A stretch of DNA of 64,000 nt. Origin: Clytia hemisphaerica. Taxonomy: Eukaryota > Cnidaria > Hydrozoa > Leptothecata > Clytiidae. This document shows, one piece after another, positions 1 through 64,000 of the stretch (the first letter of the stretch is position 1; the number at the start of each line of letters is the position of its first letter). Made by a program: the position numbers and the translations under genes. A model generated the notes under the pieces. It was given only the letters and a program-made list of their open reading frames with translations, did no database searches and was not told the origin of the DNA. The stretch spans positions 499,536-563,535 of the forward strand of contig CACVBU010000956.1 in assembly GCA_902728285.1 (NCBI GenBank), read 5' to 3'.

Positions 1-1
1 A

Positions 2-139
2 GCAGCATATCCATACCACTGTAAAAAATGCAGCTATGTCCATCCATCACAAAACAAACTGGTACATGAAAAATACGTTCAACTGTTCCCAAATCATAGC
101 ATGTACAAGGACTTTCAAAAAGGGTGCAGAGATATGTAG
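2..139 (+). CDS. Possible C-terminal exon of an unidentified gene, Cys/His-rich
   Basis: An open frame enters from the left edge and ends at TAG 137-139, giving 45 residues. It contains a C-x2-C pair followed by two His residues (YHCKKCSYVHPSQNKLVHEK), which could be a small zinc-binding motif, then an aromatic and charged tail. I do not recognise the family. No start codon, signal or splice acceptor can be judged because the frame runs off the window. The downstream START gene is on the same strand but separated by a stop, so this is either the end of a separate upstream gene or a chance frame. An ORF of this length can occur by chance. Confidence 0.3.
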   Translation, partial: AAYPYHCKKCSYVHPSQNKLVHEKYVQLFPNHSMYKDFQKGCRDM

Positions 140-1467
140 CTTCAGAGTCGAACCATGCCAGAAGCACAAGAAGACAAAGTCCCTTGATCAATGGTTTGAT
201 TTTAATTTTCAATGATAGTCACAGGATTTTAAATTTAATCAATCAAGTGTCTACTGTAACTTTTATTTCATAAAATTCCAAATCAGTACCATATGATGCT
301 CAGAACCAGACAGAGTCTCTCGTTCATCCGTAGAGTTACTTTTAACTTCATTTTATTTGGTTTGTGCAAAATCTCATGATACAGTGCTTTTATCGAGAAA
401 ATAATATCCACGTTCCATCATGATTATATCGAAGTATTCTGAAGTTATGTAGTCTACAGTCTCCAGAGTTGATTTTTCAAGTCATTGGATGAACAAAAAT
501 GTCCCATATTTTGAAGTACGAACCATGAAAATCTTCTTTGAACAAGGCTTTCTTGTCTTGATGAGTTTCATTCACTTCTCAGATCCATATATGGACACTT
601 TCGAGAAATGAACAAGTCTTTCTTGTCTTGTTGATGAGTTTCATTTCACTATCTCATCCATAGCACACTTCGAGAGAAAATAGAAATCTCTTTTCCTCTT
701 GAGGTTCAAAATGCTACCTTGTTATTTAACTGAAAGAACAAGAGAAGAGATAGTTCTGTATAAATTGGTTACAAAAAGGAATTCAACCTTGATATTAAAT
801 ATCTTCTTGTATCTTCACCATCATAGAAAAATAAACATTGAAACTTTCCATAATGATAGTTCAATAATAATATGACCTATTTCAGTTAATATTAACACTG
901 CTCAGCCACAAAATGATCAATGAAGATCTCGTAAAGATTGCAGTTTTTCTCAATAAAAATTTTCCAGTCGCCATTTTCTTCTAGCTCGTTTTTTGAGCAA
1001 GACTAGAATCTCGTTTGGTTTTCTCGCGCCCTTGACGGGAAATACTCACTCGGGTAGTTTTACTTTTTGCGGGAAAAACATGAGCGAGTTTCTTTGCTGT
1101 CGAGTTCAACTGTAGCAATACACTATTCCTTTAATCTTTTTCTATATATCTTCTACCCTAAACATTGTCGATCCCCTTACTCATTGATTTTCAGGTAAAT
1201 ATTTTTCAGAGTTTTATTTTTTTTTATCTTTAATTGTTCGATAGCCTCCTTTTCAAAAAGATCCACCCAAAAGATTTTTAAATTTGGCTTTCAGCCCTCT
1301 TAATAATCCTTGAAAGATATCTAGATTGCAACACTGCGTTCGTATTATATATTTCCACCCATCCGGCTATTCTATTTTAATTAGTAGTGTAATTTTGTTT
1401 ATTTTAATAAAAAATAAAATTATAAAAATAACCTCTTTTCTTTGAAATCTTCTAAAATCTTCTATAG
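140..1467. other. Non-coding stretch before the START-gene exons
   Basis: AT-rich, with no convincing exon. An imperfect tandem duplication of about 70 bp lies at roughly 540-680 (the phrase tttcttgtcttg with gatgagtttcatt occurs twice). The N-terminal exon of the downstream START gene should lie here or further upstream, but I could not locate it on the + strand. Confidence 0.5.
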
Positions 1468-4400
1468 GAGTCGTCATTATACGAATACAAAGTGCTAGGT
1501 GAGTTGAAGAGTGACGTCCAAACGTTTGTCAAAGTTTACATGGATTTGGAATATCGCAAATCATGGGATTCGTATGTAAAAGGTACGAAAACTACCTTAT
1601 TGATATTATATTTCGCGTGTATTAAATTTCGCGATTCACTAAATTGGGCATTTTCAAAAAGTGGTAATAAAGAAAGAAAATGACTGATTTCGCTTGAAAC
1701 ACAACTTATTGCCGACCCAAAAAAATATGAGCGTTTTGATTGGTCGAGAGCATCGAGATATTTGCGATATTTCATATTTCTCTAGTCTGGAAATATGACC
1801 GCGTTGACTTTTGGGGGACTGGGTAAGCGGCGGGAGAAAAATCAAAACAAAACCACCGAAAAGAACTGACTTTCGGAGAAACTGACTTGGGAGTCAAAGG
1901 GAAAACGCAACAAAAATATTTTCAGATTAACTTTTACTTTGGAGTTCTTCCATAAAAGACACTAAAATCAAATCTGATGAACTAAGAAATTATAAAACTA
2001 CTTGAGACCACCGAAATATTTTCAGCTTTTGGTATAAAATTCGTCCTTGTGTGATAACCAAACAGTTTTTTATCAATGCATACAAAAAAACTTGAGATTC
2101 TTGAATGTTTGCCAATAAGATTTCTCATAACATAGCAAGGGAACTGAAATGTCTTGTATTAAACCAAGTGACGAGTGATTTTTATAAAAGTTCTCTCCTA
2201 ATTCTCGTTCTCGACGAGGTACGTCCTTGAATTTTCAACTCAACAATCATTTACATCTTCCTTCTAAAATTCGAAACATTTAAAGCTTGACGATAATCAA
2301 GAAAGTATCCAAATTGTTTTGCTCTTGAAAAAATGTTGTTCTTTTAACCATTACATACATTTCCATCATGGAACTTCTTTCATCCTCTGCTGCTATTCTT
2401 TTCCATGCATCGAAATAAAAACATAGGAAAAGACTGAATGTTATCAATCTGATTAATCCAATGATGAAGGGTTTCTTCTCTATCGAAACAATACTGTACA
2501 CCATCTGCATTTTGAATTATCAATCTAGAAACTTTCAAATACATCTCTGAAAATCTGCAATTCTCTTCAACACAAAACTTCTGGATCGAAAATGATCGAA
2601 AATGCTTCTCTGTTTTGTTTTTGTGTGAATATTTTCGGCGGGAACATATCGAATGTTTTATTGTTCGAATCTAACGTTCGAATTAGATTTTCGAATAAAA
2701 ACATTCGAAACTACACAGAAGAAAGAAGCAAGGCGGAAGTAAGTTTTAAAACAAAAACAAAAATAAATTTATATCAGGACAATTTTTTTGAGTCGACAAT
2801 AAATTAGTTATCACATGACTTCTCGTGCAATACTCGATATTTTACTCGTTCCGAGATTTTACCGATATTTTTCCTCGCCTAAAGGCTCGGAAAAATATTA
2901 CGGAAAAATCTCGGAACTCGTAAAATATTTCTCGTATTGCACTCGAAGTCATGCGATAACTAGTACGTATTGGGTGTAAACATACCAAAAATAGTAACAA
3001 AACTAGTGACAAAAATAGTAACTAAGTGTAACAAATAAGTATTTTCGATTTTCGACCTATTTTGAAAATTGTTCGCGTGTATTTAATTTCGCGATTTTGT
3101 TTTTTTTGAAAAATTTAAACGGTATTAAATTTCGCGAAATTTGGCCTAAAAAATCGCGAAATTAAGTACCTGTGAAATTTTGTAACACACGAATATAATA
3201 CCAATAAGGTAAGAACCATTTTGAAAGGTCGACACGTTTGTCAGTCTATTATGTACATAAAGCCATGTGCTCGATCAAAACTTTATCAATTATTCGGTAA
3301 ACATATCTTTATTGCCAGGTTTTTTACATCTGTGGAGATTGTAAATCAGCATTTTATAATATTTGTTATTTTTAATTTTTAGAGCTGTATGAGAAAGAAG
3401 ATGAACATGAAGGATCCTTTATTTATTGGAATGTTAACTATCCTTTCCCATTGGCTAATCGGGATGTATCTTTTCAAAAATTATTCCTCGTGTTATGTCT
3501 GTCAACACGAAAAATCATTTAAGATAACGTACCAAGCTATCATACCCCTGTAAAAATTCAAACAGCGCCGCGGCGCTTATTTTGAGGAAATACGGTATTC
3601 GCAATCTGAAATTACTTTACTAGTGGTGTAACAGGAACAAGAGTACATTACTCACAAAGGCCACGAGTAAATCTATTGAACAAAAATTTGACTTTCATTT
3701 TACGCGATTTAAGCGATCTAAGGTCTCCAATGTACGTCCTGTTTTTTTTGAAAAATTAGTGAATGAATTTTTAGGTATTTTGATAATCAAATCTTTGATG
3801 GCAAGTAGAAAAGTCCATTCCTTAACAAACGTTACTTTACCGTACCTATAGTATACTTACATACGAGAATGTAGAGAAATGACAGAAGAGACGACAAATA
3901 AAACACCAACTTGGGTCATCTTATCAGAAAGCAAACAAATTTCTTCTTGTCCAGACAAGTCGGGTGTAGTTCGTGTCAACGATTACAAACAAAACTTGAG
4001 CATACAACATAAAGATGAAAACACTACGAAACGTTTGTTATTTTCTTTTCTTTAGAGAGTTAAAGATTTTCTAATACTCTCTACACACGGGTTCGAAAAC
4101 CCTCCTCGGTGGAAAAACTTGCCTCTATTTGGGGGAAAAGTCAAAATTTAGTTGCAGAGTCTATGGCTACCCTACTAAAAGGCCAGATGATCGAGTAAAC
4201 AAAAATAAGCTACCAATAACTTATCTAATCTCTCATTGAGTTAATTGCTCACTTTACACGTTTATATGATAAAGATATTAGGATATCAAAATTTGAAAAT
4301 CAATACTTTGAGGGATTGAATTTCGAGAATTTGTCCTTTTTTTGAGGCTTTTGCGACACTTAGAGAGACTACTTTTCCCAATTTTCAGCCGGAATTTTCA

Positions 4401-5237
4401 GATTAAATCCAATTTCCGAGAATTAATGACCCTTTGATGGAGTCGGTTTTTGATATTTCGTAATTTTGAGACCTTTTTAGGGACTCTTTGCCAATTCATG
4501 TTTATTGTACCCCTTTGAGAGACTTTTGAGAGCTAAAAAAGGGACCCTTATGACTCGCACATTGATACCTTACTCTTAGGTTTCAAATAAACGGGGGGGG
4601 GGTTGGAAAATTTTCTAGATTTTAATAAACAGGGGGGGACCTAATTGCCGGGGGGTTGGAAATTGTACTTCTTAAACCCAAAAATAAGGTAAAAATAGGC
4701 TAAAATCAGGCTATTTAGAGCAAAATAAGGAGCCTTCTCTTTGACAGCTGAAAATATTCTTAGAGATTAATAAACGGGGGGGTCCTAATAAGGTCCGGGG
4801 GGGGGTTGGAAATTTTTCGAAAAATTGACAAGCGGGGGGCCCCGTTTATTTGGAACCTAAGAGTATCCTTTAGTCTGAACTTTATTTTTGCAAGTTTTTT
4901 GTCTTCTGTTTTCAGTGTTCATGCATTACAAAGACAACCCAGGAGGTTCAATACCCACATGGCTCATCAACTGGGCTGCTAAGGTTTGTTTTGCATAAAG
5001 TTAATCTTTTCTAAAAACTTGAAATTGAATTGTCCTTTTTCGTTGTAAAAAGGCATTTTTCATGTTTTTCTTATCCAGATATTATTACCATTACGATTTC
5101 AGCCCCATTTTGAATAACTTCTCTTGTAATTTTTCTTTTCCTTGTAGAAAGGAGTTCCAAGCTTCTTGACAGAAATGAAGAAGGCGTCCGATGGCTATCC
5201 AAAATATTTGGAAAAGAAAAAAAAGGGGAAAAAGTGA
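1468..5237 (+). CDS. PCTP: Phosphatidylcholine transfer protein-like (START domain, StarD2), 5' end missing
   Basis: START-domain lipid carrier that in animals binds phosphatidylcholine in a hydrophobic pocket and moves it between membranes in the cytosol. Exons read from sequence: 1468-1582, 3383-3465, 3875-4032, 4916-4983 and 5148-5237 (TGA 5235-5237). Translated pieces align in order with vertebrate PCTP: LYEYKVLGEL, then YRKSWDSYVK, YWNVNYPFPLANRD, SGVVRVNDYKQNLSI, DNPGGSIPTWLINWAAK and KGVPSFLTEMKKA. The tail is lysine-rich. Phases agree at the joins 1582/3383, 4032/4916 and 4983/5148. Between 3465 (phase 0) and 3875 (phase 2 needed) a short exon of 3n+2 bases, encoding the strand after NRD, is expected but was not found. 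The N-terminal exon(s) are also not visible. About 170 of the usual ~214 residues are covered. Family identity is secure; completeness is not. Confidence 0.85.
2805..2962. repeat. Near-perfect palindrome (foldback element) in a START-gene intron
   Basis: The left arm starts tagttatcacatgactt and the right arm ends aagtcatgcgataacta. The two arms, each about 75 bp, are reverse complements over almost their whole length, with a tiny loop near 2880. This is typical of a short foldback transposon and could form a long hairpin in RNA or single-stranded DNA. Confidence 0.8.
3060..3185. repeat. Small inverted repeat of the 'aaatttcgcg' family
   Basis: Contains repeated aaatttcgcg and cgcgaaatt words facing each other (for example 3085-3096 and 3150-3162). 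Similar words occur near 1610-1640, 10715-10790 and 57940-58045, so they seem to belong to a dispersed non-autonomous repeat family. Confidence 0.45.
4573..4863. mobile_element. MITE with TA target duplication (mariner-like), copy A
   Basis: Terminal inverted repeats CTCTTAGGTTTCAAATAAAC and the complement of CCGTTTATTTGGAACCTAAGAG bound a 291-bp element flanked by TA on both sides. The interior has G-runs and no coding capacity. A second copy in the same family lies at 30481-30978. TA duplication suggests a Tc1/mariner-type transposase, by inference. Confidence 0.75.
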
Positions 5238-7266
5238 ACTGACTTATTCGAACGTCTAGGATTTTTATTATAATGCATGCATTTTATTACCACCAAATCA
5301 CTCATCCCTCTTTGAGATATTTTACGTGTTAGCCCAGTGATTACTAGATGACGTTAATGATGAGTGGTCAAGGCGTCAACTCCTTACGACTTTTAGATTC
5401 TTTTGATAGTTTTCACGGGGTCTATTGTCTGCTGGTTGGGCTTTTTTGAACTGATTGGAACACTGTGGGAATTCTAACAGGAAACTGACGCTTTGACCAC
5501 TCAGCCATTGCTCCTCAGTTAAAAAGAACATTGCTTATAATATAAGCGTCACCTGGTACAACTAGTGTAATTTCTTTTTCTTTCTATTAAAGTTTTTTTT
5601 CGACAAGATAAAAGTTGTATTCTCGGTGAAGTGATGTTATGAACTTCAGGGTGTAAACAATTTTTTAGTGTTTTGGTTTACAGTCTAGTCTTTCTAGATT
5701 TTTACGAAATGAGGGTTTTAGCTGATTCATAATTACACGGAATCATCGATAAGTTGAGAATCTTTTTTAACTGTTTTTGTTTTTGTTTTTATGCACAAAC
5801 ATTTTGTCTGTTTTTCGTTAGGATATGCTCCGACTTTAGGTCATTTTTAATAAAAAACATATTTATTAATTTTGAGTTTGGAAACTATTCTAGTCGCGAG
5901 TTAGGGAGTTGCTAGTTTCGAGTTTCGAGTTGGGGAGTTAAAAAATTACCGGCTACCGAAAAAGAATAACATACATCAAAAGTACGATTTTGAAAGTAAA
6001 TGTAATATGAGAGTAATATATAACACATATAATACGTATAATATATATACCACCTGTAATAAGCTTATTTGCCTTAAACACGTGCGCTGAGAGCATGGAA
6101 AGCTATTTTCTACTGTCAATTCATATCCATTTATATTTCCTGCATCACATTGAATATAAATATAATTCTTGATTAAAGTGACTTTAAAACCATTGTATTT
6201 TATAATGTGATCAAAATTTTTATTAAAAAGTGTCAATTCCAATGATAAAATGACAAAAGAAAGTGTCATTATTTTTCTAGCTCTATAAGCTATCTCTACG
6301 AATTTTTCGAGGCTAAGATGACTGTCAACTTATATCCTTTTATACAATAAGCATCACTTGCAGTATGATCAATATTTTTTGGGGAATTTGTTTGACAATC
6401 ATTGTATTTAAAGATTTTGTCAATATTTTTACAAGAACGTGTCATGTTGTCAGTATTATGACAATGACATAACAGAACATAACAGTACTAAGTATTTTGG
6501 CTTTGCTAGCCAGCATCTTACCAGTTTCATGATTTTAAAGTCAATAATATGTTTGGTACTGGCTAATTTGAAAATTGTACTTTTCGGCTACATTAGTTTA
6601 AATTAGAAAATTTTCGGTCGCCGTAAAGTTTTACGAACATCCCAACTTGAAACTAGCAACTCCCCAACTCCCCAACTCCCCAACTCACCAACTAGAACAT
6701 TACCTAGACTCATTAATTTTAGTACTTTCATAATTATAGGGTAGTTTATAAATAAACGCATCACAGATTTGTATTGTAATTTTTGTAAATGTTTATAGAT
6801 GAATTTTCCTTTCCAGGAATAAATTTTCAAATTTTTAAAAGCTATTACATTCTTTATTAGACAGGAATTTTAAGAACTTTTAACTTCGCAAGGTCTCAAA
6901 AAAGCCTCAAATTTTTTTTCTATCACTTCTTTATCGTTGAGTTTTGAATCATCGATATTCTATAAATAGGTCGTCAAAATAATGGATTACTTGTTATTTG
7001 TGCGTAACCATAGAAACTATTCAAAAATTTTACTCTTCTGAATGAATTATTGTTATACTGAATATAAAATGTCATCAAAAATTTTGTTCAATAATAAATT
7101 CATTCAACATTTCTACATTGAATAATTTTTGTCTAACAAATTCTTCTCTTACAGATTTCTCAATTTGTTGATTTTCTTTTTTGGTAATTTTTTAAAAGAA
7201 TGACATAAAAATCATGATGTGAAGATTGAAAAAGAATGTGAATGAGAAGAAGAGCAACAAGAAGTA
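5238..7266. other. Intergenic region between START gene and GPCR gene
   Basis: Holds the 3' flank of the START gene (an AATAAA lies near 5849), the foldback element at 5888-6697, and the short AT-rich upstream region of the GPCR gene. No exon was recognised. Confidence 0.5.
5888..6697. mobile_element. Inverted-repeat element with 'gagttgggg' termini
   Basis: The left end (ttctagtcgcgagttaggga) and the right end (cccaactcaccaactagaac) are imperfect inverted repeats. They carry short tandem gagttgggg/ccccaactc units and an inner matched segment (ccggctaccgaaaa against ttttcggtcgcc). The interior is AT-rich without a transposase. Non-autonomous DNA element; superfamily not determined. Confidence 0.5.
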
Positions 7267-10200
7267 ATGTTTTATAGCAAATCATCATTACTTCTTATTG
7301 TATTTCTATGTTTTGTTTATGTGGAAAGTCAAACATACCATAAAGGGGAAGTGTGCGGTGCTGGCCATTCATGCCCTTTAGATTGTGTCACCTACCCTGG
7401 TCAATTTTACTGTGTTTGCCGTCAAGCTCATATTGCCCCGGGTCCAGGCTTAACATGGAAAGAGAATTTCACAGATTGTACCAATGATTACAGTCCGTAT
7501 GGTATTCATCCTTATGAGTCAGGAGCAGTTGTTGGATTTCCATTTTTCGATTATGAGAGGCTTCCCAATGAAATGTTTACCAGTAATAACGTAAGTCGAA
7601 TTTTTAATACAGAGAACTTTCTCTCTCTCTAATAGCGCTCCGCAACGCTTACGTCATAATTATTACTTTTCACTTTTTTTGACATTTGTACGAGTTGCAA
7701 TCCCACAATTCAATGCGGCTTAATCAAAGATACGTGCAAGTTGTTATATATCTTTTGTCAAATGATGTAATTAACGTACAAAACAGATTAACGCAAAGGT
7801 TGATGGGATTGGAACTCGTACAAACACATCGAGAGTAATGATTATGTCAAAAAATAAAATCTATTTTTAGATTCAGCGCGGTGCGCTATTTGAAATTGTA
7901 TTTGATCTTTCTATAGTTCGAACTATACTTCCCGATTAAGAGGAAACCCTCGTAAAGTACTTTTTATAATTCGAACAAATTAGACTTCCCGTTGGACCTT
8001 GAATAAACGAGAGTTAACTGTATGATTGTCATAGCTTCATGGGCCCGTCAACGGTGGGGTCGGGGGGTCCATCGCCCCCCCCTACTTTTTGGTAAACCAT
8101 GTCATACGTTTTTAAGAGTTACTATTTTAAGCTGGAGACCAAATCAAACCACAAAAACTATTATTCTCCCCTAATACACAGGAAAAAATTTTCGATTTCC
8201 AAGGTTGGAAATTCAATACTTTTGGGTTGGAAATTTTGGTTTTATAATTGAAGGTTGGAAATTTGAGCGATTACCTTAAGCTGATTTGGAAAACGTAAAT
8301 TACCCATAGGTTTTGTAGAATAAACCAATGCCCTTGAAAAATCAAGTGAAAAAAACCCATGTAGAAATGACAATTTTCCAAGGCTGGTTGGAAAACATGA
8401 CTTTTTGGGTGGGAAATTTTTATTTTCCAAACAGTTTGGGAATCGAAAAAAAAGGTCAAAAATCGATGTGAAAATACATATTTTAGTAAATTTGATACCT
8501 CAAGTTGAAAAACTAGACTTTTTGGGTCGGAAATTTGTGTTTCTCCCAAACAGTTTGGAAATCGTTAAAAATCCATGTGGAAATTACATTTTTCTGAGAT
8601 TGAGACCCTTTCTTGGAAATTTAGACTTTTTGGGTTGGAAATTTGTGTTTCTCCAAACAGTTTGGAAAACGTTAAAAATCCATGTGGAAATTACATTTTT
8701 GTGAAATTGAAACTCTTTCGATTGGAAAACTAGACTTTTTGGGTTGGAAATTTGTGTTTTTCCAAACAGTTTGGAAAACGTTAAAAATCCATGTGGAAAA
8801 TACATTTTTGTGAAATTGAAACTCTTTCGATTGGAAAACTAGACTTTTTGGGTTGGAAATTTGTGTTTTTCAAAACATTTGGAAAACGTTAAAAATCCAT
8901 GTGGAAATTACATTTTTCTAACCATTTTCTGCGCATGTCCTTGGGAAAACCACAAGCGATTTTTCGCTCAAAACTGTTTTGATGTATAGCTAACCTAGAT
9001 ATTAGGTTATAATGTGAGCAGTCAAGCTGTAAGTTTCCGTCAGGTGAGGCGTCTCTTCGGAGCGGCCTCGGTCAATCGCAGTGAGTTCGCACAGTGAAGC
9101 ACATAGGGTACTTGTGTCATAGTTTCAAATAGCGCCCTGCTGAGCTGTGTGAGTGATCTAAGATCAACCACGTATCTGTGCGAACAATAACGAGAGATTG
9201 ACCGGGAGCCATCGAGCCTAGGCTAGCGAGTGACTGTTCACAAAAACAAAAACCTTGTTAAGATCTCTTTCCACATCTCTGCCATCACTTTTTGGATTTT
9301 GGCTTTTTTCAACGTGAATTTTAAAAAATTCCAACCTTGTTAAATTTGGATTTTGGCTTTTTTCAACGTGAATTTTAAAAAATTCCAACCTTGTTAAATT
9401 TGGATTTTGGCTTTTTTCAACCTGGATTTACGAAAATTCCAAGCCATGGAAAATGCAAAATTTTCAACCTTGGAGAATGTCCCACATTTTCAGGTTGGAT
9501 TTTCCATTGGATTTTATCTTTTTTCCAACTAAGAAAACTTGAAATTTCCAACCTTGGAAATCGAAAATTTTTTCCAGTGATAGATTGTTTTGAAGATATA
9601 AAAAGTGAAAAATTTTCTTTGTCGCCCAACCATGGTGGGCGACATTTTTTTCCAAAATGTTGACCCCCATATGTTGGCCCCCTTAATCAAAATGGCTTGC
9701 CGGGGCCCACGAGGTTGTTTTATCATACTGTCACTATACCAATTGAACAAAAATTCAAAGGAGCTTATTTTAACAGAACTAATTACCTCGATGTGATGGT
9801 ATTGAAGCGGTATATTTTGCGGGACTTATTCGCACTGTCGACCCTCAACTTTCAAAGGTTTTCAAATTTTTGAAACCTTAAGTGATACAAAAATTATTGT
9901 AACTGCACTTTAAATTCTTATTTCCTATTACTGGTTTTCTGTCTACAGTTTCATCACTCAAATTTCAGAGCCATTTCATTCGTTCTCGTTCTTAAAGTTC
10001 TTAAAGAATCTTGTAAATAATGATACTTTATCATGCTAAAATCAGTTTAAACTAATTTTAGTCTTAAACATTTTCTCAGGTTTATCAAGATTTTTTACCT
10101 CGTAATGCTCGTTTGAATGCCAATGAGAACAACAAAGGTTCCTGGTGTGCTCCTGGTGATTCTACTGAATCGTGGCTCATGGTTGATCTTGGTAATGTTT

Positions 10201-13200
10201 CAACCATATCTGCAGTAGGTTCCCAAGGAAGAGCTGGCGTCAGCGTTGTCTTTGCTGCCAAGACATACAAGTTACAATGGAGTACAGATAATGTGACCTG
10301 GCATTATTTGGAAGACTCTGGTTCACCAAACATTTTCCCAGGCAATGAAGACGGAGATACGATTGTTTACAACTTCATTGTTCCGCATTTGAAAGCGCGT
10401 TATTTGAAGTTTATACCGATTGAATACAACAATCTGAAGTGTATGAGGTAACAGTTTTATTCTTATATGAATAATTGTATAGTAAGTCAATTATATTTTA
10501 ATTAAAACACATGGGATTAAAAATTCGGACAAAAATCGTCCCTGATGAGAATTACTACGATAGTATAAAACTTACCGGATTTCTGTGCTAAAAATAAGGA
10601 AGTTGAAATTCTCACTCAATTAAATGACAAGAGGTTTTCCTTCCCTATTTGCTTTTAGAAAAATCAGTTATCAAAATAACTAAACAATTCTTACTTCTTT
10701 AATGGGATTAATTTTCGCGGGGATTACATTTCGCGGATTTCGTCGATTTGGAAATTTGAAAAGGTCTTATCCGCGAAATTCTTTTAATTAAATTTCAGAA
10801 AATGTCCTAAGACCACTTTTATCATGTTTACCGCCATCAAAGAAGCGCTAATAGTGTGTATTTCACAACCAACATGCATAGTAAACCACTCAAAAAAAAT
10901 TAAAAAGTCTCTGAAATTACCAGTGTTCAAAACACTGGCGTAAATCTTAAAGTTTCACTTTTTCACTTTTTCTTGCCTTTTTAACCTTTTTTGTCCGCTG
11001 ACGTTTTGACGTTTTGATGCTCCTTATTAAACTAGGTATACTATGTATCCTATGTGCTCTTATCTTTTCATTGATAGAGTCGGAGTGCTTGGTTGGAAGA
11101 ATGTGAATGAATGTGAGAACGGTTGGAACAGATGTGATCCATTGGCCAAATGTACGGATACTGTGGATTCTTATTATTGCACATGTCCAGTTGGTTATCA
11201 CGATGCTTTGTACAACGGTTTCTTTTGTGTGCAAATCAACGAGTGTATCGAAAGAAGACCTAGTTATAAACATAATTGTAGCCATCTTGCAACCTGTACT
11301 GATTATGATGGTGGCTTCAATTGTGACTGCAATCCAGGTTTGTATTTTACCTTTCGTTTATATTTTTCATAAATTTGAGTAAGGCGAATAGTATTCGGTC
11401 AATCTTTAGAATCCTTAGCATCTTTCGTGAGACGCAACCGCATGTGACTGGTTCAAAAGTATATATGATTTTAAGACTTTTTGAAAGGGGGCCCGCAAAT
11501 TAGGCCTTGCTGTAGGCAAAACTCCTAACCAAGATAGATAGGTGGAAAGTTGACAATTTTTCAAAGTCGAACTAAAAGAAAATGATTGGATACAAAAAAA
11601 AAGTATACTACAACAAATCAACAAAATTCTTTCAGATGGAGTATGATTGACATCAAATTTTGTCTGACAGATTTCAGATAATTTTAAAGCTTTCAGGGTG
11701 TTTGAGTACAAGACTCAGTATACTTTTTTTTCTCAGAAAGTCATGCTCTATCCTATTTTCCAGTTTTGTAAAAAAAGATAATTCTAAATTGAAAATTTTG
11801 CATATATGATGAGAATAACTGGAAGTATATCGTACCCCCTTTTTGTTTTGAGTTGTTATCGATCTTGTTCGGTTGGCCAGAGAACTCCATTGTTATTAGA
11901 ATTTGTCAATAATTTCCGCATTATCCGTTCAGGTTTTCGTGGTGATGGTTATTACTGCGAAGATGCTATTGAATGTGAGATGACACCACCTGCAAATCCT
12001 GGGTATTGGTGCAAACCACTTGCTGATTGTATCAACACTTTTGGCAGTTACGAATGCAGATGCAAACTTGGATACGACGGTCAGTAGTTTGTGCAGTTTG
12101 TCAACATCGAGAATCGGCATGACTGACACTGAAATTTTTTTCAATTACGAACTGATTTTAGAGGGGCTTAAAAGGGTTAAAACCCGTACGTCTTTCACGC
12201 TTTTATCTCTCATTGTTACCAAACTAATTTCTCTGGATAACTGTTTCTTCTAGTTAGGATGAACGAAGCAAGGAAAGGGTTGAGGAACAAAAAGTAAATA
12301 AACCAGCCGAGGCTGGAAGGTCAGCCAATAGAGCTTAGCTAGATAGCTTTAATAAGTGGGTTAACAGATGTAAGAGATGCACTGAAACAGAGTAGACTAA
12401 ATATGTTGAATTGTACAAAATGTGAAACATTTGATAACTTGATTTAAAATTATGTAAAACAAGCCTGAGAGCTCCTCCAGCCCCTCCCCCCCCCCACGAG
12501 AAGCTCAAAGTATACTTCTCTTTAGCATTGTCCCTATAGTACGTACGCAAAGATTTTCCAAATATTTGACACCCCCTCCCCCTTGTACGCAGAGAACAAT
12601 AGAAATGATTTTGTTTAAACAATAGATGTACGCTTTTGCTAAACCCCCTCTCCTCCCTTCACTGTGTACGTACTATATAAATGGCCCCTCCAGTCTGGGT
12701 AAATAAATTTTGTAGTTTAGTACCCTCAAGTTACACAACATGCACACAACCATCTGAAGACTTTGCTGGTCGCAAATGATAATCGAAAGCAAAACTTAAA
12801 ATTCATAACTATGCGGGGAAGCTCATTTTCCCCCCGTTTTGCTTTAAACTCGCTTTTGATTGGTCTATGAATTTGGGCGATTGATTTACCGCCTTGGCGG
12901 AATAAACACACAACCATAATAAATAAATTCAACAGGGCAGCGGTGTAGCAATTAATTTCAACTGGGAGTCCTCTCTTCTGTGCCAAGCACTGGCAGTGTT
13001 TTTTAAACTTTAAAACAATGTTAAATGAAGACCAGATTGATCTGTTTGTTATGGCTGTTCAATTTGTGACGAGAGTGTGCATGTTGTGTAACTTGACGGC
13101 AGCCCGCTTTCTGCAAGTCTGATAAGAGATATCTATAAACTGTTATCGCCATTCATTCCATTCCATCATTCAGTCAAAATGTGCGCCAAGGTTAGAAAAG

Positions 13201-16200
13201 GTTAGAAAAACACAATCTGCGTCCGGAACTACGTGAAAAATAGTTTGATCAATTTCAACAAGAACTGTATATATTAATATTAATATAATTGATCAAATTC
13301 CAAAGACCATTTGTCATAATTTTGCAGTCCAATAATAGGAGATTGTGATGTGTCATCATTTGGTTCCCGTCATCTGATTTACGGTCAGCAGGTAGAGCTG
13401 GAGAGTCGGAAAGCTTTTCCGCTGCTTTGCTGGATTTCCACTGTCGACCTCTGCACGCTCTGTGTTTAAAAGTTTTCAAATCGAAGTAGAGAGTCGCATG
13501 CTAATGGAGAGTAAACCGAAAACACCAGTTCCACGGTTTCTCAATTTTAAAATTCGGATCAGTCCACACGAATTCCCTTTCAACAAGATGTATAGCTGCT
13601 TCTTAACAGAAAAATATTTTCGACTGACCGGCCGAACGACTCCCACTTTTTAAAGTAGAAATGACGGGAACCAAACAGTTTTTTGCGATTCGCCTTTATC
13701 ACAAACACGTCCAAGTCTAAAAAAGCACGATTGCATCCAGTCTTTATATCAAATTTATACAGTAGCTGTACTTTTGTAAACTTTATCAAATTCCAATAAC
13801 ATTATAACACCATCAATTCCCCTAGAGGCAAACAAGAAAAATATGTTTTATTGCAAAAAACTATTTAAAAAGCAGCAATAAAAAAGTATCGAAAAATTCA
13901 ACATAAACAAAAACTTGAGCAAACGGCTTTAAACCTTCAAAGGATGTAGAAAAAGAAGCCCCTTGATGAAAATCATGTGTTTGATTTGCCGAGTTAAAAA
14001 AATAAATGACAGAAATTGAAGCTTGCAACAGATTTACACTGGAAATACTTTGGTACAACCCGGGGGGGGGGTACTTAGGCAAAAATAGGTGCTGGGTATG
14101 TGCGGACGGTAAGGGTCGGGTTTTTCACCTTTCAAAGTCTCTCTAAGGGTTACAAAAATCAGGAAATTTCAAAGTAGTCTCTCTAAGGGTGGGAAAAATC
14201 ACGATTTTTAGAAAAAAAATTTGATTTTGAGAGAAAAAATTACAAAAAAGTCTCACTAAGTGTAGGAAACTTTTGAAAATCAGAGAAAATTTTTCGAAAA
14301 AGTCTCTCTAAGGGTCACTTTTTCACTAAAATTTGGTCTCTCTAAGGGTCGGTTTTCGGAGGTCCCGTCCGCACATACCCCTCATTCACCAACCCTAGTA
14401 ACGCTAAAAGTACCCAAAAAGTTAACCCGATCGGAAGAAAGTTTAGTAATCAAAGTGAGATCGGAAAATCGGATTTTTTTTTTGCCGTCTTATGGAGGAA
14501 CTGGAAAATTTTTACCTATTTGAATGCTCAGCTTAGGCTGACCAATTATACTACCTTAAGGGAACTTTTTTTGGTGAGAACTTATTTTGGCGAATCAACG
14601 ATTTTTTTAATTTCGGCAATAGAACTTAATTTGGCGAATGACAGCGTAAATCTGTTCTATTTTGCCTTATTTCAAGCTTTTATTTTTGTGAGCTCAAAAG
14701 TTATTTAGGCCAAATACCAAAATTTTTAATTTTGGCGAGAACTTATTTTGGCAAACCAACGTTGTTTTTTTTATTTTGGCTTGAACTTAATTTGGCGAAT
14801 GACCTAAAAAATTAATTTTGGTGGGAACTAAATTTGGCGAATTTCGAGTTCGCTCGCCAACTTCGCCAAAATTAGTTCCTCGCCAAAATAAGATTCCTTA
14901 AGGTAAATTTAATTGGGTGGCCAGCCTACATTATTTACCTCTTGCTTCCGTAGGCAATCCGGATGATTGCCAGGACGTCAACGAATGTAAGAAGATCAAC
15001 AACTGTTCGCCAGAAGCCAAATGTGAAAACACCATTGGTAGTTATGTTTGTAATTGCCGTACTGGATATGCTGGTGAGTCTATTCATTACAATAATATTC
15101 TAGATCATGATCTGTTAGTTTCCTCTAGAAGAAGGGAGAAAGTTATCAGTAATAAGATGCCGGGCATGATGTAGGCTGCACGCATCCCCTCTGATATGAT
15201 TTGATATAGGGGATGCGTATCGTCTAAAATATGTCTGTCCAAACTTACCCCCATCTTTCCTTTTTTCTTTTTTGATTATGCGGCATAGCAATACAATGAC
15301 TTCTTTTTTTACTTTGTTCAATGAATGAAAATTGATAATTATGAAAACACCAGCACAATGACTTAATTTTTTTCTTTCTTTGATTGGATGTGAAGAAATA
15401 ATTTAAATTTATGCAAAATTTACCCCAAATTTGAGGTAACTCTCGGACGAGAATTTCATACACGATACGCATCCCCTATAACAAAATAAATTCTGGGGAT
15501 GCGCGCAGCCTAGGCATGATGCTGTCTGTGCTGTGGTGATAGAACACCAAAAGAATTGAGCTCACCTTTCATTCAACAATCATATTGCGAAATATTTGTA
15601 TTTGGTATCAATTTCAGGTAGTGGTTTCTATTGTTCGGACATTGATGAATGCGAGAATGACCCATGTCATGAACAAGCAGTTTGTGGAAATACGCCGGGA
15701 AGTTACTCCTGTATTTGCAAGACCGGGTTTAGAGGTAGTGGAAGATGGTGCGAAGATATCAATGAATGCGCTGAAAGCAATAATTGTAAAACTGGTAAGT
15801 TGTTTTGCTTCTTTTATTAAATTACTCGCTCGATAGACCTTACCAGATCTAGAGAACTCGACACCGTGTGCTCTAGGCTGAATAGAAAACCTGATGGTTT
15901 TGCAAAAAGATTTTGAGCACTCATATTCGTAAACCAATACCTTAAGGGAACTTATTTTGGCGAATGACAGCGTAAATCTGTTCTATTTTGCCTTATTTTG
16001 AGCAATTTTGATGAATTTCAAGGGTTATTTAGGCAAGGAAACAAAAAATCTAATTCTGGCGGGAACTTATTTTGGTGAGTGAGCAAAATATTTAATTTTG
16101 ACGGGAACTAATTAAACTTAATTAGAAAGAAAATATTAGGTACTCGAACTAGTCATTCGGAATGTATATTGTCGTGTTTTTTACGTTTGTAGGTGAGCGT

Positions 16201-19200
16201 TGTGTGAATTATGACGGGGGTTACAATTGCATTTGTCCAAAAATCATGCCTGCACAACGTCCTTATCTTGGAACGGAGAGAGATATCTTGGACAAGGTTA
16301 TCATGAATTTGCGTAATGGATCCAGTGAAGATTGGAGACATCCGTTGGACTATCACGCGCACATTGTGCGGACCATTTATCAGCTGGTCAATCGCACTTA
16401 CACCTACCATTTTAAAGAAGTGACACACTCTTTTTTCTATACGTTCACTGCTGGAAATCATACTTCAATCGAGCTATACGACATTCGATGCAGCGATTTG
16501 GCCAATGTATCTTTCCCCAATATGTGTCACAACATGTATGAGAAAACAGTGTTCAAACAATTCACCGATGTCGTTGATATGTGGCTCATTGAAAAAGCAG
16601 AAGAACCCTTTGAAAATTGGGCAACTCCGCCACCGCCCACCCCGCCCCAGGCTGAAGAGGCTGACCCAACCAGCACATCCACCACCACCACTTCAACGCC
16701 CATTCCCACCGGTATTTGGAACATCAATGGTACAAATGTTACTTACGATATCACTACAACTCTTCCACCACCATATCGCCAATGCGGTGGCTATTTTAAT
16801 GATACGAACGGCGGCACTATCGTTTCACCAGGTAATGATTAATCTCCTCTTTTTTCAACAGTACTTTTTATTGCTCTATTACAAAGTGTTGCAGTAAAAA
16901 AATTTTATCGGTTCGCTATGGCCTAGAGAATTTGTAACGGAAGGTAAATAAGGTACGTCGCTGATCAAAGCATCTCGACGGCAGCTACGCGTTTTCAACG
17001 TGACACAACTTAAATATTTTTTGTTTGCAGGTTATTTCACTCAGAGAAAGTATCCAGCGAACGCATATTGCGTTTGGATCTTAGAAGCACCAGAAGATCA
17101 CAGTGTTTATGTCAAGTTCGAACATTTCGAAATGGAAGAATCTAAGAAATGTTTCTATGATAATGTAGAGATCAGGGATGAATCAGAGACAGGAGAATTC
17201 AAAGCAAGGTATGTAGTTGTTTCTATCTCATAGAACTCTTTGGAGCCTACAATACTGGCCAAAAGTAATGGAACTCCTCACTTTTTTGGTATGAATTCAC
17301 AAGTTCCCCCTATACCCCTCTTATACAATGTTGAATTTCAGTCCAACTTGACTCAGCAACATTGTAGAGAGGGGGAGGGGAAGAGGAGCCATAAAAACAG
17401 TAGAATAGGTGGAATTCCATTTACATTTCGCCAGGATTGTATATCAGGGGGGATCGGGTTCAATAATCCGAAATGATAAGCCGTCGTCGAACATAGAGGT
17501 CGTCGTCGCCGCGCATAGAGGCTGTGGTCGGACATAGAGGTCGTCACCGGACATAGAGGTCGTGGTCGGACATAGAAGTCGTCGTCGTTCATAGAGGTCT
17601 CAGCCCAATTTTTTTCGGTCTTTATTTTATAAGTTCTGGTCCGGAAATTTGACAACACAGTCTTCAAAATAACACCTTATCGTATTTGTGTATAGCAAAG
17701 TCACGGCAGAACGTCATCTTCTTCGATAACATAGAGGTCTTGGCCGGACATAGAGGTCGTCGTCGAACATAGAGGTCTTGGCCGGACATAGAGGTCTTGG
17801 CCGGACATAAAGGTCGTCGTCGAACATAGAGGTCTTGGCCGGACATAGAGGTCGTCGTCGAACATAGAATTCGCCGGGGCGGTTCGCATCAACGAAGGCG
17901 GTTTATCTGGCGGGGTGGTTCTTGCTCAGGGTGGTTTTTGCGAAGCGAATATACATGAGCGAAGCAGTTTTGCTATCGTGTGCATGTACCTTTAAATTCT
18001 ATATACCAGGGGAGCGCCAAGGAAAACTTGATGTGCGTTTTCTACGGTACCGAAAACATCATTTCGATCCCTCAGGCGGCACTTTCTCATACATTTCTAT
18101 CCGTCGCTTCCGTAAATTTGGAACAATTGGTTTTTAGTGTAGAGGATGTATACCAGATCTAAATAGTTACGGAGATAATCTTCGGGCGAGTTTCTGTTAT
18201 GATTATCTCTCTAATGTTTAAATTAAGAAATTTAAAGAAGAGATCGGAAAATCAGCGCGGGCTGGAAGCGTCCAAGAAGCGTTCAAACGCTATAAATTTA
18301 TAAGCCAATCGCCAAAATTAATTCTCGCCAAATTTAATTTTCTTTCACACTAGTCTCTATTTCTTTTAAAAAATGCTATTTTCATCATTTTTCAGCTAAA
18401 ATATTGAACAAATAATATGCAGCTCGCCGAAATTGATTTTCGCCAAACTTAGAAATCTTATTAAATCGCCAAAATGAATTCCGCCAAATTGCACCTAAAT
18501 TCATTCGCCAAAATTTCTTCTCTTAAGGTATCTTTATTTAAGAACGTCAAAAAGTTTTGTAAGTTTTTTACGTTTAAACTTTATTTTTAGCAAGTGTAAA
18601 CCTTTTCTTATGTTAGTTACTGTCACAAGAAGAAATTGTTTTACTGTTTTAGACATCAAATTTTTGTCCAATTCATCATCATTTGCATGTGTATTTTACA
18701 AACTGGTCCTAATTTGCTTAGCCTTAGATTTTACGTCTCAGGACTGAAAATTACTTTTGACTTATTAAAATTAAAACTTATTAAAAGGTACAATAGTTTC
18801 GGAAAATTTTACAAACTGGTCCGTTTAGTACTAAATACCACCTAGAACCGTTTTTCGGTATATTTTGCCTTAATTTAAATTTAAACTGAATTTCCAGGGT
18901 GCTTTCCTATTTCAACAAATAGGAAATAGGTGGCTGAACTAAAATTTTGTAAATCAACTTATTGGCAAGCCCAGGAAAAACAGCGGATTGATCTAGAAAA
19001 ATACTTGCGGTACACATTTTTTATAAGCAACCGGGCTGCTAAGGGCTCAGGCCTCAAAATGGCCCAAAAAAAATAAGTAATTTGCTTATCAGGGGGGATC
19101 GGGTTCAATAATCCGAAATGATAAGCCGTCGTCGAACATAGAGGTCGTCGTCGCCGCGCATAGAGGCCGTGGTCGGACATAGAGGTCGTCGCCGGACATA

Positions 19201-22200
19201 GAGGTCGTGGTCGGACATAGAAGTCGTCGTCGTTCATAGAGGTCTCAGCCCAATTTTTTTCGGTCTTTATTTTATAAGTTCTGGTCTGGAAATTTGACAA
19301 CACAGTCTTCAAAATAACACCTTATCGTATTTGTGTATAGCAAAGTCACGGCAGAACGTCGTCTTCTTCGATAACATAGAGTCTTGGCCGGAAGAGGTCG
19401 TCGTAAAACATAGAGGCCGGGACATAGAGGTCGTCGTAGAGGTTCTTGGCCGGACATAGAGGTCTTGGCCGGCCATAGAGGTTTGGGCCTCGAGGTCGTC
19501 GAACATAGAGGTCTTGGCCGGACATAGAGGTCTTGGCCGGACATAGAGGTCGTCGTCGAACATAGAGGTCTTGGCCGGACATAGAGGCCGTCGTCGAACA
19601 TAGAGGTCTTGGCCGGACATAGAAGTCACCGTCGAACAACGGGATCATTAGCCTGGAGGTCACTTAGAGCTTTTTGATAGACTGGATGACGCAGATAAGT
19701 GGCCATTCTGATTTTTATTCTGCCCAGCCAGACTCTAAAGTCGTCTGGAAGATTTCAGATGTTTTGGAAATTAATCAATGATCAATGAATGGGGTGATGA
19801 TTTTTTTTTCAATATAAGTCATTGTAGGCATTTCTGTTGGTTCTTCGCTTCGTTTTTAGCCAAACAAGCTCGACGCTCGCTAATGCTTCTTACTCGATGT
19901 CTTGAAATTGCCATCGAGCGCGAAATAAGAAGCAAGCGAGCGTCGAGCTTGCTTGGCTACTTCGTTTTCAACTCTAAAAAGTTTTTTTGTTATTTTGAAA
20001 TTTTGGTCAAAATGGCGTTTGCGTCAATATCATTTTTCGCTAAGGATTTTTCGAAATCCAGGAGGGCAAAAGATTTTCAAACTTAAAATAGTTGAAAAGC
20101 ACAATTTTGAATTTTTCGACAATTTTTCAATTTAAATGGACAGTAAAGGCATCTTTCGAATGTTTGCAAGGCTCTCTTCTAAAATTGTGCCCGATTTTTT
20201 TTTATTGCTGAGGAAAAAAAGTTGCTACATGCTAGTTTGGATTTGAGGCGTCAGGATTGCTAAGCAAATTGCTTAATTTTTTTGGGCCATTTTGAGGCCT
20301 GAGCCCTTAGCAACCCGGTTGCTTATAAAAAATGTGTACCGCAAGTATTTTTCTAGATCAATCCGCTGTTTTTCCTGGGCTTACCAATAAGTTGATTTAA
20401 AAATTTCAGTTCAGCCACCTATTTCCTATTTGTTGAAATAGGAAAGCACCCTGGAAATTCAGTTTAAATTTAAATTAAGGCAAAATATACCGAAAAACGG
20501 TTCTAGGTGATATTTAGTACTAAACGGACCAGTTTGTAAAATTTTCCGAAACTATTGTACCTTTTAATAAGTTTTAATTTTCAAAAGTAATTTTCAGTCC
20601 TGAGACGTAAAATCTAAGGCTAAGCAAATTAGGACCAGTTTGTAAAATACACATGCAAATGATGATGAATTGGACAAAAATTTGATGTCTAAAACAGTAA
20701 AACAATTTCTTCTTGTGACATAACAGTAACTAACATAAGAAAAGGTTTACACTTGCTAAAAATAAAGTTTAAACGTAAAAAACTTTGAAAGGTTGAGAAC
20801 ATATCTAAAGGCTTTAACAAAACTTTTTGACGTTCTTAAATAAAGATACCTTAAGAGAAGAAATTTTGGCGAATGAATTTAGGTGCAATTTGGCGGAATT
20901 CATTTTGGCGATTTAATAAGATTTCTAAGTTTGGCGAAAATCAATTTCGGCGAGCTGCATATTATTTGTTCAATATTTTAGCTGAAAAATGATGAAATAG
21001 CGTACCGTACCGTAGAAAACGCACATCAAGTTTTCCTTGGCACTCCCCTGGCTCATGTATATTCGCTTCGCAAAAACCACCCTGAGCAAGAACCACCCCG
21101 CCAGATAAACCGCCTTCGTTGATGCGAACCGCCCCGGCGAATTCTATGTTCGACGATGACCTCTATGTCACTATGTCCGGCCAAGACCTCTATGTTCGGC
21201 CAAGACCTCTATGTCCGGCCAAGACCTCTATGTCCGGCCAAGACCTCTATGTTCGACGACGACCTCTATGTCCGGCCAAGACCTCTATGTCCGGCCAAGA
21301 CCTCTATGTCCGGCCAAGACCTCTATGTNTTTTTTCTATACGTTCACTGCTGGAAATCATACTTCAATCGAGCTATACGACATTCGATGCAGCGATATCG
21401 CCAATGTATCTTTCCCCAATATGTGTCACAACATGTATGAGAAAACAGTGTTCAAACAATTCACCGATGTCGTTGATATGTGGCTCATTGAAAAAGCAGA
21501 AGAACCCTTTGAAAATTGGGCAACTCCGCCACCGCCCACCCCGCCCCAGGCTGAAGAGGCTGGCCCAACCAGCACATCCACCACCACCACTTCAACGCCC
21601 ATTCCCACCGGTATTTGGAACATCAATGGTACAAATGTTACTTTCGATATCACTACAACTCTTCCACCACCATATCGCCAATGCGGTGGCTATTTTAATG
21701 ATACGAACGGTGGCACTATCGTTTCACCAGGTAATATTTAATAATCTCCTCTTATTTCAACAGTACTTTTTATTGCTCTATTAAAAAGTGTTGCAGTAAA
21801 AAGTTATCATCGATTTGTTATGGCCTAGAGAATTCCCAAAAAGGTCCTTTACCCCTTTTTCTAACGGAAGGTAAACAAGGTACGGCGCTGATCAAAGCGA
21901 CTCGACGGTAGCTACGCGTTTTCAACGTGACACAACTTAAAATAATTTTTGTTTGCAGGTTATTTCACTCAGAGAAAGTATCCAGCAAACGCGTATTGCG
22001 TTTGGATCTTAGAAGCACCAGAAGATCACAGTGTTTATGTCAAGTTCGAACATTTCGAAATGGAAGAATCTAAGAAATGTTTCTATGATAATGTAGAGAT
22101 CAGGGATGAATCAGAGACAGGAGAATTCAAAGCAAGGTATGTAGTTGTTTCTATCTCATAGAACTCTTTGGAGCCTACAATACTGGCCAAAAGTAATGGA

Positions 22201-24471
22201 ACTCCTCACTTTTTGGTATGAATTCACAAGTTCCCCCCTATACCCCTCTTATACAATGTTGAATTTCAGTCCAACTTGACTCAGCAACATTGTAGAGAGG
22301 GGGAGGGGAAGAGGAGCCATAAAAACAGTAGAATAGGTGGAATTCCATTTACATTTCGCCAGGATTGTAGTATCTTTTATTAATCATAGGAAAATCATGG
22401 GAAAAATTTAAATATAATAGCTGCATTCTTTTTTTTACAAATTCGTGATTTTCTTTAGATATTGTGGCGATGGAGTAGTCTACAAGCCTGCAGTTCGTTC
22501 AGGTCGCCGTAAACTAGCTATCATCTTTTTCTCTGATATGCAAACCGAAAAGCGTGGTTTCAGAGCTATTTGGAGGACACTTAAACCGCGCGTCTCCTTA
22601 GCTTGTGTGACGTACAATCAGATGAGTACCATGCCACATGCAAAAGCAATCAAATGGCAAGAAGAAATTGAAGAAGAGAAAGATAAATCACAATATGTAC
22701 CCATCTCTCGCCTCTTGGCTTGTAAACAATATCCAAAGTGTAATCATGAACGGCCAGGTGACGTCATTTTCACGTTCGAACACATCCGAACTGATCGCAA
22801 CGTCAAGAAATGTGTTCATTGGATGTTAGAAAAGATCGGGACTTCGTATGCTGAACGACCTTGTGATATCATTAAAACTAATAAAACTCATACTATCTGT
22901 TCGTGTTATTCATGGGGCATCGTTGCTGTGCTTGGTAAATTCGCAAGATGGAGTCCAGATGCTGTAACCACCTTATTCGAACTTGGCGCTAATTCGTTCC
23001 TGTCTGTTCTCTTCGTTATCTTGGCACTGCTTTTCACGCTTGTGTTTTTGTTCTTGAAAGATCAATGGGGTGCAGTCATCATGGAAGTTTTCACTATGAA
23101 AGAATATGATTCTGGTCGCATTATTCAAATGCACATCGTTTTCAACAATTTACTGACCGAGATTTGTTTCTCAATCATTACTTTCAATGTTACTCCTGGT
23201 CCAATCTCATGTTTTGTACTGGCTTTCCTCTTCTATTACCTTCTACAGACTGTTTTCTTCTGGCTCTTCATTTACACCTTGTTCCTGCAAGCTCGTGTTA
23301 GTGAAATCTTCGACAGCGAAAAATACAATTCGTACAAATTGTATATGTTCGTTGGATACGGGTTACCTTTCTTTGTTACTTTGACTTTGTCTGGATTGAA
23401 TTTCACCACAGATGTTGAGGAGAAGGTCTGTTGGTTGTTGTTCAGTGGAAGTACTGTATGGGGATTCTCCGGTGTCATCGTCACTCTTGGTGTTGGCTCA
23501 TTGACTATCCTCCTCATGACTATCTACCAAGCAAGAAACATGGAGAACGGAATCTTGTTACAAGAGAAATGCATACGTACACTCTTCACGCAATTTTTCG
23601 TGCTTCTAACCTCTGTCTTTGGTGCAATCGCGCTGCAAGATCGAAGCTTTTTAGCTGAATATTGTTTCTCGTTATGTAATCTGTTACAAGGTTTCTCAAT
23701 CGCCATTATGTATTGCGTGTTGAGACGTGAGGATCCGATTATCAAGGCGAACCAGATCGGACCGTTACCAGATTGGGGTCAAGGAAATGATCAGAAATTT
23801 GAGGATTATCGTGCTGAGTTTAAAGATATGGGGAGCGATGCAGAGAGTAGTGAAGATGAAGATGAAGAGAAGGATAACGAAGGAGTGAATGAGGAGGAGA
23901 ACGAAGAACAGAATGGAGATGAGAAGGAGCAACCAAAGAAGAAGAAATATAAACACGTTCGTGATGGAAGTGTCATCTTCTTGCAATTGAGAGATCCAGA
24001 TGCGGATGAAGATGAAGGTAGGTCGATGAAGTGTTCTCGTGTCACTCCTTTGTTGTTTTCATGCTATAAATTTCGACTTGAATGCTTACCAAAGTACTGT
24101 ATTTACCATAGGGCTATAGGAATCTATAAGATATTAAGTTTTATAACAGTAAAGAGACACCGTGTATTGTGATGGAGCATTATGGTATTTGTCAAAAACC
24201 AGTTTGAAATTTAAGAATTATTTCATAATAAGCTTATAAATGTACTAACAATATTTCTACAGGTGATGATTATGAACGTCCATACGAGACTCAGCCCATA
24301 TTTTCAACGGCTCCAAAGAAAGAGGAGCAAAATATACCAACACAACCGACCATCATTGAGGAATCATCTGATGCACCCACAATGAATCGATTCTTCGTCA
24401 ATCAAGGTTTTAGTGATGATGAGTCGGACCAAGAAATTGATTTCAGATTCGATGAAATTGGACAATCATAA
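7267..24471 (+). CDS. Adhesion G-protein-coupled receptor with F5/8C, EGF-CA, CUB and GPS domains
   Basis: Exons: 7267-7590, 10080-10447, 11078-11337, 11933-12079, 14954-15073, 15618-15794, 16193-16831, 17031-17208, 22459-24017 and 24263-24471. All have GT-AG borders, all phases agree, and the sum is 3981 nt (1326 aa). Order: signal peptide (about 1-21); short Cys-rich EGF-like piece; discoidin/F5-8C (about 87-235, ending RVGVLGW); six EGF-CA repeats with (V/I)NEC or IDEC starts (to about 480); a mixed region with a PPPPTPP and Ser/Thr linker; CUB (about 664-780) with four Cys and YDNVEIRD; a short GAIN-like segment; GPS (CVHW ... CSCYSWGIVAVL). Seven hydrophobic helices follow (about 912-1160) with class-B/adhesion marks CWLLF and LQGFSIAIMYC. 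The cytoplasmic tail is long and acidic. Role inferred: cell-surface adhesion receptor. The GPS lacks the usual His-Leu-Thr/Ser cleavage triplet, so self-cleavage is doubtful. Partial duplicates of two exons lie at 21330-22137. Confidence 0.9.
7632..7892. mobile_element. Palindromic MITE in GPCR intron 1
   Basis: The ends aatagcgctccgcaacgc and gcgcggtgcgctatt face each other. An inner pair (acgagttgcaatccca against tgggattggaactcgt) is also inverted. About 260 bp with no coding content. Confidence 0.6.
8177..9579. mobile_element. 1.4-kb CACTA-like non-autonomous element, intact copy
   Basis: The left end CACAGGAAAAAATTTTCGAT and the right end, complement of atcgaaaattttttccagtg, form terminal inverted repeats that extend through 'ttccaaggttggaaa'. 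The element is flanked by ATA on both sides (8174-8176 and 9580-9582). The interior carries a tandem array of ~109-bp units, a GC-richer core (about 9010-9240), then repeats of ttggattttggcttttttc. Many ORFs in it are repeat artefacts with no transposase. The CAC terminus and 3-bp duplication suggest CACTA/EnSpm, by inference. A second copy in the same orientation lies at 58070-59763. Confidence 0.75.
8390..8915. repeat. Tandem repeat, about 109-bp unit, 4 copies
   Basis: Units begin at the phrase aaactagactttttgggttg (about 8505, 8620, 8730, 8838) and include tttggaaaacgttaaaaatc and a run ending gaaattacattttt. The homologous array at 58390-58915 has about five units. Confidence 0.8.
9600..9715. 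repeat. Right part of a host repeat split by the CACTA-like insertion
   Basis: Matches 52427-52508 (shared cgcccaaccatgg and cttgccggggccca). The left part lies at about 8135-8175 (gaccaaatcaaaccac ... attattctcccc), matching 52358-52392. The 8177-9579 element therefore inserted into an older repeat. Confidence 0.7.
12724..13098. mobile_element. MITE with 22-bp perfect terminal repeats in GPCR intron 4
   Basis: TCAAGTTACACAACATGCAC at the left and its complement (gtgcatgttgtgtaacttga) at the right bound about 375 bp with no coding content. Confidence 0.7.
13360..13674. mobile_element. MITE with TTGGTTCCCGTCAT terminal repeats
   Basis: TTGGTTCCCGTCAT at 13360 and ATGACGGGAACCAA at 13661 are perfect inverted repeats. 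The same ends bound the element at 48844-49293, which defines a family. Confidence 0.65.
14062..14415. mobile_element. MITE with 'gtgcggac' inner palindrome and repeated 'tctctctaaggg'
   Basis: gggtatgtgcggac and gtccgcacataccc face each other near the ends, and outer ggggtactt and aagtaccc complete the inverted ends. The interior has several agtctctctaagggt units. Similar words occur at 4350-4380. Confidence 0.6.
14552..14905. mobile_element. MITE with TACCTTAAGG terminal repeats and 'ttttggcga' interior
   Basis: TACCTTAAGGGAACTT at the left and the complement of ATTCCTTAAGGTA at the right; the interior is tandem (a/g)aacttattttggcgaa. Related pieces occur at 15940-16120, 18290-18530 (inverted at 20845-20965), 25005-25225 and 57928-58055. 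Confidence 0.65.
15172..15512. mobile_element. Mutator-like MITE with 9-bp target duplication
   Basis: Terminal repeats begin TAGGCTGCRCGCATCCCC and extend about 55 bp (inner ataggggatgcgtatcg). Identical 9-bp flanks GGCATGATG lie at 15163-15171 and 15513-15521. 341 bp, non-coding. The 9-bp duplication is typical of MuDR/Mutator, by inference. Confidence 0.85.
15938..16130. repeat. Truncated copy of the TACCTTAAGG / 'ttttggcga' family
   Basis: Starts taccttaagggaacttattt and continues with gcgaatgacagcgtaaatct, matching 14630-14660. No right-hand terminal repeat is visible. Confidence 0.55.
16431..17439 (+). repeat. First copy of a ~1-kb near-identical duplication inside the GPCR gene
   Basis: From ttttttctatacgttcactg to caggattgta this block recurs at 21330-22370 with scattered substitutions and small indels. 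It carries the 3' part of one GPCR exon, the following intron, the CUB exon and part of the next intron. Protein differences are only Leu/Ile, Asp/Gly and Tyr/Phe; the CUB exon proteins are identical. Copy 1 is the one joined to an intact upstream exon. Confidence 0.9.
17495..17872. repeat. 19-bp minisatellite, array 1
   Basis: Units alternate between ggacatagaggtcttggcc and gaacatagaggtcgtcgtc. Because 19 is not a multiple of three, the array is open in every frame and yields repetitive false ORFs. Confidence 0.9.
17710..19086. repeat. Left arm of a large inverted repeat
   Basis: Its complement lies at 20258-21328. Matched landmarks include gaattcgccggggcggttcg (17867), ggaaaacttgatgtgcgttt (18024), acaatagtttcggaaaattt (18789) and gggctcaggcctcaaaatgg (19043). 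The left arm has about 330 bp (about 18055-18385) absent from the right arm. Confidence 0.85.
19115..19640. repeat. 19-bp minisatellite, array 2 (with preceding direct repeat)
   Basis: 19087 onward (tatcaggggggatcgggttc) repeats 17440 onward nearly exactly, then the same 19-bp units continue with more decay and partial units around 19380-19500. Confidence 0.85.
19859..19957. repeat. Hairpin, ~33-bp arms
   Basis: gccaaacaagctcgacgctc is answered by gagcgtcgagcttgcttggc, with taatgcttctta answered by taagaagcaagc. The loop contains its own short ctcgatg/catcgag pair. It sits in the spacer between the large inverted arms. Confidence 0.8.
20258..21328. repeat. Right arm of the large inverted repeat
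   Basis: Reverse complement of 17710-19086 apart from the ~330-bp missing segment near 21000. It ends in the 19-bp minisatellite (21135-21328) and abuts the N at 21329. Confidence 0.85.
21329..21329. other. Assembly ambiguity (single N)
   Basis: The only non-ACGT base in the window. It sits exactly at the junction between minisatellite and duplicated exon sequence. Confidence 0.99.
21330..22137 (+). pseudogene. Duplicate of GPCR exon 7 (3' part) and CUB exon, probably the other haplotype
   Basis: 21330-21731 repeats the last ~400 nt of the 16193-16831 exon without its acceptor or 5' part. 21960-22137 repeats the CUB exon with intact acceptor and donor. The CUB exons enter in phase 1 and leave in phase 2, so they cannot be spliced to each other in frame; either could join 16831 to 22459. 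A single N at 21329 marks the assembly join. The simplest reading is two alleles concatenated. The alternative is a real tandem duplication with one truncated copy. Confidence 0.8.
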
Positions 24472-25004
24472 GTTATTGGTAATTAGCCTACTGTGGGCGT
24501 TATTTTTGGACTTGATTTTATCCAAAAAATGTTCGGAAATGAGAACTGAAGGATACAAAGTTGGACAGATTGAAACAAATTAACGTTCGATATCTTACGT
24601 TTTGGTTTGATGAAATGACATCTTAAACCAGTTGTAACAATGCTTGACAGAGTTGATGATTACTTGATAAATTGGAATAGAAACACTGATCAGTGTAATC
24701 GATGAATGAATAAGATTTCTTCATACTTTTGAATGTGCAAAGGGAAATTTCCTGGTGCATTGAGTGAACATTTGAAAATATTATTTGATATTATCTGCAC
24801 TGCACTTAACCAAAGTGGCTCATCAATACCTCATTTCAAACTTAGTTTTTTTTTATCTTTATAATGATTTTTATGAGTGAGGTCAAAGTTGCTATCATTT
24901 TCATTTTAATTTACCATATCAATAATTTTTTTAATGGGATGAAATTTAGTAAATGATGCGATGCCCCGTGATTTAGTGTTTTTTTCGGGTGAAACCTATC
25001 GGGG

Positions 25005-25225
25005 TACTACAGAGAGTGGTGAAATGAATACCGCCAAAACCGCCAAATATTCTTCCCGCCATCCGCCAAATTATATTTTCGCCAATTCTTTTTTCTTTTT
25101 ATGTTCGATTTTTTACAATTTACCCCGATGTTTTTACCCTCTGATTTCAGATTTAAAAACCCGTCATCCACCAAATTAAATCCGCCAAATTCAATTCCCG
25201 CCAAAATTTCTTCCTTTAATGTATG
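25005..25225. repeat. Decayed member of the 'cgccaaatt' MITE family
   Basis: Tandem ccgccaaa and ccgccaaatt words, ending cgccaaaatttcttccttta, resemble 18440-18530. Confidence 0.45.
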
Positions 25226-25691
25226 TTGCTTGCTCATATCATAATTTGCACTCTTTCCCTTTTTAAGGGGTGGGGGGCTCGTAGAGGCTCTCAAAAATGC
25301 AGCAAAATGGGTTAGAGAGTGTGCTTTATCAAGGAAGGGGTAAGAAATGACGTAAAATTAGGATTAGGGATTGATTCTGACCACCAAATATGAAACTCCA
25401 ACTTTGCTGAAATAATGGAAAATGAGTCTTTCGCCGGGGGTAGTCACGCTTTACAAAATGGAGAATAGTCACTCAGGGAGGGGCAGATTTATAAAGGGAA
25501 GGGGTACAGACCTATCTGCAAACGCTGCTATTATAGTTGAGTTATATTTCATAATTTTGTAAATAAGATTTTCGTTTTTTGATTTTATAAGCACAAAATA
25601 TTTGTAGGAAAAAAGAAAGCACTTTAATATGAACAATTAAATTGAGCAGTTTGTTGAATAGCAACCAAATTCTTTAGCGATTTTATATATA

Positions 25692-25847
25692 CAGTTGACG
25701 CTCTCTAATTCGACGTTCTGATATTCGATACACTCCATTATTCGATAGAATTTAAATTCCCGTCAACAAGAAACTCTTGTAAACAACGCTCCCTTATTCG
25801 ACGAAAATCCAATTCCCCTTGAAGATCGAATTAGAGAGCGTCAACTG
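25692..25847. mobile_element. 156-bp MITE with TA duplication (pogo/mariner-like)
   Basis: CAGTTGACGCTCTCTAATTC at the left and its complement (gaattagagagcgtcaactg) at the right are perfect and flanked by TA on both sides. The interior has the cgacg/ttcgat words seen also at 7915-8020 (gagagttaactgta), probably an old relative. Confidence 0.85.
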
Positions 25848-26343
25848 TATTAGCGAGGCTCTCGTAGGCTCTGATGAAGCGGATCGGGTGGAAAATCTTT
25901 CAAGAAGGAATAGCCCGGGAAGGATAAAACATGGCCTAGCTAGGTGGAAGACTTCGAAAAGGAACTTTCTAAATCATTTCAAAAAAGTTAAGAAACGTAA
26001 AAGGTTAGAATCAGAATCTTTGTTGAGAAAGTGCCTATTTCGGTATAACTTTATAACGCTTTGTTTAAATAGGGTGAACAACAGTGAGAAGGGTTTCTCA
26101 CAACTTATCCTTCTGTATCAGAGTTGAATCACCGTTTCTAAACCTATTTGCATTGTGGGAAATTTTCCTCTGCGAGTTTACATTAAAACTTTCTTTTCTC
26201 TTCATCAATACAGATTTATCATACTATAAAAAATTGAAAAATATTTACCAATTTAACAAACAATCAAAACATTATATAGCAATTAACAATTTACAAATAA
26301 CAATTCAAAGAAAGATTCTAAAATGCTGAAAGTTGAAGCGAAA

Positions 26344-27840
26344 TCAGATCATGGGATGGCCGGTGCGTGGTGTATCGATACCTTTATGGCGAATGACGGC
26401 TGACCCATCCACATTCTCAATGCTGTAACTCCAATCTTTGAAAGCGTCATTTTGTAAGCTCTCGTGACAAGCATCTTCTACAAGCTTGGCCGGTATGTAA
26501 CAAGGTGCATCTGGACCGTACTTACTCAGGGCCCTGTTGTACCTGGTAATTTAGAGATAATTAAATAGTTTAATTAAAACTTAGTTTAATTAAATTTTTG
26601 CTTTCTTGATCTGCCCGTTTTTCGAGTTTTTCAATTCGTAATCTTTTGATTTTTAACTGCTTTAATTTCTGTGAAATTTTAAGGGTTGTACCTAGAGATT
26701 AGTTTTGATAATTTACTACGATCCTCAGTGCTCAGTGAAAAGTACCCCTCAGTCCAGGCAACTTTTGTTATTTTGTTTAGCTAGATCAAATGTACTTAAA
26801 TGAGTTACAGTAATATTTTCACTCCGTGAAGAGGCAACAAAAAGTCAGGAACATTCCATCAAAGCTGATATATGAGACCGACAACTAATCTATTCCCATA
26901 AAATTAAGTTTCAAATGAAAACCTTTTTTTCTAAACTTTCAGGTATGGGAAACTAGGAAGAAGGAAACGAGACTTACATTTGTTGAACGTGACCGAGAAG
27001 TTCGATGGGTACACCAAGTCGTCGTGCGAAATCATGCACCAGCTGATTGTCCTTGCAATGTAAATCCAGTGTAAAAGATGGATCATAAGTCCCTTGACAA
27101 ATCATGGGAACTGCTGTTTCAAAAACAAAGCTGTTTCCAGTGGAAGCTCTAAAGGCGTCAAAAGTAGTTTTTTCATCCATCCCCGCGCGCTTGCAAATGA
27201 TGAGAGCTTCAGCAGCTGCAATACAAATCATGGATGCGAAAGTGTTTGAAATGGCTTTCGGGATAAGGGCCGTACCAAGTGGTCCGGTAAATAACACATT
27301 GTGGTAGCTAGCATCAAGGATTGGTCTAATGTATTCAAAGACGTCTTTTTCACCAGCCACCAATGTTGTCATTTGTCCCTTCTTTAACGCCTCCAATCCA
27401 CCCGTCACAGGGGATTCTAGTAAATGTCCACCCTTATCATTGACTAGTTGCGCAAAATTTTGCGTTTGTTCATAATCTGTCGTTGAATGGTCGATCCAGA
27501 TTTTATGCTCCTTGATGCCTTGTAAAATGCCGTCTTCACCCTCAAAGGCGGATTTGATATGGGGTGGCTTAGGAAGGGCGGTTACTACTATATCAACATC
27601 TTCAACTAAGGCGCGTGGGTTGGGCGCTAAGGTGGCGTTGAAACTTTCACATTTTGAAGTATCGAGATCAAGAATGGAAGTGACGTTGAATTTGTGTTTT
27701 TGTAGATTCTTGATGACGGCGTTTCCGACTTGTCCCATGCCGATGATACCGACACGAAGTTCGTTGACTGGCCGGTCTGTACATAATCCTCTTTTGAAGG
27801 CTTTTTGAAGTAATAATGGTAATCTAGTTTGGCTGAACAT
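26344..27840 (-). CDS. 3-hydroxyisobutyrate dehydrogenase-like oxidoreductase
   Basis: Two exons on the minus strand: 27840-26978 (863 nt, phase 2) and 26542-26344 (199 nt, stop TGA), making 353 aa. The first ~35 residues (MFSQTRLPLLLQKAFKRG) are basic and hydrophobic, like a mitochondrial targeting peptide. The Rossmann motif GIIGMGQVGNAV follows, then the family substrate loop ESPVTGGLEALKKGQ and the catalytic-Lys segment GTALIPKAISNTF. The last places a Ser where many relatives have the first Asn of an NN pair. The C-terminal all-alpha domain is continuous. Known role of the family: NAD(P)-dependent oxidation of 3-hydroxyisobutyrate (valine breakdown) or related beta-hydroxyacids. The exact substrate cannot be read here. 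No PWWP domain is present, so it is not a GLYR1/NP60 protein. The frame is open to 28044, but Met at 27840 best fits a targeting signal. Confidence 0.85.
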
Positions 27841-28562
27841 ATTTTCGAATTCTTTCAATCTACTATAATTAAAAGAAGTTAAAGAAAACAACATAAGACA
27901 AATTGTTTCAAACTCACTGGAATGATAGGCCAAGAAGATGTCTCTGTGCGAAAAATATTCTGTATTCATTACCATTAAAATCCTAAGAGCTTGGCAATTC
28001 CACCTGAAGTTTTTACCCGTACAAAAAACACCCATATAAATCAAACGTATAAAAAAATAAGAATGGTTTCAATCCCCATTTTCTTCAGCCCCTTTTTATC
28101 GCCATGGAAAAATAAGTTCCACAGGGTCACTGAGACAGGGATACGAGTATAAAAACACGCGAAAATGATACAAAGACTGACATCTGAAAAATATAGATCT
28201 AAAACTGCCTCATAAAATTCATTCCCATTTTATCAAAGTAAAATTCTCTCGTTGGAAAGGAATACAAGACTTAGAAATAAAGTGAAGGATTTTTGATTTC
28301 TTTTGTTTTCTAAAGAAATTTTGTACGACATGTTCAACAACAGTTTCTACTACAAATTTGCAAAGGGTTATTAATATAAAATAGACAGATATTCCTCTTT
28401 TATTAAGATAGTTTTTTACAAAGACAAAAAATTTTAAATAACAAATTAATCAAAAAAGTGATACTGTAGCAATTTATTCATTAAATTTTCAAAGATTTTT
28501 TCTACATTTTGAAATTCTACATGATGGTAGTCAGAAACATCTGGAACGTAATAGACGTAAAC

Positions 28563-28713
28563 ATAAATTACGTCACGAACATCACTTGTCTTGTATTCAA
28601 ACAATTACCATGGTGATCATATCCCTTGAGACATCAAATGATTTTTATGAATAGTTAATCACCATGGCACATAATTTCAAAACGAGGCAAGTGATGTTCG
28701 TGGCTTAATTTAT
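28563..28713. mobile_element. Short MITE, ends ataaattacgtcacgaac
   Basis: ataaattacgtcacgaacat is answered at the right by atgttcgtggcttaatttat, with inner catcacttg and caagtgatg and ccatggtga and tcaccatgg pairs. A partial copy begins at about 63582. Confidence 0.7.
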
Positions 28714-29160
28714 GAAAAAGTCTATCGTATCTAATTGTATACTCGAATCGGATTTTATTGAATTAAATTTAGCGAGATAAAAATTTGTATCTCGTAAAAT
28801 CGTGTGAGATTGCTGACTTGTAAAATCAGTCCGTATGAAATTCTAGAAAGTTGTATTTTCGGTGCTAAAGCCAACCTAAATCTTTTTTATTTCATATATT
28901 TTTCTAGATATGTCCAGGGTTGATTTTTAGGAAACCAATCCCAATAGATTACTCATTCTAAAAGTTTCAGTATACTTGTACGTTAATCTAAAAAAGTTGA
29001 ACAGAACAAGGTTTGGAAACCTGAAAGAACCTAACCTGTTTGAGTGTATGTAAAAAAAGACTTGCATTTTAAACGATGTATTGTGTTAACAGCCATAAGT
29101 AACCATTTCAATGCTTTCATTTAGCAGACACACCCCGTTTATGTATAAAAAAGACTTCAG

Positions 29161-29341
29161 ACTTCTCACAGACCCATTCCCACTGGAAAAATTGGCCAAC
29201 ATAATCATCCCCGGTGGAAAATGATCCTTCAATTTTTCCCCACTGAAAATAATCAAACAAACCAACACTCACTGTAAAATATTATGATATATGCTTCTTA
29301 TCTCCACTGACTGAAAAAGTCCTACTGGGTCTGTGAGAAGT
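29161..29341. mobile_element. Short MITE, ends acttctcacagaccca
   Basis: ACTTCTCACAGACCCA at the left and TGGGTCTGTGAGAAGT at the right are perfect inverted repeats around 180 bp of non-coding DNA. Confidence 0.7.
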
Positions 29342-29801
29342 GTTTCAATTGAGTCAGATTGTGTTCACCTAAGTAAGAAAGTATCCAACACGCAAATATT
29401 GTTTTCAAAATAAATAAAAATTAAAATCCGACCAAAAGGGATGCTGAATCGTTATTAGTATCATTTTCTGTGCTTGAAAGCAGAGTATCAGATTTCAAAA
29501 TTTCACTAGTAGATAGTCGACTCCACAACGCTAGTTGTGTTTTTGTGAAAAAACATTTTCAGGTCAAACATAGTAGTAAATAATATGTATATTGAATCAT
29601 AATATAAAAATAAAACATTTTCTTGACATAACATGGCGGCAATAATGCAGAAAACTTGATACGTTTTTTTTCTGGCTATTGTTCTATGTGTCACGAGAAG
29701 GGGTCTACTAAAAAGTTCATTGGTTACGACACGAGTCTGAAATGCCTGCAGCCTTAGCTTCATTGAAAGGGTTTTCCTACTTGTGATGACTGATTGACGT
29801 T

Positions 29802-32800
29802 TCAGTTATTCAGTGTCAACATTGCGTAACCTATCAACGTTTTCTCGTCTCGTTCTGCGCTATCATCTTGCGCAGATTTCTGGAAAAAAGAAAAGAATGT
29901 CATTGAAATCTTAAAGTGAATTTAATGCTTGGTAACACAGTTAAGTAAAATACTTGAAAAAAGACACTTTCAAGGTATTTTCAACCCTGTCTATACTTAC
30001 TAGTGCAAAAGTGAGCTGTTTGTTTTCTGGAGGGCTTGCAATCATCTTATTCATGTTAGCTCCCACTAAAGAGTTATAGAAAAGTGAGAAAATTTAAAGT
30101 ATGATAAAATTATTGCATGGAGCCATACAAACCAAATAAAAAAGTAAAATACCATTAAAACATGCTAGCTGCTATTATATTGACCAATTGCACTTTTAAT
30201 CACGGGCAATCATTTCTCAAAATGGGGAATAAAATAGATCGGTAGTGGAATCAATAGACCTTTTATTGGTCCAAAGGATATCATGGTTTCAGCCCACTTT
30301 TCAGGTGCCCCCATTGAAGCATGGTGCCCCCAACGAGTTAGGTCCCCTTGAGAAATTGCTTTGAGTTAGGTACCCCAATTCAGCCGATAATTTTTTTGAA
30401 TTGACACTTTTTGTTCATTTGTCATTCCTAAAATCTTAATGATTTTTAAATCTTTCTAATGATGAAAAAAAACAAGACTACTCTTAGGTGCCAAATAAAC
30501 GGCCCCCCCGAAAATTTTCCACCCCTCCCGGACCTTATTAGGACCCCCTCGTTTATTAATTTTTAAAAATATTTTCAGCTGTTAAAGGGACATTAAAGTA
30601 GTAAAATGTAAACATTGCGCGAACCACGTGTCATTAAAGAGAACAATTAAAATCACATGTCCAAAACAAACTTGTAAAACAATTGAACAATCAAAATTAG
30701 CCATATTTGGTTTGATTTTTTATTTTGACATGTGACATTTGTTTTGATTTTGTATCCGCTGCATACAGTTTGTTTACAAATTTCGCAAGTACTGTTATGT
30801 CCCTTTAAAGAGAAGGCCCCTTATTTTGCTCTAAATAGCCTGATTTTAGCTTTTATTTACCTTATTTTTGGGTTTTCAGAAGTACAATTTCCAACCCCCC
30901 CGGCAATTAGGTTCCCCCCGTTTATTAAAATCTCAAAAATTGTCCACACCCCCCCTCCGTTTATTTGGCACCAAAGAGTATAGTGTTATTATATAATATA
31001 CAGGAATGCAGCAAGGAATAAATATTTGTACCAGTAAAGATTTCAAAACGTCTACAGAAGATTGTTATCAGTTATGTTATGAGTGTGAAACAGAGCCAAA
31101 AACTAGCTACCATGTTTGTTTACTCTTATATCCTGACGTTTTAGCTTCTCTATGATAGCGTGGGAAGCGCTCACGCATGAACGCCTGCTAATAAGCTTTG
31201 TTGTTATGCTATAAAGATGGCGGCTGTAAAACAATCACATTAGAAAAATATAGCAAAAGATGGCGTGATGGGAAACGAAAGAAAAATTGGATGGGAAACT
31301 AGGTGCTGGAGTAAAAAATTCAATAATTTGAAATATTTTGAAATATTCGATTTGGAAAATATAACCAGCCCCCAGAGCCTCCATCAAGACAGCTAGGTAC
31401 CCTTAATGAATAGATAACTCCAAAGAATTGCAAAACATTAGCCCCCCCCCACTACTAACCTGACCTAGGTTCCCTTCAGATTTCTGGGGGGGGCTGAAAC
31501 CATGGATATTCTATTTAAGGAAATATTACTATTATTATTACCCGAGGGCAAAATAACAGATTATTGAGTTTTTCAATTTGCCATCGTTCGTGCAGTTGAA
31601 AAAGAACACTAACTTAAACACCACCAATATTCCAACCCTGAGTTTTAACATGAGACTTAAGGCTTAGCACCTATATAGTAGATCTTAAAGCTCGAAATTG
31701 TTCAAATAAGGCTGGGAATTTAGCTTCGAATAAAGCTACTGAAATGCTCTAAAACCGAAACATCCAATGAAATAAAGTGGAAGTACTATAATCGTAATTC
31801 TCACCCGTACTGTTTAAATTCTGAAAAACGTTAAAATACCCAAAATTCTCAATATTTTCCCATGATTGTAGCCGTGACTTTTGTTTTTGTGCTTTCGAAA
31901 AAAATAAATACCTACCTATCAATAGATCTTGTCCATCGATCAATCCAGCGGACATGAGTTCTTGTGAAACTCCCTCAACAGAATCTGCAAAAGAGGTCGT
32001 GGCGAAATGTAAATAATTAAGTTTTTACAATTCCAAATTTCCAAATCGAGAAGGAATTCTTAAGTTTATGGAGCTTCACGAGACAAAAAAAGTCTTAGAC
32101 AATCAATTTCCAAAAACAGAAGTGATAAAACAACTCAAGGTTAAATATTGGAAATTGACGTGGATGCTTACCAGTTTTCCTGTTGAATTCGAAACGGATA
32201 TCGTTCAGTTCTTTAGTAGCACTCCTTCAGTGAAAATGAAATGGTAAAATGATAAAAAATGAAACCACACAGTTAAAATATCGTACAAAATTTCAGAATT
32301 TTCGAAAGAATTACACACTATTTATTTTAATAAGAAAGTTGAAGTTTCGATTTAGCCAACACCTAAGTATAGAAAGCAAGAAGAGATACCAAGTATGAAG
32401 GAGTAACTCAAGTTTCCACGTAATGTGGAAGACTATCCGTTTCTTGACATTCCCCAACCTTGAAATTTGAAGATGCCGAGGGGAGGGGTTTGTTAGTCAT
32501 CATAGAGTATAAATACCTGACAGGAAAACGTTCCCTCTCTCCTCTTCCCTACCCTATCTACTGTTTGCTGTTTCAAACATATTCAAGAGCAATAATCATT
32601 TGGATTATTCATATACCTTAGCCTCAACGTCAAATCAAAAACTTTATCTTCGTTCACTGGCGTCGCATCTGAAAATGAAAAACGTACTAATGAGTCGTCA
32701 AAATGGTTCTGGCTATTTTTTATTTTTTTATTTATCACACAATTTTGAGTTAGTGGACAAAACTGTCATCTTCGAACGAGTTTTCAAGGCAAAAATACTG

Positions 32801-35800
32801 AGTGCAGATTCTAAACAAATTGAAAAACAATTACCAGGTGGGTTGGTCGGTGCAGGCTGACTGGTTGTTGATGGGTTAGGCGTAGCAGCGGGTGCGGTAG
32901 TTTGTGTGTTTGGAACTTCCTTTTTCGCTGGTTCTGATGGTGTTACCGTTGTTGTCGCTGGCGTGGTTGCAGACTGAAGAAGAATGAAACCTAGTGCTTA
33001 ACTTCGTTCCAAATCTCCGTTTAATAACAATAAGAATCGAACAATGATTATTTCAGTACTTATTAAAGGAAATGAGAACTGAAAAAAGATGGAGAAAACT
33101 TTGCTTCTTTACTTTACGTTAAATGTTAGCAGAAAGTTCGAACTAATTTAGAAAAACAATGGCATTGCCTCGTCCTGCTCCTGCTCTTGATTTTAATATT
33201 TTTCCAAAATAGTTACAAAACAACGCATGAAACGTTCAAGTAGCATACCTTATCGGGGAAAACTTCGTCGGGGAAAATTTTCGTCGGGGAAAATTTTCGT
33301 CGGGGAAAAATATTCGTCACTTGCTGGTAGTAGGTAAACGCATTAAGGCCGGGGAAAATTTTCGTCGGGGAAAAATATTCGTCACTTGGCCGAAATTTCG
33401 TCACTTTTCCCCGACGAAGTTTTCCCCGATCAAAGAGAGCATGAACTTACAGTAGCGTTAGTGCTTTCAGTTGAAGGTTCCGTTGCTTCGTCCTCTGTAT
33501 CTTCAAACTCCCAATCACCTGACTCGTCACGTGTTCCGTCGTTCGATTGTGGTTTGCGTCGAGTCTAAAAAAGGGTACAATCTCAAATAATAGCGAGATT
33601 ATGTATCTGGAATTCTCTACGGCTACGGTTAAAATGGCGAGGGAAATGGCGAGTAAGGCAAATAATGGCGGGTGAAAGCAAGTTCGATATTTGACGTACG
33701 GCATCATGTCGACTTTGCTTATACGGTGTTTTGGTGTTTCCCCCGTACAGAGCAAAGTAGACAACGACATCTCGCGTTTGGTGATGACCCGTACGGGCAG
33801 CCCCGCAATCGTGGCCGTAGAATATCTCCGATACATAATCTCGCTAATGATTATTCGCCAAAGATAGTTCATAGCACTGTTACGTCATTTCATAATCCCG
33901 CAGAAATGATTCAGGACAGACTGTTTTATGATGAATTAATATTTGAACAACTTAGACATTTGTACAGCACGAAGCCGTTTTCAGCGAGCGACCGCTCCTA
34001 ATATTTTATGGTCCATTATGATCGTGTAATATAATGACTATAATGGCTCATCATGATCGTTACTCTGTAACTAAATCTGGAGTTTGAAGTTAATATTTGT
34101 AGGCAATATAGGTCAGGTAAAAAAACAATTAGAGGAATTATTGCCCTTTTACCTTATTCCGCCTTTCCGATACTTTTGGTGCTTTGTTTATCAAATATTC
34201 AATTAAGTATTCCTTGGTCTATAATAAAAAAGAGAAAATACTATTTATTTATGAGAAGTTCATGTTTTTAAAAATCTTATCATCAGGGTTCGGCAAGTAG
34301 AATTTCGAGCCATAGCAGCTAAGGCGTTTCTGTATATCTGTGTATAAAGAAAGGAGCTGGGTGTCTTTCTTTTTGACTGAAAACATGTCAAAATTGTACG
34401 AGAAAAAGTGCGATAAGTGGCTTATCGAAAACTTGAAAAATACGAACAAACTTTTTCTATGTTCTGTTTTTTTTCTCTTGCTTTTTTTATTCATTTTGGT
34501 GAAATCAACATCAAAACGTTCGAAAAAAAGAATCAATTGGTCATTAACAATATCAAAACATTCTTTCGTTAAATGTTGTGCATTGAGAGCGAAAATTATA
34601 AAATTATAAAAAAAATGATCACTCACCCGCTTACCAGACCTCTTATGCTAAACACGGCCTTATTTCGCGTGTAAAAATATGACATAATAAGAAATATAGG
34701 ACACCATGTATATCCAGCAATGTTGGTTGTTGCCATTACTGATCAACTAATTGAGCCAAAAACTTACTTTAGCCTTTTTGAAGAATTGATTTTTCAGAAG
34801 TTCAGTAGCATCGGGTCTAAAATAAAGTAAATTTTGAAAGATTTATCGTGAATTTACAGACCCTTTGTTAAGGAACGAAAAACCTTTCCAGTTATCCGTT
34901 TTCATGACAGACCTGAATGAGATTGTGTACCACAGAACGTTGAACTAAGACGAGACAAGACCAGACATACACTTTCCCACGCGGGAATAGGCCTTAATGT
35001 AAGTCAGAGAACGTTGAGCTAACCAACATAATTCGAATTGTACCTTTGAATGTGTTCTTTTTGAAGACAAAGAGCGATCATTTTGCGGAATTGTTTGGAA
35101 TATTTCTTGTACGCTTCTCGTTCTCCATTGGCACATGTTTCTAATGTTGGTGGTTCACCTTCCAACGTCAACATCAGAACCTGGTCATAACAGATTAAGT
35201 AACAGATTGTAGTTAATTTACATTTTTAAAACAGCTTTCTCAGTGTAATTAAACAGGAGGATTAATTTAAAACTTTTAAAGCATCCATTGATTTTCAGAT
35301 AAAGTAACTTCGTAACGTCTCCTAGGAACTCATTTTTTTCAAAAGTTGTCTAATTTCTACAGTGATCTTTGGGATTTCCAAGGCACATATATTTTAAAAA
35401 CCAAAGGCCAACATCAAATTAATGTTCTACCTTCATTGCAGGGAATTGTGCGTAAGGAGCTGTTCCAGTTGCTAGTTCAATAGCTGTGATTCCAAAACTC
35501 CAAATGTCCACTTTATTGTTGTAACCACCAGCCTGTAAAAAGAAAATTCATTGAAAAGAAGACTTAAAAAAGGAATATATTTAAAAGCTAATTCAAAATC
35601 CAATCTTAATTAACATTACTTTGTCACATAAACATATATAGTACCTGTTCCATAACTTCCGGAGCCATCCAACAAGGAGTTCCAACAAATGTATTTCGAA
35701 GTTTTTGACCACGTTCAGTGTATTCCACTACTGTTGAACTGACACCAAAATCTAAAATACAAATAAGCGATATCGAATGACTTTGGATAAAACATGAGTT

Positions 35801-37771
35801 CGTCACTTTGGCTGCTTAGAAGAGTTGATTGAAATTTTGGTCAGCTATTCATCTATTACAAACTTTTATGCATTGCATTAAAAAAGCGAGCCTGCGATCG
35901 TAGGCAGAGGTGACCCAATGACTCCTCTTCTGATAGTTAAGAGGTAGGGGAGAGCGCCAAACTTTCTCTATAGATTGCTCCAGTTTCCCTTGATCCTTTT
36001 TTTTTAATTGCTGAGCGTCGGGCAGAGAGGCATCAAGTACCAAGCACTGAGTACAAAGTCTTTAGTATGTATGATCCGGCCAGGGATTGAACCCGTGAAA
36101 ATATGCTCTTCCTTTCTCGCTCGCACCTCGGACAACAAGGAAAGAAAAGATTATTATCTCTATGATCAAACAATTGAACGTACCAGCAAGTTGAACACTA
36201 CCATCTCCACCGAGCAGAATGTTACCAGCTTTTACATCTCTATAAAATAGCAAATATACAACTGGTAAATTCAATTCAAAACACAGCCGACAGATAAAAG
36301 TAATTTCTAAAAAGTTTTCAGGCAAATAATAAACTCCTGTAGATAATAACAATCTTTACCTGTGAATTTGGCCATTCTTATGAAAATATTCCAATCCCTT
36401 TAAAACTTCTCTCAGTATGGTTGCAATGACAACTTCATCCAATACACCTTGTAGAGGATCCACTTGCCCGCTCCTTATCATGTGCTTGATGATATCCAAA
36501 ACAGAACCTGAAACAAAAAGGATCATTGTCATTACTGAGGGCAAGCTTGCAAGGGGGCTGAGTTGAAAGGCTACAGATAATCTTAAATTTATGTTAAAAA
36601 TCCATCCTATGGAGAAGGTTTTGACCCATCTTTAAAAAATTGTGTGTTAGCCGCCTAATAAATTTACTGAGAATATGCATGCAAAATTTCTTTGATACTT
36701 TGATAAATGATATGTAAAGTTTAGGCTATGTTATTAACATTTAGCTGGGGGCTATTTTCCTTGGCCTCCCCTAAAAAATGCACAACAAGAAGCGGAAAGC
36801 CAACTCCTCCACTTTATTCAAAATGGAGCCATTTGAAAGAGTGTTTATTGGTCATCATTCAGCATTAAATTTCCCTTTGTTATTGCAAACCTTGGTTGTT
36901 AACTAATTACTTGCCCCTCCACATTCTCGACCAAGAGGCTCTGAAGATTTAATAAGTAGGTTTATTTATAAGAATTAATTTATAAATGTAACAAGATTCA
37001 CACGTCTCTAAACTTTGTAAACAATAAGGTTATTAAAACGAAAAAAGAATCATAATTGAATTCTCCTGTTCTCAAGATCAATCAAGAACAGCAGTATACA
37101 GACAACTGTTTTTTTGACAAGTCGAAATTTGACTGAGAAAAGAAAGGGAATTACCTCCATCTAGAAGCTTCATGACGATCCATAGCTCTTGTTTGACAAT
37201 GAAAGAGGTGTAGTAGTTCACTACGTTCTCATGATTGCATCGACTCATTGTTTGGATTTCTTTCTGAAAATATACGTAGGTAAACAAATATCATTGTAAA
37301 CATTTCTCTAGCCTCAACTACATGATCCTATTTTTCATCCTAGAATTTTGGTGCAGGATTAGCAATAAAGTAAATATACTTCGAAAAACAATTTGTATAT
37401 TCTAAAAATATGATAAATCAATCATGAAAAGTCAAAAATTGTGTGGATCAAAAAGTATAAAAAAGTATTAAAAAAAATTTCTTCTAACAATATTTTGATC
37501 TTGACTGATTTTTATCAAGCTTCACTTATTTCATTTATTTAACATTCATTTATAATTTTAACAAAACATATTTCAAATAATTTACCACTGCACAACATAT
37601 TTTTAATATATTGTAAATCTTTATAATGATATACGGCAAATTGTGAAAAAGGACTTACCCTCATTTCATCGATGTCAGCCCCACACTTTTCCAAGTCAAT
37701 TCTTTTAATAGCAACCTTTTCACCAGATGGAAGGTATGTGGCAGCAATGACAACAGCTGTGGCACCATAAC
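29802..37771 (-). CDS. OXSR1: STE20-family kinase SPAK/OSR1 orthologue, first exon(s) missing
   Basis: Ser/Thr kinase that WNK kinases activate and that phosphorylates cation-chloride cotransporters. Minus-strand exons: 37771-37659, 37263-37155, 36507-36360, 36239-36184, 35751-35645, 35532-35431, 35180-35044, 34816-34768, 34218-34153, 33564-33451, 32973-32835, 32668-32617, 32221-32172, 31984-31916, 30059-30001 and 29879-29802. All phases match; 482 codons plus stop are visible. Kinase marks: [37 protein letters not shown]-loop [17 protein letters not shown] with the WNK-target Thr kept, and [16 protein letters not shown]. The PF1 motif [10 protein letters not shown] is followed by a Thr/Pro-rich linker. 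The C-terminal CCT/PF2 docking domain runs from [10 protein letters not shown] through GLIDGQDLL to [11 protein letters not shown]. The stretch expected to hold the second WNK phosphosite is divergent ([10 protein letters not shown]). The exon with the start of the glycine loop lies upstream and was not found. OXSR1 and STK39 cannot be told apart here. Confidence 0.93.
30481..30978. mobile_element. MITE with TA duplication (mariner-like), copy B, itself interrupted
   Basis: CTCTTAGGTGCCAAATAAAC at the left and the complement of TTATTTGGCACCAAAGAG at the right, TA on both sides. The interior matches the reverse complement of 4573-4863 except for the 30586-30804 insertion, which is absent from copy A. 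Confidence 0.8.
30586..30804. mobile_element. 219-bp element with TTAA target duplication
   Basis: AGGGACAT at the left and ATGTCCCT at the right, flanked by TTAA at 30582-30585 and 30805-30808. In copy A of the host MITE the uninterrupted site reads ctttgacagctg (complement cagctgtcaaag). TTAA duplication is typical of piggyBac or Kolobok elements, by inference. Confidence 0.75.
33245..33436. repeat. Short tandem and inverted 'tcgtcggggaaaatttt' repeat
   Basis: Repeated units of cgtcggggaaaattttcg and cgtcggggaaaaatattcgt, closed at the right by the opposite orientation ttttccccgacgaagttttc. A small foldback element next to an OSR1 exon. Confidence 0.65.
33672..34001 (+). CDS. Hypothetical ORF antisense in an OSR1 intron
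   Basis: An open frame of 109 codons from a GTG (no ATG; upstream in-frame stop TAA near 33662) to TAA 33999-34001, on the strand opposite to OSR1, between its exons at 34153-34218 and 33451-33564. The segment is less AT-rich than the surrounding intron and the conceptual product is mixed and charged ([17 protein letters not shown], then [13 protein letters not shown]). I do not recognise it. It might be a terminal exon of a nested gene, a transposon remnant or chance. The opposite strand is also open here for 141 codons, which lowers confidence. Confidence 0.2.
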   Translation: MKASSIFDVRHHVDFAYTVFWCFPRTEQSRQRHLAFGDDPYGQPRNRGRRISPIHNLANDYSPKIVHSTVTSFHNPAEMIQDRLFYDELIFEQLRHLYSTKPFSASDRS

Positions 37772-37929
37772 CTAGCAAAAATTAAAAAAAACATTTATTG
37801 GATATTCAACTACACTTTGGTAATGGTTGCCTGTATTTTAAATCTGAGTCAGCCTTTTTAAAAACAGATTTAATCTTAATTAAATTAATTAATAAAGATT
37901 TAATTTCGACAAAAATCTAAAATAAATCA

Positions 37930-38062
37930 CAATTTGATTTGATTTTGGCTTTTTTAGTACACAAATACTAAGCAGAAAATCCGAAATTTGACCCTGACAC
38001 CACCTGTATGGTACACATATACTAAACAGCAAATCAGAAATTTGACCCTGACCTCTTATACA
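37930..38062. repeat. Two-copy tandem repeat, about 65-bp unit
   Basis: gtacacaaatactaagcaga with aaatttgaccctgac is repeated as gtacacatatactaaacagc with aaatttgaccctgac. Confidence 0.7.
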
Positions 38063-38104
38063 CGAGAAATCGTTTATTTTTTTCAAAACCTTGGATTAAG
38101 CTTA

Positions 38105-38412
38105 AAATGGCCATAGAGTCACGAATCCAGCTAAAACTGCCCTAGAATCATGAACCCAGCTAAAATTATCCCGGAATCAAGAACCCAGCTAAAACTGCCC
38201 TAGAACCACACATTTAATTAAAACTGCTCTAGAATAACGAACCTAGCTGAAACTGCCCTAGAACCACGAACCCAGCTAAAACTACCTTAGAATCAAGAAC
38301 CCAGCTAAAACTGCCCTATGATCACAAATTCAACTAAAACAGCTAAAGAATCACAAATTCAGCTAAGACTGCCCTAGAATCACTAATCCAGCTAAAACTT
38401 CCCTAGAATCAC
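38105..38412. repeat. Minisatellite, ~29-30 bp unit, about 10 copies
   Basis: Degenerate copies of aacccagctaaaactgccct followed by agaatcacg. Non-coding; upstream of the visible OSR1 exons. Confidence 0.85.
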
Positions 38413-39307
38413 TGTTTACAGGTTGAGTGTAAAAATGTAAAAGAAATATTATTGGAACCAGGAGACTTAATTGCTGAAAATAGAATTTGGTCTGGGTCAT
38501 TTTATAAAAAGGAAATCTTTGCAATTATTTACCCCAATCTTATAGACTTTCAGTTGAGAAGAATATTTTAACATTGTTAGTATTCAAAATTCTTTAATTG
38601 AATATAAGTAATAATTTTCATTGCCCCTTTTTTATAATTGAATCAAAAGACCTGTCAATCAAAGAAGAATACAATACAATATACACTCGATCATGCACCT
38701 TTCTCAACTGTGTGGTTATAAATAATTAACCTAACCCATGAGATCTGTTCACCTGTATATCATATAATAATTGTATTTTATAATTTCAAATTTCTGATTT
38801 TAGCAGCAGCTCCGCAGCATAACACCAACTTGCCGGGGTCAGAATCACTGACAAATAAATCACTTTGGTGGTTCAAGTCGGGATCAAATCGACAGTTTGA
38901 AAAAAATAATTCTAAATTGGGTAACTTGCATTAGTGGAGGCTAACATGCATACCCCACAAATAAATGACCTGGCTTGTCATTAAAATAGTTAAATCAATA
39001 CAAAGTTAAATCAATACAAACCTTGTTTACAAAATTTGTGGGTTGCAAAATGTATATCTCATAATCATGGGAATTATAATTTTATTTTTTCTAATTACTC
39101 ATTAATTTTTACAACTTGTCGATTCTAGCGGTGTTTGAATTTTGAGTTTTTTTCAATTAGATCAAACTTGTATCATATGTAGCTGATAATTGTAAGCATG
39201 AAACTTTAAGTTCTACATTTTAAAAAAAGTTTTGACTCATCATTATTGTATTGCTCCTTTACGTAGAGCACTGTCTTTGGTGAAACAAACCCACCTTTAT
39301 TGCTACT

Positions 39308-39540
39308 ATCTCATAATCATAGTGATGTCATGCATAATTATGTTTAGTATTATCATTAAATTTGAGATTACACGCCCAGCAGTCATTGAGTAACATGTGA
39401 ATGCCCGCCATCTTAAAATTCTCATCTCATAATCGTAAGTGATGTCATGCATAATTATGTTTAGTATCATCATTAAATTTGAGATTACACGCCCAGCAGT
39501 CATTGAGTAACATGTGAATTCCCGTCATCTTGAAATTGAT
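39308..39540. repeat. Tandem duplication, ~117-bp unit
   Basis: ctcataatcatagtgatgtc to about 39424 is repeated from ctcataatcgtaagtgatgt with a few substitutions (shared attacacgcccagcagtcat). Confidence 0.85.
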
Positions 39541-40786
39541 CTTAACCCTATCTAGCCCAGTCTAGCCTGGGCTTTTTTTAAGTATAATAATTTGGGGAGG
39601 GACATCCCCCCAAAACTGTTATAACTAATTTTTTTCGAATTAGTGCACCATTATGAAAATATGACTTTATTGCAAAAAAATTATTTCTGAAAATTTTCCT
39701 TGTCCCAATGTTAACCTAGAATTTCTTTCTTAGTAAAAAAGATAATGAAATTTGTCTAGCCTTTTTGCTTGAAAAATTTGGTCATTTTTGGAAAGCGCTG
39801 ACGTTATCAAATATAGTACTGGTAATTTTTCTTTGGAAAATGAAGATAAATAAAAGTTAGGAAAACTTGTGAATTTTCAAGACAATAGCTCAAACCTTCA
39901 GGAAAAAAATGATGAGGGAGGATGTTTTGCCCCCTGGGCTAGATAGGGTTAAAATGATCTAGCATGATTTTTAATTATCCAACCAAGCTGTTTTATCTAA
40001 ACGCAATTCTGTCAGCGAGTAACTTGCCAAAAATACTCCAGACTCCAGATTACATTATATTTTTGTTGGGCTTTTGGGTAGTAGTTTTTAATGTTTGTGG
40101 CCCCCAAAACGTTGATCAAATTGAAAATTTCTCTCAAATCTAAAAGAAAAGACGTTTTACAAAAATTTTCGCCATGAAAAACTTTAACATCTCTACTTTA
40201 TTTTTTAATGGCCCCCAAAACAGAGGTTTGAAATTTTAGGGATTTGTGGAGTTATTTATAACTTAGATTAATTCCCAGATAATTAAGCCACAACATTCTA
40301 CTTACCTCTCTACTACTCTCGACTTACTATAGGCTGGATGCACATCACTCTTACTTACTATAGCCTAGATGCACATTACACTCTACTTACTACAGTCTAG
40401 ATGCACATCACAAGTATAGTGTCAGAGAGAAGTGAGCTAGGTACACAAGCTAGATGAGCCTGGAACCTAGTCCAGCCCACATGGTCTTAGGCTTATTTAA
40501 GCTCTGGCCCTCCTTGAGCACAGGTCCCTCAGATTTTCACAATACAAACACAATAACGTCAGCAGCAGCATCCAGCTCCACAACTCCTACAACCCAACAG
40601 ACAGAAACATCAACAGCAACCTTCTCACCCTAGCTCCAGATGGTAATCCAATTCAACAACATAATCCTGCAATATCTCCAGTCATCAACCTGAACACTTT
40701 CGGCAACCTTAGCCAAGGTGGCTACCAATCTTACGATGGATTCTTACTGAACGATCGAATGATGACAAGACCTAGCGGCTCAATCA

Positions 40787-41815
40787 TTGAATCCCCAAAT
40801 CCAATTTTACCTGCCCAAACTTCAAGACCGGCGGCAGAAGACACATCAGCAGAATTCCTCTCTTGATCATGCAACAGATTCACGTAAGACCACCCAAGAA
40901 TTTTCACCACCCCAGCTTCACCTCGTTGCGAACACCACCCATTCGTTTTACACACCACCTCCAGCCGACAGCAACATCCACGTTTTGCTGCCATCCACCA
41001 ACCCCCTGCAGCGATCCCAGCACCAGTCACACTACGTCGTCCTGCCACCATGTTGGATCCTCTTCTAACTAGGCCTCCAATAATGACAAGAAGCCAGCAA
41101 TCACAGGAAAACCATCTAAACAGCCTTGCGCCATTAATCGCTCAACTTACAAGTTAGTTGAGGAAAACTTCTGAACAACAACAAAGAAGCCTCCGCCATG
41201 CCGCTCAATTGGTGGCGTCCCTCGAGCCCGTCGTCGGGATCGAACGCGAGTTTTGTAGACCCTTGGCTGCCGGTCCATCAGCAAGACACGTCACATATCC
41301 ATAATGGCCTTTTCGAAGCTCCTTTACACGTTCCAGCCGTCCAGCAACAATCGTCATTGCTTCCGCCTGCGCCTGCGCCTGCAAGAGTTATTCAACGAAT
41401 TCAACGCAGTGAGTTTATTAATCTCAACTCCCTTCTCCCCCAGAACATAAATGATAAGGACAAAAAGTCGCTGGAGGTTCTGGTTGATGGGGATAGCCTC
41501 AGCCTTGCACAAGATGATGCCTGGAATGATACCCAAAGGACTACAAATATAAGGTGATTGACATGCAATCGTGACTCCTAGCTTGGACTCTGTTTATGCA
41601 AATTTTTCTTTTTTACCGTCCTCATTTAACGGAGCAGCTGATTAGGTACCAGCAATTCATTTCAAACCTGGCATATACCCACAACTTTGGCACATGGTAT
41701 GCATATGATCAGGCATTTAGACACCATGTTGCAAACAACCCATTGGAACGTTGGGACCAGTCAAACATCTTAATTTTTAACCTACACGTCAGGGGCTCCC
41801 AAGGAAGGGGTAATT
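40787..41815 (+). pseudogene. DIRS gag-like region, broken
   Basis: Pro/Gln/Ser-rich frames (from 40787 and 41198), followed by a frame to 41818 with LIRYQQFISNLAYTHNF and WYAYDQAFRHH, a pattern typical of DIRS ORF1 products. The ORF is split by stops and a frame change near 41557-41596. Confidence 0.6.
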
Positions 41816-41824
41816 GTTAGTTTT

Positions 41825-43650
41825 GTGGGGGGTCCGACCATCTGCTTTCCAGTTGCCCTAGGCGGGCTTCAGGGTGGGCAGCGCCAGTCTTCATTCCCAC
41901 GCCCCCAGATAGCCCAAGCCGCAGGAACATCAGGGGAAGTGTGCTTCAGGTACAATCAGCTCAGGGCCTCTCATGCTCAGGTTGCACCCGCGTCCTCAAG
42001 TGCCTCGCTTGTGGCATGGACCATCCCATCATCCGATGCCTCCGCGTTGCCAGAGGGGGCAACTGAGTCACTTGGGAATCCTTCCTCCCAAGAGCTGGAC
42101 CTTCTCTCAGAGGCAGCATTCCCTCCCCACGTTGGTGTTTTTTCCCCTATTCTTGTTAATGCTCTTGATTTTTTACTTTGTGGTTATGACAGTTACATCC
42201 ACTCATACTTAGTTTCAGGTTTTCGTAACGGTTTTCATGTTGGTTTTTCTGGCCCTCTTCCAACTAACTCTACAACAAACAACTTTTCAGCATCACTCAA
42301 TGAGGAAGCTATCTCCACAGCCATTGTCAAGGAACTAAAACGTTCACACACTGCTGGTCCTTTTGCATCCCCTCCCCTTTCCAATCTCAAGTGTTCCCCT
42401 ATTGGCGCAGCCCGTAAGAAAGATGGCACTCAACGCATAGTCCTTGACCTCTTATCCCCTTGCGGTTTCTCAGTCAATGATGGTATCCCAGCAGAAGAGT
42501 GCTCTGTCCATTACACCTCCTTTGCCGATGCTATGGAGATGGTTAGATTGCTTGGCAAAGATTGCTTTCTCGCTAAGGTCGATCTTAAGCACGCTTTTAG
42601 ACTTTGCCCTGCCCATCCTAATGACTGGCACTTACTGGGCTTCAAATGGAGGGGTAAGTATTATTTCGACATGTGTCTTCCATTTGGCATGAGATCTTCA
42701 CCTTTTATTTTCACTTGCTTGGCTGACGCTTTGCTTTGGATCCTGGTCAACAAGTTTTCTATCCACAGTATCTGTCACTACCTGGATGATTTTTTATTAG
42801 CAAGCCACTCCCTCCAGGACTGCTTACTTAAACGGGATAAGTTTTCCTAGCTTTCTCCTTGCTTGGTGTCCCCATTTCGGAGGACAAGCTGGAAGGCCCA
42901 GCTCAAGTCCTCACTTTTCTTGGTATCAAAATTGATGTTCAGGCTTCTACTTTGAGACTTCCTTTACCAAAACTTACAGAATTGCGTGGCTTAGTTCTTC
43001 TTTGGTCCACTCGACGCAAATGTATTAAACGAGAACTGTTATCATTGATTGGCTCACTTTCCTTTGCTTGTCGTGTTATTAAGCCCGGAAGGATTTTTCT
43101 CAGACGTCTTATTGATCTTGCTCACTAAGTTGGCTCTCTGCATCATCACATTGACATCTTGGTCTCAGTTAGGGAGGATCTTGCCATGTGGTCTGTGTTT
43201 CTACAGTCTTGGAACGGATGTTCTTTTTTCCAGCAGCCAACTACATCTTCTTTTGCTCTCGATTTGTTCACTGATGCTTCTAAGCTGGGCCTTGGAGCCT
43301 TCTTCCACAATCAATGGATTTCTGAACCCTGGCTAGATGACACGGTAGGTATCAACATCGCTCTCCTTGAGTTGTTTTCTGTTTTCACAGCCATCAGCAC
43401 ATGGTCAAACCAGCTTCAGCACAGGTCCATCTGTGTCTTCACGGACAACAAGGCTATTGTTACAATATGGGCATCAGGTTCCTCTAAGGATGCGGTTTTT
43501 TTGGCACTTATGCGTTCAATGTTCTTTCTCTGCACTTGTCACAATATTTCCATCTCCTTTAAGCATGTCCCAGGTGTTGATAATGTCTACACAGATCTTC
43601 TCGGTTGCAGGTCAATCATTTCTTGTCAATTTGCCCTTCTGCACATCCGC
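41825..43650 (+). pseudogene. DIRS reverse transcriptase and RNase H, frameshifted
   Basis: The first frame runs to a TAG at 42848-42850 and carries RT motifs KKDGTQRIVLDL, KVDLKHAFRL, LPFGMRSSPFIF and the catalytic box HYLDDF. Reading continues in another frame (LTFLGIKIDVQASTL, then LIGSLSFACRVI). After a stop at about 43126-43128 the RNase H follows in the 43159 frame (FTDASKLGLGAFF, FTDNKAIVTIWASG, HVPGVDNVYTDLL). At least two frame interruptions mean it is not functional as assembled. Confidence 0.85.
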
Positions 43651-44673
43651 TTCCATCACCAATCCCACCGGCAATCTGGCAGTGTTGGAAAGATCTTTGG
43701 TCAGCTTCTTAAGACAGTCTGTTGCCCAATCCACATCAGCCACTTATATGACAGGAGTTCGCTCCTACATCAACTTTTGTGGTTCTCTTAGCATCCTTGC
43801 TTTTCCAGTACGTGAATCTTCATTGTGTTACTTTGTCACAGCCGAAGCCAACCGAGGCCTGGCACACGGATCAATCAAGTTTTACGTCTGTGGAGTACTA
43901 TACTTCACCAAAATACGTTGCTCGGTTTTAGTTCATCAATGTCTTCCTACCCTCTTCTGTTTCACACACTACGTGGTATCCGCCGTGCCCTAGGTAACTC
44001 TCGTCGCAGGGTACCAAAGCTTCCAATAACAGTTGGAACACATGTTTCGTATCGGCCATTACATTCATCAGTCAAAAATGCCTCCCAGAGACAAATTTAT
44101 GTACATGGCAGCAGTTCTTACAGCACTCTTTGGACTTCTTCGGGTCTCTGAGTATACCTCTCCATCTACAACTCACTATGACAGCTCACTACATCTAACA
44201 AGATCAGACATCTCATTCAACAGATAGGTCAGTATCATGTTCCTGCGCATCAAGGGTAGCAAAACAGATCCTTTTAGAGTTGGACACACCTTGCGCATCT
44301 GTAGAGTCCCCGCGCTCCTTGACCCAGTCACTGATATGCTCTCTTACCTGCGTTACCTACCCAATGGAATGACTCATTCCCTCTCTTTCGAACTGTCCAA
44401 GAACAATTCCTTACACAACGACATATTAGCAATATACTTTCACAGGCGCTCCCGGGAGTCAACCACATTAGCACCCACAGCTTTAGAATAGGTGGTGCTT
44501 CTGCTGCTTTGTCTGCTGGCTCTTCTGATGCTCTTATCAAAATACTTGGTCGATGGTCTAGTGACTGCTACATCCGCTACTTACGAGTTTCTGACAAACT
44601 TGTTGCTGACTTCCAAAAACTAATGGCAAAGGTATCCAGTACTACATCCGTGTGGGACCCTGACATGATCTAA
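43640..44673 (+). pseudogene. DIRS tyrosine recombinase, frameshifted
   Basis: Tyrosine-recombinase pieces in three frames: the N-terminal core-binding part (FLRQSVAQSTSATYMTGVRS), LRGIRRALGNSRRR, the catalytic Arg motif GLLRVSEYTSPST (about 44130), LRIKGSKTDPF, and the last block HSFRIGGASAALSAG ... LGRWSSDCYIRYLR (His-x-x-Arg at about 44476, Trp and the nucleophilic Tyr near 44566). It ends at TAA 44671-44673. Catalytic residues survive, but the frame is interrupted. Confidence 0.85.
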
Positions 44674-45791
44674 GCTAGTTTTTCTTTTAGTTATTTTCTT
44701 TGGTGTTCATTATGTACAGGACTTTGGGGATGGCGTTGGGGATGATTTGGGTTACTTTGTAACCGGGTAGTTGTGTGTCAGTCTTACTCATGCCTTGATA
44801 CATCTTCAATGTTTCCCCAATTCCCTCCTTAGCATTTTGCGTTAGACTTATAACTTATATCTACTTTGAATAGTTCACATGTTGAGTTTCAATACATTTC
44901 AACTTTCGGCTTAATACTGAGTCGTCTCTGTTTACTTACTCTGACCAACTCTGGATAGCCTACTTTCCCTTTTGATATTATTTCGGACAATCTAGTATAA
45001 GTGCTAAAACACTAAGTGTCTCATCATTCACTCAGCTCTCATTTATTTCGGACAATCACTCACAGCTCAAAACTACGGGTTTCATTATTGCCAGAATTAA
45101 CTCAAGATATCTTTAAGATATGAATACAAAATTTTGACCATAGTTTTGAAATGTGATTTCGAGGGTTTTCGGCATAAATTTGTTTGATAAAATTTTTACA
45201 GTATACCCCTGGTTGTCAAAACGCAGGTTTGGGGCCCCCAAAACATAGGTCTAGTCAAAATCAAATTATCAAATTATTATTTTTTCCAATAATCATACAG
45301 AGATTTAATATATATTTATTATATATCTTCTTGAAGTCATTCTTTGTTGCCTATCATTTTTAAGTATGACCATCATTCTTTCAAAATAAATCTAATTCTG
45401 ATAAATCTACAGGTCAAAATCCTCATTTTAACGACGACCTACGTTTTGGGGGCCGTCTCTGTTTTGGGGGCCATATACTGTAGCTTTTTAAACTTTATAT
45501 ATATATCTATCCATTTGTTGGTTCTCTCTTTTTCACATAAAATTCTCATTTATTGACAGAATTTTTGATTGGTTTGATTTATATATAACGTAGTGGTCTA
45601 AAAAAACGAATCAACCTTACAATCTAGTTTTTATATTTATAAAAACTAGATTGCTGACGTGTGGAAAGGAATGTCGGCGTGACTGATCCTTTTGTTTCGA
45701 TAATATCATCAAAGCAGGAACTAATTTTCTTCTCGCTTCTTTCTTTCCTTTTTCTTTCTCATAACTTCAAACTTTCCCTCACTCTCTCCAA

Positions 45792-45862
45792 GCGTGGTTA
45801 GCTCAAGCGGCTAGAGCGTCTGCCTCATAAGCATGGGTTTTCGAGTTCGATCCCGCTGGGTG
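45792..45862 (+). tRNA. Degenerate tRNA-Met(CAT)-like sequence or SINE head
   Basis: Has an A box (tggttagctcaagcgg), a D stem gctc/gagc, an anticodon-like loop ctcataa with CAT at 45826-45828 and a B box (agttcgatccc). The acceptor stem (gcgtggt against ctgggtg) and the T stem (tcgag against ccgct) do not pair, and the anticodon stem has a mismatch. It is therefore better called a tRNA pseudogene or the tRNA-derived head of a SINE than a working tRNA. Confidence 0.45.
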
Positions 45863-45889
45863 AAAAATTTTCCAATTCTTGATTTTGTT

Positions 45890-46151
45890 CAGTGTTCAAT
45901 GCTTATAAAATACGGTTGTTATAAGGGTATCAAACTCCTCACTAAGAGGGAACAGATCATAGATTCGAATTGAACGCGTAATTACTAATAGCAATTAACA
46001 TTACATAATGCGTCGATATCTCTTCACTCCCATGAAATGTGATTCAAAATTAAAGTGATGAGCACGTTCAATTCGAATCTATGATCTGTTCCCTCTTAGT
46101 GAGGAGTTTGATACCCTTATAAAAACCGTATTTTATAAGCATTGAACACTG
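45890..46151. mobile_element. Foldback element with ~88-bp arms
   Basis: Left arm cagtgttcaatgcttataaa to cgaattgaacg (45977) and right arm cgttcaattcgaat to tttataagcattgaacactg are reverse complements with one or two differences. The loop is about 85 bp. 262 bp in total. Confidence 0.9.
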
Positions 46152-46355
46152 AAATTCAAATGACGACCACGCAAGAAAGATAAGCAAACGATTGGATCAA
46201 GTGTCAAACATTTTGACCCGGAAATCAATTATCATTCTGTCTTTAAAGTATAAAACGAGAATGATTCTGAAAGAAGTTATTTGTCTATAATATTTTTTAC
46301 CACTGGACAACCCCAACACCACTGGACTTATGGGGAAGTCTGAAGTCCGATGTGT

Positions 46356-46548
46356 CTAGACAATCTCAATCGAACGAAATCGACGATCGAACCAGTCAAA
46401 CCAAATCGAACGCAATCGACCGATTGAAATTTGATTGTCGAACGCAATGGAATCTCAATCGAACGTCAAAATTCTGGGTAATATTCGATTGGTTCAATTG
46501 TTGTTTGACTGGTTCGATCGTCGATTCCGTTTGATTGAGATCGTCTAG
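46356..46548. mobile_element. Foldback element rich in 'atcgaacgcaatcga', copy 1
   Basis: ctagacaatctcaatcgaac at the left and the complement of gattgagatcgtctag at the right; inner gacgatcgaaccagtcaaa and tttgactggttcgatcgtc also pair. Confidence 0.7.
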
Positions 46549-46654
46549 CTTTGTTCTTGCAGCTTCCCAACATCCAAGCTCTCAAACTTTACAAGCCGAA
46601 TGAAATTACTTTCGATTTCCCGTAGAAATTATGCGATGAACAATCCGGGGGTCA

Positions 46655-46832
46655 ATGAATCGACGATCGAATGCAATCGAACGCAATCGAATATCAATCG
46701 AATCTGAAAATTGCGGTAATATTCGATTGAGATTCGATTGCGTTCGACAATCGAATTTCAATCGGTCGATTGCGTTCAATTTGGTTCGACTGGTTCGATC
46801 GTCGATTCCGTTCGATTGAGATATCGTCTGGA
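46655..46832. mobile_element. Foldback element rich in 'atcgaacgcaatcga', copy 2
   Basis: Related to copy 1: aatcgacgatcgaatgcaat at the left and cgatcgtcgattccgttcga at the right, with several internal short palindromes of tcgattgcgttcga. Confidence 0.6.
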
Positions 46833-46884
46833 TGTGTCCGGCCAGTGCACATTAATTTTTTCCGGCGCATGTCCGGTGCCTAGA

Positions 46885-47501
46885 CAGTTAGTCACACTAG
46901 GAAATCTAGCTTTCAGAAAAAACAACATCAGTCATCTACTACAGGATACATTTCAAAAACAAGGATGAGAGTTACCTGAATCAAGTTCGCAAGACAATAT
47001 TAATTAAAACTTGAAAGTTGGAAACAAAATAAAACGTGCAGCAGCCAAAATCAACCAACCAAAATTTGTCATTCAATTCCCGAGACAGCGCTTCGATTTT
47101 TAAGGCCTTGTTTATACGCTAAAGTAAAAACAATTACGCACATGTAAATGGGTCATTGTTTGAGGTCCGGCAAAATTTCCGGGAGATAGCCTATCCGGCA
47201 ATGCGCGGATCTAGGTGGGTTCCGCCTCCCCCGTAGATCTTTTTCTTGGGAAGTTGATCTTCAAATTAGTTTTCAAGGTTGGCTTGGCTCAAATCTTTTC
47301 ATCTATGGCTCAAATTTTAGGCAATTTCTCAAAGTTTTTGAAAATGTTAATTTCATTAAAAAGCGCCGGGTTATTTTTTCATGAATCCCTTTAGAAGTTT
47401 TGCGGTGCATTTTTTTGCTTGAGAGTCAAGTAAACGATATAGCGCTTTCGCAGCATTAATCTTTGATACGCATTTTGGCGGGACGCTAGTGTGGCTAACT
47501 G
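46885..47501 (+). mobile_element. hAT-like non-autonomous transposon, copy 1
   Basis: Terminal repeats CAGTTAGTCACACTAG (left) and the complement of CTAGTGTGGCTAACTG (right), 617 bp, flanked by CTAGA at 46880-46884 and 47502-47506. The CAG start and a 5-bp duplication suggest the hAT5 group, by inference. No transposase. Confidence 0.8.
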
Positions 47502-48334
47502 CTAGAGCTCTCGACATTTAACACTTGAATTACCACGTCCGGTGTAGCAAAAGAATACTTTTTGACACCGGACAAAAACACAGGACTGAACAGTGAGTCG
47601 GGATTGTCGTCCCCGAGTATGTCCAATCGACATTTTATTTGTGAAGAAATATCTCACCAATTGTTTCTTGAAGCTCATAATCCTCTTGATTGTTACTCCA
47701 GGCTGCTCGGGTTGTCGCAGTTTGTGCCATTTCTTTTTTCAACTACAATCATTTATCACTTGAAAAGTTATTGACTGTTTTTAGAAACTGGAAACAGCCC
47801 CTTTTTTTCTTGCAGCTTTTTCTTGCCCAAAATAATTTTGCTTGTTTACCCGAAAGGCACTTTCCGTAGTTTTACTCACCCGTAATCTATTTTCAAATAG
47901 TTCCGGTTGTTTTAATTAAAGAAATTCATGTATTTTAAGGACTTAAAGGGTTAATCTCTTGTAAAAAAAATAGAAATATTAGAGAATTTTTTTGGCTTTT
48001 ATCTTTTAATATTTATAATTATTAATGTAATTACTCAGTATTGTTGTAGTTTTTTTATCTAATGTACTCCATACGTAAATCTATGTAAAATTTTTTTGTC
48101 TGGAGATTAAACTATTTCGTGCAATTAGTATTTGTTTACACGGAATCAAAACATCAAAACAAAGCAGATTGGCTGTGATTTGTCTCCAGCCCGATTTTTA
48201 GTAACTTTTTGATGATGTGATGATTTCTTTCTGTGTATTTTTCCTTTTAGCTTTCAAACTACTAATTGCCATTATATGTGTTTTCTTCATTTGTCATTCT
48301 AACTCGCACAACTTTTTTCTCTCAATTAGAATTA

Positions 48335-48838
48335 GGCCGATGAAATTTATATATGAGTTTACCGTCGGCCGCCCGCATCTCTAAAAAGCACCCGCATGAA
48401 AATTTCATTATTTTCAAAATTCATAAATTTTTCATTATTTCCATATTTCTTTACAACTACAACCTCTATCTTGGTTAAAATCGTCTCTAAGCATGTTTAC
48501 ACGGGTAAACAAAGAAGATTTATTACGGAAAATGCTGCCGCCCTCAATCCTACAACTGCAGTGGGCGTCCCGCCCATATATCTGCCAAACCGCCCTGACC
48601 GCCATTTTAGTTTTTTGCAAAATCTAGCGCCACTGTAGCAATCGATCTTTATTTTTCGTTTGCAAAAGATGCGAAGGGTTGAAGCGAAGCAAAAACTTTT
48701 ATTTTGAGAGAGCATGATTGGCAGAAATGGTGGATAAGGTGCTGTTGGGAAAATAATGAATAATGAATAGTGAAATCATGCCGCATCTATTTTTGGGTAA
48801 GTTCACGACGGTAAACTCATATGTAAATTTCATCGGCC
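48335..48838. mobile_element. Harbinger-like MITE with TTA duplication
   Basis: Ends GGCCGATGAAATTTAYATAT-type with an inner gagtttaccgtcg matched by cgacggtaaactc; flanked by TTA at 48332-48334 and 48839-48841. 504 bp. TWA duplication points to PIF/Harbinger. Confidence 0.75.
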
Positions 48839-48843
48839 TTAGG

Positions 48844-49293
48844 GCGGATCTTTAAAAATTGTTTGGTTCCCGTCATTTCGACTTTAAAAAATGGGTCGGT
48901 CGGTCGGTCGGTCAAAAATGTTTTTTTGTACATACATACCATCTTTGTTAATTGAAGGTACCTGCATTGTGAGCCCCATAATCATCACGCAACATCATGA
49001 TTTTAGAAAGTGATGCTTCATCGCGAGCGTGGTCTGCTTCCCCACGAAGGTCCGAATTATGAAATCGGGTTAAAAAATCGGGAAATCATTGATAAACTGG
49101 TTTTTTGTTCACTTTCCGCTGGCGCGCCGCGCTCGCTATTTCGATTTGAAAACTTGTAAACACTGAGCGCGCAGAGGTTGACAATTAGGAATCCAGAAGT
49201 GGCAAAAGGGGTCTCCGACTCTCCGACTCTAATTTCAGAGTAAAAATCAGGGTCGGTCGGATGACGGGAACCAAACAATTTTTAGAGATCCGC
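48844..49293. mobile_element. MITE of the TTGGTTCCCGTCAT family
   Basis: 33-bp inverted repeats starting GCGGATCTTTAAAAATTG and running to TTCCCGTCAT. Directly abuts the TTA element. The inner tail has (ggtc)n repeats at 48894-48913. Related to 13360-13674. Confidence 0.75.
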
Positions 49294-49549
49294 GTAGGGA
49301 GGTCAGTCGAAATTTCAATCAAACTCATTTGCAAAAAGTCAAACACTAAGTTTCATGAAAAGCTTTTATTCTCAGAAAAAAGCGTTGTCACTCATCTTTC
49401 AACGTTTTGTAGTTTACCAGATATTCCATTTTGAATTTCTATTTTTTGAAGATTTCTGTACAAAATTCAAAAACCTCCCACCATCTATCTTGATTCTTGT
49501 TTTGTAAGGAAAGGGGGCGACGTCCATATTCAAAGTCGCCACTCATAAC

Positions 49550-50163
49550 CAGTTAGTCACACTAGCTTCCCGCCAAAATGCGTATCAAAGATTAATGCTG
49601 CGAAAGCGCTATATCGTTTACTTGACTCCCAAGCAGAAAAATGCGCCGCAAATCTTCTAAAGGGATTCATGAAAAAATAACCCGGCGCTTTTTAATGAAA
49701 TTAACATTTTGAAAAACTATGAGAAATTGCCTAAAATTTGAGCCCTAGATGAAAAAATTTGAGCCAAGCCAACCTTCAAAACTAATTTGAAGATCAATTT
49801 CCCAAGAAAAAAGATCTACGGGGGAGGCGAAACCCACCAGATCCGCGCACCACCGGATAGGCTGTTTCCCGGAAATTTTGACGGACCTCAAACAATGAAC
49901 CATTTACATGTGCGGAATTATTTTTACTTTAGCGTATAAACAAGGCCTTAAAAATCGAAGCGCTATCTCGGGAATTGAATGACAAATTTTGGTTGGTTGA
50001 TTTTGGCTGCTGCACGTTTTATTTTGTTTCAAACTTTCAAGTTTTATAATTAATTGTCTTGGGAACTTGATTCAGGTAACTCTCATCCTTGTTGTGCAAA
50101 TACATCCTGTAGATGACTGATGTTGTTTTTTCTGAAAGCTAGATTTCCTAGTGTGACTAACTG
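49550..50163 (-). mobile_element. hAT-like non-autonomous transposon, copy 2, inverted
   Basis: Reverse complement of 46885-47501 at high identity; 614 bp with the same CAGTTAGTCACACTAG ends, flanked by ATAAC at 49545-49549 and 50164-50168. The different flanks show an independent insertion. Confidence 0.85.
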
Positions 50164-52345
50164 ATAACGGAAAACGACGGTTAGAGTCCCCTGGCCAGTT
50201 GGTGACCGGTCTAGTTGGGGACCGAACCTGTGGACAAAAAAGCTTCGTAAGAAAAAACACTTCAACTGCCACTCCAAAAAATACTTGTCCAAAACGATGA
50301 GTATGTTAGAAAGCATTTCTATAAAAATCAGCTCGAGACAGTTTCCTTCGTCTGAAATATAGACCTTTTTTTAAAGAGGCAGCCATGTTGAATAATTATG
50401 TACTCCAGCATAAAAACAATGATACAGCCATACATAATTACTGTATCCTATCATGCATATTTTAAAAATGCCCGCATGTCTTCAACTTTACAGCTCCAAT
50501 ACGAAGCTTCTAGCTCCGGATTGAAATAACAAAGGAAACCGGTATGTTGAATCTCCGGGTAGACATAGAAAACTCCTGCATTTTTATCAAATGAAGACTC
50601 TCGATAGACCGCCACTTTCAAAACAAAACAAAAACAAACTTTAGAAAAAATGGCGACTTGAAGAAAAATTCTGAAAAAACATGCCGAAGGGAAATGTAAG
50701 TGAGCTATTTTAAAACAAAAGAACGAGTGCAAATAAATTTAATATGCAAAAGCTTATGACTTTCTTTATCACCCTGATCAATATATGACCTTACCTGCAA
50801 GTAGAGCACTGATTTTCTCTTTTTAGCAATCGGTCGCAGACTGGTATGTCGTTCGGGAACTGGGTACTAGTACCGCTCACTTCGAAAGTTTTTTATTCTA
50901 AGAAGAACGCCTCAAATAAAAATCAAAACAAAAAAAAGAAAATGTTAAAAGTTGTCTAACCGTTGGTTGAAAAGGATTTTCAAAAAAGTAAAAAGTAAGT
51001 GAAAAGTTTGAATCTAAAAATTTCGGTCGCCAGCTGGGCAGGGTACTCTACTTTGAAAACATACCTTGTACCCACCTCCTTATAACAGTCTTCATGATTT
51101 GACCAAAATTTTACCAAAGCTTCCATTCCCGCCAAAATCAAAACAAACAGCCCGCTACAAAGGTCGCCATTTTTGGAGGTTTACATACAACGGCCAAATT
51201 CCATCACAATTTTTAAACGACCTTTGTTTATAAAGCTCCAGAGGCAAGAATTTTATTCTCTGAAATCACCCCTAAATTGCTCAGGGAAAGGTTTTTGGAT
51301 AGCGTGCTAAAGGAAAAAGCAAAGGAGTGAAGCTACAGTAGTAAGCTGTCTTTGATTTTTTCTTTGAAATTTTTAGTGGAATTTCATTTTGGTCATCAAT
51401 GCCATAGCTAACTCTCAACATTCCAATATATCTACCCACTAACAGTCTTTTCCTGTTACGTGAATATGGAGGCTGCCCCTATAACCTCTCCACGGTAGTG
51501 AAATTGAAAGTGTTTCACAAAAGAAATCTTTGCTGGAAGATTGAAATTGAGTGTGTTTTTCTGCAGAGCGAGCCACAGACGAGGGTCACCATATCATTTA
51601 CTTTCCCTTAGTGCTTTCCACCCGAAACTACTTGATAAAAGATTTTTTCAGATTTGGAACCTAGAAAAAATGTTAACGTTGGTTAAAAAATATTGTAAAT
51701 TTAAAAAAGAAAAAATTTGAATTTTAAGTGCATATTTTAACTTTCTGAAAAAGTAGAACGTTCTAGTCAAACAACGTGTTACATTTCGAAAGCTATAAAC
51801 TATTACAGGGAAAAATGAAAAAAAAATCAGGCTGATACAGTCAGGCTAGCTCTAATCTAAAGCTCTAAAACAGCATTTAATCTAATAAATAACATGAAAA
51901 CCAGAACACGATTCTTCAATGAAAATCAAAACTATAAAGTGCACTTGCAAACATCAATTTGTCAGATCTAACAGTAACAAAATTAATAACGGCACTGTCA
52001 TCATTGACAATAAAACAAAGGATTGTCTGTCAAGAGCCTTGTAAACATATCAACGACTTCCATCGAAATGATCTGTCACAGCTAAGTCTATCATTCTTAG
52101 TGTGGTCTGAGGATGTGGTCTCATGGTTTCTAAAAAATTGCCTTTTAAAAAAGGGGGGATTCTTTATCAAGGGCTGCAAGAATCTATCAAAACAAGAAAA
52201 AGGGGGGACTAAAATATATCTTTAGTTTTATTGATAACAATTTTCTTTGTCTGATAATATTTTCTTTCCCATTTTCGTACTCACAATCTCATGCCCACTA
52301 TTTTGCAGACCATGCTATATTGAAAATTATGTACATTAGAACAAC

Positions 52346-52520
52346 CTTTATTAACAGACCAAATCAAACCATAAAAACTATTATTCTCCCCAATTAGATA
52401 ACGTTTTAAGGTGTTTTAAAGGGTTTACAAAGTGAAAAATTTTCTTTGTCGCCCAACCATGGAGGCCGACATTTTTTTCCTAAATCAAATGGCTTGCCGG
52501 GGCCCATGAATCTACATCCT
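52346..52520. repeat. Uninterrupted copy of the host repeat seen around 8135 and 9715
   Basis: Shares aaatcaaaccataaaaacta, gtgaaaaattttctttgtcg and ggcttgccggggccca with the pieces that flank the 8177-9579 element. It lacks that 1.4-kb insert, so it shows the empty site. Confidence 0.7.
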
Positions 52521-54135
52521 CTCTTCTCTCTCTCTATTGTAAAAATTGTTTGCTGAAGGGTACAAAGATTTTCTTGAAATAGTTGATCGACATCAATGTA
52601 CAATGATCTTTGACATTAATGGTCTTTGACATTTTCAGCAGAGACTTATTTTTACAAGTTCTGTCACATCCAAAATCAATGTCATAAGCATGAAATCTTA
52701 CTTGTGTTTTACTGCCTAAATGTAAATTCTCTACTTGGGAAGACCACTTGCTTGACCTAACTTAAACTAGGACTACAATCAGAAGACATTCCCAGTTCCA
52801 ATCTAATGATAAAGATAATTTACAAGGCCTAAGATATGAACAAATCACAACTGTTATACCAGATACTGTATCTTTTGTTTTGTTTTGTTTTGTTTTTCAT
52901 AAAAAGTTTTATTTGTATCATTTGATTATAGGATCCAGTTTATTTCCAATGATTTTTTTTTATTGAATTTTATTTAGTTGGATATCAATTATGTACCCAA
53001 TATAATGTTGATGGCATTGATCTCAATCCAATCGTTGTACTTTGTTATTGTCTAAAAATAAAAATCTGAGGGGGGGACTCCTCTTTTTTTTTCATTTTAA
53101 TGGGGGGGGGGACATTCTAACAAGGGTAATTTTTGTTTGATTTAAGGCCGGGGAGTTTTCTTAAAGGACAACTATCTAACTATTGCATCAAATTCCCGCT
53201 TTCTTAAGAAAATTGAAGATGAGAAAAAACCTAAGACTTAGGATCACAGATTGAAACAAATATACGAAGGGTGGGATTTTACAGCCGCCCGTCGTGCAAG
53301 GCACTGAGAGGCCACGAGTGCCAAAAAGAAAGGCCATTTGAGGTGCAGCAACCTCATTGGTGGAAATTTGATAAACAGCTGCAAAGGAGCGCTTGGAACT
53401 GCTTGGAAGCAATCAGAAGATTTTTGTAGATTTCGATATAAACTTCTCTTAAGGTTTACTTGTCAATGTGTTGTGTCAACTTGTCAGCATTGTATTGTTG
53501 TAAAGGGAAAGATAAAAGAAATAAGACTAGCCTAGTTTCTAATCCTGATATAAATAAGAGTTTAAGCTTAGACTGACTACCCCTGATATTATACCTTTTT
53601 TTAATTAACTGGTACCTTGTCTGGATTGATAAATGGATTCCTGGTTTTTATTTGTTACTCATTGTTACTTTATTTGAGTACTTTATTAAAGTTATGATAT
53701 CATAAAGATGAATTTTTAAAGAAATTATTATAGATAGAAGTAAACTTGATGAAATTATTTAAATAATCACAGTCACACACATACATTTCACCTTTACTAT
53801 TACAACTTTACTATTGCTTAAATTGGTACATCACATTACAATCCAAGATCTTTTTATGATACAAACTACAACTTATCACCATCATCTTTTTGGCACTTTG
53901 ACTTTTAGAGTAAAGGAGGAAATTACTTCTGAAGACGCACAAAGACCAGCAAAGTGGAACGCATAGCCTTTAAAATGGTAGAGTTAGGCCTAAAGGGGCT
54001 ATTATATGGCATTTCTGATAGGCTGATTCAGCCAATTTTAATGATAGGCTGATTCGGCCAATTTTAAAAGGACATTGTTGTGTTCATCAGTTTTTTCTTA
54101 ATTTGATCATGTTTCAGAACTATATAGAAAAATAA

Positions 54136-55127
54136 GGGAGCGGTCATAAAGTATCTACTAGAGGGGGGTGGAGGATATTTTGAAAAATCCAAAAAAAATT
54201 TCGCACCCCCTCCCCTAACCTGGAAAAATTTTTCGAACCCCCCCCCCCTCATAAGGCCCAATATTTTTTCGCACCCCCCCCCCTACTAAGAAAGTTTTTA
54301 CGCGAAAAAGAATTCATCCAGATGCGGTACAAAGAGTATTAATTTGTTTGTATGACAGTTTTTTATGTCAAAATAAGGTAAGGGAGATAGTTTAGCCCTG
54401 TTAAGTTAAAGTATAACAGGGTTAAGACAAGAATCATCAAGTGGTTTTCTCTGAGCTTCTGTAAAATTTGGAAAAAAATACGGCTTATTTTCCCCAGTAG
54501 CGACCTGGCTTAATTTTCTGGGGGTGCAAACTATGAAATTGGCGCCCCTGGTATTTTTTGTCCTTACTTGCGCCCTCCATTATTAAGTGAAAATATTAAG
54601 CTGTAAGAGCAGTATGGTTGAAAGTAACGCCTGGAATCTTTGAGTCAAGAAACTTGGAATTTGTTTTTTGTAATTTGAAATGTTAAGGGGTTTTGACTAG
54701 CAGATGCTAAGGAGGCGCAACCATGGTTTGCGCCGACGGGCGAAAATTTCAATATTTTTCACCCACCATTTTAGCTAAAAGACACTTTGTTTTGACAAAT
54801 TTCTTTTAAGAAGTACTTTTTCAAACCACTCTGATGAGCTGTGAGAGCCACTAATCTACTTCCCTCACCTAGCTCAATGTTACAAACTAAAAGGGCAAGG
54901 CGATGATGCCCAAATAATGGCAATATGAAATGTACATATATCCACTAAGATAAATTAAGAGTTGTCGGCCGTAAGGGCGAAAAATTTTTGAAATCTTCAA
55001 ACGTAAAACTATGAAATTAGACTTCCTACATTTTCTCTTGAGTTTCCCAAAAAAAATTGGAACCCCCCCCCTAAGCCCCCCTAGAATCCTCCACCCCCCC
55101 CCTAGTAGATACTTTATGACCGGTCCC
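54136..55127. mobile_element. Harbinger-like element with TAA duplication, ~1 kb
   Basis: Ends GGGAGCGGTCATAAAGTATC (left) and gatactttatgaccggtccc (right) are inverted repeats extending through ctactag and g-rich ggtggagga. TAA flanks both sides (54133-54135 and 55128-55130). No transposase frame; C/G homopolymers lie inside both ends. It sits about 100 bp upstream of the CCDC13 start codon. Confidence 0.8.
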
Positions 55128-55228
55128 TAAGAGGTTCTATGTAGATTATAAACTTTGACCTTAATGGCGAAATTTTATCTTCATAAAATTCATTTTCAGA
55201 TATACTACAGTACAATAAATAGAAAAAA

Positions 55229-58200
55229 ATGTCAAGCTCAGTAAAACATACACTGGAGCGTTTGGAAGAGCAACAAAAACAAAGACTTTTGAAAAAGAAG
55301 AAGAAAGAAGAAAATGAAAAAGCAGAAGTGGCGGTAAAAAATGTGTGCAAGTGCTCTGTAGAAGACCAATATGATAATTTTGATGGTGTTGAGGACGAAC
55401 TTGATCTAAAGGTAATTCAAACTTCTTCCATTCAGTTACGCTTCAAAGTATACGATAGTATAGATTATTTAATGGTGAACAATGATATCAGCATTATTTT
55501 CTCCTCTCTTATTCTAGCTTGGAATCAAATTTTCCAACCTTATGGAAACTGATGACTTTAAAGAGCTACAAGAAGGGATAAGGGTATGTTTTTATTTATA
55601 CACCTTTTATAGTCTACATATTTTGTATTCTTTTTTTGTTGCTTCTTTTAGGTTCTTTTGAAGCAACTTTTCTTACAAAAATTACCCATCAATAGTCATT
55701 GTTTTATTTTATTTACTTTTTTAGGAGTTGAAGGATGAGAATGGAAGATTAAACAAATTATTAGGTGAAAGGGAAGAAGAGATCAAAATAATTCGTAGAA
55801 GATGGAAAGAAGATAAACGAGATCTCACAGGTTTGATAACACACTTATTTCTTTTGAAATTTGATGAAATCAGTATTGCTCATACACTGTTATATAGAAT
55901 TTCCTGCAAGATATATTTCCTCATGCTAAAAAGTTAACGGCGCCACTAATAATAAGCAGATATTCAATAGGTAAAAGTTGGTTATTGAGATTTATTAACC
56001 CGAGGCAAAAACAAAACATAAATTATGTAAATAGTCGAACGATTCACGTAAAACACTTCCATAATCGAACGTTGGAATGTCTTTCTTATTTAATGATTTT
56101 CTTAAATTACTCTGAGTCATAAAATTTGTTTATGAAATCAACAATATATTTCTTATTTTTTAATTTCTTTGAAAAACAACAAGAGCGATATAAAAAATCA
56201 AACTTCGATAGCAAAATTTAAAAAAAAAGTTACCGTTGTATAATAGCCGTGGTATATCAGGAATATAATAATCGTTCTTAAATCTTTCATTATTATAGCA
56301 AAAACTGTGATTCAAAGATTCTTTTTACAGTACTACATTAATTAACCTCCTAGTTTTAATATTGTAACATCTTTGTATACAATACTTTTTTTCAAGGTGG
56401 AGGAATCGGCTCAGACAATGTTGCTGCAAAGATTATTGAGTTTTCAAAGAAGATTCGTGATTTGAATGCAGAGCTGGGTAAAGAGAAATCAAAAACGCTA
56501 AATTTACAAAGACAAGTAGATCAATTTGAGTTGCAAAAGAAGGTACGTAGCGTTGTTTAGATCATTTTTATTCAAACTGCCCAGGGTTATTCTCATTACA
56601 CGCTGTGAAATTTTCGATACGTTTTCCAGGCCATAATCGAAAAGGTTTTTGTGTTACCATTAATTTATAGCTTATGAAAAATTCATTTATAACGTTTCTT
56701 TTATTTTAGACACAAGAGAAATCAATGAAGTCCCCAACCAAAGAAGAAAGAGACAAGGAAGTCAGTTGTTGTCAATCTTGTGTCCCTTTCACAGGCTCAA
56801 AAATTATTTTCATCTCGAAATTTCCTCCTGAGCACTTCTTTTTAGGGAGAAACATTGATCATAGTCAAAAATAGTGTGACATTTCTATTTTCGAAAAAAA
56901 TCAAAAATCAGGTCTATATACTTCATTTAGAATCTCGATGTTCAATGTTTCAATGATATGAAAAGGTTTTAGTTTCTTCGCCAAATGTGAATAGTAAAGT
57001 CTTTTACTTTCAAATGGAAGTGCATTAACCTCATAACACCTACATTTTTCAAAGTCTCAGACTATTCCTTTGAGAAGAAAGAGCTTTGCCAATAACTAGC
57101 AAAGGATATGACACTAATCTAGATACTATTGTTTTACGTTTAAAAAAATGAACATCATAGCAAGATGGAGTTCATCTTGTTACAACATACAACATAGATA
57201 GTAAAGTAACCTCAAAAACTCAACATAATTGACTTGTAACTTTATCTTTTCATGTGAGGAAAGATGTTAACAGGTCACATTATTTTATTTCCAGTCAAAA
57301 TGATAGAAAATAATATCTTACCTGACTTAACAAGTCATTCACCTGACTTTGCAAGTCATCTCATTTTGGTAACCTCATTTTCACAACATTCCTAGGAAGG
57401 TAACCTCATTGAACAAACAAAAAATGAAAATTTGACCTTTTGGCTATCTAGCTATGAAATTTTATCATAATCTGGCCTGTAATAGTAAAGATATTGAGTT
57501 TAGAAAAGGTAACCTCGATTTTGGAACCTCAAAAATCTAACATTTAGTTTTGACTATAGCCTTAGTTTGGAGCAACCTCAAAATTCCGTGTTTTCTTTAA
57601 AAAATTGTTTGGCCTTAGCGGGTGGCTCCTAAATCAATCACCTAAGGGTAACCTCAAACACCCAACCTACACAGCCACAAATGGATACTAGTTCGACATT
57701 TACCCCTTTTATTTTTGACTACGATCCATTCATTTACCATCTTTTCTTTTCATTTAGGCTTCTGAATTATCATCTGTAAAAGACAAGTTATCGCAAGTTC
57801 TTCTAAAATCTGCTGAAGAAAGAAATGAAATAGATTCTTTGAAAAAAGAATTGAAAATCGCAAACAAGGTGAACTGAGATAAGATATGGCCTTTCCTTTA
57901 CAGAAAAAGACTGATCTCATACTGAGTACCTTAAGGGAAGAAATTTTCACGGAATTTAATTTCGCGGTTCACAGCTCAAAATTCGGAAATTTCGCGGAGT
58001 TGTCGAAAACTGCGAAATTAAATTCTGCGAAAGTTTGTTCCCGTGAATCGTCACAATCAGGGTGGTCTACACAGGAAAAAATTTTCGATTTCCAAGGTTG
58101 GAAATTCAATATTTTTGGGTTGGAAATTTTGGTTTTATAATTGAAGGTTGGAAATTTGAGCGATTACCTTAAGCTGATTTGGAAAACGTAAATTACCCAT

Positions 58201-61200
58201 AGGTTTTGTAGAATAAACCAATGCCCTTGAAAAATCAAGTGAAAAAAACCATGTAGAAATGACAATTTTCCAAGGCTGGTTGGAAAACATGACTTTTTGG
58301 GTGGGAAATTTTTATTTTCCAAACAGTTTGGGAATTGAAAAAAAAGGTCAAAAATCGATGTGAAGATACATATTTTAGTAAATTTGATACCTCAAGTTGA
58401 AAAACTAGACTTTTTGGTTCGGAAATTTGTGTTTCTCCAAACAGTTTGGAAAACGTTAAAAATCCATGTGGAAATTACATTTTTGTGAAATTGAAACTCT
58501 TTCGATTGGAAAACTAGATTTTTTGGGTTGGAAATTTGTGTTTCTCCAAACAGTTTGGAAAACGTTAAAATCAATGTGGAAATTACATTTTTGTGAAATT
58601 GAAACTCTTTCGATTGGAAAACTAGACTTTTTGGGTTGGAAATTTGTGTTTCTCCAAACAGTTTGGAAAACGTTAAAAATCCATGTGGAAATTACATTTT
58701 TGTGAAATTGAAACTCTTTCGATTGGAAAACTAGACTTTTTGGGTTGGAAATTTGTTTTTCTCCAAACAGTTTGGAAAACGTTAAAAATCCATGTGGAAA
58801 TTACATTTTTGTGAAATTGAAACTCTTTCGATTGGAAAACTAGACTTTTTGGGTTGGAAATTTGTGTTTTTCCAAACAGTTCGGAAAACGTTAAAAATCC
58901 ATGTGGAAATTACGTTTTTCTAACCATTTTCTGCGCATGTCCTTGGGAAAACCACAAGCGATTTTTCGCTCAAAACTGTTTTGATGTATAGCTAACCTAG
59001 ATATTTGGCTATAATGTGAGCAGTCAGTTGTAAGTTTCCGTCAGGTGAGGCGTCTCTTCGGAGCGGCCTCGGTCAATCGCAGTGAGTTCGCACAGTGAAG
59101 CACATAGGGTACTTGTGTCATAGTTTCAAATAGTGCCCTGCTGAGCTGTGTGATAGATCTAAGATCAACCACGTATTTGTGCGAACAATAACGAGAGATT
59201 GACCGGGAGCCATCGAGGCCTAGGCTAGCGAGTGGCTGTTCACAAAAACAAAAACCTTGTTTAAGATCTCTTTTCCACATCTCTGCCATCACGTTTTGGA
59301 TTTTGGCTTTTTTCAACCTGAAATTTCGAAATTTCCAACCTTGTTTAGCTTGGATTTTGGCTTTTTTCCAACTGAATTTACAAAAATTCCAACCTTGTAT
59401 TTCGGCTTTTTTCCACCTGGATTTTCGAAATTTCCAACCACCTTGTATTTCGGCTTTTTTCAACCTGAATTTTCGAAATTTCCAACCTTGTTTAGCTTGG
59501 ATTTTGGCTTTTTTCCACCTGGATTTTTGAAAATTCCAACCTTGTTAAATTTGGATTTTGGCTTTTTTCCAACTGAATTTTAAAAATTCCAACCTTGTTA
59601 AATTTGGATTTTTTCTTTTTTCAACCTGGATTTACGAAAATTCCAAGCCATGGAAAATGCAAAATTTCCAACCTTGGAGAATGTCCCACATTTTCAGGTT
59701 GGATTTCCCATTGGATTTTATCTTTTTTCCAACTAAGAAAACTTGAAATTTCCAACCTTGGAAGGTTTAAAATCTGTATGTCTTGTGCGTAGTCTTTTGC
59801 GTAGATCGCTAGGGCAAGCTGGTAATCTCACATCATCCACAATAGATAAAAAGTCTTCTATTTCAGGTTATCCACCAAACGGTCTCTTGAATTTCTAAAT
59901 AGCTCTATAATGCCCTTCGAATGCCACGACTTTGTGATTGTTTGATGAATCGCGACTCGAATCAAAATCCGGCATCTCTATACTACTGTTGTATTTTTTC
60001 ATACAAAACAGGTTTTACAACGTGAAGTTGGAGAGAATATTTCATTTCAATCTTTATTGAACTCATCAGCTGGTTGGAGAGGTCGCCAGCAACAAATCAT
60101 GGCGTTGCAACAAAAAGTAAAATAGTTTGTTAAATCAGGGGTCACTTTCATTCTTCTGGAAAAATGAATGCGGTAAAAAAGATACGACTGCTCTGATTTT
60201 CCACATTTAAACTTTTTTAAGTTCCAGACAAAAATAGGGGAGTAGGGACAGTTATTAAAAGTTAAATGGTTACATCCAATGTCCACTTATCAATCAAAAT
60301 TCAGTGCCGTAGGAAGCATTTTCATATTGGGGGGGCTAAAGTTTAGTGACACCGCGAGGGCCAACCATGGTTTGGCCCGAGGGGGAAAATTTTGAAAATT
60401 TGAGCTCTAGATTGCTTGAAAATGCACTCAAAACATGCACTTAAAAGAAAATTTGCATTTTGCAAAATAACCATTTTTGAAAAAATTATTGGGGGGCATA
60501 GCCCCCCTTGCCCCCCAGTTGCTACGGCACTGAAATTCTTTAGTCTATACCATAGACCCATCACAGTGACTTAAATCACATTTTTTCATTTTGAGAAAAA
60601 CGCAAATAAAGGTTTTCAGAGCTAAAAAACCTTATCAACAAAATTGGCCTTAGTAAAATGCTGAAAATGAACGAAAATGTTAATTTTTAAAGCTTTTTAG
60701 TTCTTAATTCTGCTTAATTGTGTACTTTAGGGTTTATAGAGTATAGCTGTGCCCATGTGATGTATTACATCTTTAAACAACTCATTACATTGATCCATTC
60801 GTTTATTTTCATTTTGACCAGAATAACGATCTTCAGCAGCAACTGCCACAACACGAACGTGGAAAGAGTGGTTCTACGTCACGCTCCATATCGAGTCACG
60901 GTCAATCGGTGCACGATGAAAAACATCGGTTGACCATGCGCAAAATGGAATTGGAACGAAAAGAACAAGCTGATGTAAATTTGTTTTTTTAAACCATTTC
61001 AAACGGTGATGCACTAGGTCAATAACGTCTCTGAGGGTTGCCTCTGCTCTGTAGAAAAGCGTCTAGATATTGGAGCCGAGAAAGTTTAACGATAATATCT
61101 CTATCAAAGTTCATTTTTATGTGACGAGTAGTTTTTATTATTTCAGCCTAAATGGCAGAAAGTTTTTCGTTAGAGGGTGAGCAGAAGCCTTTTCGGCTAT

Positions 61201-63834
61201 TTATTAGATCTGTATTAATCCGGAATAGAGCATGGAAATTTTGTTGTTGTTTTTTTCAGGGTTATTTTCAACAATGTAAACTACTTTTACTCAAAGTTTG
61301 AGCGCAACCAAAAGTCTTCTTTGCCAAAGAATTATTGTTTTCGTTTTTATTTTTTCATCTTTCTGTTTCATTAAAACGTTCTATCTTTGATTTTCCAGAA
61401 ATTACAGAAGGAACTGGAAGCGACTGTTCAAGAACGCAATTCCTTGAAAGAGAAGAACAATGCTACTAGAGCTAGAATCAAAATTTTGTCACAAGACAAC
61501 AAGAATTTGAAAGAACAAATGTCGACACTGATAGAGAAAGGGAAACATGATGATGAACTTGTCAGTGCTCTTCTGGTACGATGTTTTGTTTTTCTTTAAA
61601 TGACAAACGTCGCACCATTTCCTTGTTTTTCAGCCACCTCTAGCGGAACGGGGTCTGAGGGTCGGGAAGACGTGTTTGTATAAGAAAATATATACAAGTT
61701 AAAGAGGTCGAACTATCGAAAAAAACTTGAACCGAACACATTGTAGAAATGTTTGTTAAGAAGATTTATCTTACAATCTCAATGAAATGTTACTGTTTAC
61801 AAAAGTTTTAATTTTTTCTCTACAAATCTTATGGTAAAACATTTATTTGAATGCCACCGCTTATCCTCTTTTTTTAGAAAGAACAACAGATCCTAAAAGC
61901 AGACAACGAGAAATTGAAGAAATCAAAACAACAAGAGAACTCACAAAAAGGCGAACGTGTTTTGAGAGCGTCCGGCAATTTCGCTTTCGAAGAAAAAGAA
62001 CAACATCATCAATCATTGGTCGATAAACTTAAAGAAGAAATGGCCATTCAAGAAAATAAGGTCGTCCAATTAGAATCAGAATTGAAAGAAATCAAAACAG
62101 CAAGACGATCGCAGAGCCATATCCCCCGGCCACCTGGGTCAGCTGCGGGCCGTAGAAACGACCCTAGAAGACCCTACAGTGGCAGCAGGTAGGTTTAGAA
62201 TTGGATCATATCTCCCACGCTTTGATTTCGTGTTTTGATTTTTTTTCAGCAGGTCCTTTACCATAAAGTTTACTTAATCTTGGCTAACCAAGATAGCCCT
62301 CGACTAAATGCATGTTACTTTATTTGTGAAAAAAGCAATTACATGGTTATCATTTCAGCGTTCCATCAACAGACACTATCGATCAACAGCTTCAAGAATT
62401 TAAATCTTTAAACCAAGCAGCTGGCGTGGAAGTTGAGAGGTTGAATGGATTGGTCAAACTACTACAAGATAGGTAAAAGTCTTGAATACAAAACTTTGGA
62501 TCAATACTTCAACTTGTCACATAAGTAAATCAGATTAATTGGCCAAGGGGACCCAAAATAACTCTTTTCTTTATATTTAGATGAAACAAAACAGAATTCT
62601 GATAATTCTGAAAGGATTTATTTTTCACACTTCACGTTGAATATCTGCTTACTGTTTGTCTGCTCGCCCATGAACATATAAACGACTGGACATCCATCTC
62701 CTTTGTATTTTTGTAGAAAGCACGGCTAGCTTCGTAATAAATCTTAATGATATACCTCTTGGGAATACTTTGCTAACAACGTCAAAATTTCGACAAAAGT
62801 CTCTGTTGTTCTACTTTAAAATACAGACGGCAACGAAGCTCGTTTCAAAGACATAATGGACGTCTAGTCATTTATTATGTTCATGGTTCGCCTAGAAACT
62901 TGTAACTGTCGGGGAGCCTTGGGACAAGTTTTACACATACAGTTTTGAATAGGCCTCTGACTTGTATCTGAAAGCTTACAATACGCTTTTGAGTTTGGGA
63001 ATTTTTCTCTTTAGAAACGGTGAACTTGTGAAGGACTCGTTAGAGAAAACGATACAAATCAATGAACGAAAACATCAGAATGCTCAACTCGAGAAAGAAT
63101 TGGAAAAAACGTTACTCAGCCAACGAAACAATAAAAAAGCCAGCCTTTCACCGAGGAAAACCGATCCTGCTAAAGACCTGCTAGAAATGGAAACGAAGTA
63201 AGACTGTCAATTTTTCACCTCTGTCTCAGTGACCCAGTGGGTACGCCACAGAGGATTCAAATGTAATGAAAAGTCTCTAGCTTTCATCGGGTGGGAATTT
63301 CAAAGTATAATTCTTATAGCGCAAAAAAAGCTTTGGGATCCTCTTAGGATTTTTGAGTCCTGTTAACATTTCTAATTTAAGGGTTGGACGATTTTTCAAG
63401 ATTGTAGGAGAATCTACAGGCTCTTTTTAACACAGGGCTGTTTTTGAAGTCTGTTGAAAGGATTTAGTATGTTGAACATTGTTTGTAGTTCCATTCTTTA
63501 AGGGGTAAATTTTCGTCATGTTTGTCGAAACCCTGTGAGTTCAAGAATCTGACTTATTTTTCTTGATCGATAGATCTTTTCATAAATTACGTTACGAATA
63601 TCACTTGCCTCGTTTTCCCATGGTGATTAAACCCCAGTGGATTTTATTAAAACTACTTCCTATTCATAAAAAAATAATTTAATGTCCCAAGAGAAACAAG
63701 ACGACTTAAAGTCTAAAATTTCGCCTAGAATTTAAACTACATAGGAAAAACAAGAAGTAGAGATTGAAGCCAATTTGAAATCTACTTTACATCGAGCCTT
63801 GATGAAACAATTTTACAAGAACAACGAGGCTTAA
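55229..63834 (+). CDS. CCDC13: CCDC13-like coiled-coil protein (cilium/centriolar satellite)
   Basis: In animals CCDC13 is a coiled-coil protein of centriolar satellites that supports cilium assembly. Exons: 55229-55411, 55518-55583, 55725-55830, 56397-56542, 56710-56760, 57758-57868, 60012-60116, 60822-60974, 61399-61575, 61878-62188, 62359-62472, 63015-63197. All junctions are in phase, and 568 codons are visible. Family matches include ELKDENGRLNKLLGEREEE, GSDNVAAKIIEFSKKIRDLN and SAGWRGRQQQIMALQQK. Most of the protein is heptad-rich coiled coil, with a basic Ser/Pro/Arg linker (SHIPRPPGSAAGRRNDPRR) near the middle to C-terminal part. A probable last exon at 63745-63834 (ending LMKQFYKNNEA, TAA 63832-63834, AATAAA near 63894) needs phase 0. 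Exon 12 ends in phase 2, so a small exon is missing or the join is wrong. Start Met chosen as the first in a basic coiled coil. Confidence 0.88.
57928..58055. repeat. Short copy of the 'taccttaaggga ... aatttcgcgg' family
   Basis: taccttaagggaagaaattt followed by facing aatttcgcgg and gcgaaattaaat words; in a CCDC13 intron just upstream of the CACTA-like copy. Confidence 0.5.
58070..59763. mobile_element. CACTA-like element, second copy, 3' end truncated
   Basis: Same orientation and order as 8177-9579: CACAGGAAAAAATTTTCGAT end, ~109-bp array (five units), GC-richer core (59005-59240) and a longer array of ttggattttggctttttt units. The right terminal ~16 bp is missing after ccaaccttgga, so no target duplication can be seen. 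Lies between CCDC13 exons 6 and 7. Confidence 0.85.
58390..58915. repeat. Tandem repeat, about 109-bp unit, 5 copies
   Basis: Units at roughly 58399, 58507, 58615, 58723 and 58831, each beginning aaactagactttttggg. One unit more than in the 8-kb copy. Confidence 0.85.
60300..60534. mobile_element. Short MITE, ends ttcagtgccgtag
   Basis: TTCAGTGCCGTAG at the left and CTACGGCACTGAA at the right bound about 235 bp with G-runs inside the left end and C-runs inside the right. ccaaccatggtttggcc forms an inner palindrome. Intronic in CCDC13. Confidence 0.65.
63582..63700. repeat. Partial copy of the 28563-28713 MITE
   Basis: cataaattacgttacgaata with tcacttgcc and ccatggtgatta matches the left part of the 28.5-kb element in sequence and order. 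Confidence 0.5.
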
Positions 63835-64000
63835 AATCGCTAAAAAAGAGACCAATTTAAGAACAACTGTTGTTGTTTAATTTTTAAGAACTAATAAACA
63901 AAGGTAATATCACCGTCTATCAAAAGTTATTGATTTGATTCTTATAAAGCAAATGCTTATATAAGAAAAATGAATATGCTCATATTGTGCGCCATCCCTT

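Follow-up and report, generated by a model that had tools for sequence, protein, structure and literature searches.

Why some adhesion GPCRs (aGPCRs) stay uncleaved, and how far their signalling dispenses with the tethered agonist, are described as open in the text of a 2026 review of the family (PMC13197933). A gene of the hydrozoan Clytia hemisphaerica bears on both questions. It lies in a 64,000-nucleotide stretch of DNA (the window; GenBank assembly GCA_902728285.1, contig CACVBU010000956.1, positions 499,536 to 563,535 of the forward strand) that was analysed as a whole, and a natural receptor from which the cleavage residues, the agonist consensus and the toggle are missing together, as they appear to be here, would be a clean test case. 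What kind of receptor does this gene encode, can it be cleaved, and how might it be switched?

Gene model, domains and doubled exon block

The gene occupies positions 7267 to 24471 of the window on the forward strand, and in the splice model both the start and the stop fall exactly where the first-pass annotation had placed them. The spliced frame encodes 1,326 residues in 10 exons, with 9 GT-AG introns and no internal stops. In a Pfam-A search of the whole protein, EGF_CA (E 1.7e-36), CUB (residues 663–774, E 5.3e-21), F5_F8_type_C (residues 110–227, E 9.6e-20) and 7tm_2 (residues 959–1152, E 1.4e-12, 47.9 bits against a cut-off of 20.6) all score above their cut-offs, so that the long N-terminus carries the adhesion modules F5/8C, EGF_CA and CUB. 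The best 15 of 52 PDB rows are chains of ADGRL3, D1, L2, E5, E1, L4 and G6, and secretin-type receptors rank below them. The closest solved structure is that of ADGRL3, which aligns across the GPS and the 7TM region (E 2.5e-21). Hydropathy runs are observed for TM1–TM3 and TM5–TM7; TM4 is below the threshold and was placed by alignment. Because of the Pfam E-values and PDB matches, chance similarity is excluded, and judged by its sequence the gene product is an adhesion-type (class B2) GPCR, as had been proposed.

Exon 1 (7267–7590; splice model, hydropathy and cysteine list) encodes the signal peptide, a hydrophobic stretch at residues 1–20, and a six-cysteine EGF-like module (C30, C36, C40, C49, C51 and C71) whose spacing was recognised by eye and which reaches only E 0.4 with Pfam EGF_CA. 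The bulk of the F5/8C (discoidin) domain is found in exon 2 (10080–10447; PF00754), and its nearest PDB structures are factor V-type and factor VIII C domains and neuropilins. Its edge lies in exon 3 (11078–11337; splice model, Pfam, PDB and cysteine list), together with EGF 1 and most of EGF 2. EGF 2/3, EGF 3/4 and EGF 4/5/6 are carried by exons 4 (11933–12079), 5 (14954–15073) and 6 (15618–15794), respectively, as assigned from the splice model and Pfam along with the cysteine list for exon 4 and a motif scan for exons 5 and 6. Exon 7 (16193–16831) reads in one continuous frame from the end of EGF 6 through a segment at residues 485–612 (16249–16632) and a Ser/Thr/Pro linker into the start of CUB. 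The middle of CUB, for which the nearest PDB structures are cubilin and neuropilin-1, is encoded by exon 8 (upstream copy, 17031–17208; splice model, Pfam and PDB). Exon 9 (22459–24017) then carries, again in one continuous frame, the end of CUB, a short pre-GPS segment, the GPS, the seven membrane segments and the start of an acidic tail, and exon 10 (24263–24471; splice model) the end of the cytoplasmic tail and the stop codon. Each of exons 4–7 is of phase 1-1, as is typical for extracellular modules spread by exon shuffling.

Pfam reports EGF_CA in seven stretches at a loose threshold. By cysteine count, five repeats are complete (residues 243–451) and EGF 6 (residues 457–480) has five cysteines, the next being Cys565. 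The F5/8C, CUB and 7TM regions listed by the first-pass annotation are borne out by the Pfam and PDB matches, but its six EGF-CA repeats become five plus an incomplete sixth, and its domain order lacked both the EGF-like module ahead of F5/8C and the 485–612 segment ahead of the linker. This segment has no assigned domain: no Pfam family is matched in residues 480–614, the sole PDB match of residues 485–612 is at chance level (E 0.94), and AlphaFold2 returned a mean pLDDT of 46.3 from single-sequence input. It holds two cysteines (Cys565 and Cys577), and the partner that the five-cysteine EGF 6 lacks is possibly located here. F5/8C and CUB folds bind ligands, and calcium EGF repeats form a rod. 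The modules suggest a predicted role in adhesion.

Of the nine splice junctions, only 9/10, in the tail, is away from recognised domains; the other eight are within one or at its edge. Junctions 1/2 (residues 108/109) and 2/3 (residues 230/231) are covered by several PDB alignments of the discoidin domain, that to neuropilin-2 (residues 95–234) among them, the Pfam match being confined to 110–227. Junctions 3/4, 4/5, 5/6 and 6/7 fall between EGF-repeat cysteines, and 7/8 and 8/9 fall in CUB. Because of this placement, a split of the EGF and 7TM halves into two genes is unlikely; with the single open frames of exons 7 and 9, which lead from EGF 6 into CUB and from CUB into the GPS and 7TM, it becomes very unlikely even before RNA is considered, and the earlier description of a single, fully phased gene stands.

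Part of the gene is present twice in the window, a feature that had been missed. The doubled block spans about 16431–17441 and 21330–22371, the join being marked by a single N at 21328. As determined by sequence comparison, the second copy, also on the forward strand, contains part of exon 7, intron 7, exon 8 (21959–22136) and the start of intron 8. Between the two copies, 7 of 579 exon bases are different. In exon 8, the differences (2 of 178 bases) are both silent, so that use of either the upstream or the downstream exon gives an identical protein. In the exon 7 part, there are five substitutions in four codons, three of which are protein-changing (Leu-Ile, Asp-Gly and Tyr-Phe). The copies of intron 7 differ at 18 of 199 positions with 29 gap columns, whereas the start of intron 8 shows 0 differences in 232 positions and 2 gap columns. 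The block is probably the other haplotype left uncollapsed, with two haplotypes joined in one scaffold, and it leaves the protein unchanged except at the three exon 7 sites. Tandem exon duplication as a biological event was considered and rejected: the second exon 7 copy starts mid-exon beside the single N and lacks an acceptor. The single N and the doubled block inside the gene could also be taken as a sign that separate transcripts carry the EGF and 7TM halves, or that the scaffold join is a false fusion. However, exons 7 and 9 each join neighbouring domains in one open frame, CUB is spread over exons 7, 8 and 9, both contigs overlap in exons 7–8 and are near-identical there, as expected of one locus, and the exon 8 copies encode identical residues. 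Two genes or a chimaera are accordingly extremely improbable. Downstream of the first copy, intron 8 contains an insertion of at least 3.9 kb (17442–21328, its right end unseen) that is absent from the second intron copy. It has long inverted arms (for example, 18380–18560 against 20817–20997, 100 percent identity) and arrays of a 19-base unit.

The stalk and the cleavage site

The region between CUB and the membrane is short and poorly matched by profiles. The GPS family (PF01825) is absent from the whole-protein Pfam list, and a 177-residue piece searched alone gives E 0.00055 and 20.9 bits, below the cut-off of 22.5, over positions 2–38 of the 45-position profile, a match that ends ahead of the cleavage triad. 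This result is a caution for genome annotation, in that a degenerate GPS can go unreported at the Pfam cut-off. Residues 839–897, which comprise the GPS and the former agonist strand (22760–22936; PDB alignments, Pfam and motif scan), align to the end of the ADGRL3 GAIN-B domain with E 7.3e-5 when searched alone, and all 4 of 4 cysteines are matched. The retained marks of the fold are the GPS cysteines (856, 873, 885 and 887), the tryptophan at S10.50 (W859), the TM3–ECL2 cysteines (989 and 1062) and the LQG of TM7.

Pfam lists no GAIN family for the whole protein or its pieces, and no hormone receptor motif (HRM), at E values up to 10, a range in which the HMMER filters discard most matches above about 0.1. 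The distance from the end of CUB to TM1 is about 135–140 residues; for HRM-GAIN-7TM receptors, about 280–330 residues between the HRM and the 7TM region can be taken from the text of PMC12716839. GAIN subdomain A does not appear in its usual place, and subdomain B would be shortened or very divergent. An AlphaFold2 model of the stalk from single-sequence input (mean pLDDT 46.1) is too poor to judge a GAIN-B fold. A stalk that is indeed this short would mean that an ectodomain and a 7TM region can do without a full GAIN domain between them.

After the CSC motif, the alignment with ADGRL3 is ungapped: CSC-YSWGIVAVLG (from 22898) is placed over CSC-NHLTNFAVLM of the 7wy5 chain, which carries HLT, the top-scoring 8jmt chain reading HLA. 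Residues Y888, S889, W890, G891, I892, V893, A894, V895, L896 and G897 are thereby paired with N, H, L, T, N, F, A, V, L and M. The cleavage triad is Ser889-Trp890-Gly891 in place of H-L/I-S/T. Both this alignment and the four matched cysteines agree with the first-pass reading of a GPS that keeps its cysteine pattern and has lost its triad. Cleavage further depends on Phe S10.49 and on the glycine in a Gly-Cys pair (PMC13062082), as well as on W S11.50 of the VWWL motif (PMC11697300). From the W S10.50 numbering in the text of PMC11697300, S10.49 is read here as the residue that precedes the GPS tryptophan. On this reading, 0 of 5 cleavage-related residues are kept: the His is replaced by Ser889, the Thr/Ser by Gly891, F S10.49 by His858 and the Gly of Gly-Cys by Pro872, and W S11.50 is without a counterpart in the alignment. 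The Leu taken as S14.50 (L896) is kept. With the His base, the Ser/Thr nucleophile, F S10.49, the Gly and W S11.50 all missing, the receptor is very probably uncleaved, a stronger wording than the earlier suggestion that it may be.

The missing triad alone is ordinary, since the H-X-S/T motif is also absent from 10 of 32 human aGPCRs (PMC13062082), and to present the non-canonical GPS as unusual was an overstatement. Among the cleavage-resistant human receptors, which include ADGRB1-3 (BAI), the same source describes an uncleaved GAIN domain in B2 and B3 and an RLS site in B1 and B3. In contrast, base and nucleophile are both gone here, together with further positioning residues.

The agonist strand, the TM6 toggle and signalling

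The tethered agonist of aGPCRs has the consensus TxFxxLM and is in direct contact with the toggle W6.53 (PMC13197933). The corresponding strand here reads GxVxxLG and retains 1 of 4 consensus positions (L896), with T, F and M replaced by G891, V893 and G897. On the other side of the contact, a loss that the first-pass annotation had missed, the W6.53 column is occupied by S1123 in the L3, E5 and L4 alignments and is a gap in the D1 alignment. The G6.50 column is L1120 in the L3 alignment and a gap in those of E5 and L4, and residues 1113–1123 contain no Gly. The exact TM6 column is less certain than the absence of the Trp. In TM7, the Gly of the retained LQG is presumably G7.50. Y1010 of TM3 takes the place of the Glu of L3 and D1, and Q961 of TM2 that of the His of L3; we take these to be class B positions 3.50 and 2.50, respectively. 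The apparent loss on both sides of the agonist–toggle contact may be the most interesting feature of this receptor, and it probably means that the usual tethered agonist does not switch it. These residue changes rest on one sequence, as orthologues and paralogues were not found and exon 9 is single-copy in the window. In prokaryotic and viral contig collections, 21 and 13 pattern matches were obtained, 0 of which were confirmed by tblastn, a result that says little on animals.

The explanation we consider rather probable is a divergent aGPCR that stays an uncleaved single chain and whose ectodomain would act without release of a tethered agonist. The binding ectodomain would consist of the EGF-like module, F5/8C, a calcium-type EGF rod, the 485–612 segment, a mucin-like linker and CUB, and a cysteine-stabilised, catalytically dead GPS stalk would link it to the seven membrane helices. 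The receptor would remain one covalent chain because the nucleophile, the base and the positioning residues for self-cleavage are gone. Ligand binding or tension on the ectodomain would then most likely steer or anchor the 7TM region, with tonic signalling or direct ectodomain–7TM contact as further possibilities; agonist release is not expected, since the agonist strand and the TM6 toggle are both altered. We infer the absence of autoproteolysis from the residue changes and, more weakly, agonist-independent signalling and adhesion to ligands in the matrix or on cell surfaces. For human aGPCRs, about half of the CTFs are described as agonist-dependent and the rest of those examined as apparently agonist-independent, and direct ectodomain–7TM contacts or tonic signalling have been proposed for the latter (PMC13197933). 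A tentative proposal, for which the chances are somewhat less than even, is an aGPCR without a cleavable agonist strand and its TM6 toggle in which CUB replaces GAIN subdomain A and the 7TM region is driven or restrained by direct ectodomain contact only.

Against action without agonist release, the agonist-strand Leu is kept and uncleaved aGPCRs can signal via their own agonist (PMC13197933). The main alternative is thus a receptor that is uncleaved and still agonist-driven: force on the CUB and F5/8C ectodomain would partly unfold the stalk, and GIVAVLG would enter a modified 7TM pocket. The AVL core with the consensus Leu is consistent with this alternative, the pocket changes could match a changed agonist, and the uncleavable receptors G5 and D1 have been reported as agonist-dependent, although for each of them the reports conflict (PMC13197933). 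However, the consensus Phe and Met and the toggle W6.53 are all missing, and we regard agonist-driven activation as unlikely. The joint disappearance of several switch residues, along with the three protein differences between the exon 7 part copies, could instead point to a gene or allele in decay, with a relaxed 7TM region serving as an anchor only or as nothing. This is quite improbable: the frame is intact across 1,326 codons, the splice sites and domain cysteines are in place, and the exon copies have diverged less (7/579 bases) than those of intron 7 (18/199), a contrast that is not uniform, as the intron 8 start shows 0/232 differences.

Known receptors and the rest of the window

Of the solved receptors, ADGRL3 provides the best GPS and 7TM match and has the GPS cysteines and the TNKTHTxCSC core in common with the Clytia protein, whereas its HLT site, F S10.49, Gly-Cys and W6.53 are absent here. 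Unlike in latrophilins, no lectin, olfactomedin or hormone-receptor domain is listed by Pfam, and CUB immediately precedes the short stalk. ADGRE5/CD97 (EGF-TM7) likewise has EGF repeats ahead of a stalk and 7TM region, and E5 is the best match of TM5–TM7 (E 5.6e-7); it differs in that its ectodomain is described as EGF domains (PMC13197933) where F5/8C and CUB are present here, and in that the cleavage site is lost here. ADGRG6/GPR126 is an aGPCR with a CUB domain, to which the CUB domain here aligns with E 2.8e-10. In contrast to the membrane-proximal position observed here, CUB is N-terminal in G6 (PMC13197933), and cubilin and neuropilin-1 are better matches.

PMC12716839 names CUB as one of the aGPCR domains, and CUB and discoidin are both reported among 37 amphioxus aGPCRs, although the text of that report (PMC2246102) does not put them in one receptor or in the order found here. 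In the sponge Amphimedon, 28 of 40 aGPCRs have a GPS (PMC4302439). Invertebrate receptors with novel domain sets or without a GPS are thus already on record. The same domain order was not found in the texts of PMC12716839, PMC4302439, PMC13197933, PMC13062082, PMC2246102, PMC6208332 and PMC11697300. The combination, singled out earlier as unfamiliar, is unmatched as an exact order within these texts; given the amphioxus CUB and discoidin receptors, it is not categorically new.

A motif scan over all six frames of the window matched its four patterns nowhere but in the receptor gene and gave no second aGPCR, a coarse result, as the scan detected only 2 of the gene's own EGF repeats. Rfam returned 0 matches at gathering scores. 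Of the 10 neighbouring long frames compared with Pfam, 3 matched a family at E values up to 0.01 and 7 matched none. Intron 1 contains a repeat family (8175–9559) with a long second copy at 58068–59763 (88–97 percent identity in the three longest segments). At 41774–44670 on the forward strand, a reverse transcriptase (Pfam RVT_1, E 3.6e-10) is found with an RNase H match below the cut-off. The frame that follows looks tyrosine recombinase-like by eye and has no Pfam match, and the element is perhaps a DIRS-like retrotransposon. Finally, an ordinary neighbour on the reverse strand (26977–28068) is a 3-hydroxyisobutyrate dehydrogenase-type frame (Pfam NAD_binding_2, E 1.5e-32; NAD_binding_11, E 2.3e-21).
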